NCBI GenBank assembly: GCA_025350105.1
Contig: JANXYJ010000106.1
Location: 1 to 64,000, forward strand
Origin: Terriglobia bacterium
GTDB lineage: Bacteria; Acidobacteriota; Terriglobia; Bryobacterales; Bryobacteraceae
Direction of reading: 5' to 3'
Length of the DNA stretch: 64,000 bases
Shown here: in pieces, positions 1-64,000 of the stretch
Position numbering within the stretch: the first letter of the stretch is position 1
Layout: each line of letters opens with the position of its first letter
Translations under genes and position numbers: made by a program
Notes under the pieces: generated by a model
The model's database searches: none
The model's input: only the letters and a program-made list of their open reading frames with translations
Told to the model about the DNA's origin: nothing

Positions 1-1
1 C

Positions 2-964
2 CCCGTTTTGAACCTGGTCTATTGGGGCGTGGGACAGACCTACGATACCGGTCCGTTGCGCAATTTGGTGAAGCAGCCAGGAATAACCAATGATGCACTC
101 TACACCGATGCGACTTTGGCCTTCAATCCAGATACGGGTAAGCTGGTGTGGCATTTTCAACATCTGAAGAACGATCAGTGGGATCTGGATTGGGTGTTTG
201 AACGCGTACGGGCCAAGTTGCCAGTGAACGGCGTGATGAAGGAAGTGGTGTTCACCTCCGGCAAGCAGGCGATCTACGATGCGCTTGAAGCCGACACCGG
301 CAAGTACGCTTTCTCCATCGATCTGGGTTTGCAGAACACCATCACATCCATCGATCCCAAAACCGGCGAAAAGAATATTGATCAGCGGACGGTGCCCGGT
401 GATGGCGAAGCTAAGATGGTGTGCCCGCATGCCGGCGGCGCGAAGAGCTGGTTAGGCGAATCTTTCAACCCGGAAACCAAGATTTTGTATGTTCCGTTGG
501 TAGAGTCCTGCATGGATATGATTCCAGTGGGACCCGGCGGCCGCGGGTCGCTTTCCACTGGTGTGCGTTGGGCTTTGCGCCCGCGTCCGGAAAGCGACGG
601 AAAGTACGGGCGCGTGGAGGCCATCAATATGGTCACCCACAAACCGGTGTGGACCGAACGCCACCGCGCGCCGGAATCCACCAGCGTGCTGGCCACCGCC
701 GGCGGAGTGGTGTTCAGCGGATCGATTGACCGCTACTTCCGCGCCTATGACGATGCCAACGGCAAGCCGTTGTGGGAGGCGCGTTTGGGTGACGTACCCA
801 GCAATTCGCCCATCGCCTATAGCGTGAACGGCAAGCAATATATCGCCATCGGTGTGGGTAACGGTGGCGCGCAGGCCGCCACTTTCCCGGTGCTGGTGCC
901 GGAAATTCAGAATGGCGAACGCGCGGCGGCGGTATGGGTGTTTGAGCTGCCGGACAAGCGGTAA
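2..964 (+). CDS. PQQ-dependent dehydrogenase, C-terminal part (truncated by window edge)
   Basis: NLVYWGVGQTYDTGP...TGKLVWHFQHLKNDQWDLDW and ..YDDANGKPLWEARLGDVPSNSPIAYSVNGKQYIAI are typical of quinoprotein beta-propeller alcohol dehydrogenases; the frame is open to the left edge. Confidence 0.85.
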   Translation, partial: PVLNLVYWGVGQTYDTGPLRNLVKQPGITNDALYTDATLAFNPDTGKLVWHFQHLKNDQWDLDWVFERVRAKLPVNGVMKEVVFTSGKQAIYDALEADTGKYAFSIDLGLQNTITSIDPKTGEKNIDQRTVPGDGEAKMVCPHAGGAKSWLGESFNPETKILYVPLVESCMDMIPVGPGGRGSLSTGVRWALRPRPESDGKYGRVEAINMVTHKPVWTERHRAPESTSVLATAGGVVFSGSIDRYFRAYDDANGKPLWEARLGDVPSNSPIAYSVNGKQYIAIGVGNGGAQAATFPVLVPEIQNGERAAAVWVFELPDKR

Positions 965-1020
965 TTTGGTTCATTGTATACTGCGTGCAGAGTCAGGGAA
1001 GACGCGAAAGGCTAGAGAAT

Positions 1021-1341
1021 ATGAAATTCACGCGAGTACTGAAGCAGGTTCTGATGTTGGTGGCGACGGCGCTGATGCTGACCGCCGCTCCACAAGCGGG
1101 TGCCGCTAAAAAAGCAGAGGCCAAGGCAGAAGCGAAGGCCGCAGATTTGGTGGACATCAACTCTGCCAGCGCCGATGGTTTGGCTGAGTTGCCGGGTATT
1201 GGCAAAGCGTACGCGGAGAAAATCATCAAAGGCCGGCCCTATAAAGGCAAGAACGAACTGCTGGACAAGAACATTGTGCCGGCGGCAACCTACGCCAAGA
1301 TCAAGGACCTGGTGATCGCCAAGCAAGCGGCAAAAAAATAA
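1021..1341 (+). CDS. Secreted ComEA-like helix-hairpin-helix protein
   Basis: Signal peptide, then VDINSASADGLAELPGIGKAYAEKII (HhH/ComEA motif). Confidence 0.8.
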   Translation: MKFTRVLKQVLMLVATALMLTAAPQAGAAKKAEAKAEAKAADLVDINSASADGLAELPGIGKAYAEKIIKGRPYKGKNELLDKNIVPAATYAKIKDLVIAKQAAKK

Positions 1342-1562
1342 CCGCCCTTGCTCCTGAAGATATTGACACCCGCGCCGCGGCGCTCTTATCATGTTTACCA
1401 GCGGGGCGCTGGCGCATTGCGTCAACATGACTGGGTCGCGTCCCAGCGCCAGGTAACCGAATCACGATTGCCGCGTCATAACATCTACACTTGCTGCTTA
1501 AGAGGATGCTGCCAGGCCGATTGTTGCCAGGGCCGATTGAAACCGGGAAAGACCTTTCGTCC

Positions 1563-2327
1563 ATGAATACATTTACCATTTGCCGTAAGGAACTGCTGAG
1601 TTATTTCCGCTCGCCCATCGCCTATGGCGTGATGGCGTTTTTCGCTTTGATTGCCGGGTATTTTTTCTACGTGGCCGTGGTGTACTTCATGCAGGTTTCG
1701 ATCCAAAGCCAAATGGGTGGCCAAAGCCAACCCATGAGCGTGAACGACATGGTGATCCGCCCTCTTTTTTCGAACATCGCGGTGATTGGCCTGTTTATCA
1801 TTCCCATGATCACCATGCGGTTGTTCGCCGAAGAGAAGCGGACCGGGACCTATGAGTTGCTGGCGACCTCACCCATTCGGGATTGGGAAATCATCATGGG
1901 CAAATGGCTAGGCGCCATGATTCTATACGCGGCGGTGCTGGGAATTTCGTTGCTGAGCGTGTTGACCCTTTTCGCTTATGGCAAACCTGACTGGCGTCCG
2001 TTGTTGGTGGGCTATTTGGGCTTGCTTCTGCAGGGTGGGTCACTGCTTGCCATTGGGACGTACATCTCCAGTTGCACCAAGAATCAAATTGTGGCGGGCG
2101 TGGCGGGATTCAGCGTGTGTCTGTTGCTGTGGGTGCTGGACTGGCTGAGTTCGTTTCAGGATTCGGTGTGGGCTAAGGGCGTGGCCTATCTATCTGTGCT
2201 GCAACATTTCGATTCGTTCTCCAAGGGAGTGTTGGATTTGAAGGACATCATTTTTTATCTGTCGGCGATCTTCGTCGGGCTGTTTCTAACCGCCCGGTCG
2301 CTGGAGTCGCTGAAGTGGAGAGCCTAA
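1563..2327 (+). CDS. ABC transporter permease, GldF-like
   Basis: MNTFTICRKELLSYFRSPIAYGVMAFFALIAGYFF, multiple TM helices, EEKRTGTYELLATSPI; followed by a GldG-like gene. Confidence 0.8.
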   Translation: MNTFTICRKELLSYFRSPIAYGVMAFFALIAGYFFYVAVVYFMQVSIQSQMGGQSQPMSVNDMVIRPLFSNIAVIGLFIIPMITMRLFAEEKRTGTYELLATSPIRDWEIIMGKWLGAMILYAAVLGISLLSVLTLFAYGKPDWRPLLVGYLGLLLQGGSLLAIGTYISSCTKNQIVAGVAGFSVCLLLWVLDWLSSFQDSVWAKGVAYLSVLQHFDSFSKGVLDLKDIIFYLSAIFVGLFLTARSLESLKWRA

Positions 2328-2330
2328 ATA

Positions 2331-3692
2331 ATGCATGACAACGGTTTCCTGCAAGCCCGTCAAACCAAGTTCGCAGCCTATACAGCGGTGTATGTGCTGA
2401 TTGTTCTGGCCGTGCTGGGCGTGTTGAATTTCCTGGCCAACCGCTATAACAAAACCTACGACGCCACCGGCAACAAGCAGTTCACGCTTTCCGACCAGAC
2501 GGTGAAGATTGCCAAGGACCTGAACAAGGACGTCAGCATTACTTATTGGGATCAGCCCACACGTTTTGCGGCGGCGAAGGATCTGCTGGAGCGCTACAAG
2601 AACCTATCGCCGAAGATCAACGTAACCTACCAGGATGCGGACAAAAACCGGACCAAAGCCATCGCGGCGGGCGTGAAAACGCTCGGCACCATTCAAGTGG
2701 ACGTGGGCGATAAGCGCCAGGAAGCCAAGAGCCTTTCCGAAGAACAAGTGACCGGAGCGATTGTTCGCGCGCTGAAGGGTGGCGAGCGCATGACCTGCTT
2801 TGTGGTGGGCTCCGGCGAACATGCTCTCGATGACAGCGAGCGTATTGGTTACGCCCAAGCCAAGCAGTTACTGGAAGCCAATAACTACAAAACGCAAAGC
2901 ATCAAGTTGATTGAGAAACCGGAAATTCCGCTCGATTGCACCGTGGTGCTGGTGCCCGGGCCCACTCACGATTACGTGCAGCCGGAAGTGGACGCGCTGA
3001 AAAAATTCGTGGAAGGCGGCGGCAAGGCGATCTTCATGATGGATCCGCCGCTGAAATTCTCCAGCCAAAGTGTGGATGACAACGCAGCGCTAGCAACCAT
3101 GCTGGCGGGTTGGGGCGTCACGCTCGATAAGAATATGGTGCTGGACACCAGCGGCGTGGGGCAAATTTTCGGCATGGGTCCTGAGGTTCCATTGGTCACC
3201 CACTACGGCACCCACGCCATCGTCCGCACCTTGAAAGATGTGGCCACGGGCTTCCCGCTGGCGCGTTCCATGAAAGTGAACGACGTGGGCAATTCCAAAG
3301 TGGAGTCGGTGATTGAGACCAGCGATAACACCTTCGCCACCACCAATCTGGCATCGGCGGAAATTGCGATAAAAGCAACTGACAAAAAGGGTCCGTTTAC
3401 GCTGGCCGCTGCGGGAACGGTGGGCGGCAGCGGGCGCTTCGTGGTCACCGGCTCGTCTAGCTTTATTGCGAATTTTTTCCTGCGCTTCAACGGCAACCGC
3501 GACCTGTTCCTGAACATGATGAACTGGCTTTCCGCCGACGAAGACCTGATTTCCATTCGTCCGAAAGAGCCCGAAGACCGCCGCTTAAGCATGACGCGCA
3601 ATCAGATGGCGATGGTGTTTTATTCGAGCGTGTTGGCCATACCGCTGCTGATTGTCGCGGCCGGCGTGAGTGTTTGGTGGAAAAGACGTTAA
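2331..3692 (+). CDS. GldG-family ABC-type transport auxiliary protein
   Basis: N- and C-terminal TM segments around a large extracytoplasmic domain (FTLSDQTVKIAKDLNKDVSITYW...), typical GldG family. Confidence 0.8.
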   Translation: MHDNGFLQARQTKFAAYTAVYVLIVLAVLGVLNFLANRYNKTYDATGNKQFTLSDQTVKIAKDLNKDVSITYWDQPTRFAAAKDLLERYKNLSPKINVTYQDADKNRTKAIAAGVKTLGTIQVDVGDKRQEAKSLSEEQVTGAIVRALKGGERMTCFVVGSGEHALDDSERIGYAQAKQLLEANNYKTQSIKLIEKPEIPLDCTVVLVPGPTHDYVQPEVDALKKFVEGGGKAIFMMDPPLKFSSQSVDDNAALATMLAGWGVTLDKNMVLDTSGVGQIFGMGPEVPLVTHYGTHAIVRTLKDVATGFPLARSMKVNDVGNSKVESVIETSDNTFATTNLASAEIAIKATDKKGPFTLAAAGTVGGSGRFVVTGSSSFIANFFLRFNGNRDLFLNMMNWLSADEDLISIRPKEPEDRRLSMTRNQMAMVFYSSVLAIPLLIVAAGVSVWWKRR

Positions 3693-3706
3693 AGCGTTAA
3701 TTAAAC

Positions 3707-5050
3707 ATGAAACCTGTTCGCTTGATCATTGCCGCGGTTCTATTGGCCGCCTTGGGCGGCGCTTTGTGGTGGTCCAACCGCGATGAAAAAGCCAAAGAGG
3801 GCAAGCCCGCCGCTGACGCCCCGCCGTTCGTTCTTTCCATTAAGCCCGACGAGGTAAAACAATTGACCATCCAGCGTCAAGGCCACGATGCGATCACCGT
3901 TGTCTTCAACGACAAAGGCAAATGGGACATCACCGCTCCCAAGCCATATCCGGCGGACGCGACGGCGGTGGCGGCGCTCACCAGCGGAGTTTTTGAGCTG
4001 CCCAGTGAACGCGTCATCGATCCTAATGTGACGGACCTGGCGGCATATGGATTGGCGCCGGCGTCTCTCGAAGTTGATGTTACGAACAAAGGGGGCAGGA
4101 CATCGAAGTTGCTGATCGGCGAAAACACGCCTACCGGCAACGCGGTGTACGCCAAAGTGGAAGGCGACCCGCGCCTGTTCAGCATGCCCGCGCAACGCAA
4201 AACCACCTTCGAAAAAGAAGTGAACGATTTGCGCGACAAGCGCTTGCTGGTTTTCTCCCAAGACAAATTGACCACCATCGCGGTGCGCACGCCGAAGGGT
4301 GAACGGGAGTTGGCGCGCAACGCCGAAGGCGAATGGCGCATTACCAAGCCGCAGCCGATGCGCGCCGATCAGGATGCGGGCACTGGCTTGATGAACAAAA
4401 TCCGTGAAGCGGTAATGGACCTTTCTGAATCCGATGCCGCGAAGACTGCTGGACTGTTTGCTTCCGCCGCACCGGTTGGGACTGCTACCGTGACGGACGA
4501 AAGCGGCCCCAAGACGTTGGAGATTCGCAAAAACAACAACGCCTATTACGCGAAATCCAGCACGCTGAATCAGATCTACAAAACGTCCAACGACGTGGGC
4601 GCGGAATTCGAGAAATCGTTGGAGGCTTACCGCAACAAGAAAAGTTTCGATTTTGGCTTCAACGATCCTACACGCATCGAAGTGACTGACGGCGCCAAGA
4701 ACGTGATTCTGGACAAGAGCAACACGGGCAAGGACGACAAATGGCTTTCTGCGGGGAAGACCATGGACACTACCAGCGTCCAGCAGTTCATTGACAAATT
4801 GCGTGACCTGACGGCGGCGAAGTTTGTGAGCGCCGGGTTCACCACGCCGGCGTTCACGGTATCGGTCACCTCCGGCGGTGGCAAGCGCAAAGAAAAAGTT
4901 GAAATTTCCGAACCAAGCGCGGATCATTTCATTGCCCGCCACGATGGCGACGCAGGCTTATACGAACTGGACGCAAAAGCCGTGAAAGACCTGCGCCAAG
5001 CCGTAGGTGACATCCGCGAAGAACAGAAGGCTGCGGCGGCAAAAAAGTAA
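3707..5050 (+). CDS. DUF4340 domain-containing protein
   Basis: Signal anchor and DUF4340-type sequence (AAYGLAPASLEVDVTNKGGRTSKLLIGENTPTGNAVYAKVEGDPRLF) directly after the GldG-like gene. Confidence 0.8.
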   Translation: MKPVRLIIAAVLLAALGGALWWSNRDEKAKEGKPAADAPPFVLSIKPDEVKQLTIQRQGHDAITVVFNDKGKWDITAPKPYPADATAVAALTSGVFELPSERVIDPNVTDLAAYGLAPASLEVDVTNKGGRTSKLLIGENTPTGNAVYAKVEGDPRLFSMPAQRKTTFEKEVNDLRDKRLLVFSQDKLTTIAVRTPKGERELARNAEGEWRITKPQPMRADQDAGTGLMNKIREAVMDLSESDAAKTAGLFASAAPVGTATVTDESGPKTLEIRKNNNAYYAKSSTLNQIYKTSNDVGAEFEKSLEAYRNKKSFDFGFNDPTRIEVTDGAKNVILDKSNTGKDDKWLSAGKTMDTTSVQQFIDKLRDLTAAKFVSAGFTTPAFTVSVTSGGGKRKEKVEISEPSADHFIARHDGDAGLYELDAKAVKDLRQAVGDIREEQKAAAAKK

Positions 5051-5090
5051 TTCCCCGTTCGCCTGCCTCATTCGCGGCTACGATAGAGAA

Positions 5091-6458
5091 ATGACAGGTG
5101 AGGGCTCCTTGGGCGAGCGGCGCAGCGCGCTGATGACGGATCTGTATCAGCTCACCATGGCGGCGGGCTATTTTGAATCCGGTAAAGCGCAAGAACGCGC
5201 CACGTTTGAATTGTTTGCGCGTCGGTTGCCGCACAATCGCAATTTCATTTTGGCGGCGGGCTTGCAGCAGGCCGTGGAATATCTGCTGGGGTTTCGCTTC
5301 ACCAAGGATGAAATCGCCTACCTGAAAGAAATTCCCCAGTTCAAAAACGCCAGCCCTGCGTTTTTCGCCATGCTGGCCGATTTGCGTTTCACCGGCGATC
5401 TGTTTGCCGTTCCCGAAGGCACGCCCCTGTTTGCGGGGGAGCCATTCCTCACCGTGCGCGCTCCCGTGATTGAAGCGCAAATTCCGGAAACATATTTGTT
5501 ATCGACGATTGGTTTTCAATCCTCCATCGCCACCAAAGCCGCCCGCGTGGTCAGGGCCGCCATGGGGGCCAGCGTTGTCGAGTTCGGGTCTCGCCGGGCG
5601 CAGTCGCCGGAAGCGGGCGTGCTGGCTGGCCGCGCGGCCTACATCGGCGGCTGCGAAGGCACCAGTAACGTGGAGGCCGGTTTTCGCTATCGCGCCCACG
5701 TATTCGGCACCGCCGCGCATTCCTGGGTGATGTCCTTCGCCAGCGAGCGCGCGGCATTTGAGCAACTGCAAAAGCTACTGGGCGACAGGACCACTTACTT
5801 GATCGACACCTACGACACCCTGGGCGGCGCCCGCTTGGCTGCCGATTTAGGCCGCCCCCTGTGGGGCGTGCGTTTGGATAGCGGCAATTTTTTTGACCTG
5901 GTGCCCGCCGTGCGCAAGATTTTGGACGACGCCGGTCTGCAGGACGCTAAGATTATGGCCTCCGGCGATCTGAATGAGTTCAAGATTCATGAGCTGGTGG
6001 CCGCCAAAGTTCCCATTGACGTTTACGGCGTGGGCACAGACCTGGCGACGTCATCCGACGCGCCATCGCTCGCCGTAGTCTATAAGATGGTGGAGTTGGA
6101 CGGAGCCGGCGGCCATCGCTATACGGCAAAATTCAGCGTCGATAAGCAGTCCCTGCCGGGAGCAAAACAGATTTTCCGTTATGCGACGCACGACGTGCTG
6201 GGGCGCTCCGGCGAGTGCCTCTCTTGTGGGCCGGGCGATAGCGGCGATGTCGAAGCCTTGCAGCGGCCCGTGATTCTGAACGGGAAACTGCTGGAAACGC
6301 TGCCGAAAATTGGCGCCATCCGGCAGGCGGCGGCCAAGCGTCTGGCGAATTTGCCCGCGCCTTGCCATAGTTTGTTCGCGGCCGCCGACGGTTGGAGAGT
6401 GGAGCTGAGCGCGGAGCTGAAACAATTGGACGAGCAGGTGCGGGAACGGAGAATGTAA
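5091..6458 (+). CDS. pncB: Nicotinate phosphoribosyltransferase
   Basis: LMTDLYQLTMAAGYFESG, SRRAQSPEAG, GVRLDSG, IMASGDLNE: NAPRTase motifs; ATG 28 codons downstream of the ORF-track start. Confidence 0.92.
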   Translation: MTGEGSLGERRSALMTDLYQLTMAAGYFESGKAQERATFELFARRLPHNRNFILAAGLQQAVEYLLGFRFTKDEIAYLKEIPQFKNASPAFFAMLADLRFTGDLFAVPEGTPLFAGEPFLTVRAPVIEAQIPETYLLSTIGFQSSIATKAARVVRAAMGASVVEFGSRRAQSPEAGVLAGRAAYIGGCEGTSNVEAGFRYRAHVFGTAAHSWVMSFASERAAFEQLQKLLGDRTTYLIDTYDTLGGARLAADLGRPLWGVRLDSGNFFDLVPAVRKILDDAGLQDAKIMASGDLNEFKIHELVAAKVPIDVYGVGTDLATSSDAPSLAVVYKMVELDGAGGHRYTAKFSVDKQSLPGAKQIFRYATHDVLGRSGECLSCGPGDSGDVEALQRPVILNGKLLETLPKIGAIRQAAAKRLANLPAPCHSLFAAADGWRVELSAELKQLDEQVRERRM

Positions 6459-7034
6459 GTGGACACGGTTTTTTTTGATATCGACACGCAAATCGACTTT
6501 GTCTATCCCGCTGGTTCGCTTTATGTCCCCGGCGCGGAACACATCGTTACGGAAATTGCCCGCCTGAATCAACATGCCGCGGCACAAGGCCATCTGGTGA
6601 TCTCCACCATGGATGCGCACGCGGAAAATGACGTGGAGTTCCAAGCTTGGCCGCCGCATTGCGTGGCGGGCACCACGGGCCAACAAAAACCCGCTGCCAC
6701 GCTGCTCGACTCACGGCAGATCATGCCTAATACGAAGACCGCATTCACCGGCGCAAAACAGATTCTGCTGGAAAAACAAACTTTCGATTGCTTCACCAAC
6801 GTCAATTTGCCGGACTTGCTGAAGCTGTGGAACGCGCGGCGCTTCGTGGTCTACGGCGTGGTGACGGAAATCTGCGTGCGCATGGCACTGGAAGGGCTCT
6901 TGAAAACCGGCCAACGCGTAGAATTGGTCACCGATGCTGTGCGCAGTCTCAATCCCAAGGCAGCCGAAGAAATGGCGGCGTGGTTCACTGGCCAGGGCGG
7001 CGTTTTGACCACCGTGGCGGAGGTGACCAAGTAA
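6459..7034 (+). CDS. pncA: Nicotinamidase/isochorismatase-family cysteine hydrolase
   Basis: FFDIDTQIDFVYPAGSLYVPGA, ..VVYGVVTEICVRMALEGLL..; GTG start abuts the pncB stop. Confidence 0.82.
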   Translation: MDTVFFDIDTQIDFVYPAGSLYVPGAEHIVTEIARLNQHAAAQGHLVISTMDAHAENDVEFQAWPPHCVAGTTGQQKPAATLLDSRQIMPNTKTAFTGAKQILLEKQTFDCFTNVNLPDLLKLWNARRFVVYGVVTEICVRMALEGLLKTGQRVELVTDAVRSLNPKAAEEMAAWFTGQGGVLTTVAEVTK

Positions 7035-7035
7035 C

Positions 7036-7443
7036 TTGGCGCTGGTACTGGGCTCGGCCCATTTGACGGACGAAGAGTTTCTGCAGGCATTTGCGGCTTG
7101 CCGGATTGCGAACGATCAGTTTCGTCACGCCGATCACTTGCGCCTGGCCTGGTTGATGTTGCATCGCGCGCCATTCGATGTGGCCTTGAGCGAGGTGCGG
7201 GCAGCGATTCAGAAATTCGCCACTCATCACGGCGCGACGCAGCTGTATCACGAAACCATCACAATAGCCTGGATGCGCCTGTTGGCAACCCATCACGAGG
7301 AAACCTTCGCCCAGTTTTTATCGAAAAACGAAGAGCGCCTGAAGCAAAACCTGCTGCATCGCTTTTGGACGCCAGAACTGCTGGCCAGCCAACCGGCCAA
7401 AACCCACTGGGTGGCGCCAGATCTTGGTCCGTTACCGCGTTAA
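7036..7443 (+). CDS. Conserved hypothetical, helical protein with FRHADHLRLAWL motif
   Basis: ORF immediately after the nicotinamidase gene; conserved-looking FRHADHLRLAWLML and LYHETITIAW motifs. Confidence 0.7.
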   Translation: MALVLGSAHLTDEEFLQAFAACRIANDQFRHADHLRLAWLMLHRAPFDVALSEVRAAIQKFATHHGATQLYHETITIAWMRLLATHHEETFAQFLSKNEERLKQNLLHRFWTPELLASQPAKTHWVAPDLGPLPR

Positions 7444-7446
7444 CTT

Positions 7447-7770
7447 TTATCGGGACAGACGCGACTGTCCCGCCAATAGGCGCAACACCAGCAGGTCCGA
7501 CGGTTGAAACGTAGTGGCGGGGATGTTGCTCACATCTTGCTCGCTGTCCATCACGTGGCTGCGGATCATTTGCCGTAACACGTCGACGGTAATCCCAAGT
7601 TCCGCTGCCGCTTCGGATTCGGAATATTGCGACTTCGCCGTACGGCTGATTTTTGGCGCAATCGGGGGTGACGGCGGCATGACGCTGCCCCGCGGGAGCT
7701 CAGTTGCTTCAAATGCAGAGCCAGAGATGGCTTCAGCAAACGGGGAGTCTAAGAAAGTTGGTTGCGACAT
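7447..7770 (-). CDS. MerR-like helix-turn-helix protein
   Basis: C-terminal YSESEAAAELGITVDVLRQMIRSHV...FQPSDLLVLRLLAG resembles a MerR-type HTH; start placed at MSQPTF, longer ORF to 7935 possible. Confidence 0.55.
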   Translation of the reverse strand: MSQPTFLDSPFAEAISGSAFEATELPRGSVMPPSPPIAPKISRTAKSQYSESEAAAELGITVDVLRQMIRSHVMDSEQDVSNIPATTFQPSDLLVLRLLAGQSRLSR

Positions 7771-8004
7771 CTGTTCCGATTGTAGGGGCAGGGCGGCTTG
7801 CGCCCAATCAGGCAGAGAACCTAGTTGCTGCTGCGGCTTCCCTGACGTACTCCCGTACCAAAGGCCGTACCAGGGCGGTATCACGAATTCTTGCCAACAC
7901 TCGTACCAGAGCGCCACTATCCACTCTTTTGCCAATTAGGATGGATGAGAGTCAAGAGGCACTGCCAGCCTCACCAAACGCCCTGTAACACGTACAATAA
8001 CGGT

Positions 8005-10071
8005 ATGCGAACCACTCTCTCGCTTGTCACTTTCTTGGGGCTGGTGACCCTGCCGCTGTCGCTGGCTCAGGCCCAAACCGCTCCGGCGATTCCCGTTACC
8101 ATGGGATTCGACCCTGCGGCAATCGATCGCAAAGCCGATCCTTGTGTCGATTTCTACCAATATGCGTGTGGAGCGTGGATGGCGGCGAACCCGATTCCGG
8201 GCGATCAGTCGCGCTGGGGACGCTTTGATCAACTGCAGGATAACAATCGCGAAATTCTGCACCGGATGCTGGAAACCGAAGCCCAGCGCCTGGCCGCCAA
8301 AACTCCCGGACAATCCGCCACCGAACAAAAATTAGGCGCCTACTATGCCGCCTGCATGGACGAAAAGTCCATCAATGGGAAGGGCATCACTCCGCTGAAA
8401 CCGGCCAGGGAGAAGATCGCGGCGCTGCAGAACAAGATGGCGTTGGCGGATCTGGTGGCATATCTATCGCGCGGTTTGGCGGACCCTTTGTTCCGCTTTA
8501 GCTCCAGCCCCAATGCGCGCAATGCCGCCCAGGTGATCGCCGACGTCGATCAAGGTGGCCTGGGCCTGCCGGATCGCGACTACTACTTCCGCACGGACGA
8601 AAAATCGGTGGAGATTCGTAGCCAGTATGTCGCACACGTGCAGAAAATGTTTGAGCTGGCGGGTGCAAACCCAGCGGAGGCCGCAAGCGAAGCCCAAGTG
8701 GTGATGACCATGGAAACCGCGCTGGCCAAAGCGGCGCTGGGCCGCGTGGATCGCCGCGATCCCGAAAAGCTGGTCCACAAAATGACCGTGAAGGAACTGG
8801 AAGCGCTTAGCCCCAACTTTGCCTATGCCCGTTTCTTCGCCGCCATGAATACGCCGCGCTTCACCAGCTTGAACGTGGGTGTGCCGGACTTCTTCAAAGC
8901 GATGGACGCGCTGATTACCTCCAGCAGCCTGGTCGACATCAAAACCTATCTGACCTGGAACCTGATCAACAGCAACGCTCAGGAATTAAGCGAGCCTTTT
9001 CAGCGGGAAAACTTCAATTTTTTCCGCAAAACGCTCACGGGAGCCAAGGAAATGCGGCCGCGCTGGAAGCGTTGCGTGGACATGACCGATCGCCAGTTGC
9101 CCGACGCACTGGGCCGCAAGTTTACCGAAACCACGCTGGGCGCCGAAGGCATGAAGCGCACTCATGAAATGGTGGAGGAAATTGAAAAGGCCATGGCGGC
9201 GGATCTCAAATCTCTGGATTGGATGACCCCCGCCACCAAGGACCAGGCCTTCACCAAATTGCATGAGGTGATGAATAAGATCGGCACCAACGACAAATGG
9301 GAATCCTACGGTTCGGTGAAAGTAGCCCGCGACGACTATTTCGGCAACACCGAACGTGCCAGCACCTTTGAAGTGGCAAAGCGGCTGAGCAAAATCGGTA
9401 AGCCCGTGGACAAAAAAGAGTGGGACATGAGCCAGCCCACCGTCAACGCCTACTACGATCCCCAGCAGAACAACATCAATTTCCCCGCCGGCATTCTGCA
9501 GCCGCCTTTCTATGACAACAAGATGGACGACGCGGTGAACTATGGCGCCATCGGCAGCGTCATCGGTCACGAACTCACCCACGGTTTTGACGACGAAGGC
9601 CGTCAGTTCGACGCCAAAGGGAACCTGCGCGACTGGTGGAGCGAAGCCGACGGTAAAGCCTTCGATCAGCGCGCTGGCTGCATTGTAGATCAATATGGAA
9701 GCTATTCTCCCATCGATGGTGTGAAGCTGAACGGCAAGCTGACGTTGGGCGAAAACACGGCCGATAACGGCGGTTTGCGCCTGGCATACATGGCGTTAAT
9801 GGCCAAGCTTGGTCTGGATAAGCCGGGGACGGCGGAGCCTCCTAAGAAAGACGGGTTCACCGCCGCCCAGCGTTTCTTTTTGGGCTGGGGCCAGGTTTGG
9901 TGCCAGAACACCACTCCCGAAGCCGCACGCATGCGCGCTCAAACCGATCCGCATTCCCCGGGCGGTTTCCGCGTGAACGGGGTGGTATCGAACATGCCGG
10001 AATTCCAAAAAGCCTTTGCCTGCACCACCGGTCAACCCATGGTGCGCGGACCGGCCTGCCGGGTATGGTAA
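8005..10071 (+). CDS. M13 family zinc metallopeptidase (neprilysin-like), secreted
   Basis: Signal peptide; DPCVDFYQYACGAWMAANPIP; zinc motif GHELTHGFDDEGRQFD; ENTADNGGL; C-terminal CRVW. Confidence 0.93.
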   Translation: MRTTLSLVTFLGLVTLPLSLAQAQTAPAIPVTMGFDPAAIDRKADPCVDFYQYACGAWMAANPIPGDQSRWGRFDQLQDNNREILHRMLETEAQRLAAKTPGQSATEQKLGAYYAACMDEKSINGKGITPLKPAREKIAALQNKMALADLVAYLSRGLADPLFRFSSSPNARNAAQVIADVDQGGLGLPDRDYYFRTDEKSVEIRSQYVAHVQKMFELAGANPAEAASEAQVVMTMETALAKAALGRVDRRDPEKLVHKMTVKELEALSPNFAYARFFAAMNTPRFTSLNVGVPDFFKAMDALITSSSLVDIKTYLTWNLINSNAQELSEPFQRENFNFFRKTLTGAKEMRPRWKRCVDMTDRQLPDALGRKFTETTLGAEGMKRTHEMVEEIEKAMAADLKSLDWMTPATKDQAFTKLHEVMNKIGTNDKWESYGSVKVARDDYFGNTERASTFEVAKRLSKIGKPVDKKEWDMSQPTVNAYYDPQQNNINFPAGILQPPFYDNKMDDAVNYGAIGSVIGHELTHGFDDEGRQFDAKGNLRDWWSEADGKAFDQRAGCIVDQYGSYSPIDGVKLNGKLTLGENTADNGGLRLAYMALMAKLGLDKPGTAEPPKKDGFTAAQRFFLGWGQVWCQNTTPEAARMRAQTDPHSPGGFRVNGVVSNMPEFQKAFACTTGQPMVRGPACRVW

Positions 10072-10294
10072 TCCTGTCGGGTTTGGTAACCTAAGAATGC
10101 CGAATGGTGTGGCGTCGTTCACACAGCTGTAAGCTGGGGCTAAGCCAATTCCCGCCTTGTAACGTTTCCCCATCTGGGCTATCCTAAGTTTTAAGAAACA
10201 AGGTTTTAGGAACCAAGCTTCAAACCGGCGCAAACGCTCGTTTGTCCCGGTCCGCCCGTTCGGAGCAACGGGGTTCACACTTTATCGGAGGCGC

Positions 10295-11857
10295 ATGAGA
10301 AATTCTACTTCCCTGATGGTTGCCAGCCTGGTTGCGCTGGCCAGTTTCATGACGCCGCCAGCAATGCTGGCAGCGGAGAATCACGAAAGCAACTCGCATG
10401 AGGAAGGCAACTCGCATGAGAATGACCTGCGCCCCACCGGCCGCGGGAATCACACGCGTGAAACAGCGCGGGCCGTGCCATCCGGTGCGGTGGTCTCCGG
10501 CAACGGCATCAACTTCCACAACGGCAGCGTGCTGCACAGCGTGAACCTGTACTACATCTGGTACGGCACTTGGCCCCAGGCCTCGAAGGACATTCTTACC
10601 CATTTCGCCAGCAACATCGGCGGTTCTCCGTATTTCGCCATCAACACGACTTACGGTGACGCCACCGCGAATGTGCCCAATGCCGTAACCTTCGTGGCCA
10701 GCCACACCGATACCGGCACCTCCACCGCGCTCAGTGACGCCAATATTCTCACCATTGTGCAGAACGCCATCGCCTCTGGTGATTTGGGCCCGGCAGATCC
10801 GAACGGACTGTACATGTTGCTGACCGGCCCGGGCGTTACCGCCACCTCCGGATTCCTGACGCAATATTGCGGCTGGCACGATTGGGGCGCCTATAACGGA
10901 ACCAACATTCAATACTCGTTTGTGGGCAATGCCACCGGTTCCCATCTCACCAGTTGCGTGGCGCAAACCAGCAGCCCCAACGGTGACGCGGCCATTGACG
11001 GCATGGTATCCGTGATGGCCCACGAACTGGAAGAAACCGCGACGGACCCGCGCGGCGCCGGCTGGTACGACACCAAAGGCGAAGAAAACGGCGACAAATG
11101 CGCCTGGACTTTCGGCACCACCTACACCGCTCCCAATGGCAGCAAGGCGAATATGACGCTAGGCCCGGCGGGGAACCAACGCAATTATTTGATCCAGCAG
11201 AACTGGCTGAACGCGGGCGGTGGATCGTGCGTCCTCTCCTACACCACCTCGCCCGATTTCAATGCCACGGTTTCGGGTGCGCAGACCGTTGCCCCTGGCG
11301 GCACTAGCGGAAACTACACCGTGACGGCCAGCGCGATCAATGGTTTTACGGGCGCCATTTCCTGGAAAGTAACTCCGCCGCTGGGCATTACCGCAACCCC
11401 GTCCACTCTCAGCGGAAACTCGGCAACCTTTACTCTGGCTGCCACCGTCAACTTGTCGCCGGGCACCTACGCCATTCCCATCACCGCAACCGCCAACAAT
11501 GGCGCGCTCACGCACACCGTGAACGCCAGTTTGGTGGTGAGTGCACCCACTTTCAGCGTAACCATCACGCCATCCTCCGCCACCGTAACGCGGCCGGCAT
11601 CGGGCACCACCACGGCTACCTTCACGGTGAAGGTGAATCCCGTGGGAGGTTTTACCTCGAGCGTGAATTTAAGCGTAAGCGGTGCGGGTACCGGCTTCAC
11701 GCCCAGCCTGGGTTCCGCTAGCGTGGCCCCCGGTAGCTCCACCACACTTAAGGTGACCGTAAGCAGCGCTGCCCGCCGCACCACGCGCACGGTGACCGTA
11801 TTTGGAACCGCCGGCGGCACCAGCCATTCTGCTTCCGCCAACGTAACTGTGCAGTAG
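10295..11857 (+). CDS. Secreted EXORDIUM/PHI-1-like protein (PF04674-type) with two C-terminal beta-sandwich repeats
   Basis: Signal peptide; VNLYYIWYGTWPQASKDILTHF, YMLLTGPGVTATSGFLTQYCGWHDWGAYNG, SPNGDAAIDGMVSVMAHELEETATDP match the EXORDIUM pattern; two YTV/Ig-like repeats at the C-terminus. Confidence 0.75.
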   Translation: MRNSTSLMVASLVALASFMTPPAMLAAENHESNSHEEGNSHENDLRPTGRGNHTRETARAVPSGAVVSGNGINFHNGSVLHSVNLYYIWYGTWPQASKDILTHFASNIGGSPYFAINTTYGDATANVPNAVTFVASHTDTGTSTALSDANILTIVQNAIASGDLGPADPNGLYMLLTGPGVTATSGFLTQYCGWHDWGAYNGTNIQYSFVGNATGSHLTSCVAQTSSPNGDAAIDGMVSVMAHELEETATDPRGAGWYDTKGEENGDKCAWTFGTTYTAPNGSKANMTLGPAGNQRNYLIQQNWLNAGGGSCVLSYTTSPDFNATVSGAQTVAPGGTSGNYTVTASAINGFTGAISWKVTPPLGITATPSTLSGNSATFTLAATVNLSPGTYAIPITATANNGALTHTVNASLVVSAPTFSVTITPSSATVTRPASGTTTATFTVKVNPVGGFTSSVNLSVSGAGTGFTPSLGSASVAPGSSTTLKVTVSSAARRTTRTVTVFGTAGGTSHSASANVTVQ

Positions 11858-11880
11858 TTCCGGCTCGGCAAAAATCGACA

Positions 11881-11917
11881 CGCTCCGGTTCACCTTTGGG
11901 CCGGGGCGTTTTGTTTT
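11881..11917 (+). terminator. Intrinsic terminator after the EXORDIUM-like gene
   Basis: CGCTCCGG..CCGGGGCG stem followed by TTTTGTTTTT. Confidence 0.7.
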
Positions 11918-11964
11918 TGGCAAAGGCTCGCGGAAACCAATGCTGCCATCCGGGTCTTTCTTTT

Positions 11965-12014
11965 AAATACAAGGCCGGACAAATACAGGGCCCGACAAAT
12001 ACAAAGGCCGGTCC
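11965..12014. repeat. 16-bp tandem repeat x3 (aaatacaaggccggac)
   Basis: Units at 11965-11980, 11981-11996 and 11997 onward, merging into a GGCC-rich hairpin. Confidence 0.9.
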
Positions 12015-12032
12015 CTGGCAGGGTCCGGCCTT
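12004..12032. terminator. Strong hairpin downstream of the DUF465 gene (- strand)
   Basis: aaggccggtccctggcagggtccggcctt: 14-bp arms with one mismatch. Confidence 0.6.
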
Positions 12033-12072
12033 CGATTAACTCAACTACGTTCACCTGCAGCGCACTTGACGC

Positions 12073-12300
12073 TTAAGCCATCTGCTCCTTGTAACGGGCC
12101 AACATCTGGTTCATCTGGTCCTTTACGTGAAGTTTCAGCTTCTTGATGCGATGTTCCTCAGTCTCCTCCTCTGGGGTGACATGAGGCTTCGCTTCAATTT
12201 CTTCCAGCTGCCGTTTGAATCCGGCGTGCTGAGCGGCCAGCTGGCGAAACTCGTCGCTGGTCGCCATCAAGTGCGCTTTTAATTCTTCAGGATGCTCCAT
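12073..12300 (-). CDS. DUF465/YdcH family protein
   Basis: MEHPEELKAHLMATSDEFRQLAAQHAGFKRQLEEIE...EEHRIKKLKLHVKDQM. Confidence 0.85.
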   Translation of the reverse strand: MEHPEELKAHLMATSDEFRQLAAQHAGFKRQLEEIEAKPHVTPEEETEEHRIKKLKLHVKDQMNQMLARYKEQMA

Positions 12301-12399
12301 TTCAACTACCCTCCTTATGAAGGTTCTCGGCCCAACCTTTGCGCCCGTGCAACGCACGGACCTTACCGATTGCACCATGACAATATCATGAATCATTAT

Positions 12400-12828
12400 T
12401 CATGACAATCCCCCGTTCGCGTCATGGATCCGCGTCATGACAATACCCGTTTCCGTTGGGTTTTTGTAGTACCCGGTACGCCGCCCACACACACGAAAAC
12501 CCAGCATTTCGTAAAGTTTTTGCGCCGCCGCATTGGATTCCCGCACCTCCAGGTACCAGATCCCCGGACAGCGTTCCAGCGCCGCCTGCAACAACCTTCG
12601 CGCCAATCCTTGCCGCCGCGCTCCTGGATCAACGGCAAGATTTAGAATCTCAACCTCGCCCGGCGCGATTTGCCGGCACAGCAGAAAGCCTTCCACTCGC
12701 TCTCGCTCAATCACCAGGCACACATCGCTTGGATCGCTCTGCACGCTCCACTGCGAAGCTTCGGGCGCGGCGCGCTGAATCTCCGCCACACGCGCGGCAT
12801 CATCGGGACGAAATGCGCGAACCGTCAT
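12400..12828 (-). CDS. rimI: Ribosomal protein alanine N-acetyltransferase (GNAT)
   Basis: ILNLAVDPGARRQGLARRLLQAAL...WYLEVRESNAAAQKLYEMLGF. Confidence 0.82.
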   Translation of the reverse strand: MTVRAFRPDDAARVAEIQRAAPEASQWSVQSDPSDVCLVIERERVEGFLLCRQIAPGEVEILNLAVDPGARRQGLARRLLQAALERCPGIWYLEVRESNAAAQKLYEMLGFRVCGRRTGYYKNPTETGIVMTRIHDANGGLS

Positions 12829-12834
12829 GTGGTG

Positions 12835-14073
12835 CTACTCATCTGTGCGCACTCGCCTGGGCTTACTCATGTGCCGCAGCAGCCCAATCCCCACCAGTGG
12901 CAGCGCGGCCACACCGACACACACCGGCGAAAATCCTACATGATCCACCATCCAGCCAATCAGCGGCGAGATCACCGTCTGCATCAGGCCGTAAGATCCA
13001 GTCAGGATCGCTACGCCAAACGCCGCATGCCGCGTGCCGAACAGATCAATCGGCATGGCGTACAAGTTGGTGGATATCGCCAGGCACCAAAAGAAACTCA
13101 GGCTGATCAGCGCCGTGGCCAATACCGGCGACTTCGCCAGCGGCACTGCGGCAGTCAGCAGCAAAATCACTGCGGCAATGGTGCAAACCCGCAAACGCGC
13201 GGTTAATACAGAGGCGTGTTTCCGAATGGCCCGATACGCCATCCCTTGTTTGCCGATGGCCCGGTAGGCCATCCAGCCGCCCGTGAATCCGCCCAGCGTC
13301 GCGAAGATTGTGGGAATCCAGGCAAAGCGCTGATTGGCCTGATTCTGCGTCAAGTGATGCTGCTCCACAAAATAGATGGTCAACCAGTTGGTCCACAGCG
13401 TGTACAGCGTCATCACCAGCGCGTTCGCCATAGCCAGACCCCACAACCGCCGGTCACGCAGAATGGTGGAAACGTTTAAAACAGAATCCGCCGTTTGCGC
13501 GGAACCAGAGGGGAGGATCTTGCGCGAAACCAGCCACCACACCGGAATCCACACGAATCCCAGCGCCCCGCACACCACAAACACGCTGCGCCACCCATAG
13601 GCCGGAGCTAGCACCGCCACCATCAACGGCGCAGCAATACTCCCAATGGTGATGCCCACCTGATTCACCGCCGTGCCAAACGCCAGCTCGCGTGGTTCCA
13701 AATACAGGCTGTTCACTTTGCCCGTGCAGGGAATCCCGGCGGCTTCGCCGATGCCCAACACGGTTCGCGACGCCAATAGCCCGGTGAATGAACGCGTGAT
13801 CCCCGCCGCCATCCCCGCCAAACTCCACACGGCCATCGACACCGTGATGCCCAGGTTCAGACCCATGCGATCGATCATCCAACCCGCAAACGGCGCGCTC
13901 ACCGCATAAACGATGGAGAAGACGCTGATCAGCCCGCCATACTCCGTATTCGAGAGATGAAATTCGCCCTTCAGCGTCGGCGCCAGCGCGGCCAGCAAAA
14001 GGCGGTCCAGATAATTCAAAGACGTCGACAGAACGAAAACGCTCACCGCCACCCAACGCAAGGAGGCTTTCAT
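12835..14073 (-). CDS. MFS transporter
   Basis: 12-TM-like hydrophobicity; LNYLDRLLLAALAPTLKGEFHLSNTEYG, AAGIPCTGKVNSLYLEPRELAFGTAVNQ (ACS-type MFS); ATGA overlap with the upstream gene. Confidence 0.88.
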   Translation of the reverse strand: MKASLRWVAVSVFVLSTSLNYLDRLLLAALAPTLKGEFHLSNTEYGGLISVFSIVYAVSAPFAGWMIDRMGLNLGITVSMAVWSLAGMAAGITRSFTGLLASRTVLGIGEAAGIPCTGKVNSLYLEPRELAFGTAVNQVGITIGSIAAPLMVAVLAPAYGWRSVFVVCGALGFVWIPVWWLVSRKILPSGSAQTADSVLNVSTILRDRRLWGLAMANALVMTLYTLWTNWLTIYFVEQHHLTQNQANQRFAWIPTIFATLGGFTGGWMAYRAIGKQGMAYRAIRKHASVLTARLRVCTIAAVILLLTAAVPLAKSPVLATALISLSFFWCLAISTNLYAMPIDLFGTRHAAFGVAILTGSYGLMQTVISPLIGWMVDHVGFSPVCVGVAALPLVGIGLLRHMSKPRRVRTDE

Positions 14074-15749
14074 TGAGGCAGATTCACCGCGCCCGGCAGG
14101 GCTGGTTTGATCAATGGTTTGATCAATGGGCTGATCAATATGTTAATCAACGTGATGTCACCCGCCGTGCCCGTCTTCGCATCCGCCTTGCCGTTATGTT
14201 GCACCTCGATCTTGCGCGCCGGCTTCGCCACGCCGCACACAAACACCGCATCGCCGGAATTCAGCGCCACCGTCATCTTCTTCGGATCGCGAATCAACAG
14301 TCGAATGACTGAGGCGTCATCCCGCTGAATACTCAGCCGCAACGGCCCGTTCAGACAATCCACTCTGGTCAGCACTCCCGCCACCTTCGCGCCCTTTTCG
14401 TCACCCGAGAGCGCGCTCAGCGGAATCGGTTTCACCGGCTCCGGCGCATCGCCGCGTTCCACCCGCAGCCGTTCATTTACTCTGCGCTCCGCCGCGCGTA
14501 CCTCTTCCGCCGCCGCGTCTTTCACGCGCTGCAAATCGCGGATCTCTTCCTCACGCGCATTGTTGCGATCCACCATCAGCGCCGCCGCCCGCTGGTCTTC
14601 CAGCGCCAATTTGGCTTGATGAATCCGGGCGCGGTCCGCCGGATTCGCCGCTGCCCGCTCCGCCGCCGTCCAGGTTTTTTCGGCATCGGCATACAGCGCC
14701 GACGCGCTCTGCAATTCCGCCAGCGGTTGCCAATATCCCGCATTCCGCGGAGCCAGCGACGCCGCCAACTTCCATTGCGCAATCTTCGCGGCGGGGGTGG
14801 TTTCCAGTTCCGCCATCTTCACATGCGGTTCCGCCCAGCGCGGATTCGCCCGGATGGCCAACTCCAATGCGGGCCGCGTATTCTTGGCCAATAAACCACG
14901 CGGACTCTCCGGCGGAAACGTCTTGCCGCCCGCCAGGAGTTCCGCCAGCAGTGCGTCCATGGCCGCTTTATCCACAGTCTTTTCGATGAAATCGCGATCC
15001 GGATTCAACGCCCGCCCGTTCACCGGTGCCGCTTCAAATTTCCCCGTCCGCGCATAGGCATCCACGTCCGCATTCAGCTTGGCGGCTGGCACATCAAACG
15101 CATTGCGCGATGCCGTGTCTTCGTCCGAAGCGTTTTGCAGATTGTTAAGATAGATGCGCAACTTGCCGGTATAGGCCGGCTGCGTGGCCATCATCTGCAA
15201 CTTGGCCCAAGTACGCTGGCGCGGCCCGGCCAGATCGAGAGGCCCCCCCACCCGTACCCGCGTCCCCGTCACTTCCATCGTCGAAAGCAGATCCGCCAGG
15301 GCGGTTTCGATCTCCTCCGGCATGCGTCCGGCGTTGTCTTCCACCAAAATCTGCGTAACGCCCCGCGTTACATCCAGGGGAAGACTGGCGTCGCCCTTTC
15401 CGTCGCCCTTTCCAATGTCGGCCGCCCAGGCGCACAGCGTCGCTCCGCCCCCGTCCACAAATGTTTTGGGCAAGGCGTACGGCGCATACTCGCGTTGGCG
15501 TGCGAACAGGACCAGATGGATGGGCCACAGCGCGGTCAGCTCCTGGGCCGTGCCGGTGCGGCTCATCCCGTCTTTGCCCAACAGCGCGCCCAGCACGTGA
15601 CGCAGTTGTTCCAGTTGATTCAAGCGCTGCCGTGCGGCGCGGTCCCCCGCATTGCTGAAAATATGAAAGGGCCCGGCGCGGTACTCTACCCAGTCCGCCG
15701 AAAAAAGCGGAACGGCAATGACCGCAAAAATAAGAAACCGGCGGAGCAC
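14070..15749 (-). CDS. Secreted hypothetical protein with TPR-like C-terminal half
   Basis: Signal peptide; DWVEYRAGPFHIFSNAGDRAARQRLNQLEQLRHVLGALL start pattern common in Acidobacteria. Confidence 0.7.
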   Translation of the reverse strand: MLRRFLIFAVIAVPLFSADWVEYRAGPFHIFSNAGDRAARQRLNQLEQLRHVLGALLGKDGMSRTGTAQELTALWPIHLVLFARQREYAPYALPKTFVDGGGATLCAWAADIGKGDGKGDASLPLDVTRGVTQILVEDNAGRMPEEIETALADLLSTMEVTGTRVRVGGPLDLAGPRQRTWAKLQMMATQPAYTGKLRIYLNNLQNASDEDTASRNAFDVPAAKLNADVDAYARTGKFEAAPVNGRALNPDRDFIEKTVDKAAMDALLAELLAGGKTFPPESPRGLLAKNTRPALELAIRANPRWAEPHVKMAELETTPAAKIAQWKLAASLAPRNAGYWQPLAELQSASALYADAEKTWTAAERAAANPADRARIHQAKLALEDQRAAALMVDRNNAREEEIRDLQRVKDAAAEEVRAAERRVNERLRVERGDAPEPVKPIPLSALSGDEKGAKVAGVLTRVDCLNGPLRLSIQRDDASVIRLLIRDPKKMTVALNSGDAVFVCGVAKPARKIEVQHNGKADAKTGTAGDITLINILISPLIKPLIKPALPGAVNLPQ

Positions 15750-15767
15750 CTGTCTTAAATCATAAAG

Positions 15768-16667
15768 CTACTGCGCGTGCCCATGCCGGGTAACCCACTG
15801 CCGGGAAATGACAGAAAGCGCCCGCGGTACCATCCTGCGCCGAACATCCGGCCAGAACTCGGTCAACAGGTTGGAGATCAGGTCGTTGCCCAGAGCCATC
15901 CCCCAGCGCTCCGCTGCCTCGGGGGCCGATTGGCTGGCCGGATAGTAGGCCGTGGTCAGGGCCACCACGCCCATATTGCCCACCACCTCGGAGAAATTGA
16001 AACGCAGGTGGCCGCTCTCCGTCTGCGTCACCACAATGCTGGACGCCGCGTGTCCCGCCCGATGTAGAAACGATCCTGTTCCCAGGCGGAAAAAGCGCGG
16101 GTCTTCATGCAGCAACGACGGCAAAATGGCTTCGGTAACGTAGGCGCCGATAATCTGGTCACCAAATGCCCGCCCGTAGAATTGCGTGAACCCGACAACG
16201 CCGCCGTTGTTTTTGAATCCGCCGGAGGCCACCTGAGCCTGCAGTGCGTAACCCGCCAACAGCGGAAAATTAGGCCAATCGAAACTGTCCTTGCGGGCAA
16301 TTTCGAATTTTTCTCTGCTGGTCAGCGGTTGGTAATTCTCCTGGTACTGTGCGGCCCGGTGGTTGGGAATCACGCCGAACATCCGCCCCTGGCCTGGAAA
16401 CGGCTGTAAACGGGCCGTGAAACTCGCGGGGACACTGGGTGTGTCTACAACCAAAGCTGTCAGTTCGCTGCAGGAATCAAGCGGCGCTTCCGGAACCAGG
16501 GTCATTTCCGCCGCTGACTCGAACGACGCCGTATCGGCCCGCGCAGCAAACGCCCCGGCTGAAAGGCTCACCGCCGCCACCAGGCACACCGCGAAATACA
16601 GCAACGCAGCGATTGCTGGGAACATAGCTCTGAACATAAATTGCGATAGGTGTGAAAAAGTACTCAT
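15768..16667 (-). CDS. Conserved hypothetical membrane-associated/secreted protein
   Basis: LLHEDPRFFRLGTGSFLHRAGHAASSIVVTQTESGHLRFNFSEVVGNMG; signal/TM near the N-terminus. Confidence 0.7.
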   Translation of the reverse strand: MSTFSHLSQFMFRAMFPAIAALLYFAVCLVAAVSLSAGAFAARADTASFESAAEMTLVPEAPLDSCSELTALVVDTPSVPASFTARLQPFPGQGRMFGVIPNHRAAQYQENYQPLTSREKFEIARKDSFDWPNFPLLAGYALQAQVASGGFKNNGGVVGFTQFYGRAFGDQIIGAYVTEAILPSLLHEDPRFFRLGTGSFLHRAGHAASSIVVTQTESGHLRFNFSEVVGNMGVVALTTAYYPASQSAPEAAERWGMALGNDLISNLLTEFWPDVRRRMVPRALSVISRQWVTRHGHAQ

Positions 16668-16939
16668 CGGCCCTATCCCGTCGTTTGTGAGAACCCTGAT
16701 CCCCATTTCAAGTTGCGCGCTAAGCCTAAGTCTGTTCCCGCTTACTGAATAGACTCAAGGCACCACCTCAACGTTACCGCCCATTTGGCGTAGAAACCAT
16801 CTGCCGATCTATCAGCCAAGCCAGTAAAACGCCGTACGTCTTCTCAGGCCCGTTACCTACGAAAGAGTTATCGCAATGCGGTACCGGACCCGCTAGAATG
16901 AAGCGAGCTTCGCCCCGGCTAAACTTTCGGTAACCACTT

Positions 16940-18178
16940 ATGGACAAACTTTCACAACCTCGTCAGCGCCCCGAGGTACAACGCGAATTGCGCCGCCACT
17001 TTCTGCGTTTCCTGGCCGCCAGCCCGTTTTTCGCCGAAGCCCTTTCTGAAACCGGCTGGGCTCAAGGCACGCCGCCCGGAGATCCCAAGTTCGCCATTCC
17101 CGCCGCCAAGGACGCCCTGAGTCTGCTGGACTTTGAAGCCTTGGCCCGCCAAACGCTGCCTCCCGCGCATTGGGGCTACATGGCTTCCGGCGTGGATGAC
17201 AACGCCACGCTCAACGCCAACATCAACGCCTATTCGCGCATTGAACTCCGGCCGCGCAGGTTGGTGGACGTTTCAAAAATCGATTACAGCATCGAACTGT
17301 TCGGCGTAAAATACGATAGCCCGATCTTCCTGTGCCCCGTCGGCGGCCATCGCATGTTCCATCCCGAGGGCGAACTGGCCACTGGCCGTGCGTCCAAGGC
17401 CAAGAACGTGATGCAGGTGCTCTCCACCCAGACGTCCATCGCCGTGGAAGAAGTGGCCAAAGCGCGCGGCAACGCCCCCTGGTTCCAGCTCTACATGCCG
17501 TCGAAATGGGAAGACGCCGAAAAGCTGGTGAATCGCGCGCAGGACGCCGGCTGCCCCGCCATCGCCTGGACCATCGACAACCTGGCGGGCCGCAATCTTG
17601 AAACCGCCGAACGCTTTCGCCGCAACGATACCCGCGAATGCATCACCTGCCACGCCACGCCCAACGGTGGCCGCCGCAATACCGCCATGTTCACTGGCTT
17701 AAGCGGCGGCGGCATCAATCCGCTGGACGCGTCCTGGGAATTGTTCGATAAGCTCCGCAAGATCACTAAAGTAAAGTTGCTGCTGAAAGGCGTGGAGACC
17801 GGCGAAGACGCCAAAATGGCCCGTGAACACGGCGTGGATGGCATTATTGTTTCGAACCACGGCGGCCGTGCAACCGAAGATTTGCGGCCGACCATCAAGA
17901 CTCTACCCGAAGTGATCCAAGCCGTGGGCAATCAGATTCCAGTGCTGGTGGACGGAGGTGTCCGCCGTGGCAGCGATGCGTTCAAGGCCCTGGCCATGGG
18001 CGCGAAAGCCGTCGGCATCGGCCGCCCTTACACTTGGGGACTCACCGCCTTCGGCCAGCAAGGCGTCGAACGCGTGATCGATATTCTGCAAGCCGAACTG
18101 CAGCGAACCATGCGTCAGTGCGGAACCCCAACCGTCGCCCGCATCACGCGGTCATCGGTGGAGGCGCACTTGTCCTAG
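16940..18178 (+). CDS. FMN-dependent alpha-hydroxy-acid oxidizing protein
   Basis: YDSPIFLCPVGGHRMFHPEGELATGRAS, LLKGVETGEDAKMAREHGVDGIIVSNHGGRATE, VLVDGGVRRGSDAFKALAMGAKAVGIGRPY. Confidence 0.9.
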   Translation: MDKLSQPRQRPEVQRELRRHFLRFLAASPFFAEALSETGWAQGTPPGDPKFAIPAAKDALSLLDFEALARQTLPPAHWGYMASGVDDNATLNANINAYSRIELRPRRLVDVSKIDYSIELFGVKYDSPIFLCPVGGHRMFHPEGELATGRASKAKNVMQVLSTQTSIAVEEVAKARGNAPWFQLYMPSKWEDAEKLVNRAQDAGCPAIAWTIDNLAGRNLETAERFRRNDTRECITCHATPNGGRRNTAMFTGLSGGGINPLDASWELFDKLRKITKVKLLLKGVETGEDAKMAREHGVDGIIVSNHGGRATEDLRPTIKTLPEVIQAVGNQIPVLVDGGVRRGSDAFKALAMGAKAVGIGRPYTWGLTAFGQQGVERVIDILQAELQRTMRQCGTPTVARITRSSVEAHLS

Positions 18179-18217
18179 CGTGAGTTTCCCGGATCATTCA
18201 AGCGAGCGGCCGGAGGA

Positions 18218-19792
18218 CTAGCGTCCCGGCAACCCCACCAGGACCGCCGTGTGGTTGGGGACGGTCACCGATCGCGCCGTCTTCGTGATTCGTGCCGCAG
18301 CCTCAGGTCCGGACAGCAACTGCGCCTGCTTCGCATCCAATGAAGGAGCGGTAAGCACTTCTAGTACTTTTGCGCCGGATAAGTTGATCGTCACTGCTCG
18401 CGCATCATCCTTATTGAGAATGGCGACAACCCGCTTGCCGCTGGGCTGGCGAGCGGCATAGGCTACCGCATTTACCGGACCAGAAGCGAAGTCAACCTTC
18501 AGAAGCGTGGCTCCCACAAAACGGCTAGCGAATTTCATCCCGTAGCCCACCGGTTCCAGTAAATATTTATGGTTGAGCTTGCCATCCACGCCGCTGCCGG
18601 CCAGTGTTCCCTCGTTCGCGATTGGCGTGTAAAACGGCTTTGGGTGCGGCTCGTTGGGGTCCTTCATTTCCGCTTCTCCGACAAACCTTCCGCCCACCGA
18701 TACGGCTTGCGCGTGTCCGCTACCGCCGTGCAGATTCACTCCGCTATATCCCATCGACATGAGCTGAAAAAGATAGTCCGCCGACCACAGCGCCGATGCG
18801 AACGCGTCGCTGAGACCCGATTTACCCCCGCCAAATACCGTATTGCCTTCCGTCATCCGGTAGGCCGTCTTCATCCTTTGTGCCGCTTCGCGGGCCATCG
18901 CGCCTTGCATTGTGGCTGCTTCATCCGGCAACATCAGCCTCTGAATGGTGGCCTGCGGATTACTGGGGGGACCGCCCCAGTAGTGATGATGCGACAGGGT
19001 TGTAACGTTGGGCTTATCTTTCACGGCTGGCCAAACGTCCGCGATTCGGGTGAGCCACTTGACGTCCGTCGCCACGTCAGGCAGACCGAACTTGGCCCCA
19101 GGCAGCGCGCGTTGCACAGCGCGCGCAATGACCAGCCATTCATCGAAGTAACGGTCCGCGCTCCACTCCGACCGCTCCCGCAACTTATACGCCGTGAAAA
19201 GGTCCACTTCATTGCCGATCTGAAAGTACTGGAGCCGGGGCCCCAATGTCTCGAATACGAACCGCGCCTCCGGAATCACCGTTTCCGGAGTGCCGTAGCC
19301 CAGATTCAAGCCGTAGATACAACTCCAGCCCGTGGCCCGCAGGAACCCATCCAGTTGCCGGATCGTCTCCGGCGTAATCGCGTAGATATAGCTGGCAGGC
19401 CGCGAACCGTCCTTCAACACCAGATTACGGTTCGGAGGTTGATCCGTGTTGCTCGCCTTCCACCATTCAAACTCACTGGTATTGCCGCCTAATCGCAGCA
19501 CGCCCCGCGCGGCCAGATTGCGGAACTGTTCCACCAATCCGCGATTCGCCGGCGAGAAAAACGCCGGATCCTCCAATTGCATATTCTCGTAGGAGAGTCC
19601 CATAAAATCGGGCGCTACCGTTTGATCTGTGGATCCGCCGATGGTCAGCGTCGTTGCGTAAGGTGTTGGGTAAGGTGTTGCGTAAGCTTCTGTTCCGCTC
19701 TGGCCTGAGACCCGCGGCCCCAGTACGGCCGCACCCGCAAGCAGGCAACTATTGCGGAGAAATTCCCGACGCGGTTGAGTTGATTGGTTCAT
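18218..19792 (-). CDS. Glycoside hydrolase family 79-like (heparanase/beta-glucuronidase), Tat signal
   Basis: MNQSTQPRREFLRNSCLLAGAAVLG (Tat); FMGLSYENMQLEDPAFFSPANRGLVEQFRNLAARGVLRLGGNTSEF; FQIGNEVDLF. Confidence 0.8.
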   Translation of the reverse strand: MNQSTQPRREFLRNSCLLAGAAVLGPRVSGQSGTEAYATPYPTPYATTLTIGGSTDQTVAPDFMGLSYENMQLEDPAFFSPANRGLVEQFRNLAARGVLRLGGNTSEFEWWKASNTDQPPNRNLVLKDGSRPASYIYAITPETIRQLDGFLRATGWSCIYGLNLGYGTPETVIPEARFVFETLGPRLQYFQIGNEVDLFTAYKLRERSEWSADRYFDEWLVIARAVQRALPGAKFGLPDVATDVKWLTRIADVWPAVKDKPNVTTLSHHHYWGGPPSNPQATIQRLMLPDEAATMQGAMAREAAQRMKTAYRMTEGNTVFGGGKSGLSDAFASALWSADYLFQLMSMGYSGVNLHGGSGHAQAVSVGGRFVGEAEMKDPNEPHPKPFYTPIANEGTLAGSGVDGKLNHKYLLEPVGYGMKFASRFVGATLLKVDFASGPVNAVAYAARQPSGKRVVAILNKDDARAVTINLSGAKVLEVLTAPSLDAKQAQLLSGPEAAARITKTARSVTVPNHTAVLVGLPGR

Positions 19793-19809
19793 AAAGGCCC
19801 TTTTTCCGC

Positions 19810-20292
19810 CTACAGCCGCCGCTTGTACCCGGGCCGGTAATGCTCGTGGCAGCTTTGGCATGATTCGTATAAATCGTCATTCAGCGCCTCCAGCCCCCGC
19901 AGATCGCGAGCCTTCGCCGCCTTGAACGCCTTCGCGCCCACATCCTGCAATAGCTTGGCGTCTTTCATCCAACGGTCTTTGTCCGCTTTGCCGATCGCGC
20001 GATTTTCCGCCATCAGAAGGTTGGCCGATTCCGCCAGCATCAACGCGTTGTTCTGTAAATCGATCCAATCCTTTTCGCTCTTCTTCTCCTCGCGGCCTAC
20101 GTAGAAAATTTCGTTCGAGGTGGGGAAGATCAGGTTCACCATCAGCTCCTTCATGGTGCCGATGGACTCCAGCCCCGCAGCGTCCGTCTCCTTCTCTTTA
20201 GCCGGCTCCTGCGCCCGCGCCCGCATCCCGCCGGTTGATAAAAAGCCCGCAATCAGAAAGCCGGCAAGCGAGAAAAGCAGTAAGCGCCGCAT
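19810..20292 (-). CDS. Secreted cytochrome c (single CxxCH, class II-like)
   Basis: Signal peptide and C-terminal YESCQSCHEHYRPGYK. Confidence 0.82.
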   Translation of the reverse strand: MRRLLLFSLAGFLIAGFLSTGGMRARAQEPAKEKETDAAGLESIGTMKELMVNLIFPTSNEIFYVGREEKKSEKDWIDLQNNALMLAESANLLMAENRAIGKADKDRWMKDAKLLQDVGAKAFKAAKARDLRGLEALNDDLYESCQSCHEHYRPGYKRRL

Positions 20293-20346
20293 GATGATCT
20301 CCATTCGTTGAATGTGGAAGGTCCGCTGCCCGATTCTACCAGGACT

Positions 20347-21525
20347 TCATTTTCCATAAGGAATCTTCACCAACCGGTCGCCTTCAAAGGCACCAATGTA
20401 AATCGACTTTCCCATCTGCAGCGCCACCGAAGCGCCGGAAATCGGAGCCGGCTTGCCCGGTGTTACAGACTTGAACATGCTTGCGGAATCGAAAATGGTC
20501 TTGGCCAGCATCGTTTCGGGATGAATCTCGGCCACTACCGAACTCTGCCGGCACGGTACTTTATCCAGTCCGCCGCTGCCCGCCGGACATTCGCCCCGCG
20601 GACTCTTGATGCCTGCCGCCAGTATTTTTCCTCGCGCAGTCCAGGTCAAATTATCCGGCATAAAATCCAGCTTCACCATCGCCACTTCCTTGCGCGCCTG
20701 CAGATCGTACTTGTGAACTTCCTTGGCCGTCCAAGCATTGAAGTAAACGTAGCGCTGGCCGGCACTCACAATCACGCCATTGGGATAACCGCGCCGCGTG
20801 TCGGGCAACTCTGTCTCTCCGCTGCCTGGCACCCAGCGCGAAACATAACCGGAAGGCTGCCCCGCGAATAAATCCATGCCCGGCGTTTGCAGGGCCGTGG
20901 GATGCGTGGCCACGAAGCCTCCATCGGGCAGCGCGGCAACGTCGTTATAAGCCTGGGAGGAAACGACACAGCCGTGCCATACCAGGCTTAGTGCGCCGCC
21001 TGTCTGTTTCACCTCATACATCTCAATGGATTCGCGGCCGCCATGGTTCACCACATACAACTGGTTCTTCCCGCCGTTGCGTTTTGCTAACGACGTTCCG
21101 TGCGGCCTCAGCCCATCGCCAATCGGACCCGGACACGCCGCTTCGCCCCAATTCTTGAGCGGCTCCGCTGTCACCGGAATCCTGCTGAACGAATTCTGGA
21201 CCGGATCGTATACCGTCAGGCCTGCATCGCCTGCCCGGCCCTGACTATTGACAAACTGGCTGACAATCAGCTGCTTGCCATCCGGCGTCCATTCCAGATC
21301 CTCGGGCGAATGCGTGCCGCAAATAATCTGCACCTGGCCGTGAGCCCCGCACTCTGCAAGCGGCGGTGGCGCTGGCGGCGCTTGCCCCCAAGCCCAAGTC
21401 CCCGCCCAAATTCCAGCCCAAATCCACCCAGCCCAAATCCGCCCAGCCCAAATCCGCCCAGCCCAAATTCGCCCAGCCCAAATTCGCATGGACAAACCAC
21501 AAAACACCAAACCTCTGAATCGCAT
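20347..21525 (-). CDS. SMP-30/beta-propeller-like secreted protein with tandem-repeat signal region
   Basis: N-terminus MRFRGLVFCGLSMRIWAGRIWAGRIWAGRIWAGWIWAGIWAGTWAWGQAPP, then PEDLEWTPDGKQLIVSQF..., propeller-like. Confidence 0.75.
   Translation of the reverse strand: MRFRGLVFCGLSMRIWAGRIWAGRIWAGRIWAGWIWAGIWAGTWAWGQAPPAPPPLAECGAHGQVQIICGTHSPEDLEWTPDGKQLIVSQFVNSQGRAGDAGLTVYDPVQNSFSRIPVTAEPLKNWGEAACPGPIGDGLRPHGTSLAKRNGGKNQLYVVNHGGRESIEMYEVKQTGGALSLVWHGCVVSSQAYNDVAALPDGGFVATHPTALQTPGMDLFAGQPSGYVSRWVPGSGETELPDTRRGYPNGVIVSAGQRYVYFNAWTAKEVHKYDLQARKEVAMVKLDFMPDNLTWTARGKILAAGIKSPRGECPAGSGGLDKVPCRQSSVVAEIHPETMLAKTIFDSASMFKSVTPGKPAPISGASVALQMGKSIYIGAFEGDRLVKIPYGK
21404..21487. repeat. 15-bp minisatellite (gcccaaatccgccca), ~5.6 units, coding
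   Basis: Units at 21404 (12 bp), 21416, 21431, 21446, 21461, 21476; encodes (R/W)IWAG repeats. Confidence 0.95.
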
Positions 21526-21533
21526 TTCACTCC

Positions 21534-22601
21534 TTGCCCAAACAGAACCGTGTGAACAGAAACACTGGATTATCTCACCGCCGCGCTACAATACCAAAGG
21601 TCTCCTGTTTGCAAGTGCCTTCTCAAACCAACTCCTCCCTCCCTCGCGTTGCTCTGGTCGGCGCCGGATCGTTCGGCAAGAATCATCTGCGCGTCATCCA
21701 CGAATCGCCGTGCGCAGAATTGGCCGGCGTCTTCGATCTCGACGCCGCCCGCGCCGCCGAATTGGCCAAGTCTCATGGATGTACAGCCTTCGCCAGCCTT
21801 GAACATCTGATTCAGCATGCCGATGCTGCCATCATCGCCAGCCCAACCGTGACGCACGCTGACATCGGTTGCAAACTAATGGAAGCTGGTCTCGACGTGA
21901 TGGTGGAAAAGCCCATCGCGCACACTCTCGATGCCGCCCGGGCGCTGGTCGAAACCGCCGAACGCTACGGCCGTGTTTTGCAGGTAGGGCATCTGGAACG
22001 CTTCAATCCCGCCATCATCGCACTCAGCGAAGTGGTGCATAAGCCTTTGTTTTTTGAGATTCACCGCCTTAGCGAATTCAGCCCGCGCAGTCTGGATGTC
22101 GACGTCGTCCTGGATCTGATGATCCACGACCTGGACATCATCCTGGCCCTTACCGGCGAAACACCCGAGGAAATTCGCGCCGCCGGCATCCGCATTCTCT
22201 CGCAAAAAGTGGACATCGCCAACGTGCGCATTCAGTTTCCCAGCGGCTGCATCGCCAACCTCACCGCCAGCCGCGTGTCCACGGAACGCGTCCGCAAACT
22301 GCGTCTGTTCCAACCCCACGAATACATTTCGCTCGACTACAGCCGTCAGGATGCCGTCCGTTTCCGCGTCAAAGGAGAAACGCCAACCACCGGGCTTCCC
22401 GCCATCGACTTCGCAGCTCTGCCTGTAACCAAAGACGAACCGCTTCGTCTTGAATTAGAAGGGTTTGTCACCAGCGTTCAATCGAGGGGTGCTCCACGGG
22501 TGACGGGAAAGCAAGCCCTGGCTGCGCTGGAAGTTGCTTTCGGGATCCTTGCTAGGATTGAAGAACACTACGGCCAGGTAGCCAAGACGCTTCTGCGGTA
22601 A
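21534..22601 (+). CDS. Gfo/Idh/MocA family oxidoreductase
   Basis: LPRVALVGAGSFGKNHLRVIHESPCAELAGVFDLD; VEKPIAHTLDAARALVETAERYGRVLQVGHLERFNPA; true start may be TTG/GTG near 21609-21615. Confidence 0.88.
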   Translation: MPKQNRVNRNTGLSHRRATIPKVSCLQVPSQTNSSLPRVALVGAGSFGKNHLRVIHESPCAELAGVFDLDAARAAELAKSHGCTAFASLEHLIQHADAAIIASPTVTHADIGCKLMEAGLDVMVEKPIAHTLDAARALVETAERYGRVLQVGHLERFNPAIIALSEVVHKPLFFEIHRLSEFSPRSLDVDVVLDLMIHDLDIILALTGETPEEIRAAGIRILSQKVDIANVRIQFPSGCIANLTASRVSTERVRKLRLFQPHEYISLDYSRQDAVRFRVKGETPTTGLPAIDFAALPVTKDEPLRLELEGFVTSVQSRGAPRVTGKQALAALEVAFGILARIEEHYGQVAKTLLR

Positions 22602-22612
22602 AAGACTTTGCA

Positions 22613-22668
22613 GTAAGCCAGTGGTCGTAAGCCAGTGGTCGTAAGGCAGTGGTCGTAAGGCAGTATAG
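22613..22668. repeat. 14-bp tandem repeat x4 (gtaagccagtggtc)
   Basis: Units 22613-22626, 22627-22640, 22641-22654, 22655-22668; intergenic, 11 bp before the TonB gene start. Confidence 0.95.
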
Positions 22669-22679
22669 ACGTAAGCACG

Positions 22680-23696
22680 GTGAGTACAGACAATTTCAAA
22701 TCCAGCGGTGGCGCGAACCAGAACGTTTTGAACGGGCACGGCTTAAATGCCGACGGCTTGAATTTCCTGCGTGATTATCAGGCGCCCCTTCCCCGCTGGC
22801 GCGTGGCCATTGCAGCCGCGGGAGCCATCCTCTACCATGTGCTGGCGCTGCTGTTTTTGATGTTCGCCCCCAACCCGGCGCCGTTGCTCGATACCCGGCA
22901 AATCGCGCTCGACTTGAAGAACGCGGTCCCCCTCTACCTGCCCAAAGAACTCACGCAAAAGGATCCCAATCGCGGCAAAATTTCACATGAGCTGGACGTC
23001 CGCAGCGCCGCTCCTTCGGCCGCAGTGGCCCTGGCCCGCAAGGCGCCAGGGCTGGTTCCCGCTCCCATCATCGCGCCTCTCGTAACGCCGCCGGTGGTGA
23101 TTCCGCCCACGCCGCAATCGCCTGCCCCGCTTCGCGTGGAGCCGCCTCCGGCGCCAAAGCCACAGGACAAACCTGCCATCACCGACAAACCTGCCCTAGC
23201 CTTTGAGCCCGTCAAACCCTCCGAGACCGGCCCCCAACCGGACGCCCGCGTGAAAGTGCCCGACACTTCCGTCGAGGCCATCGCCAAACAAGTAGAAACC
23301 ACCGCCAGAGGCAGCGCCCGCCAGTCCGCCAATGACAGCAGTGTGGCCCTGGGCGACGCCGACGCCAGCCGTCTGCAGCTGTTAAGCGACCCCAATGGCG
23401 TCGACTTCAAGCCCTACCTGATTCAGGTATTGACCGCCGTGCGCACCAACTGGCTGGCCATCATGCCTTCAGCAGCCATGGGGCGGCGCGGTCGCGTGCT
23501 GGTGCAGTTCATCATTGACCGCCATGGCCGCATCCCCAAAATGGTCATCGCCGAAGAGTCCGGCACGCTGGCGCTGGACCGCGTCGCCATCGCGGGGGTA
23601 AATGCTTCGGTGCCTTTTCCGCCCCTCCCTCCCGCCTATAGGGGGAACGAGATCCGCCTGCAAATGACCTTCAGCTATAATTTGCCTAGGCACTGA
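22680..23696 (+). CDS. TonB family energy-transducing protein
   Basis: One TM, Pro-rich linker, C-terminal VLVQFIIDRHGRIPKMVIAEESGTLALDRVAIAGVNASVPFPPLP (TonB C-terminal domain); GTG start. Confidence 0.88.
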   Translation: MSTDNFKSSGGANQNVLNGHGLNADGLNFLRDYQAPLPRWRVAIAAAGAILYHVLALLFLMFAPNPAPLLDTRQIALDLKNAVPLYLPKELTQKDPNRGKISHELDVRSAAPSAAVALARKAPGLVPAPIIAPLVTPPVVIPPTPQSPAPLRVEPPPAPKPQDKPAITDKPALAFEPVKPSETGPQPDARVKVPDTSVEAIAKQVETTARGSARQSANDSSVALGDADASRLQLLSDPNGVDFKPYLIQVLTAVRTNWLAIMPSAAMGRRGRVLVQFIIDRHGRIPKMVIAEESGTLALDRVAIAGVNASVPFPPLPPAYRGNEIRLQMTFSYNLPRH

Positions 23697-23746
23697 TCAT
23701 CACCGCGCGTGAAAACAGGCTAGGGAAGGTACCCAAAAATCCCGCA

Positions 23747-23905
23747 ATGAAACACCGATTTATCTTCGCCCTGGTTGTTTACGCCATTCTGGCTCTCTTA
23801 GCCGGATTTACCTTAAGCGGGAACATCCGTCTGGCTACCCTAGTGTTCTTGGCCGGAATGGCCCTGAAAACGTATCTCGCGGTACTCAAGGATCGCCTCG
23901 ACTAA
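23747..23905 (+). CDS. Small hydrophobic protein, 52 aa, two predicted TM segments
   Basis: MKHRFIFALVVYAILALLAGFTLSGNIRLATLVFLAGMALKTYLAVLKDRLD; below the ORF-track size cut-off. Confidence 0.6.
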   Translation: MKHRFIFALVVYAILALLAGFTLSGNIRLATLVFLAGMALKTYLAVLKDRLD

Positions 23906-24363
23906 GTGTTTGGCTTATGCCTGGTTGGATCGTTTTATGCCTGATCTAGGGTAAAACGTCGAGATACTTAGACCCTCCTCTCGCTTTAACCTGCAATCAC
24001 GTCGGAGAAAAAACAGTAAGTAGGTCCAGTACCAGACTGGTAGTGCAGTACCGGTTTGGGATAGTCGAAGGCAATCCTGGTCCCAAAGCGGAATACCGCA
24101 TTTTTCACGGAACCGTTCAGATCCGGTTCCGAGGAAAATCTTCCGCGGAAGGTCACCTGGGTAGCTGTTGATTTTAGGACCGTTACTGTCATCCCTCCGA
24201 TCAGACTATCAGCCGCAAAGCGAAGCTTGCCTGGGATTGGACCCGGGCGTGCATTTCGTTCAGCGGCGCCGGAGGAATTTCAGAGCGACGCCAGGTTCGA
24301 ATGGACCGTTTGTGGTTTGAATTGACGTTTTGTGTAGACCGGCGTTGCCCTCGATTTTAAATT

Positions 24364-25893
24364 GTGATGATTGCTAAAGCCAAAAGTTCAAGTGCTACGT
24401 CTGCCGCTGCTGCTGCTGCCATGACCCGTGTCGCCGTGACTGCCGCCAATCGAACCGCCGCACGAGGAGTTTCACTGAAAGCGGCTCCCGTAAGCGCATT
24501 CGGCGCCACAGTTGCCAGTCGCAGCGGGCCGGTCCGGGTGCTGCCCCAAAGCGCAAACATCACGCTCGTCAAAGGCAACAGTGTCAAGGGCAGCAGTGTT
24601 AAAGGCATCCCGGTCAAAGGCATTCCGGTCAAAGGCAACACAGTCAAAGCCGATGCCGCCAAAGCTATTCCAATCAAGCTGGCCGCGGCGAAAGCCGTTA
24701 AGCCGTCCGCCAAGAAAAGCTTAGCGAAAGTTGGCAAACCGGTGGCGGCCAGCGAAACTGCCTTTGCACCAACCAAACCCCTGGCCAAAACCATCCCTGC
24801 GCCGCTGCAGAAAAAAAATTCCGCCAAGCTCGCTCACATTCACGTCACGCGAAGTTCCGAGCACAATCCGCACAATTATCCCAGCCAGACGGAAGCCGAA
24901 AAGATCCGCTCCATCGCTGAGCTGTTGTCAGACGACCTGTCTGACGATTTGATGAATCTGCACCACGCCGGTTTAGATCATGGTTTAGTTCACGGGCTAG
25001 ATTCCTGTGACACCGCCGACGAACTGCTGCTCGACGACGAAGCCGTCTTTGAACTCACGCCTGAACTCACGCCTGAACAAACCCGGCTGGAACAGATAAA
25101 GACCGAAAAGATGGCGCGGCAGGCCGCTGCGAAAGCCAAAGCCTGGGAACTGGCCAGCCTGCAAAGCGACCCCGTGTTGGCTCGCCGCGATCAGGTAGTG
25201 CTGGAACATTTGCCGCTGGTGAAAGCCATCGCCGTTCGCGTGCACGAAAACCTTCCCGTTCACGTCGACCTGGACGATCTGGTTCACGCGGGCATCCTGG
25301 GTTTGTTCGACGCCGCCAGCAAATTCAATCCCGAAAAACAGGTGGCCTTTTCCAGCTACGCCAAGCACCGCATTAAGGGTGCGATTCTCGATAGCCTGCA
25401 GCAACTCGATTGGGCCTCGCGTGACATGCGCCGCCGCCACAAACAACTGGAAGCGGCTACCCGCGACCTGGCCTCCAAGCTGCAGCGCAATCCCACCGAA
25501 GCCGAAATCGCCGAAAAGCTGGGCATGGACGCCGAACGCTGGCGCACGATGATGCTGGACCTGCGCAACGTGGGTTTGATTTCCGCCTCCACCCGCGCCA
25601 ACGAAAACGAAGATCTTCCGGCTCCCGATTTCCCTTCCAAACCCGAAACCCATCCCGATTCCATCTGCGCCCACGAACAACTGCGCGGCGTACTGGGCGT
25701 GGCCATCAAAACCCTGCCGGAACGCTATCAAAAAGTCGTCTCCCTCTATTATTCCGGTGAGATGACCATGAAGGAAATCGGCGGCATGCTGGGCATCAAT
25801 GAAAGCCGTGTGTCGCAGATCCACAAATCGGCGCTAGAGAAAATGCAGGTGGTTCTGGAATCAAACGGGATTACCAACGCACAGGCGTTCTGA
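24364..25893 (+). CDS. RNA polymerase sigma factor, FliA/SigB type, with long low-complexity N-terminus
   Basis: LPLVKAIAVRVHENLPVHVDLDDLVHAGILGLFDAASKFNPEKQVAFSSYAKHRIKGAILD; region 4 EIGGMLGINESRVSQIHKSALEKM. Confidence 0.9.
   Translation: MMIAKAKSSSATSAAAAAAMTRVAVTAANRTAARGVSLKAAPVSAFGATVASRSGPVRVLPQSANITLVKGNSVKGSSVKGIPVKGIPVKGNTVKADAAKAIPIKLAAAKAVKPSAKKSLAKVGKPVAASETAFAPTKPLAKTIPAPLQKKNSAKLAHIHVTRSSEHNPHNYPSQTEAEKIRSIAELLSDDLSDDLMNLHHAGLDHGLVHGLDSCDTADELLLDDEAVFELTPELTPEQTRLEQIKTEKMARQAAAKAKAWELASLQSDPVLARRDQVVLEHLPLVKAIAVRVHENLPVHVDLDDLVHAGILGLFDAASKFNPEKQVAFSSYAKHRIKGAILDSLQQLDWASRDMRRRHKQLEAATRDLASKLQRNPTEAEIAEKLGMDAERWRTMMLDLRNVGLISASTRANENEDLPAPDFPSKPETHPDSICAHEQLRGVLGVAIKTLPERYQKVVSLYYSGEMTMKEIGGMLGINESRVSQIHKSALEKMQVVLESNGITNAQAF
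24568..24657. repeat. 15-bp coding tandem repeat x6 (VKGxx)
   Basis: gtcaaaggcaacagt/gtcaagggcagcagt/gttaaaggcatcccg/gtcaaaggcattccg/gtcaaaggcaacaca/gtcaaagccgatgcc. Confidence 0.92.
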
Positions 25894-25912
25894 AAAAACT
25901 TTTCTTCAGGTA

Positions 25913-25948
25913 GGGAGAGCGGGATGTGGGCCGCTCTCCCCATTTTTT
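25913..25948 (+). terminator. Intrinsic terminator after the sigma factor gene
   Basis: GGGAGAGCGG..CCGCTCTCCC followed by CATTTTTT. Confidence 0.85.
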
Positions 25949-26054
25949 CGGATTCACTGCTCGTCATTTCCGAAGGTTGTCCCCTGCACCGGCAGCGCTC
26001 CCCGGGCCCCCAGGTGTATGATAAAAATGCCTTACTGAGGAGCACGGAGGCATC

Positions 26055-27386
26055 ATGTTCATCACCAAGAAACACTTGTCACGCCGCACTTTGCTCAAAA
26101 GTATGGGGGTGTCGCTGGCGCTGCCTTTGCTGGATTCCATGGTCGGCGCGCAGACTCCTTTGGCCAAAAGCGCCGCGAAACCAATGTCGCGCATTGGGTT
26201 CGTGTATCTGCCGCACGGCGCCATCATGAATGAATGGACTCCCGCAACCGAAGGCGCGGGCTTCGAGTTTTCGCGCATTCTGAAACCTCTTGAGCCGTTT
26301 CGCGATCGCATCAATGTGGTCAGCGGCCTGGGTCACAAAGCCGCCGACACCACCGCAGTTCACAGCCTGAGTCCCACAACCTGGCTGAGCGGCGTGCGTC
26401 CCAAACCAACCCAAGGTGTGGACGCTTTCGCCGGTGTGACTGCCGATCAGATTGCCGCGCAGCAAATTGGCCAGGATACACTTTTGCCGTCGCTCGAAAT
26501 CGCCACCGAGGACAACTCGGCGCTGATTGGCGCCTGTGACCGCGACTATGGCTGCATCTATATGAATACGCTTTCCTGGCGCACGCCCACCACGCCGCTG
26601 CCCATGGAAATTAATCCGCGCAAGGTTTTCGATCGCATGTTTGGCGAAGGCGGCTCGCCCGCCGAACGCGCCGCCCGGCTCCAGGAAGATCGCAGCATTC
26701 TGGACACCATCACCAAAGACGCGGGCGTTCTACAAAAAACCCTGGGCCCGAAGGACCGCGGGACGATGAACGACTATCTGGAAAGTGTCCGCGAAATCGA
26801 ACGCCGCATTCAAAAAGCCGGCGACATGCAAAGCGGCTACGATATGCAATTGCCGCCGCAACCGGTGGGCATTCCCTACGCCTTCGACGAGCATGTCAAG
26901 CTGATGTACGATCTTCTCCTCTTGGCGTATCAGGCCAATATTACGCGCGTATTCACCTTCATGGTGGCCCGCGAGGAAAGCAACAAAACCTATCCCATGC
27001 TTGGCGTGCACGATGGCCATCACGCCACCTCGCATCACCAGAACCGCCCCGAAAAGATCGAAAAACTGGTAAAAATCCAGCAATTTCACATCGGTATGCT
27101 GGCCGGCTTCATCGACAAACTCAGCAAAACGCAGGACGGCGACGGCAGTTTGCTGGATCATTCCGTGCTGCTATTCGGCAGCAATATGAGCAACAGCAAC
27201 CTGCATAACCATTTCCCGCTGCCCAATCTGTTGATGGGCGGCGCGGCGGGCCAGTTGAAGGGTGGGCGGCATTTGAAGTACGACGATCACACGCCCATGA
27301 CCAACTTGATCGTCAGCGCGCTCGACAAAGTAGGCGTGCATCAGGACACCTTGGGCGACAGCACCGGGCGGCTGGCGGGAGTTTAG
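26055..27386 (+). CDS. DUF1552 domain-containing protein (Tat-like signal)
   Basis: LSRRTLLKSMGVSLALPLLDSM; RIGFVYLPHGAIMNEWTP; LLFGSNMSNSNLHNHFPLPNLLMGG. Confidence 0.9.
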   Translation: MFITKKHLSRRTLLKSMGVSLALPLLDSMVGAQTPLAKSAAKPMSRIGFVYLPHGAIMNEWTPATEGAGFEFSRILKPLEPFRDRINVVSGLGHKAADTTAVHSLSPTTWLSGVRPKPTQGVDAFAGVTADQIAAQQIGQDTLLPSLEIATEDNSALIGACDRDYGCIYMNTLSWRTPTTPLPMEINPRKVFDRMFGEGGSPAERAARLQEDRSILDTITKDAGVLQKTLGPKDRGTMNDYLESVREIERRIQKAGDMQSGYDMQLPPQPVGIPYAFDEHVKLMYDLLLLAYQANITRVFTFMVAREESNKTYPMLGVHDGHHATSHHQNRPEKIEKLVKIQQFHIGMLAGFIDKLSKTQDGDGSLLDHSVLLFGSNMSNSNLHNHFPLPNLLMGGAAGQLKGGRHLKYDDHTPMTNLIVSALDKVGVHQDTLGDSTGRLAGV

Positions 27387-27388
27387 TT

Positions 27389-28900
27389 GTGAAACAGGCG
27401 TTACTGGCGTTGGGCTTTGCGTGCGTTACTCTGTTGGCGGCCGACAGTAAGCTTGCCGATGCCGCGGCCAATCAGGATTGGGCAGCCGTCCGCAATCTCC
27501 TCGGACAGAAGGCCGCTATCAATGCCACGCAAGCCGATGGCACCACGGCGTTGATGTGGGTGGTGCGCGCCGACGATTTCGATTTGGCGGATACGCTTTT
27601 GCGCGCCGGTGCGGACGCGAAAATCACCAATCGCTACGGCGTGACGGCCATGAACTTGGCGTGCGTCAACGGCAATCCGAAAATGATTTTGCGCCTGATT
27701 CAAGCGGGCGTAGACGTAAACGCACCCGGCGTGGAAGGCGAAACGCCGTTAATGACAGTTGCGCGCGGGGGCAACGTGGAGGCCGCGAAAGTGCTGCTGG
27801 CCCATGGCGCCAACGTCAACGCCACCGAAGAATGGCGCGGGCAAACCGCCTTGATTTGGGCCGTGGCGCAAGCGCATCCGGAGATGGTGAAAGAACTGAT
27901 CGCGCACGGGGCACTGGTAAACATGCGGACAGCGAAACAGGTTTGGGAGCGCCAGGTGACCGCCGAGCCGCGCGAAAAATGGATGCCGCAGGGTGCGCTG
28001 ACGCCTCTGCTATTCGCCACCCGCCAAGGTTGTTTGGAATGCGCGCAAGTTCTTTTGGATAAAGGAGCCGACATCAACGCGCAGGATTTGGAAGGCGTAA
28101 CCCCGCTGATTTCGGCGCTGATCAACGGGCATTATGATGTGGCGGGTTTTTTGATTGACCGGCATGAAGACGTCAACGCCGTCGACAAAACCGGCCGCGC
28201 AGCGCTCTATGCCGCCGTCGATTTTCACACCATGCCCGGCTCCAATCGTCCGGCGCCGAAAGAGATCGACAATCAATTGACCAATCTCGACATCGTGAAT
28301 CGGTTGCTGGCCGCCGGCGCGAACGTGAATCAGCGCCTCACCGCGCAGCCGCCCTATCGCACCAAAGTGGATCGCGGCAACGATACTATTTTCGGTGCCG
28401 GCGCCACGCCCTTGTTCCGCGCGGCGAAGGCGGGCGATACCGTTGTTGTGAAACTGCTGCTCGATCACGGCGCGGATCCCAAGCTCACCAATCGCACGGG
28501 CATCAACGCCGTAATGGCGGCGGCGGGTTTGGGCACTCGCGAAGAAGACGCCACCGGCCGCAAAAAAACCGAAGACGATGCGATCGAAACCATTCGCCTG
28601 TTGCTGGACACCAATGTGGATGCTGGCGTGAACATCAATGACGTCGACGGCACTGGAAGTACTGCGCTGCACGGCGCGGCCATGTGGGGCTACGACAAAG
28701 TGGTCCGCTACCTGGCGCAGCGCGGTGCGGCGCTCGATATCAAAGATAAGCGCGGCTTCACGCCGCTTGATACCGCGCTGGGCAAGGCAGGTGGCATGGG
28801 CTTCGATCACGCCAGCGGGATTCCACGGCCCAATGTAGTGGCGGCGCTGCAGGAATTGCTGCAAAAGAACGCGCCCGCGGCAAAAGCCGCCAACCCGTAA
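27389..28900 (+). CDS. Secreted ankyrin-repeat protein
   Basis: Repeated DGTTALMWVVRADDFDLADTLLRAGADAKI-type ankyrin units; GTG start 3 bp after the DUF1552 gene. Confidence 0.92.
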   Translation: MKQALLALGFACVTLLAADSKLADAAANQDWAAVRNLLGQKAAINATQADGTTALMWVVRADDFDLADTLLRAGADAKITNRYGVTAMNLACVNGNPKMILRLIQAGVDVNAPGVEGETPLMTVARGGNVEAAKVLLAHGANVNATEEWRGQTALIWAVAQAHPEMVKELIAHGALVNMRTAKQVWERQVTAEPREKWMPQGALTPLLFATRQGCLECAQVLLDKGADINAQDLEGVTPLISALINGHYDVAGFLIDRHEDVNAVDKTGRAALYAAVDFHTMPGSNRPAPKEIDNQLTNLDIVNRLLAAGANVNQRLTAQPPYRTKVDRGNDTIFGAGATPLFRAAKAGDTVVVKLLLDHGADPKLTNRTGINAVMAAAGLGTREEDATGRKKTEDDAIETIRLLLDTNVDAGVNINDVDGTGSTALHGAAMWGYDKVVRYLAQRGAALDIKDKRGFTPLDTALGKAGGMGFDHASGIPRPNVVAALQELLQKNAPAAKAANP

Positions 28901-28912
28901 GCCCGCTTGCAT

Positions 28913-29179
28913 TTACCGGCCGCGATCTTCCCTCGCGCGGTATTGCAATGCAAGATTCAGATCGCGAATGGCAGCCCTGGACGACTCAATGGCGGCAGCT
29001 CTGTGTCCGCCGAAGTCGTGGGGGGCGGCTTCCATGTAAGCAACGGCTTCGCGCAGATTGGTGATGGCGATGGAAATTCGCGGATGCATTTGACGTTCGG
29101 TTTTGGCGTTTTGGGCAACCGCCAAGGTAGCCAGCGTTCCCAGGACGACGCCCAGAATGACGCTGCGAAATGACTTCAT
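28913..29179 (-). CDS. Small secreted hypothetical protein
   Basis: MKSFRSVILGVVLGTLATLAVAQ signal peptide; ITNLREAVAYMEAAPHDFGGHRAAAIESSRAAIRDLNLAL. Confidence 0.75.
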   Translation of the reverse strand: MKSFRSVILGVVLGTLATLAVAQNAKTERQMHPRISIAITNLREAVAYMEAAPHDFGGHRAAAIESSRAAIRDLNLALQYRAREDRGR

Positions 29180-29347
29180 GATTGTGACCCTAACATAGTT
29201 GGCCGCCGAGGTGGCGAACACCTGGCGGAGAATTTGTTCCAGCCCGTGTTAAGATCAAATCTCGTCGCGTTCGTCGGTAATTCCGCATTAATCAACCGTT
29301 GTCTTGTCGCAGACACTTCGTTATTCATCCTGAAAGAGGTGACCCAT

Positions 29348-30086
29348 ATGTTTTCCCGTTCTTCTTCCTTCCTCGTTTTTTCCGGGGCGTTTTTATTGGC
29401 CGCCGGAACGCTTCTGGCGCAGCCGGCCGATTCCCAGCCTGCTTTCCAAATCCAGCGCGCCGAAATGGCGATTCCCTTTGGCACCGTGGCTGGCCGCTTA
29501 CTCACGGTCAATGAATATTTGGTTTTTATTGACGATGAAAAGCCGGAAGCGTCGTTCGCGGTAGCCCGGCGTGGCGTAAAGAATCTTTCCTCCGACGGTG
29601 CGATGGTCACGCTGGAGACGGCCCGCGCCGGTAAAAGACCGAACGGGGTCGCGCAGCAGCGTGAACTTCCGTGTCATGGACGAGAAGCAAGCCGCAATGT
29701 TGGCGACTTGGATGCACAGTGGTCCGCTGATGACGGAGGCGACGCCGCCTGCCGCGGCTTCCGCATCTGCCTCGGCAGGCGCCAAGCCAGCCACTGATGG
29801 AACCCTCACTTATCAAGTGCGCCACGATCACCGCATCGGCGGCTGCGACGGGCGTTTGATTGTCGAAATGGACCGCGTCTCGTTTGAGTCCATCACCAAC
29901 GTAAATCATTCGCGGCAATGGGGCTTGAAGGACATTAAAGAACTGAAGCGCAGCAACCCCTACGGTATTGAAGTGGTTCCGTTTTCCGGCGAAACCTACA
30001 ACCTGGGTATTCAAGGCCGCGGCATGAGCAACGACGAATACAAAGCGCTGGTGGACCGCATTACGGCGGCACGGCTGAAGAACTGA
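29348..30086 (+). pseudogene. Secreted hypothetical protein interrupted by an apparent +1 frameshift at A4 (29633-29636)
   Basis: Frame 1: MFSRSSSFLVFSGAFLLAAGTLLAQ...MVTLETARAGK; continues in frame +1: DRTGSRSSVNFRVMDEKQAAML...ITAARLKN. Removing one A from AAAA fuses them. Confidence 0.65.
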
Positions 30087-30094
30087 AGCGCATT

Positions 30095-30132
30095 AAAAAA
30101 GCGCGCGCTCTCCGCAACGGGAGTGCGCGCGC
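30095..30132 (-). terminator. Intrinsic terminator for the 30182-31129 gene (- strand)
   Basis: - strand: GCGCGCGC-A-CTCCC..GGAG-A-GCGCGCGC followed by TTTTTT. Confidence 0.85.
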
Positions 30133-30181
30133 AAGTTAACGGAACGTAACTTCTTACTTCAAACCACAATTCAACCCGCGC

Positions 30182-31129
30182 CTAGCGGCGGGCCAGCTTC
30201 ACTTTCGGAGTCGAAAGATATCCGGTCACGCGGTCCTTGCTTACCTGGTTCACCACGATTTCATAAGGCTGCACGTTGCCGGCCGTGTAGAACTGTACCG
30301 GCTCATTGATGGTCTTGTCCTTCTTTTCGACGCGCTGGTCGTCGGCCATCACGTCCATGGTGAAGCGGTTGCGTTTGACGTCGGACTTCTTCAGGTTCAG
30401 CGTCACATCGCCGATCTTACGCGGACCCTGATTTTTCGCGATGTCGAACTCCATGTAGTTGCGTTCGCCCAGTGCACGCAATGCGTCTAGGTCCTTTGAG
30501 TTGGTGGCGATCAGTCCGCTCATCACACCCATGTCGCCCATTGCCCGCCTCAGGTCCAGGCCGGTCTTGGTTAGTTCTGCTTGCGTCGCGGCCACGTTGG
30601 CTTTCACTTCTTCCACGTTGGTCTTCACCGTGTTGACGTTGCCGGAGACCTCAGTGAACTTGGAGTCCGTGTTGTCCTTGATCTTGCTCAGCTCACCGGC
30701 CACCTGTAGCTGCTGCTGCTCGGTTTGTGAGGCCAATTTCGCGTCCAGATCCTGCACCTGTTTTTGCGCGTCGGTCCGCGCACGGCGCACGGCAATTGCG
30801 GCGGACACGTTGGCGCTCTGCACATCCTTCTTCACCTGTTCCGCCATCACATCCAAACGCTGCTTGTCTTGTTCGAGCAACGTCGCCGTGGTTTCATTCA
30901 ATTTGGAGATCTGCGCCTGAGTTCCGCTTTCGGTGCGGGCCAGGTCCTCATTCAGGTGGTTGGAGCGCACCAGCAAATAGCCGTTGCCCGCGAGTGCGAT
31001 CACCAAGCCCGCGGCCAGCACACCAATGGCTGTGTTGCGGGTGGCGTGATTCGGGGAAAGATTGTTCGCCGGTCCGTTTGTGCTCCCGTTGGAAGGGCCG
31101 AAGTTGGAATCATTATTTAACGTTTGCAT
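30182..31129 (-). CDS. Membrane-anchored coiled-coil hypothetical protein
   Basis: N-terminal TM GVLAAGLVIALAGNGYLLV followed by a long heptad-rich region and a C-terminal globular domain. Confidence 0.75.
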   Translation of the reverse strand: MQTLNNDSNFGPSNGSTNGPANNLSPNHATRNTAIGVLAAGLVIALAGNGYLLVRSNHLNEDLARTESGTQAQISKLNETTATLLEQDKQRLDVMAEQVKKDVQSANVSAAIAVRRARTDAQKQVQDLDAKLASQTEQQQLQVAGELSKIKDNTDSKFTEVSGNVNTVKTNVEEVKANVAATQAELTKTGLDLRRAMGDMGVMSGLIATNSKDLDALRALGERNYMEFDIAKNQGPRKIGDVTLNLKKSDVKRNRFTMDVMADDQRVEKKDKTINEPVQFYTAGNVQPYEIVVNQVSKDRVTGYLSTPKVKLARR

Positions 31130-31329
31130 TTGTTTAAACTCCTTCATTCTGCTGGTTGGTTCTAACCTCATTGCAGCCGTTTTTCGGCTGCGCCAGACTT
31201 TACGGGAAGAAGATATGCAACCGTCGTGCCAATCGCCAGAAAAGGGGAAATTACAAGCCGTTTCTTGTGCTTCCGAAACCGTTGTCCTACAAAAATCACT
31301 TCTTGGGAGACCGCTGTTCGTGGAAAATG

Positions 31330-32130
31330 TTACGCCGCTTCGGCAACCAGCTCGGCAACAATGACCCCAGCACCACCCAGTTCCACCGTGATCGGCACGC
31401 TAAGGGGAGTTTCGACCACGCCCGCGTAAGAGCCAGTGGTGACGATTTGCCCGGCTTTCAATCCCAGTCCACGCTGATTCAAAAAGTGCACCAACCATGA
31501 AAACGACTTCATCGGGTGGCCGCTGGGGTGCGGTGAGGTCTTGTCGTAGAGAGTTTGTGTTGGTGAAGTAATCCTCACCGGCAACACATCTAAAGGCAGA
31601 TTGAAAACATTCGGAATCACGGGGCCAATCAACAGCCCTACGTTGTTGTATGAATCGGCCAGCAGGTCGATCGGTGACGCTGCAGACGCATCCGCATAAC
31701 GAGTGCCCAGCAGTTCTAAAACCATGTGGGCCTGACCAATGGCACCGCGGATTTCATCGTCATTATAGGGTGTGGCCCGCGGCGGCAAATCCTGGGCCAC
31801 GACGAACGCAATTTCCGGTTCGATCTTGGCTCTTGACGCAGCGCCTTTCGGCGCGGGAACTGAATAGGGTGATGTTCGTGATATGGCCGATGCTGGAATG
31901 GACGCGAACACCAGTGGGCCATTGGGCTTGGGAACGCCGCACTTCCAGCCGTCCGTTGCACCGCCACCGATGGGCAGACCCATCAACTCCATCACTCGCT
32001 GTTGAACCGCGATGGCCGATTCGCGATCCGTTGGCCGGCAGGCTTCGGGAATCAGCGTGCCGGGAATTTTGGTCTTTCGCACTTGAAACAAATGCTGGGC
32101 TGCTTGTTCGATCTGATCCAGGTTTAGCAT
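31330..32130 (-). CDS. 2-keto-4-pentenoate hydratase/fumarylacetoacetate hydrolase family protein
   Basis: KIEPEIAFVVAQDLPPRATPYNDDEI; LVHFLNQRGLGLKAGQIVTTGSYAGVV. Confidence 0.82.
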   Translation of the reverse strand: MLNLDQIEQAAQHLFQVRKTKIPGTLIPEACRPTDRESAIAVQQRVMELMGLPIGGGATDGWKCGVPKPNGPLVFASIPASAISRTSPYSVPAPKGAASRAKIEPEIAFVVAQDLPPRATPYNDDEIRGAIGQAHMVLELLGTRYADASAASPIDLLADSYNNVGLLIGPVIPNVFNLPLDVLPVRITSPTQTLYDKTSPHPSGHPMKSFSWLVHFLNQRGLGLKAGQIVTTGSYAGVVETPLSVPITVELGGAGVIVAELVAEAA

Positions 32131-32132
32131 GA

Positions 32133-33149
32133 CTAGTGCTTTTCGAGGTGCCCGCCAAACTGATAGCGCATGGCAGAAAGAATCTTGCCTTCGAAATCCG
32201 CTTCGCCGCGCGAGGTGAAGCGTTGATACAGAGCCGCGCTGAGCACCGGGGTTGGGGTGGCCTGATCGATAGCCGCTAAAATAGTCCAGCGGCCTTCGCC
32301 GGAATCAGAAACACGTCCTGAAAATTCCTTTAGTTCGGGGCTCTGCGTCAACGCGGCGGCGGTCAGGTCCAAAAGCCAGGAGGCCACTACGCTGCCGCGC
32401 CGCCACACTTCGGTGATGTCGGCCAGGTTGAAATCATATTGATAATGTTCCGGGTTGCGCAGAGGTGTGGTTTCGGCATCCACGGCGTGATCGCCTTTAC
32501 CGACGTTGGCGTGGCGCAGAATGTTCAGGCCTTCGGCATACGCCGCCATCAAGCCGTATTCGATTCCGTTGTGAACCATTTTGACGAAATGCCCGGCGCC
32601 GCAGGGGCCGCAGTGCAGGTAGCCATCTTCCGACGTTCCTGCGGGCGTGACTTTCTCGCGTCCTGGCGTCCGTCCAATTTCGCCGCGGCCGGGAGCCAGC
32701 GTGCGGAAGATAGGATCCAGCCGCGCGACGATTTCTTTTTCGCCGCCGATCATCTGGCAATAGCCGCGTTCCAAACCCCACACCCCGCCGCTGGTGCCGA
32801 CGTCGGCGTAGTGAATGCCCTTCGCCAGCAGTTCCTTGGCGCGGCGGATGTCGTCGATGTAATAAGAGTTGCCGCCGTCAATCAAGGTGTCGCCCGGACT
32901 AAGCAGCGGAACCAGCTTGCCGATCATGCTGTCGACGGCGGCGGCCGGCACCATCATCCAGATGGCCCTGGGCGCCGCCAGCTTGGCCACAAAGTCTTCC
33001 AAAGAGGTTGCGCCGGTGGCGCCCTCCTTCGCGATCTGCTCCACCGCCGGAGCGTTCAGATCGAAAGCCACGCAGGTTTGCCCGCCGCGCATCAGACGGC
33101 GCGCCATGTTCGCGCCCATCCGCCCCAAGCCAATCATTCCTATTTGCAT
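32133..33149 (-). CDS. gnd: 6-phosphogluconate dehydrogenase (decarboxylating)
   Basis: [76 protein letters not shown]. Confidence 0.93.
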
Positions 33150-33267
33150 TTGACTTTAATGGTAACAACTCAGCACAGTTCAGTTACTCAGGAATGCTCT
33201 GATCGCTGCGCAAGATCCGTGCAAGCTGTATAGTATGTCTCTAGGGTTTTCAGTAAGGAGAAAATGA

Positions 33268-34404
33268 ATGAAACTTCGATTGCTTGATTTGCGACGCGCC
33301 GCCTTCGCTCTGATGTTCGCCAGCGCGGTGTTCGGCCAGGGCGTCCCGGAGCAATTCGTCATCAGCGGAAAAACGGCGGAGAAAATTCAGGACTTCACCA
33401 CCATCAATCTGGCGACGGCGGAGCGCATCGCCGAAGTCTGCGAAAAAGCCGCCGTGGCGCAGGGCGTGCAGATCAGTATCATGGTGCTGGATAACGATGG
33501 CAACCACGTTTATATGGATCGCATGGACGGGCAAGGTTACTTGAACATCATCACGGCGGATATGAAAGCGCGGACGGCGTTGATGATGCGCGCGCCCAGC
33601 AAGACGGTGATGAATCGGGTGACGCAGGACCCGACGGCAGAGTTGCAGTTGATGCAATTGGGCGAGTTCGCGAATTCCGGAGGTCTGCCGATGGTGGTGA
33701 ACAAGCAGATGATTGGCGCGGTGGGCGTGGGCGGATCGACGCCGAAGCTGCCGGTTTGGAGCGACGAAATTTGCGCGCACAAGGCGCTGACGGAAGTGAT
33801 CGGGACCGGTGTGGCGCCGTTGGTGGAAGACTTGCCGGCGCGGGCGAATCCGAATCCAGGCACAAATCCGGTGCCGCGCTTCGCGACAGCAACGCCGCCG
33901 AAAACAACGTTATCGCCCGAATATGTTGTGGGCGGAAAAGGCGCCGCGAATGTCTTTGACGGTAACCAGATTTCCTTGGCGTCAGCCAAGAAGATTGCAC
34001 GTGTCTGCCGCGATTGGGCGGCGGCGAAGGGCGGAACGATGTCGCTGTACATCATCGATAACGCGGGCGAGTTCGTGCACATGGAGCGCATGGACGGCCA
34101 GGTGTTCAACAACATTCGCACGGCGATGTTGAAGGCGCAGACTTCGTTGAAGACCCGCCAGCCAACTTCAATCAACAACGCACAGTTGAAGAATAATCCA
34201 GCCGGCATTGCGCGCTCGGCTACCTTCTTTAATCTATTTACGAACGCGGGCGGAATCCCGATTGTCGTTGACGGACAGATGATTGGCGCAATTGGTGTTG
34301 GTGGCGGCGCGGGCGGCGGCGATGAAAATTGCGCGATTGAAGGGCTGAAGGCGGCGTTTGGAGAGCACGTGACGTTGCCGGTTTATCCGGCGGCGGCGAA
34401 TTAA
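33268..34404 (+). CDS. Secreted tandem GlcG/HbpS (DUF336) heme-binding-like protein
   Basis: Signal peptide and two homologous halves, each with VCxxAAxxxG..LDNDGxxVxMxRMDGQ and NxGGxPxVVxxQMIGAxGVGG. Confidence 0.85.
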   Translation: MKLRLLDLRRAAFALMFASAVFGQGVPEQFVISGKTAEKIQDFTTINLATAERIAEVCEKAAVAQGVQISIMVLDNDGNHVYMDRMDGQGYLNIITADMKARTALMMRAPSKTVMNRVTQDPTAELQLMQLGEFANSGGLPMVVNKQMIGAVGVGGSTPKLPVWSDEICAHKALTEVIGTGVAPLVEDLPARANPNPGTNPVPRFATATPPKTTLSPEYVVGGKGAANVFDGNQISLASAKKIARVCRDWAAAKGGTMSLYIIDNAGEFVHMERMDGQVFNNIRTAMLKAQTSLKTRQPTSINNAQLKNNPAGIARSATFFNLFTNAGGIPIVVDGQMIGAIGVGGGAGGGDENCAIEGLKAAFGEHVTLPVYPAAAN

Positions 34405-34631
34405 CGCGGGCTTGCGCCGGTTCAGAATTTGTGCAAAAACGCGAGCACTGTTTGCGATTAGCCGTCAGAAATCAGCGCAATACACTCAAATTTCGCCAAA
34501 ACGGCGAATCGGAGCACAGCTTCCGATAGGAAGGGTGCGGAAAAAACGAACATCGCGTCTGGCGGCGCGCTAGGCCCCGCCAAATGGAAAATGTTTTAGA
34601 AAACGCAGGTCACAACCAGAGCCGGTGCTAC

Positions 34632-35441
34632 TCATTCCTCCGGGGCAAAGGCAACGATGGTGATGCCTGCGGCGTTGGCTTGCTTGAGTAGTTCTTCACG
34701 ATCGAGTAAAAGAGTTCTGGTGGCGTCCATTCCTAGCGCCGTTGTGTTGGTCTCTCGCATGACCGTAATCGTTTGCGGACCGATCACGGGAACGTCGTAA
34801 AGCATGTGCTTGCGGCGGCGGGAACCTTTGACCAGCCGTAGCGGCTTCTTTTCAACGAATGACGCCGCGCGGCGCAGCATGGCGTCGGTTCCCTCCATGG
34901 CTTCCACGGCGACGCAAGCCCGTTCGGCAATCGCCACGCTTTGGCCGATATCGTGGGTCGACAAAGCTGCGGCGATTTTGCGGCCATAGTGGATGTCCCG
35001 CGATTCGGCTTCATCGGGCTGGCGTTTGGTGAGCACGCCCACCGGCGCAAGCAGGTCCTTCAATAACAGTGTGGAGTCCAGCAGTTGGATGCCTTCGTCA
35101 TTTAGCACGCGCGTGACGGCGCCGATGAGGCCTTCGGTGTTCTTGGTGTCGATAGACGCAAGCAGCTTTACCAAGCGCCAGTCAGGCACAATCGAGGAAA
35201 AGATTTTGGCGTGCTTTACCTGTCCGCACATCATCACCTGGGTGATTCCTTCTTTGTGGCAAATGTCGATGAGCTTACTGAGCGCGCCCAAGGAAATCCA
35301 GTGGGTGCGGGCAAGTTTTTCGACTTCTTGTGAAGCTTCCTCCTTGATGGCGATGGCCACGACGTCGATGCCGGCTGTGCGCGCGGCTTCAAGAGCGAGG
35401 ATGGGGAAGCGGCCGTTGCCGGCGATGAGACCGATGGGCAT
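34632..35441 (-). CDS. lpxI: UDP-2,3-diacylglucosamine pyrophosphatase LpxI
   Basis: MPIGLIAGNGRFPILALEAARTAGIDVVAIAIKEEA; ICHKEGITQVMMCGQVKHAKIF; DVPVIGPQTI (LpxI/DUF1009). Confidence 0.9.
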   Translation of the reverse strand: MPIGLIAGNGRFPILALEAARTAGIDVVAIAIKEEASQEVEKLARTHWISLGALSKLIDICHKEGITQVMMCGQVKHAKIFSSIVPDWRLVKLLASIDTKNTEGLIGAVTRVLNDEGIQLLDSTLLLKDLLAPVGVLTKRQPDEAESRDIHYGRKIAAALSTHDIGQSVAIAERACVAVEAMEGTDAMLRRAASFVEKKPLRLVKGSRRRKHMLYDVPVIGPQTITVMRETNTTALGMDATRTLLLDREELLKQANAAGITIVAFAPEE

Positions 35442-35451
35442 GGGTTTTTCT

Positions 35452-35475
35452 TCTCCGGTCTGGCGACCGGAGCTA
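35452..35475. repeat. 24-bp palindromic element, copy A (tctccggtctggcgaccggagcta)
   Basis: CTCCGGTC-TGGC-GACCGGAG hairpin; exact reverse complement at 52675-52698. Confidence 0.95.
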
Positions 35476-35487
35476 TCAGGTTCGCAC

Positions 35488-36261
35488 TTACTTCACAAAA
35501 CCGCGCGTGGATTCGGCCATAAATTGCAAAAGCTCCGTGATCTCCGGTGACGTTTCGACTTCTTCGGTGATGCGTTCCACCGCCTGCGACGTATTCAGCC
35601 CCGCGCGGGTTAATAATCGAAAAGCTTTGTGTAGTGCGTCAATCGATTCGGCGGAATAGCCGCGGCGTTCCAGGCCAGTTTTGTTGGCTCCGAAGATACG
35701 GGCTTCGCGTTCGGTTACCGTCGTCGAAAACGGCAGCACGTCCTGCGTGATCACGCTGAACCCGCCGACGATGCAGTGGCGTCCGATGCGGCAGAACTGA
35801 TGCACGGCGCTGCCGGCGCTGACCACGGCCCAATCACCGACGATGACATGACCGCCCAGCGTCGCCCCGTGGCCCAACACAATGTGGCTGGCCATGTGCG
35901 TATCGTGCGCCACGTGTGTGTAGGCCATCAGTAAATTGTCGTCACCAATGGAAGTGAGCATACCGCCGCCCTGTGTCCCGCGATGAATCGTCACGAATTC
36001 GCGAATCTTGTTGCGATGGCCGATTTTCGTTGCAGAGCGTTCGCCGTGATACTTCAAATCCTGCGGCGCCAGGCCGACAGTGGAGTATGGAAAGAAAATG
36101 TTATCGTCGCCGATTTCGAGCGGACCTTCCATTACGACGCTAGCTTTAATTTGCGTACGTGCGCCGATAGAGACATCCGCGCCGATCACAACATAGGGAC
36201 CGATGTCGGCGGTGGCGGCGATCTGGGCGGAGGGGTCGACGATGGCAGTCGGGTGAATCAT
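35488..36261 (-). CDS. lpxA: Acyl-ACP--UDP-N-acetylglucosamine O-acyltransferase
   Basis: Hexapeptide repeats; MIHPTAIVDPSAQIAATADIGPYVVIGADVSIG; YTHVAHDTHMASHIVLGHGATLGGHV. Confidence 0.95.
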   Translation of the reverse strand: MIHPTAIVDPSAQIAATADIGPYVVIGADVSIGARTQIKASVVMEGPLEIGDDNIFFPYSTVGLAPQDLKYHGERSATKIGHRNKIREFVTIHRGTQGGGMLTSIGDDNLLMAYTHVAHDTHMASHIVLGHGATLGGHVIVGDWAVVSAGSAVHQFCRIGRHCIVGGFSVITQDVLPFSTTVTEREARIFGANKTGLERRGYSAESIDALHKAFRLLTRAGLNTSQAVERITEEVETSPEITELLQFMAESTRGFVK

Positions 36262-36269
36262 GTGTAGGT

Positions 36270-36314
36270 TCGGCTCCCTGCGGTCGCTTGTGTATGTCGG
36301 CTCCCTGCGGTCGC
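36270..36314. repeat. 18-bp direct repeat x2, 27-bp period (tcggctccctgcggtcgc)
   Basis: Copies at 36270-36287 and 36297-36314 between lpxA and fabZ. Confidence 0.95.
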
Positions 36315-36327
36315 CTATTTTTTCCGC

Positions 36328-36807
36328 TTACTTGCCATCACGATTCGGTTCACGATCGGCCAGCACGCATAGCATTTCGGCTTGCGCCACCACTTCTCCG
36401 TTCACCGTCGCGGTGCCGGACATTTTGGCCAGCGACGCTTTCTTTTTCAGCAGGATCATTTCGATACGCAACTGATCGCCGGGGCGGACGGGTTTGCGGA
36501 ATTTCGCGCCGTCGACGCCGGCCAACAGGACCAGTTTGCTGGCGCGATCCTCAATTTGACTGAGCACCAGAACACCGGCCACCTGCGCCATGGCTTCGAT
36601 GATCATCACGCCGGGCATGACGGGGAAGTCGGGGAAATGGCCAACAAAAAAGGGCTCGTTGACGGTGACGTTCTTGATGCCAACCACGCGATCAGCCTGC
36701 ATTTCTAAAATACGATCCACGAGAAGAAACGGATAGCGGTGCGGGAGGATCTTGCGGATAGCATCGATATCCATGGTAACGGGGTCTAAAGATACGGGCG
36801 CTGACAT
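36328..36807 (-). CDS. fabZ: 3-hydroxyacyl-ACP dehydratase FabZ
   Basis: [50 protein letters not shown]. Confidence 0.95.
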
Positions 36808-36896
36808 GAAACGGCCAGTATAACAGGAGGGGCGCGCACCCTGCTGTTGTTGCACGGGATGAAGGCGCGCCCGGTTGATTCATCCGGCTGGCTTAC

Positions 36897-38360
36897 TTAG
36901 AAGCGGAACATGGCTTCCAGATATCCAAATTCGCCGTTCTTTCCAAGCGGGTAAATCTGTTTCATGGCGGCCAGGCCCTGCGCGTAGCCAATGTAACCGG
37001 TAAGTGTGAGTTGGCGGAGCATGCGGTACTCGACGCTGGTGTCATAGAGGTTGGCGAGCGATCGGCGGCCGGCAGTGGCGCGGCCGTTGTAGCCAAAGGT
37101 CCAAGGTTGATATACACCGCCGCCGCTGTACCACAGGTCGTTGGCATTGCTCAGGCGCAGCGCATGGAATTCGCTGGATACTGTGATTTTTGCGTGCGGA
37201 CGCAGAACCAGGTCGCCGTAGCGATCTTGCGTATTCATCATGTTGAAGAATGGGAAGCGGGCATAGGGGCGCGGCGTGGGCAGCACCTGGAAGAACGTGC
37301 CGTGGCGGCCGTCGTTCGGATTGCCGTCGCCGGAGCCGATGGTATAGCCGCCGCGCAGCCAAGGTTTGAGCTTGGGCAAGATTTTGGGTTGAAAGCCGCC
37401 TTCAAAATCCAGCGCGTAGGCCAGTTGTTTTTGCGTGCCCCAACGTCCAGTTTGCACGGCGGCCCAACCCAGCGCATCAAAGGTGCCAGCGTGCGTGGTG
37501 AGGACGTGAGCGCTATGCGCGCCGAAAGTTTGCACGTGAATGTTTTCGGTATCGCCCTTGCGAGTGGCCAGCGGGCGGTCGTCGGTTTTCAGGATGTGGC
37601 GGAAATCGTCGTAATCGATGACGAAGAAACGCGTGTCGGCGGCGTGATTGCCTTTGCCCCAATCATGGGTGAAAGACGCGTAGCCAAACGCTGCCCGATT
37701 CCAACCCCAACCGTCAGTTTGAAATACGCCACGGGTGGGTGTGGCGGCGATGAAGGTGAAGTCGCTGCCCGGCTTGGAGTAGGTATAGTGAAGGCCATCG
37801 AAGCTGCGGCCAACGTCGGAAAAGCCAAAGGTGCCAATCAGGCGTTGGGCGACGTGGTCGCGCTTGACGGCGGCGAGGGTGGCGTTCTTGGGCGCCAGTT
37901 CGGTGCCATCGTTAAATTCGAAGCGGCCCACTTGCAGCGTGTTGGCTTCGCTGGCGCCCAGGCCTTTGAAGCGGGCGTAAAGTTGTTTGGCGAAGACCAT
38001 GCCGGTGTATTGGCTATTGCCGTTGGCCGTGTAATCGTTGGAGCCCAAACCTAACGCGCCTTGCGGCGCGGGCGCGGTGGCGTTGTTGGGCAGGCCAAGC
38101 AAAAAGGGCGCGGCGAGCTCCGCATCCCAATCCCAACCCTTGCGCTTTTCCGCAAAGTTCACGCGCAACAGGTTGCCCGAATATCCGTAGGTATTGTCGC
38201 CGGTGGATGGCTGAAACCAATCCCAGGCATAGGCGCGGGCGCGCAAGGTGCCAGTGACCACCACGTCGCCAATTTTCATCGGCTGCGGTGCGGGCGCGGT
38301 TTGCCCCTGAGCAAAGACGGCCGCCGCACTGCCGAGCAAAACGAAGCTGAAGTATTTCAT
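36897..38360 (-). CDS. Alginate-export-type outer membrane porin
   Basis: Signal peptide; RARAYAWDWFQ; beta-barrel pattern with C-terminal aromatic FRF; last gene of the nitrate locus. Confidence 0.72.
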   Translation of the reverse strand: MKYFSFVLLGSAAAVFAQGQTAPAPQPMKIGDVVVTGTLRARAYAWDWFQPSTGDNTYGYSGNLLRVNFAEKRKGWDWDAELAAPFLLGLPNNATAPAPQGALGLGSNDYTANGNSQYTGMVFAKQLYARFKGLGASEANTLQVGRFEFNDGTELAPKNATLAAVKRDHVAQRLIGTFGFSDVGRSFDGLHYTYSKPGSDFTFIAATPTRGVFQTDGWGWNRAAFGYASFTHDWGKGNHAADTRFFVIDYDDFRHILKTDDRPLATRKGDTENIHVQTFGAHSAHVLTTHAGTFDALGWAAVQTGRWGTQKQLAYALDFEGGFQPKILPKLKPWLRGGYTIGSGDGNPNDGRHGTFFQVLPTPRPYARFPFFNMMNTQDRYGDLVLRPHAKITVSSEFHALRLSNANDLWYSGGGVYQPWTFGYNGRATAGRRSLANLYDTSVEYRMLRQLTLTGYIGYAQGLAAMKQIYPLGKNGEFGYLEAMFRF

Positions 38361-38464
38361 GTAAATCCCCCTTTTACGATTTGTGTTTGGTTTCGCGGTT
38401 CACTTGAATGGCGGCGCGGCCTGAGAACCAAATCTTGCACCAGCAACGGAGCTAGGCGACTGAG

Positions 38465-39313
38465 CTATACAACGACAGCCGAAGACTTTTTATTCGAGTG
38501 GCCGGCGTGGCCGCCACTGGAGAATTGTTTGCTGTGATGCTCCAAAAATTGCAGCACTTCGCGGCGCAGCCGGAAATAATCCGGATGATCCAGGCTGCCT
38601 TCGGCCGAACGCGGCCGTGGCAAAGTGATTTCCAGTTCCAATCCCACGCGCGATTCCGGACCGTCGGTCATCAGAATGATGCGATCGGAAAGATACAGCG
38701 CTTCGTCCACATCGTGGGTGACCATCAACACGGTCTTGCGGTCCTGCTCCCATAGATCGAGAAGCAGGTCCTGCAACTCACGCCGGGTGATGGAATCGAG
38801 CGCGCCGAAGGGTTCGTCCAGCAACAGAAAGCGCGGCTCCAGCGAAAACGCGCGGGCAATGGCCACGCGTTGTTGGGTACCTTGCGAAAGTTCGGTGGGC
38901 CTTTGGTTCGCGTATTCCGTGAGCCCGACCATATCCAGATATTTCGACGCCATGGCCTTTTGTTCACGATGGCCAAGGGCTGGGTGGGCCTGGGAAACGG
39001 CCAGTAGAACATTATCAAGCGCCGTCATCCAAGGCAATAAAGACGGGGTCTGGAACACCAGCGCCCGCTCCAGGCCCGGACCTTCAATCTCTTTGCCATC
39101 GACGATCACGCCACCTTCGCTGGCGCTGGAAAGTCCGGCGACGATGGCCAACACGGTGGATTTCCCGCAGCCGGAATGCCCCAACAGCGAAACAAATTCG
39201 CCGGGTTGAATCAGCGCGCGGAAGTCCTTCACGGCCACGTGCGGGCCAGAGGGCGTGGGAAACACTTTGGTGAGTGAGGTAATTTCTAGCGGACGCTGGG
39301 TTGTCATTGTCAT
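38465..39313 (-). CDS. Nitrate/sulfonate-type ABC transporter ATP-binding protein (NrtD/NrtC-like)
   Basis: LLGHSGCGKSTVLAIVAGL, LSQGTQQRVAIARAF, LLLDEPFGALDS. Confidence 0.9.
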   Translation of the reverse strand: MTMTTQRPLEITSLTKVFPTPSGPHVAVKDFRALIQPGEFVSLLGHSGCGKSTVLAIVAGLSSASEGGVIVDGKEIEGPGLERALVFQTPSLLPWMTALDNVLLAVSQAHPALGHREQKAMASKYLDMVGLTEYANQRPTELSQGTQQRVAIARAFSLEPRFLLLDEPFGALDSITRRELQDLLLDLWEQDRKTVLMVTHDVDEALYLSDRIILMTDGPESRVGLELEITLPRPRSAEGSLDHPDYFRLRREVLQFLEHHSKQFSSGGHAGHSNKKSSAVVV

Positions 39314-39319
39314 GCTTCG

Positions 39320-40177
39320 TCATGCCTCTAGCGGAACGCTTACCGATTGCAAATGGCTCACCGGAGCCCGCCGGCGCACGCCGGAAGACAGGAATCCTGT
39401 AAGCCGCGCGCGAATGCGCACCGCGTCTTCGCTGCCGGTCATCAGATCGGCGGGACGGGGCCGGGGGAAGGGAACGTCGACGCCATCGCTTAGGGTCGCC
39501 GCTGGGCTTTCTCCCCTATTTCCGTTGCGCCCTAATGTCAGAATGCGGTCAGAGAGTAGAATGGCCTCGTCCACCGAGTTTGTGATCATCAATGCGGTGG
39601 CGGCAGGCTTACGCAATTGGCAAAGCTGCGCCAATTCCTGTTGCAGAGTTTGCCGCGTGAGTGCATCCAACGCTCCGAACGGTTCATCGAGAAACAAAAT
39701 TTCTGGTTCGACGGCGAACGCACGAGCAATTGCAACGCGCTGGCGCATCCCGCCGGAGAGTTGGCTGGGCCGCTTGGCCATGGCTTTACCTAGGCCCACC
39801 ATTTGTAAATAACGTTCGGCTTGTTCCTGGTGGCGTGTCGCGGTCCATTCGGGGAACCCGCTCTCCACGGCCAAGATCACGTTCTCCAGCGAACTGAGCC
39901 AGGGCAGCAGGGAATAGTTTTGAAAGACGATCGAGGCGCGATGAGGGAAGCCGTTCAGGGCCTCCCCGTTGGAGAGTGCCGCGCCCGAATCCGGCTGAAT
40001 CATACCTGCGGCCATTTTCAGCAGCGTGGTTTTGCCGGACCCGGACGCACCGACGATGGACACGAATTCGCCCTCCTGTACCGCAAGGTTGATGTTGGCC
40101 AGCACCTGGCGGGTGCCGTAGCTTTTGTTGGCGTTTTTCAGTTCAATTCGCGTCATATTGATCTCGCTTCGTTGCAC
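39320..40177 (-). CDS. Nitrate/sulfonate-type ABC transporter ATP-binding protein (second)
   Basis: IVGASGSGKTTLLKMAAGM, LSGGMRQRVAIARAF, LFLDEPFGALDALTR. Confidence 0.9.
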   Translation of the reverse strand: MQRSEINMTRIELKNANKSYGTRQVLANINLAVQEGEFVSIVGASGSGKTTLLKMAAGMIQPDSGAALSNGEALNGFPHRASIVFQNYSLLPWLSSLENVILAVESGFPEWTATRHQEQAERYLQMVGLGKAMAKRPSQLSGGMRQRVAIARAFAVEPEILFLDEPFGALDALTRQTLQQELAQLCQLRKPAATALMITNSVDEAILLSDRILTLGRNGNRGESPAATLSDGVDVPFPRPRPADLMTGSEDAVRIRARLTGFLSSGVRRRAPVSHLQSVSVPLEA

Positions 40178-40261
40178 TGGCTGTTGATTTCGCTGGCTTA
40201 TTGGTATCGCTCACTTCATTCGCTGGCTTGTCGATCTTGCTGACTCGCTGGCTGTTTAGCC

Positions 40262-40281
40262 CGAGCGGCCTAGGCCGCTCG
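40262..40281. repeat. 20-bp perfect palindrome (cgagcggcctaggccgctcg)
   Basis: Perfect inverted repeat centred on CCTAGG, spanning the stop codon of the permease gene. Confidence 0.9.
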
Positions 40282-41034
40282 CAGCCTTGTTTCTGCGATG
40301 CCCATCAGACGGTCCAGCGCAAACCCCACCAGGCCGATGGTAAGAATGCACAGCAGGATGTGCGAATAGATCAGGCTGTTGTACTCCTGCCAAAGAAATC
40401 CGCCGACTCCTGGAGTGCCGGTGAGCATCTCCGCTGCGACAATCACCAGCCAGGCCAAGCCCAGGCTTAGCCGGTAGCCCGTGAACATGTAGGGAAGCGT
40501 GGCCGGCAGCAGCACTTTGGTGAACCGCCGCCACGGAGACAAGCGCAGGACCGTGGCCACGTTTAGATAGTCCTGCGGAATGGAACGCACGCCTTGCATG
40601 GTATTGATGACGGTGGGCCACATGGAACACAAGGCGATGGTGAAGAGCGCAGCGGGCTCCGATTGCCGGAACAGAATCAGACCCAGCGGCAACCAGGCCA
40701 GAGGCGAGATGGGCCGCAGAATCTGAATCACCGGATCGAACATTTTCGACAGCAGCAGTGAGTTTCCCAATAGGAAACCCAGCGGCGTCCCGATGAGAAT
40801 GGCCAGGAGGAAGCCTTTGGCGACGCGATACAAACTATACGCCGCCATGCGCAGAATGCCCTGATCCATTTCCCCGCGTTTGTCGAACGGCTGCAGGATG
40901 TAGACCTTGCTCTCCGTCCAGGTTTTGATGGGCGAAGGGAGATCCTTGGAAATCGTCGTGCTAACCAGCGCCCACAGCCCCACAACCAAAGTGGCGCCGA
41001 CCAGGGAGAGTGCGAAGTTTTTCAAAAGATTCAT
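40270..41034 (-). CDS. nrtB: ABC transporter permease, NrtB/SsuC-like
   Basis: PISPLAWLPLGLILFRQSEPAALFTIALCSMWPTVINTMQGVRSIPQDYLNVA (NrtB-type). Confidence 0.88.
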   Translation of the reverse strand: MNLLKNFALSLVGATLVVGLWALVSTTISKDLPSPIKTWTESKVYILQPFDKRGEMDQGILRMAAYSLYRVAKGFLLAILIGTPLGFLLGNSLLLSKMFDPVIQILRPISPLAWLPLGLILFRQSEPAALFTIALCSMWPTVINTMQGVRSIPQDYLNVATVLRLSPWRRFTKVLLPATLPYMFTGYRLSLGLAWLVIVAAEMLTGTPGVGGFLWQEYNSLIYSHILLCILTIGLVGFALDRLMGIAETRLRAA

Positions 41035-41045
41035 GTTCTCCCCTC

Positions 41046-42311
41046 TTAGGCCTTCAGGTTGTGAATGGGAAAGCTCTTCGCATAAGCCGCCGCGTTTTTG
41101 GGATCGAACACGCCATCGGTAAGTTTCGCGGGGGCCAGATCCTTGACCGTTACTTTTACGCCCATGCTTTTCATGGCCGCTTCGTAAAGATCGGGACGCA
41201 GAACCTTCTCTGATACACCTTTGTAGTCCGGGCCCGGTTTCACCATGCCCCAACGTTCAAACTGCGTCATCCACCAGTAGCCGAAGGTGCGCGACGGGAA
41301 GTTGCAATTGCGCTGGGAGAAGATCATGTAATTGGGATCCTGCTCCTTGCGCCCATCGCCGTAATCGTATTTTCCCTGCAAACGATCCAGGATGATTTCC
41401 TTTGGACAATTGATGTAGGCCGGCCGCGAAACCACTTCCGCGACATTGGGCCGGTTGTCCATCTTGTCGATGTATTCGCTCGCCAGATGCAGTGCCTGCA
41501 GGATGGCGGTCACGGTTTTAGGATTCTTATCGGCAAATTCCTCGGTGAACGCGCAGACTTTTTCCGGGTGATCGGGCCACATCTTTTGCGTGGTGATGAC
41601 GGTATAGCCCACATCGTCGGCGATGGCCCGCAGATTCCACGGCTCTCCCACGCAGAAGCCATCCATCTTACCCACTTTCATGTTGGCCACCATTTGCGCC
41701 GGTGGAATGGTGATCAGGCTGATGTCCTTATCCGGATGGATGCCGCCGGAAGCCAGCCAGTAGCGTTCCCACATGGCGTGCGTGCCGGGGGGAAAGGTCA
41801 TCGCAAAAGTGAGCGGCGAGCCGGACGCTTTGGCTTGATCGGCGAACGGCTTCATGTCCTTGGCCGTTTTCACTTTGCCCTTGAATTTGTTAGCCAACGT
41901 GATGGCTTGGCCGTTGCGGTTGATCATCCAGGGAATCACCATCGGTTTCACGGGCGAACCCAGTAAACCCATCGTGGAAGCGAACGGCATACCGATCAGC
42001 ATGTGCGTGGTGTGATTTTCGCCGATGGAAAGCTTGTCGCGAATGGCGGCCCACGACGCTTCCTTCGAGATCACCGATTCTATGCCGAACTGCTTGAAAT
42101 AGCCCAGTTCGTGCGCCATTACGATGGAGGCACAATCGGTAAGCGCGATCATCCCGAAACGTACTTTCGGCGTTTCCGGCGCGTCGCTGGCGTAGGCCGT
42201 GCCCATCCACCCCTTGGGAAGGCCAGCCAACAACGTACCCAATGCTGTCTTCTTCAGAAACTCTCTGCGTTTGGTTTGCCCGTGTTTGGTTTGCCCGCGT
42301 TTGGTTTGCAT
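41046..42311 (-). CDS. nrtA: Nitrate-binding ABC substrate-binding protein, NrtA/CmpA-like, Tat signal
   Basis: RREFLKKTALGTLLAG; PKVRFGMIALTDCASIVMAHELGYFKQFGIE; MDGFCVGEPWNLRAIADDVGYTVITTQKMWPDHPEKV. Confidence 0.92.
   Translation of the reverse strand: MQTKRGQTKHGQTKRREFLKKTALGTLLAGLPKGWMGTAYASDAPETPKVRFGMIALTDCASIVMAHELGYFKQFGIESVISKEASWAAIRDKLSIGENHTTHMLIGMPFASTMGLLGSPVKPMVIPWMINRNGQAITLANKFKGKVKTAKDMKPFADQAKASGSPLTFAMTFPPGTHAMWERYWLASGGIHPDKDISLITIPPAQMVANMKVGKMDGFCVGEPWNLRAIADDVGYTVITTQKMWPDHPEKVCAFTEEFADKNPKTVTAILQALHLASEYIDKMDNRPNVAEVVSRPAYINCPKEIILDRLQGKYDYGDGRKEQDPNYMIFSQRNCNFPSRTFGYWWMTQFERWGMVKPGPDYKGVSEKVLRPDLYEAAMKSMGVKVTVKDLAPAKLTDGVFDPKNAAAYAKSFPIHNLKA
42267..42311. repeat. 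15-bp coding tandem repeat x3 at the nrtA start
   Basis: gcgtttggtttgccc/gtgtttggtttgccc/gcgtttggtttgcat; encodes MQTKRGQTKHGQTKR. Confidence 0.95.
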
Positions 42312-42446
42312 GGTGACGAAACCCCTCTGTGTTGAATGTCTGTTTCTTTGAATCAGGCCTCAGACGTTGAGGGAAATCGCTGCGGCGCCTCACTGGGCCG
42401 CGGTAATGCAAACGTGGATTGCCGATTTAAACCTAAATCGAGACGG

Positions 42447-43799
42447 TTAATCGCTCATCGCGCCGGCGGGCTCCAACGAAGGCGCCAACACCGAGGCCAA
42501 CCGCGCGTCGATTTCAGCCTGTGCCACTTCTTCCTCTTGTTCGGAGAAACGGACGCCGAATACCAGAACGGAAACCACGCAAACCGTGGCGCCCAGCACC
42601 AACAGCACTTGGGTCCAGGGCATGGCGCCCTTGAACAAGAATCCGGCCAGCACCGAACCAACGTTGCCGCCCGCGCCGACGATGCCCGCCACCGCGCCCA
42701 ACGCTTTCTTGTTGACGAACGGCACCAGCGCATAGGTGGCTCCGTTGGACATTTTGATGAACAGCCCGGTGAGCATCATGGCCGCGATGGCGAAGGGCAG
42801 GAGGCGCATTTGCGAGAACAGCATCAGGGCCAGACCTTCGGCGCAAATGGTTACACCCAGCAGCATGGCGCGTCCACGCAGACCCCATTTTTGATGAAAG
42901 CGATCGCTCACCATGCCGCCCAGGGCACGGGCAAAAAGATTCATCATTCCGAAAGACCCGGCGACGATGCCCGCCGCCGTCAGCGCCAAATGGAAGTAAT
43001 CGGTGAAGTACAACGCCGCGATGTTGTCGATGGTCAACTCCATGCCAAAGCAAGCGCCGTAGATTACGAACAAGGCCCACACACGGGGGTCGCGGCAGGC
43101 CATGGCGAAAGCCCCGCCGGCGTTGGATTTGGTGGACATGGCGCCGCGAGCGCGCAGTTCTTTGAAGTCGCCATCAGCGGTGTCTTTGGTTAGTTTGTAG
43201 TAGGCGATGCCGGCCAGCAACATCATCACGCCGGGCACAAACATGGCCAGCCGCCAGCCTATGGCTTTGCTAAAACCCAGGCTGATAAATCCCGCGAATA
43301 GCAGCGGCATTACCATTTGTGTGACGCCGCCACCCAAGTTGCCCCAGCCGGCGGTGGTGGCGTTGGCGGTGCCCACGATGTTGGGCGCGAACATCACCGA
43401 GGTATGATACTGCGTCACGACGAACGACGCGCCAATGGCCCCGATGGCCACGCGGAAAATCAAAAACGTGGTGTAGTCATGCGCCAAACCCACGGCCATC
43501 ACCGGCAGCGAACCCAAAATCAACAACCAGGTATAGGCGCGGCGCGGACCAATATGATCACACAGCCAGCCAATCAACAAGCGAACCAGTACCGTAATCG
43601 CCACCGAGGCGATGGTGAGGTTGCCGATCTGAGCTTTGGTTAAATGTAGTTCCTGGCGGATCACCGGCATCAACGGAGCCAGGCCAAACCAGCCAAAGAA
43701 GCACAGAAAAAACGCCATCCACGTCATATGGAAGGCGCGCATGGACGGGCTGGAAAAATCGTTTAGACGGATGCGGGTTGCTTTATTCAGAATATTCAC
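42447..43799 (-). CDS. NarK/NasA-family nitrate/nitrite MFS transporter
   Basis: FHMTWMAFFLCFFGWFGLAPLMPVIRQELHLTKAQIGNLTIASVAITVLVRLLIGWLCDHIGPRRAYTWLL; GNLGGGVTQMVMP; GTG start with a nearby SD. Confidence 0.93.
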   Translation of the reverse strand: MNILNKATRIRLNDFSSPSMRAFHMTWMAFFLCFFGWFGLAPLMPVIRQELHLTKAQIGNLTIASVAITVLVRLLIGWLCDHIGPRRAYTWLLILGSLPVMAVGLAHDYTTFLIFRVAIGAIGASFVVTQYHTSVMFAPNIVGTANATTAGWGNLGGGVTQMVMPLLFAGFISLGFSKAIGWRLAMFVPGVMMLLAGIAYYKLTKDTADGDFKELRARGAMSTKSNAGGAFAMACRDPRVWALFVIYGACFGMELTIDNIAALYFTDYFHLALTAAGIVAGSFGMMNLFARALGGMVSDRFHQKWGLRGRAMLLGVTICAEGLALMLFSQMRLLPFAIAAMMLTGLFIKMSNGATYALVPFVNKKALGAVAGIVGAGGNVGSVLAGFLFKGAMPWTQVLLVLGATVCVVSVLVFGVRFSEQEEEVAQAEIDARLASVLAPSLEPAGAMSD

Positions 43800-43988
43800 G
43801 AAAGTCAGTTCTCCTTGGGTTCGACTGCAGGGTCTGCACACGCACATTGGCTCCAACAGGGAGATTATTCAGAACCACTAGGGGACACCCGTTCGCATCC
43901 GCTCAGTTGACTGTGGCGATCGGACGAAGATTGAATCTGACGAGGATGATCAAACACGCCTCACACGGGGAGGCCAGACAAACAAAAA

Positions 43989-44342
43989 CTAAGCTGCGGC
44001 GTCTTCGTAGGCTTTACGCGCGCCGGCCAGATCTACATAAATCACGCCACCTTCCACCTTGGTCGGATACGTGGCGACGCAAGCCGGTTCAGTAGCACGC
44101 ACAGCCATGCCGGTTTCCAGATCGAAGCGCCGCGCATGCAGCGGACACACCACGCTGGTGCCGGAGACGATGCCATCGCACAATGGCCCGCCCTTGTGCG
44201 GACACTTGTTTTCGATGGTGAGGTAGCGGCCGCCAATATTGAAGATGGCGATCTCCTGGCTGCCTGCGTTGACGGCGCGGCCTTCGCGCGGCGGAATATT
44301 TTCTACAGGCGTGATGGCGGTCCAAATAATTTGGTCGGTCAT
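43989..44342 (-). CDS. nirD: Nitrite reductase small subunit (Rieske)
   Basis: Small Rieske-fold protein with CPHKGGPLCDGIVSGTSVVCPLHARRFDLETG. Confidence 0.93.
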   Translation of the reverse strand: MTDQIIWTAITPVENIPPREGRAVNAGSQEIAIFNIGGRYLTIENKCPHKGGPLCDGIVSGTSVVCPLHARRFDLETGMAVRATEPACVATYPTKVEGGVIYVDLAGARKAYEDAAA

Positions 44343-46810
44343 ACGGAAGCCTCTATCCTCATTGCTGGATTTTGCAGCGGCTCAATCTGCACGAATTGCG
44401 TGGGATTCACTGGATTCTCACCTTCGGTCCAGGCATCCTTCGATAATTTTTTGGAGCGCGCCAGCCGTTCCAGCAAATCTCGCTTTTCGGCATCCGGCGC
44501 GTAGACGGTGTCTTTACGAATTTTTTCTATACCAAGGCGCTCCACGAAATCGTAGGTGCGTTCCAAGTAATTTGCGTTTTCGCGGTAGTACTGGAAGAAC
44601 AGGTCGCTGGCCTCCAGCGCTTGTTCGGTCGTTTCCACGGTGATCAATAAATCGGCTTTGCGTACTGATTTCCCGGCCGCGCCTCCCACCACCACTTGCC
44701 AGCTGCCTTCCTGGCCGATCAAGCCTAGATCCTTCACCGTCGCCTCCGCGCAATTGCGCGGGCAGCCCACCACACCCATTTTGTATTTGTGCGGAGTGAA
44801 TAGATTTTCCAGACGCCGTTCCAGTTCAATGCCGGCGCTAGTGGAATCCTGCACGCCGAAGCGGCAGAACTGGGTGCCCACGCAGGTCTTCACCATGCGC
44901 ACGCCTTTGGTATAGGCCTGACCCGAGGGCATGCCCAGATCTTTCCAAACGCTGGGCAGATCTGCTTTCTTGATTCCCAGCAAATCGATGCGCTGGCTGC
45001 CGGTGACCTTCACCATCGGTACGTTATATTTGTCGGCGACGTCGGCAATGCGCCGCAGTTCATCCGGTGTGGTGACACCTCCGCGCATGCGCGGAATCAC
45101 CGAAAACGTTCCGTCTTTCTGAATGTTGGCGTGCACCCGGTCATTAATGAAGCGCGCCGAGCGATCCTCTTCATGATCGCCGCACCACAGCATATCCAAC
45201 ATGTAGCTGAGGGCCGGCTTGCACACTTCGCAACCTTTGCGGTTGCCGTAAACGGTGAGCACTTCTTCCACGGACTTCAGCTTTTGACCTTTGATGATGT
45301 CGCGCAGTTGTTCGTAAGAAAACGGTACGCACGCGCACATCGTCGTGCGGGTTTCTTCCTGGAAATTCGGCGTTACCGCGCGCAGTAGCTTTTCGCACAG
45401 GCCAGTGCAGGTTCCGCAACTTGTCGAGGCGCGGGTGCGTTCCTTCAATCCCGCCAGCGTTGTGATGCCGTGTTTGTGAATCGCCTGCACGATATCGCCC
45501 TTGCGCACGCCGTTGCAGCCGCAAATGGTTTCGCTATCGGGCATGGCGGCCACTTCCAGCCCGGGATCGGCGTCCCGCGGCGGAAACAGAATCGTGCGGC
45601 GATGCGGCGTCAGATCGGTTCCACCGCGCATCCAATCCAGGTATTGGTGTTCGTCTTCAATGTCACCAACCAGGATCACGCCCTGCAGTTGATTGTCTTT
45701 GATCAGCAGCTTCTTGTAGACGCCCAGCGAGGGATCCTCGTACTTCACCTCTTCCACACCGGGTTGGCCGGCGTGGATGGAGCCTGCGGAGAAAATATCC
45801 ACGCCCATGATCTTCAGCTTGGTGGAGGGCGAAGCTCCTTCAAATGTTTGCGTGCGCGTACCGTTGAGTGTGGACGCCAGCACGCGGCCTTGTTCAAACA
45901 GGGGCGCCACCAGGCCGAACGTCTGGCCGCGATGTTCAGTGCATTCTCCCACCGCGAAAATATGCGGATCGGAGGTCTCCATGTAGTCGTTGACGATGAT
46001 GCCACGGCGGGTATCCAGACCCGCCTGCTTGGCCAGATCGGTATTGGGGCGAATGCCGGCGGCAAGAACCACCAGGTCCGCTTCCAATTCTTCGCCTGAC
46101 GCAAATCGCAGACCGTCCACCCGCCCGTTGCCAAACAGCGCCGCGGTTTGTTGCGGCAGCATCACTTTAATGCCCAGGCTTTCGATTTTGCGCTTCAGAT
46201 ATTCGCCGCCGGTGGCGTCCAACTGGCGGTCCATCAGCGTTTCCATCAAGTGAACCACGGTGACGTCGCAGCCGCGCACCTGCAATCCGCGCGCGGCCTC
46301 CAGGCCCAGAAGTCCGCCGCCAATCACCACCGCTTTCAAGCCCGGTCGCGCTTTTTCGAGCAGCGCACGCGTGTCGTCCCGCGTACGGAACACATGAACG
46401 TTCTTTTTCTCCACACCAGGAATGGGGGGGATGAACGCGCTGCTGCCGGTGGCCAGAATCAGTTTGTCGTATTCGGTGACGCCGCCGTCTTCGTCAATCA
46501 CCCGGCGGTTTTCACGGTCGATGCGGGCAATTTTTACCCCCAAACGCGCGCGAATACTGTTGTTTTGATACCACTCAATATCATTGATGACAATTTCTTC
46601 GGGCGATTTTTCCCCGGCCAGCACCAGCGACAAAAGAATGCGGTTGTAGTTGACGTGGGTTTCATCGCCGAAGATGGTGATGTCGAAATCGTGCGGCTGC
46701 TTCAGGATCTGCTCGACGCAGGAAACGCCGGCCATGCCATTGCCGACCAGCACCAGCTGCTGAGTTCGGCCCCGGCTTTGGTCAAGGGTTTGATCCATTT
46801 GCTCGCTCAT
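44339..46810 (-). CDS. nirB: Nitrite reductase large subunit (NAD(P)H, siroheme)
   Basis: LVLVGNGMAGVSCVEQIL; BFD cysteine motifs; siroheme/4Fe-4S motif VGTQFCRFGVQDS...VGCPRNCAEATVKDLGLIG. Confidence 0.95.
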   Translation of the reverse strand: MSEQMDQTLDQSRGRTQQLVLVGNGMAGVSCVEQILKQPHDFDITIFGDETHVNYNRILLSLVLAGEKSPEEIVINDIEWYQNNSIRARLGVKIARIDRENRRVIDEDGGVTEYDKLILATGSSAFIPPIPGVEKKNVHVFRTRDDTRALLEKARPGLKAVVIGGGLLGLEAARGLQVRGCDVTVVHLMETLMDRQLDATGGEYLKRKIESLGIKVMLPQQTAALFGNGRVDGLRFASGEELEADLVVLAAGIRPNTDLAKQAGLDTRRGIIVNDYMETSDPHIFAVGECTEHRGQTFGLVAPLFEQGRVLASTLNGTRTQTFEGASPSTKLKIMGVDIFSAGSIHAGQPGVEEVKYEDPSLGVYKKLLIKDNQLQGVILVGDIEDEHQYLDWMRGGTDLTPHRRTILFPPRDADPGLEVAAMPDSETICGCNGVRKGDIVQAIHKHGITTLAGLKERTRASTSCGTCTGLCEKLLRAVTPNFQEETRTTMCACVPFSYEQLRDIIKGQKLKSVEEVLTVYGNRKGCEVCKPALSYMLDMLWCGDHEEDRSARFINDRVHANIQKDGTFSVIPRMRGGVTTPDELRRIADVADKYNVPMVKVTGSQRIDLLGIKKADLPSVWKDLGMPSGQAYTKGVRMVKTCVGTQFCRFGVQDSTSAGIELERRLENLFTPHKYKMGVVGCPRNCAEATVKDLGLIGQEGSWQVVVGGAAGKSVRKADLLITVETTEQALEASDLFFQYYRENANYLERTYDFVERLGIEKIRKDTVYAPDAEKRDLLERLARSKKLSKDAWTEGENPVNPTQFVQIEPLQNPAMRIEASV

Positions 46811-49050
46811 GAATTGGCTCCTGCATGCGCCAGCGTCTTCTCCACGCGCACCGCGCATTGTTTGTAATTGGGCTCGCGCGAGATGGGATCGAAGGCATCC
46901 TGCGTCACTTCATTTACGTTGGTCTCGGCGAAATGAAACGGCATGAAAACCTGGCCCGGCGCGGTGATTTCGGTTAGGCGAAGTTCCACTCCATGAATCC
47001 GGCCACGGCGCGAAACCACGTCGATCGATTGATGGCTGTGCAAGCCCAGCTTCTTGGCATCGCGCGGATTCATCTCGAGCCACGCCCTTGGCGAAAGACG
47101 CTCCAGGATGGGAACTTCCTTGGTTTTGGTGCGCGTGTGCCAGTGCTCCACGGTGCGGCCGGTATTTAAGATGAAGGGATACTCGCCGCCCGGTTGTTCT
47201 GGAAACGGAGCCCACTCCGTGCACACCAGTTTGGCTCTGCCATCGGCAGTTTGAAATTGTCCGTCGGCATACAATCGTGAAGTCGCTACCGGCGCCGCGC
47301 CTTCGGTGAGCGGCCACTGCACGGCACCGTGCTCCGCCAGCATGTGATAGTTGATGCCGGAGTAATCGCACAACCGGCCTTTCGAAACCAGCCGCCATTC
47401 GTTGAAAGCGTCTTCCACTGTCTTCCAGCCCGGATACAACTCTTCACGCATCCCTAGCTTCTCAGCCAGTGCCAGAAAAATATCGAAATCCGAACGCGCC
47501 TCACCCACCGGCGTCACGGCTTTGTTCACCTTGCTCACGCGGCGTTCGGAGTTGGTGTAGGTGCCTTCCTTTTCTCCCCAGATGGCCGCAGGCAGAACCA
47601 GATCGGCCAGTTCGGTTGTCGGCGTGGGATGATAGCCATCCTGGACAACCAGGAAATCCAGATTGGAAAGCCCGTTGCGCAGCACATCCTGATTGGGATA
47701 GGAAACCAGCGGATTGGTAGCGATGATCCACAGCGCGCGAATCTTTTTCGCGACGGTGGCTTCAATGATGTCAGGATAGGCCAAGCCGCGTTGCGCCGGC
47801 AATCGAGATTCATGGATGCCCCAGATGCTGGCAAGCTCCGCGCGGTCTTCGGAATTATCAAATTTGCGGTAGCCCGGCATACTGGATGCGAAGCCCGCTT
47901 CGCGCGTACCCATGGCGTTGCATTGGCCGGTGATGGAAAATGGCGAGGCGCCGGTGCGGCCAATTTGCCCGGTGAGCAGCGCCAGATTGCAGATCGCATT
48001 CACTGTGGCCGTGCCCAGGGTGCTGTGATTCACGCCCATGGTCCAGCCGATGAAGCCCGCTTTGGCCCGTCCGTATAGAAACGCCGTTTTGTGCAGCACA
48101 TCCAGACTGATGCCGGTAATGTTTGAAACGTACTCCGGCGTATATTTTTCCAGAAATGTTTCGAGTTCCGCGAACCCTCTGGTGTGCGCGGCCACATATT
48201 CGCGGTCGATCAGGTTGTAGCTGATCAATATATGCGCGATGCCGTTCAGCAGCGCCAGGTCCGAACGCGGTTTCAATGGCAGATGAATATCGGCCATCAT
48301 GGCCGTCTTGGAGACGCGCGGATCGGCCACAATCACTGTTTTCTGCTGGCGATTCGCTTCCAGATATTGGCACAGAATCGGGTGGTTGTCGGCTAAATTG
48401 GCCCCGATCAGCAGCACGACGTCGGCGCGTTCCATATCTTCGTACGCACCAGGAGGCCCATCGCTACCGAAAGAAATCTTGTAGCCCGAAACGGCGCTCG
48501 CCATGCACAACGTCGTATTGCCGTCGTAGTTGTTGGTGCCCAAACCCAACTGCACCAGCTTTCCCAGCGTATAAAACTCTTCGGTGACCAATTGCCCGGT
48601 GCTTAAAACACCCAGTGCCTCCGGCCCGTATTTGGCTTGCGTCGCGCGGAAGCGTTCGGCCATCACCGTCAACGCTTCATCCCAGCTCACCCGCACCAGT
48701 TTCCCGTCCTTACGGAGCAGCGGGTATTTCGCGCGATTGTCTGTATCGATAATGTAGTGTTCCGAAAGGCCCTTAGGACACAGCTTGCCTCGGTTTACTG
48801 GATGCGCGGCATGGGGTCGCGAAGCAATGGCCTTGTCGTCCTTCACACCAATTTCGATACCGCAACCAACCGAACAATAGCCACAAGTGGTGGGCACCCA
48901 ATGGTCCGGAATCTTTTTCGCCGACGTGTAGCCCGTGGATTCGCTGCGCGCGAAGGCGTACTCTTCTTTCAAGGTATCCAGACCCAGAACCCGCAGTAAG
49001 TTCAAACCGCCGCTTTTCGGGCTGCCACTTTTCAAACCAACGTTCTTCAT
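46807..49050 (-). CDS. nasA: Molybdopterin nitrate reductase catalytic subunit (NasA/NarB-like), no obvious Tat signal
   Basis: TTCGYCSVGCGIEIGVKDDKAI...GKLCPKG; FIGWTMGVNHSTLGTATVNAICNLALLTGQIGRTGASPFSITGQCNAMGTREAG. Confidence 0.93.
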   Translation of the reverse strand: MKNVGLKSGSPKSGGLNLLRVLGLDTLKEEYAFARSESTGYTSAKKIPDHWVPTTCGYCSVGCGIEIGVKDDKAIASRPHAAHPVNRGKLCPKGLSEHYIIDTDNRAKYPLLRKDGKLVRVSWDEALTVMAERFRATQAKYGPEALGVLSTGQLVTEEFYTLGKLVQLGLGTNNYDGNTTLCMASAVSGYKISFGSDGPPGAYEDMERADVVLLIGANLADNHPILCQYLEANRQQKTVIVADPRVSKTAMMADIHLPLKPRSDLALLNGIAHILISYNLIDREYVAAHTRGFAELETFLEKYTPEYVSNITGISLDVLHKTAFLYGRAKAGFIGWTMGVNHSTLGTATVNAICNLALLTGQIGRTGASPFSITGQCNAMGTREAGFASSMPGYRKFDNSEDRAELASIWGIHESRLPAQRGLAYPDIIEATVAKKIRALWIIATNPLVSYPNQDVLRNGLSNLDFLVVQDGYHPTPTTELADLVLPAAIWGEKEGTYTNSERRVSKVNKAVTPVGEARSDFDIFLALAEKLGMREELYPGWKTVEDAFNEWRLVSKGRLCDYSGINYHMLAEHGAVQWPLTEGAAPVATSRLYADGQFQTADGRAKLVCTEWAPFPEQPGGEYPFILNTGRTVEHWHTRTKTKEVPILERLSPRAWLEMNPRDAKKLGLHSHQSIDVVSRRGRIHGVELRLTEITAPGQVFMPFHFAETNVNEVTQDAFDPISREPNYKQCAVRVEKTLAHAGANS

Positions 49051-50579
49051 GCTGCCGCCCTTTCCGATGACGTAAACGCCGCCGCCATGTTCTTGGGAAC
49101 CACGCTGATGAAGAACAGAAACCGGCCCAGCCATTCCCCGCCCAGCGCCAAGACAAACGCCAGTGCGATCACCCAGCCGCGCGTGCCCATTACGGGGATC
49201 AGGATGCCTGCCACCACCAGGATCGCCAGCCGGGTCACGAATAGATTCTGCAATCGCCCGGAGAGGAGTAACGACGACGCCCTTAGTTCAAACACATCGG
49301 TCCGCGAAAGCCATAAAAATTTCAAGGCCTGCGTTGTTAACTGTGCGCCCCCGCCCGCTGCGGCCGCATACAAGACCCATGAACTGGGTGCCAGCAGCGA
49401 AACAAACAAAGGACCCAGCAGCAGCGCCGTGGAGAAAAACTCCGCGATGGTGTACGCGGTGCACCAAGCCGGCCGCGCTTTCACCATATAGATGCGAGCG
49501 GAACTGGTGACACCCGCAATGCCGGCCAGCACTGTCATCAACCCGGCGGCGCCCCGCCCAGGTAAATCGAACAGCAACATGCCGGCGAACAGGCTGGCGG
49601 CTCCGGCGAAAAGCGAAAGCGTCAACACTTCACGGCTCAACCAGGAACGGCGCAGACCTTTTAAAGCGCGCCATGCGTAAATCGGCCGACCCAAATGCAG
49701 CGTCGAAGCACCTAAACTGATGCCTGCCAGAGTAAGTGATGCCAGCGCGCCAATCTTCAAGTCCGCAGCCTTGCCCAGGAAATCGCGTCCCAGTAAATCC
49801 AGCAACCACAAAACCGCGAACGCGCCCACCGAAAGCTGCGTCAGCACCAACATAAAAACCAAAGGCCAGTGCGGATGTTCCGGTTCCACGCGCTCTAAAT
49901 CCACGCGGCCGGTATCGGGAACCATGTTTTCCGGCAGTGTCACGCGGGTGGTGGAGATGCTATCGTCCGCCGAGGGCAGGCCCGGCGCATTCGCGGAAAG
50001 ATAATCGCGGCGCCAATCCGCAATGTTTACAATCTCAATCGCGATGGCCCCTTCCGGGCACGCACCCACGCACGCCGGAGCCACTCCATCACTCAAACGG
50101 TTGTGGCACATGTCACACTTGCCCACCACGCCACGCTCCGCATTGTACTGCGGCACGCCGTAGGAGCAATTCCAGGTACAGTACTGGCAACCAATGCAGG
50201 CATCGGCGCTATGCAGCACCACGCCGGTGTTGAGATCTTTAGTGTAAGCTTCCGTTGGGCAACCAATTAGGCAGGATGGCTCCACACAATGGTTGCAGCC
50301 CATCGAAAGATAATGGCGCTGCGTATCTGGATAGTAACCACCTTCTATTTCACCCACCCGGCGCCAGTTGATCGCCGCCGGATTGCCGTTTTGTTCGTTG
50401 CAGGCCACTACGCAGCATTTGCAGCCAATGCACTTCGTCATATCGAAGTGAAAACGGTATTGTTCACCGGCTTCCAGTCCGCGTTCTGGAATCAGCCGGT
50501 GCGGTTCTGCTTCCAGTTGCACCAAACCTTTCGGCGCCATTGAAAGCAGCGAACTGTCCATTAGTGGAAGGGTAGTCAT
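49047..50579 (-). CDS. Fused DmsB (4x[4Fe-4S])-DmsC membrane anchor-like subunit
   Basis: CIGCKCCVVACNE, CNHCVEPSCLIGCPTEAY, CIGCQYCTWNCSYG, CDMCHNRLSDGVAPACVGACP, then ~8 hydrophobic helices of DmsC type. Confidence 0.88.
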   Translation of the reverse strand: MTTLPLMDSSLLSMAPKGLVQLEAEPHRLIPERGLEAGEQYRFHFDMTKCIGCKCCVVACNEQNGNPAAINWRRVGEIEGGYYPDTQRHYLSMGCNHCVEPSCLIGCPTEAYTKDLNTGVVLHSADACIGCQYCTWNCSYGVPQYNAERGVVGKCDMCHNRLSDGVAPACVGACPEGAIAIEIVNIADWRRDYLSANAPGLPSADDSISTTRVTLPENMVPDTGRVDLERVEPEHPHWPLVFMLVLTQLSVGAFAVLWLLDLLGRDFLGKAADLKIGALASLTLAGISLGASTLHLGRPIYAWRALKGLRRSWLSREVLTLSLFAGAASLFAGMLLFDLPGRGAAGLMTVLAGIAGVTSSARIYMVKARPAWCTAYTIAEFFSTALLLGPLFVSLLAPSSWVLYAAAAGGGAQLTTQALKFLWLSRTDVFELRASSLLLSGRLQNLFVTRLAILVVAGILIPVMGTRGWVIALAFVLALGGEWLGRFLFFISVVPKNMAAAFTSSERAAA

Positions 50580-50733
50580 TGAGGAGCCTTGTTTCCGCTT
50601 AAACACACGTATCCCGAAGAAGGCATTTGCGACGAAATGCGCTCAGGCGCAAGTCGAGTGCGAATACACGATCAACAGGGCAATGGCTCCGGCTAGGAGT
50701 TTACAGGTGGGAAAACGACAAGGGTCCCAGGAT

Positions 50734-50754
50734 ATCTACTCATTTTGAGTAGAT
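50734..50754. promoter_or_regulatory. 21-bp perfect palindrome, candidate operator between the nitrate operon and the SSS symporter gene
   Basis: ATCTACTCA-TTT-TGAGTAGAT in the divergent intergenic region. Confidence 0.6.
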
Positions 50755-50888
50755 TGCCCCGGAAAACCCGTTTGTTTCGCGGTGAGCTATACGAAGCTTA
50801 CCAGCGACAACACCCTTTGGGAAGAAGATATTTTTTATGTAGCCCATAAGCAGGCACCATTACGCAAGCAGCGCTGTATAATTTCATC

Positions 50889-52670
50889 TTGCAACTTACA
50901 ACTCTTGATTGGGCCGTGGTCGCGTTGTATTTCCTTTTTAATCTTGGTATTGGGCTGTATTACAAGGCCCGGGCCGGGTCCAGCGTGGATGAATTTTTTC
51001 TGTCTGGCCGTAACATTCCCTGGTGGCTGGCCGGCACATCCATGGTGGCGACTACCTTCGCGGCGGACACGCCACTGGCCGTAACGGGCTTGGTGGCGAC
51101 GGGCGGCATCGCCGGGAATTGGTTCTGGTGGTGCTTCGCGGCAAGCGGTATGCTGACGGTTTTCTTCTACGCTCGCCTGTGGCGGCGCAGCGGCGTGATG
51201 ACCGACATCGAGTTTTCGGAAATCCGCTACGCCGGCCGCCCTGCCGCTTTCCTGCGTGGTTTCCGCGCGCTGTATTTAGGCATCCCCATCAACTGCATCA
51301 TTCTGGGCTGGGTGAACAAGGCCATGGTGGACATCCTCACGTTGATTTTGGGCGTGACCAAGTTGCAGGCCCTGATGATTGTGTTGGTGATGATCGCGCT
51401 GACGTCGTCCATTTCCACGCTTTCGGGATTGTGGGGCGTGCTGGTTACGGACGTGTTTCAGTTCATTGTAAAAATGGGCATGGTGATTGCGCTGGCCGTC
51501 TACGCGGTGCGCGCGGTGGGCGGCATTGACGCGATGAAAGCCAAGCTGTTGGTGGTTGACGCTGGCCGGGGAGGACAAGGTTCGGTTCTCGACTTCTTCC
51601 CCAATCTGAATTCCGCGCATGAGCTGGCCTGGATGCCGGTGATCACTTTCTTTGTTTATATTTCGCTGAACTGGTGGGCCACCTGGTACCCGGGAGCCGA
51701 ACCCGGCGGTGGAGGCTACATCGCCCAGCGCATGTTTTGCGCCCGTGACGAAAAACATTCCTTGTTGGCCACGTTGTGGTTCAACGTAGCGCACTACGCC
51801 GTGCGCCCGTGGCCCTGGATTCTGGTGGCGCTGACTTCGCTAATACTTTTCCCCGGCCTGAAAGACCCCGAAACCGGCTACGTCCGCGTGATGATCGCTT
51901 ACCTGCCGCCGTCGCTGCGCGGGCTGATGGTGGCCGCCTTCGCGGCGGCATATATGTCGACGATTGCGACGCAGCTCAACTGGGGCGCCAGCTATCTGGT
52001 GAACGATTTCTATCGCCGCTTCGTGAAACCCAGCGCGCCAGCGAAACATTACGTCACGGTTTCACAACTCGCGACAATTTTGCTGACGCTGGTCTCCGCC
52101 GTGGTCACCTTTTATCTGGACTCGATCGCTGAAGCCTGGAAATGGCTGGTGGTGACGGGCGCGGGCACCGGCAGCGTGCTGCTTTTGCGCTGGTTCTGGT
52201 GGCGCATCAATGCCTGGAGCGAGGTGTCGGCTATGATTGCGGCGTTCGTAGTTTCGCTCACGCTGAAGTTTGGCTTTCACATGAATCTGGACGACCCGCG
52301 CGGCTTCGCCTGGATCATGATCATCACCGTGGCTATTACAACATGTGTATGGCTGACGGTCACTTTCCTCACCGCCGCCGAACCGCAAAGCTTATTGCTG
52401 GCGTTCTATCGCAAAACGCGGCCATCGGTGGGTGGCTGGAGGCCCATCGCGAAACTTGCGCCGGAAATTCAACCGGTAAGCGACGGTCTGCGTAATTTCA
52501 TCGATTGGATCGCGGGACTGGTACTGATCTACGGCATCCTGTTCGGCACCGGCAAAATTCTGCTGCATGAAGTGGGCTTGGGGTTGGCGCTGCTGGTTTG
52601 CGGACTATTGGGCGGCGCGGTGATCTACTTCGATCTGTCGCGCAGAGGCTGGAAAGTAGTCAGCGAGTAA
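50889..52670 (+). CDS. Sodium:solute symporter (SSS) family transporter
   Basis: SSVDEFFLSGRNIPWWLAGTSMVATTFAADTPLAVTG; multiple TM helices; TTG start. Confidence 0.88.
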   Translation: MQLTTLDWAVVALYFLFNLGIGLYYKARAGSSVDEFFLSGRNIPWWLAGTSMVATTFAADTPLAVTGLVATGGIAGNWFWWCFAASGMLTVFFYARLWRRSGVMTDIEFSEIRYAGRPAAFLRGFRALYLGIPINCIILGWVNKAMVDILTLILGVTKLQALMIVLVMIALTSSISTLSGLWGVLVTDVFQFIVKMGMVIALAVYAVRAVGGIDAMKAKLLVVDAGRGGQGSVLDFFPNLNSAHELAWMPVITFFVYISLNWWATWYPGAEPGGGGYIAQRMFCARDEKHSLLATLWFNVAHYAVRPWPWILVALTSLILFPGLKDPETGYVRVMIAYLPPSLRGLMVAAFAAAYMSTIATQLNWGASYLVNDFYRRFVKPSAPAKHYVTVSQLATILLTLVSAVVTFYLDSIAEAWKWLVVTGAGTGSVLLLRWFWWRINAWSEVSAMIAAFVVSLTLKFGFHMNLDDPRGFAWIMIITVAITTCVWLTVTFLTAAEPQSLLLAFYRKTRPSVGGWRPIAKLAPEIQPVSDGLRNFIDWIAGLVLIYGILFGTGKILLHEVGLGLALLVCGLLGGAVIYFDLSRRGWKVVSE

Positions 52671-52674
52671 GTGG

Positions 52675-52698
52675 TAGCTCCGGTCGCCAGACCGGAGA
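52675..52698. repeat. 24-bp palindromic element, copy B (reverse complement of copy A)
   Basis: tagctccggtcgccagaccggaga, exact reverse complement of 35452-35475. Confidence 0.95.
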
Positions 52699-52708
52699 GC
52701 CCTCCGAC

Positions 52709-52744
52709 GTGGCCGTTGGAGCTACCGTGGCCGTCGGAGCTACT
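52709..52744. repeat. 18-bp tandem repeat x2 (gtggccgtyggagctacy)
   Basis: gtggccgttggagctacc/gtggccgtcggagctact, running into the stop codon of the - strand gene. Confidence 0.9.
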
Positions 52745-53981
52745 TCTGCCGCAACACCGAAATCACGTCGTCCGCCGTAATCACCCCGGCCAGTTTGCCT
52801 TCTTCGTCGATCACCGGTAGCGCAAGCAGGTTGTATTTGTCGAACATCTCGGTCACCCGCTCCTGCTTTTCGTGAACCGGAACTTCAATTGTCGATTCCA
52901 GCGCCAGTGTCATCAGCAGCGTGCTGCCCTCCTGCAAAAACAGCCGCGCCAAGGGAACCGTGCCCTTCAAGTGATCGACGGAATCCACCAGGAACAGCGT
53001 GTTCAGCGTTTCCAGCAAGTCTTCCTGTTTTTTCAGCGCCACCAGCGCGTCGGCTACGGTCGCCGTTTCCGGCAGCGCCACATATTCGGTGTTCATCAAG
53101 CCGCCGGCCGTGTCCTCGTCGAACTCCATCAGTCCTTCCACATCGTGGGCGGGTTCGTTTTCCATTTCTTCCAGAATTTCGTCGCTGGTGGATTCTTCCA
53201 GTTCGGCCAACACGTCCGCTGCCTGATCGGGAGCCATCTCCTCGACGATCTCCGCCGCTTTTTCAGTTTCGAGAGACTCCAGAATGCTGGCCTGAATATC
53301 GGGATCGATTTCCGAAAGCGCTTCGGCTGCTACCTCGCTGTCGATATTTTCAAAAATCGCCTCGCGGTCCTGTGGACCTAATTCTTCCACAATGTCCGCC
53401 AAATCGGCCGGATGCATGTCTTCCAGCAATTTATTGGTGATGTTCAGGCGCAGGCGCCGCTGCGGGTCTGCCTCCAGAATGTTGCAAAACTCCCAGCGAA
53501 TGGAATTGGGCGGAATCCCAGTTTGAAAGCGCCGGATCCAGCGCGGAGGGACCAAGCCTTGCAAAACCCTGCGAAAAATACTGCGAATGCCGATGTCCAC
53601 TTCCAGCACCCACAGCACGTGAGCGCCGCTTTCCTCGCGCAGTTCAAACGTCACGTCATTCACGCGCACCACTTTGCGTCCTTGCGCGTCGATGATTTGC
53701 TGATCCAGCAAATCCCGCGTCAAACGCAGCATGTACTCATCGGAATGATAGGGAGTGAGGTTTTCGTCCCGCAAGTGAATACCGTTCAGGGCAATGGTTT
53801 TCACCTGATCGTAGCGGACAGTAAGCAGCGTGGAATCGCCGCTGATCAGAAAGCGATCGATGCGGACCGGGTCCACCAATGGGACCAGCGCGGCGTCGCG
53901 AACGACACCGAGCTTGCGCCCCTTAAGGTCGTAGACCCTGAGGCCAAGCAGTTCGGTAAGGAACAGGAACTGGTCCGCCAT
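52740..53981 (-). CDS. PRC-barrel + MgtE N-domain + CBS-pair protein without TM domain
   Basis: LRVYDLKGRKLGVVRDAALV (PRC-like); LLEDMHPADLADIVEELGPQDREAIFENIDSEVAAEALSEID (MgtE_N); two CBS units ending ITADDVISVLRQK; no hydrophobic helices after CBS. Confidence 0.85.
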   Translation of the reverse strand: MADQFLFLTELLGLRVYDLKGRKLGVVRDAALVPLVDPVRIDRFLISGDSTLLTVRYDQVKTIALNGIHLRDENLTPYHSDEYMLRLTRDLLDQQIIDAQGRKVVRVNDVTFELREESGAHVLWVLEVDIGIRSIFRRVLQGLVPPRWIRRFQTGIPPNSIRWEFCNILEADPQRRLRLNITNKLLEDMHPADLADIVEELGPQDREAIFENIDSEVAAEALSEIDPDIQASILESLETEKAAEIVEEMAPDQAADVLAELEESTSDEILEEMENEPAHDVEGLMEFDEDTAGGLMNTEYVALPETATVADALVALKKQEDLLETLNTLFLVDSVDHLKGTVPLARLFLQEGSTLLMTLALESTIEVPVHEKQERVTEMFDKYNLLALPVIDEEGKLAGVITADDVISVLRQK

Positions 53982-54133
53982 AACACACGATTACAAGTAG
54001 ATTGTCCCGAAAAGGGAGAGCCCATATATGTCGAGAGAGCCGGGAAGCAGTACCCAGGCGCCCGCTCTTCTACTATGAACCAAGCGTTCGCCGTAGGCAA
54101 GAAAAAATGACTCTGCGCGGAAGAAAAACGCCC

Positions 54134-54994
54134 CTACTGCGTTTCCGCCACGCTCTCAATCCGCGATTCGCTTTGGAACTTTTTGTACCCGCTGTAGCGG
54201 ATGTCCACTTCGGCGCGCAGTTTCTTCAGCAGCGCCAAACGCGCATCGGCCTGTACCTCTACCGTGGATGGCAGCCAGATTTCGTCGTTCACCCGTATCT
54301 GCTCGAAGTGGAGCGAGGCGCCGGGGGCCACTCTGAATAGCCCCAACCCAAACGAAAGCGTATCCAACACCTGGGCGTCCAGCTTCACCCAATGATAGGT
54401 GCCTTGCTCAATCCAAATTCTGGCCCGAACCTTTTGAAACATTCTGGCCGCCGATCGTTTCGGTCGAAAGCCTGGTTTGGGTTCGGCCTCAATCACCCAG
54501 GCCGGCTGCCCGCTTACGGTTTCGCTGCCCGTCATGCGGAAGGTAAAGGCGTCTGGGATTTCCCGGATAAAGCGGCGCTCATCGGCGCGTTGGCGTTCCA
54601 CTTTCGTCCGCTCAGCCGGCGATTCATGCTGGCGTTTGGCTAATTCGCGATCCAACTCTGATTGTTCCTTCTGCGCTTCTTTCGCTGGCAGTGGCTTGCC
54701 GTCCTTGGCAATCAGCCGCTCGTAGGGCCGGCCGCCCAGGATCATGATCTCGTGGGTTTGGCTGCCGGTATGGGCAATCTTGCCCTCGCGGTTGCGCTGG
54801 CGTTCCACGATTTCCTGCTGATAGGTGTAGTTGGTTCGGGCGGTGAAGTCGGTCCAATCACGCTCTACAGACCGCCGGATGATAGAGAGGGCGTCGATTT
54901 CCCCACCCAAGCCGCCGCTAACCTGGCCGCGCACACCGCAACTCGCCCCCAGCAGCAAAATCAGCGCAAACCGCCTGTGGACAATACCTGGCAT
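54134..54994 (-). CDS. Secreted hypothetical protein (outer-membrane lipoprotein-sorting-like)
   Basis: Signal peptide MPGIVHRRFALILLLGASC; IEAEPKPGFRPKRSAARMFQKVRARIWIEQGTYHWVKLDAQ. Confidence 0.75.
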   Translation of the reverse strand: MPGIVHRRFALILLLGASCGVRGQVSGGLGGEIDALSIIRRSVERDWTDFTARTNYTYQQEIVERQRNREGKIAHTGSQTHEIMILGGRPYERLIAKDGKPLPAKEAQKEQSELDRELAKRQHESPAERTKVERQRADERRFIREIPDAFTFRMTGSETVSGQPAWVIEAEPKPGFRPKRSAARMFQKVRARIWIEQGTYHWVKLDAQVLDTLSFGLGLFRVAPGASLHFEQIRVNDEIWLPSTVEVQADARLALLKKLRAEVDIRYSGYKKFQSESRIESVAETQ

Positions 54995-55078
54995 CGGGTT
55001 TAAGGACGTAGTCGTCTCTCCCAAAGTTCCCCGCAACTTGCGGCGGTATCCGGCAACCTGACACTCTAGAGGTGAGAC

Positions 55079-56359
55079 ATGCCGGAAACACTCCCAGATA
55101 TTCACACCGCCGAGGTTCCCATCAAGGAAGTTTCGCTGAAAAAGGACCACCTGAAAATTGTACTCCTGGAGGGCATCCACCCCAGCGCCGTCGAGGCTTT
55201 TCACAGCGACGGCTACACCCAGGTAGAATGCCACGAGAAAGCATTGCCCGAAGCGCAAGTGATTGAGGCGCTGCGTGATGCGCATCTGGTGGGCATTCGT
55301 TCCACCACCCAGTTGACTCGCGGTGTTTTTGAAAGTGCGCCACACCTGATCGCCGCCGGGTGCTTCTGTATTGGGACGAATCAAGTGGATCTTTCGGCGG
55401 CGCTGGAGCATGGCGTGCCCGTATTTAATGCTCCGTTTTCGAACACCCGCAGCGTTGCCGAATTGGTTTTGGCCGAGATTGTTTTTCTGATGCGCGGAAT
55501 ACCGGCGCGCAACGCCGCGGCGCATCGTGGAGAGTGGCTGAAAACAGCGGCCGGCTCCCGCGAAGCCCGCGGTAAAACGCTGGGCATTGTGGGTTACGGC
55601 CACATTGGAACCCAGGTGGGCGTGCTGGCGGAGGCCCTGGGCATGCACGTCATTTTCTACGACGTGGAGATGAAGCTGGCGCTGGGCAACGCGCAGCAGA
55701 TCAAGAGCTTTTATGATTTATTGGGCGCCTCCGACATCGTGACGCTTCATGTTCCAGAGACGCCGTTGACGGCCAAGATGATGAACGCCGCGGCGATTGT
55801 CAAAATGAAGCCTGGAGCCAGCCTGATCAACGCTGCCCGTGGCAGCGTGGTAGATTTCAAGGCACTCGAAGAAGCGTTGGAATCCAAACACCTGAGCGGG
55901 GCGGCACTGGACGTTTTCCCCAAGGAACCGAAAAGCAATTCCGACGAATTCACCTCCACGCTCCGCCGCTTCGACAACGTAATCCTGACGCCCCACATTG
56001 GCGGCAGCACCCAGGAAGCGCAGCGCGATATTGGAGTGGAGGTGTCCACCAAGCTACTGAAATACAGCAACAATGGCTCGACGCTGGGAGCGGTGAATTT
56101 TCCGGAAGTTTCGCTCCCCGCGCATCCGGGCCAGCACCGTCTGCTGCACATCCACCGGAATCAGCCGGGCGTTTTGTCCAATGTAAACGCTATTTTCTCC
56201 CAACAGCACATGAACATCACCGGCCAGTACCTGCAAACCAACCCCAACATTGGTTATGTGGTGATCGACGTGGAGGGGAAAGAGCGGGCGCTGTCTTTAC
56301 AAGTGAAACGCAAACTGGAGCAGGTGGGCGGGACCATCCGGACGCGGATTCTGTATTAG
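55079..56359 (+). CDS. serA: D-3-phosphoglycerate dehydrogenase with C-terminal ACT domain
   Basis: GKTLGIVGYGHIGTQVGVLAEALGM; LDVFPKEPKSNSDEFTSTLRRFDNVILTPHIGGSTQEAQ; ACT: HRNQPGVLSNVNAIFSQQHMNITGQYLQTN. Confidence 0.95.
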   Translation: MPETLPDIHTAEVPIKEVSLKKDHLKIVLLEGIHPSAVEAFHSDGYTQVECHEKALPEAQVIEALRDAHLVGIRSTTQLTRGVFESAPHLIAAGCFCIGTNQVDLSAALEHGVPVFNAPFSNTRSVAELVLAEIVFLMRGIPARNAAAHRGEWLKTAAGSREARGKTLGIVGYGHIGTQVGVLAEALGMHVIFYDVEMKLALGNAQQIKSFYDLLGASDIVTLHVPETPLTAKMMNAAAIVKMKPGASLINAARGSVVDFKALEEALESKHLSGAALDVFPKEPKSNSDEFTSTLRRFDNVILTPHIGGSTQEAQRDIGVEVSTKLLKYSNNGSTLGAVNFPEVSLPAHPGQHRLLHIHRNQPGVLSNVNAIFSQQHMNITGQYLQTNPNIGYVVIDVEGKERALSLQVKRKLEQVGGTIRTRILY

Positions 56360-56458
56360 GTGCTGGTTTAGCTAAAGGCCGGGTGCAGCAAGAAGGTTGC
56401 AGTAAGATGGTACACGAGCGAGGTGAGCAACCCGCCGATTCCGTTCGCTCCTACGTGA

Positions 56459-56534
56459 GGGCCCTTAGCACAACGGTTAGTGCAGCGGACTCATAATCCG
56501 TTGGTTGTTGGTTCAAATCCAACAGGGCCCACCA
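56459..56534 (+). tRNA. tRNA with CAT anticodon, probably tRNA-Ile2 (lysidine-dependent), CCA encoded
   Basis: 76-nt cloverleaf GGGCCCT..GCAC..GTGC..GCGGA CTCATAA TCCGT..GTTGG TTCAAAT CCAAC..AGGGCCC ACCA; body resembles E. coli tRNA-Ile2 more than tRNA-Met. Confidence 0.93.
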
Positions 56535-56569
56535 ACAATGAGATCACCAGTGGTGGTGCTCACCGTGCG

Positions 56570-57208
56570 CTAAATCGCCTTAAACCAATCGAGCAGCGCC
56601 TGTTGGGCCGCCCAGGCCGCTTCTTTTACGCGCCAGGAACTGCGGTCGCGGTTCCCGGCGCGGTTGCTGATGCCGCGAATTTCGCCTGCGGGTATTTCAT
56701 AGAGATGAGCCACATGCGCGATCGCAGCGCCTTCCATACTTTCCACTTCTCCTATGCAGCCCACACCGGCGCGCGTTTCCATGCGGCGTGCGTCTTCGTC
56801 GGTTCCCGTGCAAGTGTTCACCGTTACAAAACGGGCGCGCCGTGGGGCCGGAAAAAGGCCTAGCATGAACTGATTATGGATAGGCTGGGTACCGGCAATC
56901 AGCGGAAAGCCCAGCGCCTGCAGATCCAAAAATCCGTCGGGCGAATTGGCGCCCAGGTCGCCATAGCATTCGCTCTGCGCGCAAACCACGGTCCCTGTGC
57001 TCAAGCCGTTTTCAAACGCGCTCGGGTAGGCTCCGGCGATGCCGCAGTTGATGACCGATCTGGCGCCTTCGCGCTCCAGGAAACGCGTTAGCGCCACGGC
57101 GGCGTTCACCGCGCCAATGCCGGTCACCAGCACACGGACATGGGGGCGCAGCAAGGAACCCTCAAGCTCCGTCGCCACGCACACGACCAAATCGTCCAGA
57201 CTAAGCAC
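56570..57208 (-). CDS. mqnB: Futalosine hydrolase/MTA-SAH nucleosidase family
   Basis: VLVTGIGAVNAAVALTRFL; CGIAGAYPSAFENGLSTGTVV; VESMEGAAIAHVAHLYEIPAGEIRGISNRAGNRDRSSW (MqnB-like); GTG start. Confidence 0.85.
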   Translation of the reverse strand: MLSLDDLVVCVATELEGSLLRPHVRVLVTGIGAVNAAVALTRFLEREGARSVINCGIAGAYPSAFENGLSTGTVVCAQSECYGDLGANSPDGFLDLQALGFPLIAGTQPIHNQFMLGLFPAPRRARFVTVNTCTGTDEDARRMETRAGVGCIGEVESMEGAAIAHVAHLYEIPAGEIRGISNRAGNRDRSSWRVKEAAWAAQQALLDWFKAI

Positions 57209-57259
57209 GCACGATCACAAGTAGGGGAGTTTTATGTTGGTGTGATGTTAATTTACGGG

Positions 57260-57574
57260 TTAAGAAGACCGCCAGCCCAGCGCGGTCAATTGTTTTTCCA
57301 GGTAGGAGAGTCCTTCGTTCAAGGTCTTTCGGTAGCGATCTTCGCTGCAGCTTTGAAGGTCACGTAGAACTCGCGTGCGGTGCAGCAATAAGCTATCACA
57401 CTTACTTTTTGTTTCCATTTGCTCGGCAGTCAAATGCATGGTGGGCAACCCCCGGCGCGCATGGGCGGATTCAATCTGCGATTCGATCGATTTACTTTCC
57501 CAACCGCGCGCCACGCAGCTATTATAGTCCGATTTGAGTCGGTGACAACTTAAATTGCCAGGCGGCGGCAACAC
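57260..57574 (-). CDS. Hypothetical protein
   Basis: LKSDYNSCVARGWESKSIESQIESAHARRG...; plausible composition; start uncertain. Confidence 0.6.
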   Translation of the reverse strand: MLPPPGNLSCHRLKSDYNSCVARGWESKSIESQIESAHARRGLPTMHLTAEQMETKSKCDSLLLHRTRVLRDLQSCSEDRYRKTLNEGLSYLEKQLTALGWRSS

Positions 57575-57625
57575 CGCGCGCTATAGTGGGGACTGCGCGT
57601 TCGCGTGATTCATATCCGATAACCC

Positions 57626-58390
57626 ATGGCAGAAGATTTACATCAACAGGTAACCGCACTGAATCCCTGGTTCTATGAATTTGATCTGGGCCCTTACGGG
57701 CGAACGGAATCCGCGCTTCCGCCGGAGGTCCGGCCGATTCATCAGACGCGTCTGGACATGGTGAACCAAATCGTCGATGGTTATTTCGGTGACCGGCTGC
57801 GCGACATTCGCTGTGTGGACGTTGGTTGCCATGAAGGTTATTATTCGGTGGCCATGGCGCGCAAGGGTCTACGTCACGTCCGTGGCCTGGATGTGCGCGA
57901 AGCAAGCGTAGCCAAGGCCCGCTTCGTGGCCCGTGCGCTGGACTTGAAGAATACCGAATTTGACCAGCAAAACATCGAAGAACTGAAAGTGGACCACAGC
58001 GGCCCCTACGAGCTTTGTCTGTTTCTGGGACTGCTGTATCACGTGGAAAATCCCATGTTGTGCCTGCGCAACATCGCGGCGGCGACCAAGGAACTATGCG
58101 TGATTGAGACCCAGGTGATTGACGAAGTCACCGGTTTTGCCGAATGGGGTGCGCAAAATTGGACCCATCCGTATCAAGGCGTGCTGGCGCTGATCGACGA
58201 ATCGGCCGAGTTTAACGCCGATAACACCGAGACCGGCTCCGTTCCGCTGGTGAGTTGCCCTTCGCCGCTGGCGTTGCACAGCATGTTGAAATACGCTGGT
58301 TTCCGCCGCAGCGAAATCATCTCCCCTCCGCCGGGAGCCTACGAACAACACGCTCGCGGAAAGCGCGTGGTCTGCGCGGCCTATAAGTAG
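57626..58390 (+). CDS. Class I SAM-dependent methyltransferase (DUF1698-like)
   Basis: IRCVDVGCHEGYYSVAMARKGLRHVRGLDVREASVAKARFVARAL; LCLFLGLLYHVENPMLCLRNIA. Confidence 0.85.
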   Translation: MAEDLHQQVTALNPWFYEFDLGPYGRTESALPPEVRPIHQTRLDMVNQIVDGYFGDRLRDIRCVDVGCHEGYYSVAMARKGLRHVRGLDVREASVAKARFVARALDLKNTEFDQQNIEELKVDHSGPYELCLFLGLLYHVENPMLCLRNIAAATKELCVIETQVIDEVTGFAEWGAQNWTHPYQGVLALIDESAEFNADNTETGSVPLVSCPSPLALHSMLKYAGFRRSEIISPPPGAYEQHARGKRVVCAAYK

Positions 58391-58392
58391 TT

Positions 58393-59160
58393 CTATCGAG
58401 TGCGCTGCAGCCAGCCACCGGGCCAGTACGTGATGTTTTCGCTCAATTCACTTTGGCGATGCGGCCAGGCTGGTTGGGCTTGGACAAATTCCGGATGCGC
58501 GGCGGCGAAGGCACACGCCGCTGCATTGGGGTTATCCGTTTTCCAATCCGGCGAGGCGCCTGGCACATCGTAAATGTCTTTCATGAACCCATCGGTGGCC
58601 ACCAGATACGATCCGGGAGTGACCAGCGGCGCGTATAATTCCAACTCAGCGGCTACGTGTTCCTTGCTGTGATCGGAGTCCAGCAGCACCAGAACCGGCC
58701 CCGCTTCGCCAATCAGATTCTTTACCTGCGCAAGTGTTGCCGCATCGGTAGAACTTTTTTCGATCAGCGTGACGCGCCTGCCCAGCGGATGAGATTCGAT
58801 ATTCCCGCGCACCTCCGCGGGAATGTGGATATCAATGGCGATCACGCGCCCTTCGCCTATCGCTTCCAGGATCGAAGCGTAAAACAACGCCGAGCCGCCT
58901 CTAAAAATTCCAGTTTCCACGATCACCTGCGGGCGCAGCCGATAAATCACTTCCTGCGTACGCAACAGATCTTCCGGCAATTGCAGAATGGGGAGGCCAA
59001 ACCAGGAAAACGTGTGATAGTAGCCCAGCGCCCAGCCGGTGCGCACCCACTGCAGGGAGAGGGCTTCGAAGGCCTGTTTCGAATAAAGATCCAGAGTTGT
59101 CACCGCCGCGCCGTCGGTTTGCGTAAGCGTGCGCGCCACGGTATCGATGGTCAGTTTCAT
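58393..59160 (-). CDS. Cephalosporin hydroxylase (CmcI)-family methyltransferase-like protein
   Basis: WFGLPILQLPEDLLRTQEVIYRLRPQVIVETGIFRGGSALFYASILEAIGEGRVIAIDIHI; VLLDSDHSKEHVAAELELYAPLVTPGSYLVATDG. Confidence 0.85.
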   Translation of the reverse strand: MKLTIDTVARTLTQTDGAAVTTLDLYSKQAFEALSLQWVRTGWALGYYHTFSWFGLPILQLPEDLLRTQEVIYRLRPQVIVETGIFRGGSALFYASILEAIGEGRVIAIDIHIPAEVRGNIESHPLGRRVTLIEKSSTDAATLAQVKNLIGEAGPVLVLLDSDHSKEHVAAELELYAPLVTPGSYLVATDGFMKDIYDVPGASPDWKTDNPNAAACAFAAAHPEFVQAQPAWPHRQSELSENITYWPGGWLQRTR

Positions 59161-59207
59161 GGGGTCAGTTTCATGGGGTGTGTTTCATGGGGTGAGTTTG
59201 AGCGGGT
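59152..59207. repeat. 14-bp tandem repeat x~4 over the start codon of the CmcI-like gene
   Basis: cagtttcatggggt/cagtttcatggggt/gtgtttcatggggt/gagtttgagcgggt. Confidence 0.95.
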
Positions 59208-59241
59208 CAACTTCATTTTCTCCTCAAGTATAACCAGCGTC

Positions 59242-60129
59242 CTATTTCCCTTCGCGCTGTCTTTTTCGAAATTCCGCTGCGCGTGCGCCCAGATCCTTCC
59301 ACAAACCCGCGTCCACGCTTTGGGCACCCGGATGCGTGGTGCCATCGCCTTTGCCGTAGCGTGGAAAAACCAGATTGCCGTAAATCGCCGTGCCAAATTG
59401 CTGATCGAAATTCTCCGCCGGTTCCCCCACCAGTACATGTTGATGCGGCCGCGCGATCACTCGCAACCCCGCGCTGCGCATCAGCGCCGGCAGCGCGGAA
59501 TGGTTGGGCAGCCACCAGTTGGTGGGATCGCCATTGTAAAGCGTCTCAATGAACGCCATCTTGGGGAAGCCAGGGTCCAGCAATAAATCGTCTTCCGTGT
59601 AGCGTTCGTAATTGGCTTTTTTAGCGGGCCCTTCCACTTCAGGGCCGATCACGGCGGAGGCGATGTAGATGCGCTCCCTGGTCATCTCCGCGGCGCGATC
59701 CAGCACCAGGCCAGGATACTTTAAGTGATACAGCAGGCCTAATAAGAGAACGTAGTCAAACCGCTCCTGCGTCGTCAGGCAATAGACGTGCGAATCCTCG
59801 CAAATCATCTCGATATCCACCTGAAACTGGCTGGCGGCGAATTTGGCTTGCTCTAAAAACTGAACGTAGGGATCCACCAAAACGCAGCGCGCGGCTCCGC
59901 GCAATTTCATTTGAATCGAAAAATAGCCGGCGTTACCACCCAAATCCAGAACACTTTTTCCGCCCAAATCGGCGGGCATATGGGCCGCAATCATTTCCCA
60001 GCGCGGCTGCGGATAGTAGCCGGGTTCGACGCCATCGCCGGTCCAGAGGCCGTTGGGAAGTTGAAAATGTTGATACCACCAGCCCAGCGAATCCAGCTGA
60101 TCCAAAGCGTTGTGGGTAGACGAATTCAT
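59242..60129 (-). CDS. Class I SAM-dependent methyltransferase (DUF1698/TIGR04290-like)
   Basis: GKSVLDLGGNAGYFSIQMKLRGAARCVLVDPYVQFLEQAKFAA; YVLLLGLLYHLKYPGLVLDRAAEMTRERIYI. Confidence 0.87.
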   Translation of the reverse strand: MNSSTHNALDQLDSLGWWYQHFQLPNGLWTGDGVEPGYYPQPRWEMIAAHMPADLGGKSVLDLGGNAGYFSIQMKLRGAARCVLVDPYVQFLEQAKFAASQFQVDIEMICEDSHVYCLTTQERFDYVLLLGLLYHLKYPGLVLDRAAEMTRERIYIASAVIGPEVEGPAKKANYERYTEDDLLLDPGFPKMAFIETLYNGDPTNWWLPNHSALPALMRSAGLRVIARPHQHVLVGEPAENFDQQFGTAIYGNLVFPRYGKGDGTTHPGAQSVDAGLWKDLGARAAEFRKRQREGK

Positions 60130-60212
60130 TGGGGTTATTGTAGCGAATCATTTTCGAATTTGTGCACCGGTGCGGCAAAATCGCCTATGATGAATTGCTC
60201 GGGTGAGGCTAG

Positions 60213-60407
60213 ATGAACGTCACGAAACTGATCAGCGACCTGAAGGAATACAAAAACCAACTGGACGACGCCATCGGCGTACTGGAACGCTTGGCCAGCG
60301 GGCGCAGCGCGCCGCAGGCTCCCAAACGAAAAATGAGCGCGGCCACCAAGAAGAAGATGGCCGCCGCACAAAAGCGCCGCTGGGAAACGCATCGTAAACA
60401 GGCATAG
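60213..60407 (+). CDS. Small basic hypothetical protein
   Basis: MNVTKLISDLKEYKNQLDDAIGVLERLASG..KRKMSAATKKKMAAAQKRRWETHRKQA. Confidence 0.75.
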   Translation: MNVTKLISDLKEYKNQLDDAIGVLERLASGRSAPQAPKRKMSAATKKKMAAAQKRRWETHRKQA

Positions 60408-60454
60408 TGGGCCCAAGGCGCCGCCGTGCGCGAAAAATAGCGCAAAATAGAGTT

Positions 60455-62095
60455 ATGCGTAAAACATTTTCCGCCGTCTTGGTTCTGAGCTTTGCCCTCT
60501 GGCTGTCGCGACCTGCCTCCGCGCAAATCACCGCCATTTCGGGCGAACGGATGCGCCCGCACGTGAAGTTTCTGGCCAGCGATCTGTTAGAAGGGCGAGG
60601 TGTGGGCACACGCGGTGGCGATCTGGCCGCCGAATATATCGCTTCACAATTCGCCGTAGCGGGAGCCAAACCAGCCGGCGACAACGGAACCTATTTTCAA
60701 AAAGTGATGCTGGTGGGCACCGATCCGCAGCCGAGCACACAAATGTCGATTACAGCAGCCGGCAAGGGCGAAGGCAGTTCCCTAAAATGGCTGGACGAAT
60801 TCATCGGCGTAACGTTTTCGCAGAAGCCCGAGGCCGAATTTGACGCCGACGCGATTTTCGTCGGCCATGGCATCGTCGCTCCGGAGTACCAGTGGGACGA
60901 CTACAAAGGCATCGACGTGCGCGGCAAAGTGGTGGTCCTGTTTACTGGCGAACCGCCCTCTGACGACCCCAAATTTTTCACCGGCCCGGCGCTCACCTAC
61001 TACGGCCGCTGGACTTACAAGTACGAAGAGGCCACGCGCCACGGCGCCGTGGGGGCCATCATTATTCACACCACGCCGACGGCCAGTTATGGCTGGAACG
61101 TGGTGCGGTCGTCCTGGTCGAAAGAAGAAATCGCACCGAAGACGGAGACCGGAGCGCACGCGCTTAGCTTCGCGGGTTGGGTGACCACGGAGGCCGGCCA
61201 GCGCTTCGCGTCATCGCTCGGCAAGAGTGTAGATGAGTTGTTGAAGATGGCGGACACGCGCGGTTTCGTGGCCATGCCGATGCCATTGAAGGTTCATTTG
61301 AAAACGCAATCCAAAGTGCGCGAAATCGCGTCGCGCAATGTGGTCGCGAAGGTAGATGGCAGTGATCCGGTGCTGAAAAGCGAAGCCGTGATCTTCAGCG
61401 CGCATTGGGATCACCTGGGCGTGGGCGAAAAGATTGACGGCGATGGCATCTACAACGGCGCCGTCGACAACGCCACCGGATGTTCCATGTTGCTGGAGCT
61501 GGCACACGCCTGGGCTTCGCTGCCGCAAAAACCAAAACGCAGCGCTTTGTTTTTGGCGGTTACGGCCGAAGAAAGCGGTCTGCTAGGTTCCGAGTATTAT
61601 GGCCAGCATCCGGTGGTGGCTGCCGGGAAAACCGCGCTGGCGTTGAATTTCGACGCCTTCCAACCTTATGGCCGCTACAACGATGTGGGCCTGTATGGCT
61701 CCGAACGCCTGACCATTTCGCCGATGGTGCAGGAAGCCGCCAAACGTTTTGACTTGCGCATTGCGCCGGACCCCAGACCATCGGCCGGAACGTATTACCG
61801 CTCCGATCATTTTTCCTTCGCGCGCGTGGGTATTCCCGCGTTTTCCGTCGATCAGGGCGATGAGTTGACGGGCAAGCCACCCGGCGCCGGCAAGAAACTG
61901 TACGAGGAATTTAACGACAAGCACTACCATCAGCCCTCCGACGAATATCATGACGACTGGAACTTCGCCGGCATGGAGACCTACGCCCGTTTTGGTTTCC
62001 TGGTGAACTATAACGTAGCGAATGCTCCCAAGCTGCCGACGTGGCACGCTGGCGATGAGTTTCTGCCAGCGCGGGTTCAGAGCGGAGTCAAATAG
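60455..62095 (+). CDS. Secreted M28-family aminopeptidase with PA domain
   Basis: Signal peptide; VIFSAHWDHLGVGEKIDGDGIYNGAVDNATGCSMLLELA; LFLAVTAEESGLLGSEYY; YRSDHFSFARVGIPAFSVDQG. Confidence 0.93.
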   Translation: MRKTFSAVLVLSFALWLSRPASAQITAISGERMRPHVKFLASDLLEGRGVGTRGGDLAAEYIASQFAVAGAKPAGDNGTYFQKVMLVGTDPQPSTQMSITAAGKGEGSSLKWLDEFIGVTFSQKPEAEFDADAIFVGHGIVAPEYQWDDYKGIDVRGKVVVLFTGEPPSDDPKFFTGPALTYYGRWTYKYEEATRHGAVGAIIIHTTPTASYGWNVVRSSWSKEEIAPKTETGAHALSFAGWVTTEAGQRFASSLGKSVDELLKMADTRGFVAMPMPLKVHLKTQSKVREIASRNVVAKVDGSDPVLKSEAVIFSAHWDHLGVGEKIDGDGIYNGAVDNATGCSMLLELAHAWASLPQKPKRSALFLAVTAEESGLLGSEYYGQHPVVAAGKTALALNFDAFQPYGRYNDVGLYGSERLTISPMVQEAAKRFDLRIAPDPRPSAGTYYRSDHFSFARVGIPAFSVDQGDELTGKPPGAGKKLYEEFNDKHYHQPSDEYHDDWNFAGMETYARFGFLVNYNVANAPKLPTWHAGDEFLPARVQSGVK

Positions 62096-62098
62096 AGC

Positions 62099-63712
62099 TC
62101 AAGGCCGGGTTTGACTGACTTGCAATCCAGGCACGCCCAAATCTTTTCGCCGCCACAATCGGTAGCCGCCCAGGTTAACGGCTGCGGGCCCGTCCACGGG
62201 TATGTAATTTTGTTCGATCCATGTCTCCAGGGCAGGGAAATGCCCATCGCTACCTTTCGCTGTAGGGAACACGCGTGCAAACTCTTCGCTAGTCAATTTT
62301 AGATACAGCGTCCATTGCGGAGGATGTGCTTGTAATTCCCCCAGTGCCTGCAATTCTTCTGTGTGGGTCATCATGCCAGGGGCCAGGAACGAAAAGCTCG
62401 TCGGATTCTTTGCCTGGGTCAGGAAGTAAAGCACCGGCATGTAAGGATGCACGAACAGGCTGTCCCCCTGACGAACATTTGCGAATAGACTTCGCAGTTG
62501 CGGCGCGGTTTCCTTGGCCACCGAAAGGGTTCCTACCGGCGAAGGAACACTCTGTGCTTGCCAGCGTCCACTAATATCGTTCACAGCGAACAGCGCGGCC
62601 AGCGGAATCATGGTGAAAGCCAGGATGGCCCCGGCGCGTACAGACAGCAGGCGAGCCAGTGCCGCTGCCGTCAACGCATAGGCTAAAACGGCTACAAACG
62701 CCAGGTGCATCAAATCTGCCCGGGGAAAAGCCGTAAGCGTGAATGCTAGCGCCACCGGCAGCAGTAAGAAGATTACGGACCGCTGCTCCCCGGGAATCAC
62801 TTTGCGCACCAAGGCGGCTCCCCATAACGTAAACGCCAAAACCGGCAAAATCGCCGGCAGCATCAGGCACAACACGATCACGCAGCGAATCGTGTATTCC
62901 GCGCCCGCGCTATCGGAAAACAAACGGCCATAGCCGCCGATCACCGAACCATAAGGCATGACGTTGACCCGGGCGTAGTTGGCTTGCAGCCACAGCATTT
63001 GCCGGATGATCGCAGCCAGCGCACCGTGTCCCGCTAACCATCCGGCAGCCGTCAGAGTGCACGCTGCCACGCCCCCTAAAAACGGGAAGATCATCTTACG
63101 TTTTGGACCAGAAAACCAAAGCCACACGCACACCACGGCAGCTACCAGGAGCATGGAGGGCGTACACCACGCGGCTGCGGCGCAAAGAATTCCGGCACTG
63201 AAAAGGCGGAGTGTCGAAGATGTGCGATTTGCACCGGTCAGCAGGCAAATGGCCGCCAACGCCAATGCCGAACTGTCCCACCGGTGCTGCGCCGTGAGAA
63301 ACGCCGGATCGCCGATTTGGAAACCCAGGAAGACGAACCATGCAGCCACCGCGGCTTTGCCCGGAGATTTTTGGGCAGGGGGCCCCAGCCGTTGCACCAG
63401 CCAAAACAGCAAGCAGCATTGCAGAGAAAAATCGAACAGAACCGGCAACCGGCCAACCCAGTAGTGCAGGCCGAATACGCGAAAAAGCCCCGCTTGAATC
63501 CAATAACTACCCGGGCTCATGTAACCGAAAAAATCGCGGTATGGCACCGCCCCCGCAGCCATGCGTTGCGCGGGGTCCAGCAGAATTCCTTCGTCATTGG
63601 TAGGAACGAAGCGATTGCCATTCAGGGCCAGCAGCAGAAATAGTGTGATCAGAAACACACCCGCCGTAAGCGTTCCCGGCCTGCGGCAAACCGTGCGGAG
63701 GGAATCAGGCAT
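62099..63712 (-). CDS. GT-C type membrane glycosyltransferase-like protein
   Basis: Multiple TM; NDEGILLDPAQRMAAGAVPYRDFFGYMSPGSYWIQAGLFRVFGLHYWVGRLPVL (PMT/ArnT-like early DE motif). Confidence 0.75.
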   Translation of the reverse strand: MPDSLRTVCRRPGTLTAGVFLITLFLLLALNGNRFVPTNDEGILLDPAQRMAAGAVPYRDFFGYMSPGSYWIQAGLFRVFGLHYWVGRLPVLFDFSLQCCLLFWLVQRLGPPAQKSPGKAAVAAWFVFLGFQIGDPAFLTAQHRWDSSALALAAICLLTGANRTSSTLRLFSAGILCAAAAWCTPSMLLVAAVVCVWLWFSGPKRKMIFPFLGGVAACTLTAAGWLAGHGALAAIIRQMLWLQANYARVNVMPYGSVIGGYGRLFSDSAGAEYTIRCVIVLCLMLPAILPVLAFTLWGAALVRKVIPGEQRSVIFLLLPVALAFTLTAFPRADLMHLAFVAVLAYALTAAALARLLSVRAGAILAFTMIPLAALFAVNDISGRWQAQSVPSPVGTLSVAKETAPQLRSLFANVRQGDSLFVHPYMPVLYFLTQAKNPTSFSFLAPGMMTHTEELQALGELQAHPPQWTLYLKLTSEEFARVFPTAKGSDGHFPALETWIEQNYIPVDGPAAVNLGGYRLWRRKDLGVPGLQVSQTRP

Positions 63713-64000
63713 GCTTCCAAATTCCCAAAACACTTTTGCCTACCTGCCAACCCAAACACGGATCCAGCAGCCGGGAGAGTGGAATCATCAGGCGATCCCA
63801 GGCCAGAATCTGTTGCCTGGTTGGCATCGACTGCCGCAGCAGCACCCGGTTGGCGGCGGACGCAATTAAGCCCACCGAATCCAGATAAATCAACTTCTCT
63901 GCACGCAACTCCATGGCTTTTGCCGCAGCCGCTTTTAGTGACTGCAAGCTATAGCGGCGATAGTGTCCGATCGCCTGGTCAAACGGCGTGTATAAATTCT
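63705..64000 (-). CDS. Class I SAM methyltransferase, C-terminal part (runs off right edge)
   Basis: YTPFDQAIGHYRRYSLQSLKAAAAKAMELRAEKLIYLDSVGL; typical C-terminus after the methyltransferase fold. Confidence 0.7.
   Translation of the reverse strand, partial: NLYTPFDQAIGHYRRYSLQSLKAAAAKAMELRAEKLIYLDSVGLIASAANRVLLRQSMPTRQQILAWDRLMIPLSRLLDPCLGWQVGKSVLGIWKHA

Follow-up and report, generated by a model that had tools for sequence, protein, structure and literature searches.

Organization of the locus

The window analysed here (64,000 nucleotides of contig JANXYJ010000106.1 from a Terriglobia bacterium of the Bryobacteraceae, phylum Acidobacteriota) carries on its reverse strand a gene for a 510-residue protein in which a DmsB-type four-cluster ferredoxin domain is fused to a DmsC-type anchor (hereafter BC; 49047..50579), followed by a gene for the 747-residue catalytic subunit of a Nas-type molybdenum nitrate reductase (46807..49050). 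The former assignment draws on Pfam, cysteine conservation, an AF2 model and fold matches, and the latter on domains, motifs, a tree and the fold. The BC reading frame extends from an ATG at 50579 to a TGA at 49049-49047; an alternative in-frame GTG start lies at 50606. The catalytic frame runs from an ATG at 49050 to 46807, and the 4 nucleotides ATGA are common to the BC stop and this start. Pfam recognizes the Molybdop_Fe4S4, Molybdopterin and Molydop_binding domains in the catalytic subunit, but the same scan detected no BFD-like or flavin domain, and there is no twin-arginine (Tat) leader in its sequence.

Further along the same strand, and likewise joined to the preceding gene by 4-nucleotide overlaps in each case, are nirB (44339..46810), encoding the large subunit of an NAD(P)H nitrite reductase (TIGR02374, 920.9 bits, above the cut-off), and nirD (43989..44342), encoding the small subunit (TIGR02378, 83.7 bits, also above the cut-off). 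These are followed, still on the reverse strand, by genes for a NarK-type nitrate/nitrite MFS transporter (42447..43856; TIGR00886, 294 bits, slightly below the cut-off of 311.7), an NrtA-like nitrate-binding protein of the NMT1_2 family with a Tat-type leader (41046..42311; PF13379, 295.5 bits), and an ABC permease with two ABC ATPases resembling NrtB, NrtC and NrtD (38465..41034), these last being open reading frames assigned by sequence and position with uncertain start codons. The initial annotation had described the fused frame and its coordinates, a reductase devoid of Tat leader and BFD domain, and the adjacent NirBD, all of which the open reading frames, Pfam and NCBIfam bear out.

The BC protein and its predicted orientation

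The DmsB-like domain of BC (residues 39-190; 50010..50465, reverse strand) is predicted to bind four [4Fe-4S] clusters through four motifs with cysteines at positions 50, 53, 56, 60 / 95, 98, 103, 107 / 128, 131, 134, 138 / 155, 158, 170, 174, and all 16 of these are retained in 95-96 of 96 aligned homologues. Fer4_11 matches this part with 72.8 bits (residues 98-189) and PF04976 DmsC matches the anchor with 81.7 bits against a cut-off of 22.3 (residues 245-405), both in the numbering of a 519-residue translation; the best NCBIfam match is TIGR02951 DMSO_dmsB at 152.8 bits, below its cut-off of 214.1. The DmsC-like membrane domain (residues 238-491; 49107..49868, reverse strand), identified by Pfam, shows eight transmembrane helices in the AF2 model, at residues 238-262, 271-295, 313-336, 342-364, 375-396, 400-426, 444-464 and 468-491. 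Within it, the stretch from His295 to Glu317 (49629..49697, reverse strand), with a strongly basic loop in between, constitutes a predicted menaquinol site: in the alignment with E. coli DmsC these two residues correspond to His65 and Glu87, which are known to be menaquinol-site residues (PMC8076601), and both are present in 96/96 sequences. The predicted model matches the PsrC chain of the menaquinone-bound polysulfide reductase (PDB 2vpw; TMt 0.78, 3.2 A), and also matches PsrB.

The anchor further shows a pronounced charge asymmetry, with on average 16.9 Lys and Arg residues on the side of the B domain versus 2.5 on the far side, and the same direction in all 96 sequences. The asymmetry is opposite to this in six exported proteobacterial DmsC proteins, of which four adjoin a catalytic gene whose Tat leader we could read. 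The charge rule is imperfect, because an acidobacterial DmsC-type control (L049_C), despite a Tat-like leader on its catalytic gene, also has more Lys and Arg on the B side (9 versus 4). Nevertheless, the pattern supports the prediction that the B domain of BC, and with it the catalytic subunit, faces the cytoplasm. Thus, the cytoplasm-facing, quinol-oxidizing role originally suggested for the pair gains support, as far as sequence can tell, from the menaquinol-site residues and the reversed asymmetry, and quinol-linked activity is predicted.

The catalytic subunit belongs with the nitrate reductases

Alignment places the predicted Mo ligand of the catalytic subunit at Cys182 in the stretch NTTLCMASAV (codon at 48505..48507, reverse strand), and the Met next to it yields the Cys-Met Mo site of Nas and Nap as opposed to the Cys/Sec-His of formate dehydrogenases. 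The Nas signature is found in full, i.e. the [4Fe-4S] motif, the Cys ligand followed by Met, and the GQ.NAMG.RE motif common to Nas, and the Nas-like motifs themselves read LCMASAV, TGQCNAMGTRE and NSERRV. In a quick tree, with references that lacked B. subtilis NasC and Synechococcus NarB, the BC-linked reductases formed one clade (support 100) within the Nas and Nap assemblage (node support 96-98), apart from formate dehydrogenases and DmsA. The best fold match in the PDB is the NapA nitrate reductase of Desulfovibrio desulfuricans (TM 0.85/0.88).

The profile scores leave room for a molybdoenzyme acting on a substrate other than nitrate, such as formate or other oxyanions, in that the top raw NCBIfam score is that of Fdh-alpha (609.5, under the cut-off of 666) and the nearest sequence in the PDB belongs to an F420 formate dehydrogenase. 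A formate dehydrogenase identity is rejected in view of the active-site motifs, the tree and the fold, all of which side with nitrate reductases, and with the surrounding genes for nitrate transport and nitrite reduction also speaking against it, we regard any such alternative substrate as extremely unlikely. A DmsA-type enzyme is likewise not indicated (TIGR02166, 168.9 against a cut-off of 777.7). The original designation as a NasA/NarB-type enzyme, therefore, holds with respect to the type of reductase, as the phylogeny, motifs and NapA fold place it among nitrate reductases and not other molybdoenzymes; it does not hold at the level of equivalogs, as none of the NCBIfam equivalog cut-offs for NasC, NasA and NapA is reached (543.5 against 1100 for NF047855 and 523.7 against 1000 for NF041323, about half the cut-off) and the clade is a separate one.

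A feature absent from the initial annotation is a clade-specific N-terminal extension visible in the alignment (residues 1-55; 48886..49050, reverse strand), which places about 50 residues, with the conserved part R..GLD....YAYA.DP..G..S..K..D.WV, ahead of the first Cys motif. The four named Nas proteins compared start almost at that motif. This extension is a candidate docking element for BC.

Conservation of the gene pair

Among the best 80 BC relatives from 84,980 species genomes, the reductase gene adjoins that of BC in 80/80, in the same order and on the same strand. The same 16 of 297 Acidobacteriota genomes hold both genes, and the 4-nucleotide overlap recurs in 76 of 85 homologous pairs. 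Hence, the DmsB-DmsC fusion beside a Nas-type enzyme is a conserved gene pair, and chance adjacency is ruled out by the co-occurrence and the overlaps. An assembly artefact is ruled out by the many independent metagenome-assembled genomes and by isolates with the pair, namely Acidobacteriaceae bacterium KBS 96, Acidicapsa dinghuensis and Paracidobacterium acidisoli. The surmise that related pairs exist in other phyla proved right: the pair is found mostly across Acidobacteriota, and rarely elsewhere in metagenome-assembled genomes of Leptospiraceae and Chlamydiae. More distant matches of the BC search (L047-L062) represent other systems, with A subunits of 23-28% identity encoded upstream of BC. 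No reductase of the BC-linked clade was found on plasmid records, where all matches were below 60% identity.

The neighbourhood of the pair in Acidobacteriaceae contains not NirBD but a siroheme reductase with a CysJ-like flavoprotein, and the latter could in principle serve the nitrate reductase as well. Known Nas enzymes receive their electrons from NADH, ferredoxin or flavodoxin. For instance, assimilatory nitrate reduction in P. denitrificans follows an NADH route (PMC6618116). One could accordingly envisage NAD(P)H, ferredoxin or flavodoxin as the donor here too, with BC being a separate quinone-linked protein or feeding electrons in the opposite direction. However, the linkage of BC and the reductase stays perfect while the nitrite reductase module varies, the reductase is without a BFD or flavin domain, and no second catalytic partner adjoins BC in the operon, all of which render this very unlikely.

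A putative menaquinol:nitrate oxidoreductase

Based on these observations, we propose, with a probability of about 0.78, that the pair specifies a menaquinol:nitrate oxidoreductase which faces the cytoplasm and acts in nitrate assimilation. The DmsC-like membrane domain of BC, which is haem-free, would oxidize menaquinol and hand the electrons to the four predicted [4Fe-4S] clusters of the DmsB domain fused to it. From these they would reach the Nas-type subunit, with its own [4Fe-4S] cluster and Mo centre, for the reduction of nitrate to nitrite in the cytoplasm. Nitrite would be converted to ammonium by NirBD, or by the siroheme reductase with the CysJ-like flavoprotein in Acidobacteriaceae. 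The genome contains a futalosine-type menaquinone biosynthesis gene and a MenD match below the cut-off, and a profile search of it recovered no NarG above the cut-off.

Quinol-linked reductases are usually respiratory, and the same enzyme might mainly dispose of excess quinol electrons onto nitrate in respiration or redox balancing, with assimilation as a secondary role. In this regard, KBS 96, which has no Nar or Nap and only nasA, turned about 3% of nitrate into nitrite (Eichorst et al., PMC5900883), and it carries the BC-NasA pair. Against this, the operon ends in genes for an assimilatory nitrite reductase and nitrate import, no NarGHI-like electrogenic loop is expected because the anchor is haem-free and has its quinol site on the same side as the B domain, and subdivisions 1 and 3 do not typically respire anaerobically (PMC5900883). 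We consider a mainly respiratory function unlikely and favor the assimilatory one.

The proposed enzyme combines features of several known systems. It shares with NasA, NasC and NarB the fold, the N-terminal [4Fe-4S] motif, the Cys-Met Mo site, GQ.NAMG.RE, the lack of a Tat leader, and the presence in the operon of genes for nitrate import and nitrite reductase, but differs in forming a separate clade (about 40% identity), in the N-terminal extension, in having no BFD or flavin module, and in its linkage to a B and anchor fusion where the others have an NAD(P)H or ferredoxin donor. The four-cluster B domain, eight-helix anchor and His65/Glu87 menaquinol site are those of E. coli DmsABC, whereas the fusion of B and C, the gene order of BC then A, the nitrate-reductase-type catalytic subunit with no Tat leader and the opposite predicted orientation are not. 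The sulfite dehydrogenase SoeABC provides a known example of a molybdoenzyme that sits in the cytoplasm on a B subunit with an NrfD/PsrC-like anchor (PMC6335251), and SoeC too has His65/Glu87 (PMC8076601); by description SoeABC is set apart by its three separate subunits and reported cytoplasmic oxidation of sulfite. NarGHI similarly conveys electrons from quinol to nitrate at an active site facing the cytoplasm, as predicted here, but NarI is a dihaem b anchor and NarG stems from another branch of the superfamily. The menaquinone-binding PsrABC resembles the pair in the folds of anchor and B domain, but not in its catalytic subunit, substrate or separate B and C chains.

Evolutionary and functional implications

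A 2020 phylogeny of the superfamily reported that none of the members of the FDH/Nas/Aio/Nap clade is associated with the canonical pair of a four-cluster subunit and a membrane anchor, and considered, on these grounds, that the association had a single early origin (PMC7331816). The BC-Nas pair is an exception to that statement. E. coli DmsBC falls on the same side of the BC tree, a position that fits with a DmsBC-like module having been recruited later. We are inclined to see here a further architecture of bacterial nitrate reductases, in which a Nas-type enzyme was re-coupled to the quinone pool via a fused cytoplasm-facing DmsBC. Our literature search found no published description of a BC-linked nitrate reductase in Acidobacteria, and annotation pipelines would label the enzyme plain nasA, with its donor overlooked.

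The pair could explain the reduction of nitrate to nitrite in KBS 96. As a membrane electron-entry protein of the respiratory type is joined to the reductase, soil acidobacteria probably take the initial electrons for assimilating nitrate out of the respiratory chain, and not from NAD(P)H or ferredoxin as known bacteria do. If this is correct, these abundant soil bacteria would spend menaquinol on the two electrons with which nitrate assimilation begins. In many soil Acidobacteriota, this step would then be driven by the respiratory chain, and energy would be conserved at complex I.

Architecture of the operon

The first gene of the operon (50579-49047, minus strand) encodes BC, a single ORF with Pfam matches to both DmsC and Fer4_11, which upholds the DmsB-DmsC fusion proposed in the initial annotation. 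It is directly followed on the same strand by genes for the Nas-type reductase (49050-46807) and, also as proposed, NirB (46810-44339) and NirD (44342-43989), and downstream of these, in order, by NarK, NrtA, a permease and two ATPases. The first three junctions, read directly from the window sequence, are 4-nt ATGA overlaps. A divergently transcribed gene for a sodium:solute symporter (50889-52670, plus strand) marks the boundary of the operon. The symporter gene is adjoined by a minus-strand gene (52743-53981) for a PRC-barrel, MgtE_N and CBS protein, in which Pfam finds no MgtE transmembrane domain.

The catalytic subunit

A tree of 89 molybdoenzymes, from which only coarse placement is taken because the method was quick and several branches are long, unites the 41 pair-linked enzymes in one clade (support 100) within the Nas and Nap nitrate reductases, as anticipated for the catalytic subunit, with E. 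coli FdhF, FdnG and DmsA outside that group. The Mo-ligand segment NTTLCMASAV has Cys-Met as in Nas and Nap rather than the Cys/Sec-His of formate dehydrogenase, and the motifs TGQCNAMGTRE and NSERRV are Nas-type. The AF2 model (pLDDT 79.5) best matches D. desulfuricans NapA (TM 0.85/0.88). Pfam detects molybdopterin domains only and no BFD domain, in line with the earlier reading. Judged by its scores against known NasC and NasA equivalogs (543.5 and 523.7 bits, under cut-offs of 1100 and 1000), the reductase is not an equivalog of either. The alignment also reveals a conserved N-terminal extension ahead of the first Cys, a candidate BC-docking element.

Another Nas-like enzyme, with motifs NGRLCMVSA and GQGNGQGGREHG, occurs in other acidobacterial families, f21 and f23 (L216, 2430-9784 in G141:C14, and L217 in G133:C8). 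Its gene neighbours encode MFS transporters, a four-cluster protein of the ferredoxin type and a small protein whose leader is Tat-like; these genes possibly encode another, so far uncharacterised, nitrate-reductase-like complex.

The BC subunit and its orientation

Each of the 16 cluster Cys in the B domain is kept in 95-96 of 96 sequences, confirming four DmsB-type [4Fe-4S] motifs. According to PMC8076601, the quinone-site residues of DmsC are Ser62, His65, Ser82 and Glu87, and replacement of His65 blocked quinol oxidation; His295 and Glu317 of BC, each present in 96/96, align with His65 and Glu87 of E. coli. The AF2 model (pLDDT 77.2, membrane helices mostly >90, B domain weaker) has eight membrane helices. 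It resembles the menaquinone-bound PsrC of 2vpw (TMt 0.78, 3.2 A, 265 columns) and, with TMt 0.66, the B subunit of that structure. BC proteins form a single clade (support 100), neighboured by a branch of E. coli DmsBC and one other, with long branches.

Orientation was read from K+R counts by the positive-inside rule. The mean is 16.9 on the B-domain side versus 2.5 on the far side, with the same direction in 96/96 BC proteins; when loop borders were taken from the model and the linker ahead of helix 1 was left out, twelve representatives gave 10-14 versus 0-6. In contrast, the DmsC proteins of E. coli, Rhodovastum, Aeromonas, Vibrio, Citrobacter and Klebsiella show the reverse (B side 1-4, far side 8-11), and a twin-arginine leader is present on all four catalytic genes read among these controls, the remaining two being unannotated in the stretch. 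An acidobacterial control with a Tat-like catalytic subunit (L049_C) is an exception to the charge rule. Neither BC nor the reductase of the window has a Tat motif, as the initial annotation held for the reductase, and this, together with the charge asymmetry, makes it likely that the B domain and reductase lie on the cytoplasmic side.

Spread of the pair and exchange of its nitrite reductase partner

Scanning 84,980 species genomes with the BC alignment recovered 368 relatives, and in all of the best 80 the reductase lies directly downstream on the same strand, the arrangement for which a search was suggested earlier. Nearly all of these 80 are Acidobacteriota (Bryobacterales, Acidobacteriaceae, Acidiferrales and one labelled Vicinamibacteria), the closest being Bryobacteraceae MAGs (reductase 86%, BC 81%), which makes a bryobacterial acidobacterium the very probable source of the genome. 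The surmise that related pairs exist in other phyla is borne out by MAGs labelled Leptospiraceae (L140) and Chlamydiae (L143); in a second spirochaete-phylum genome the reductase lies at the contig edge. Two public MAGs titled Bordetella parapertussis (L096, CALQCC020000004.1) and Acidimicrobiia (L095, VFZE01000034.1) have loci of acidobacterial type and are placed inside acidobacterial diversity; they are probably mislabelled or contain misbinned contigs. Among an even sample of 297 Acidobacteriota genomes, strong matches to BC (at least 405 bits; next 214) and to the reductase (at least 1015 bits; next 519) fall in the identical 16 genomes, and the two genes overlap by 4 nt in 76 of 85 pairs.

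BC is present at every locus examined, while the nitrite reductase partner changes between NirBD, a NirB-Rieske fusion and, at L034 and L112, a siroheme protein of the NIR_SIR type accompanied by a CysJ-like flavoprotein. The fusion at L131 (6330-9431) is a single ORF of ~1000 aa whose NirB carries a C-terminal Rieske/NirD-like domain; similar ORFs occur at L133, L134, L135 and L138, the domain check covering L131. Beside the nitrate and nitrite genes of L034 (14290-16029) and L112 (7686-9350) lies a uroporphyrinogen-III synthase-GAF-ANTAR fusion, possibly a regulator joined to a sirohaem-pathway enzyme. Near the L131 pair, a 1104-aa ORF (2798-6112) starting RLGLDLGSNSIGW looks like a Cas9-type protein.

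Predicted electron flow

The electron source of described Nas systems is either NADH, as in Paracoccus NasBGC (PMC6618116), or ferredoxin or flavodoxin. According to Wells et al. 2020 (PMC7331816), the canonical four-cluster and anchor subunits accompany none of the enzymes in the clade to which Nas and Nap belong. A cytoplasmic molybdoenzyme seated on an anchor of the NrfD/PsrC-like kind has a precedent in SoeABC (PMC6335251). The passages on nasA in Eichorst et al. 2018 (PMC5900883) report it in several acidobacteria, including the Acidobacteriaceae strain KBS 96, which reduced nitrate slightly though without Nar or Nap; those passages mention no B or anchor subunit beside nasA. In the genome scan, KBS 96 carries the pair. 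We found no published description of the pair among open-licence papers; an earlier mention is possible, as the search covered these papers only.

The genome has a futalosine-pathway menaquinone gene and no NarG over the cut-off. The quinol-fed, cytoplasm-facing assimilatory nitrate reductase proposed initially is the best-supported prediction for the pair. Menaquinol lies at about -0.07 V and nitrate/nitrite at about +0.42 V; electron transfer from the former to the latter is strongly downhill. The step itself would probably be electroneutral, given a haem-free anchor with its predicted quinol site on the B side. Unlike in NADH-linked Nas systems, which forgo energy conservation at complex I, NADH electrons reaching nitrate by the proposed menaquinol route would arrive via complex I, and energy would still be conserved there.
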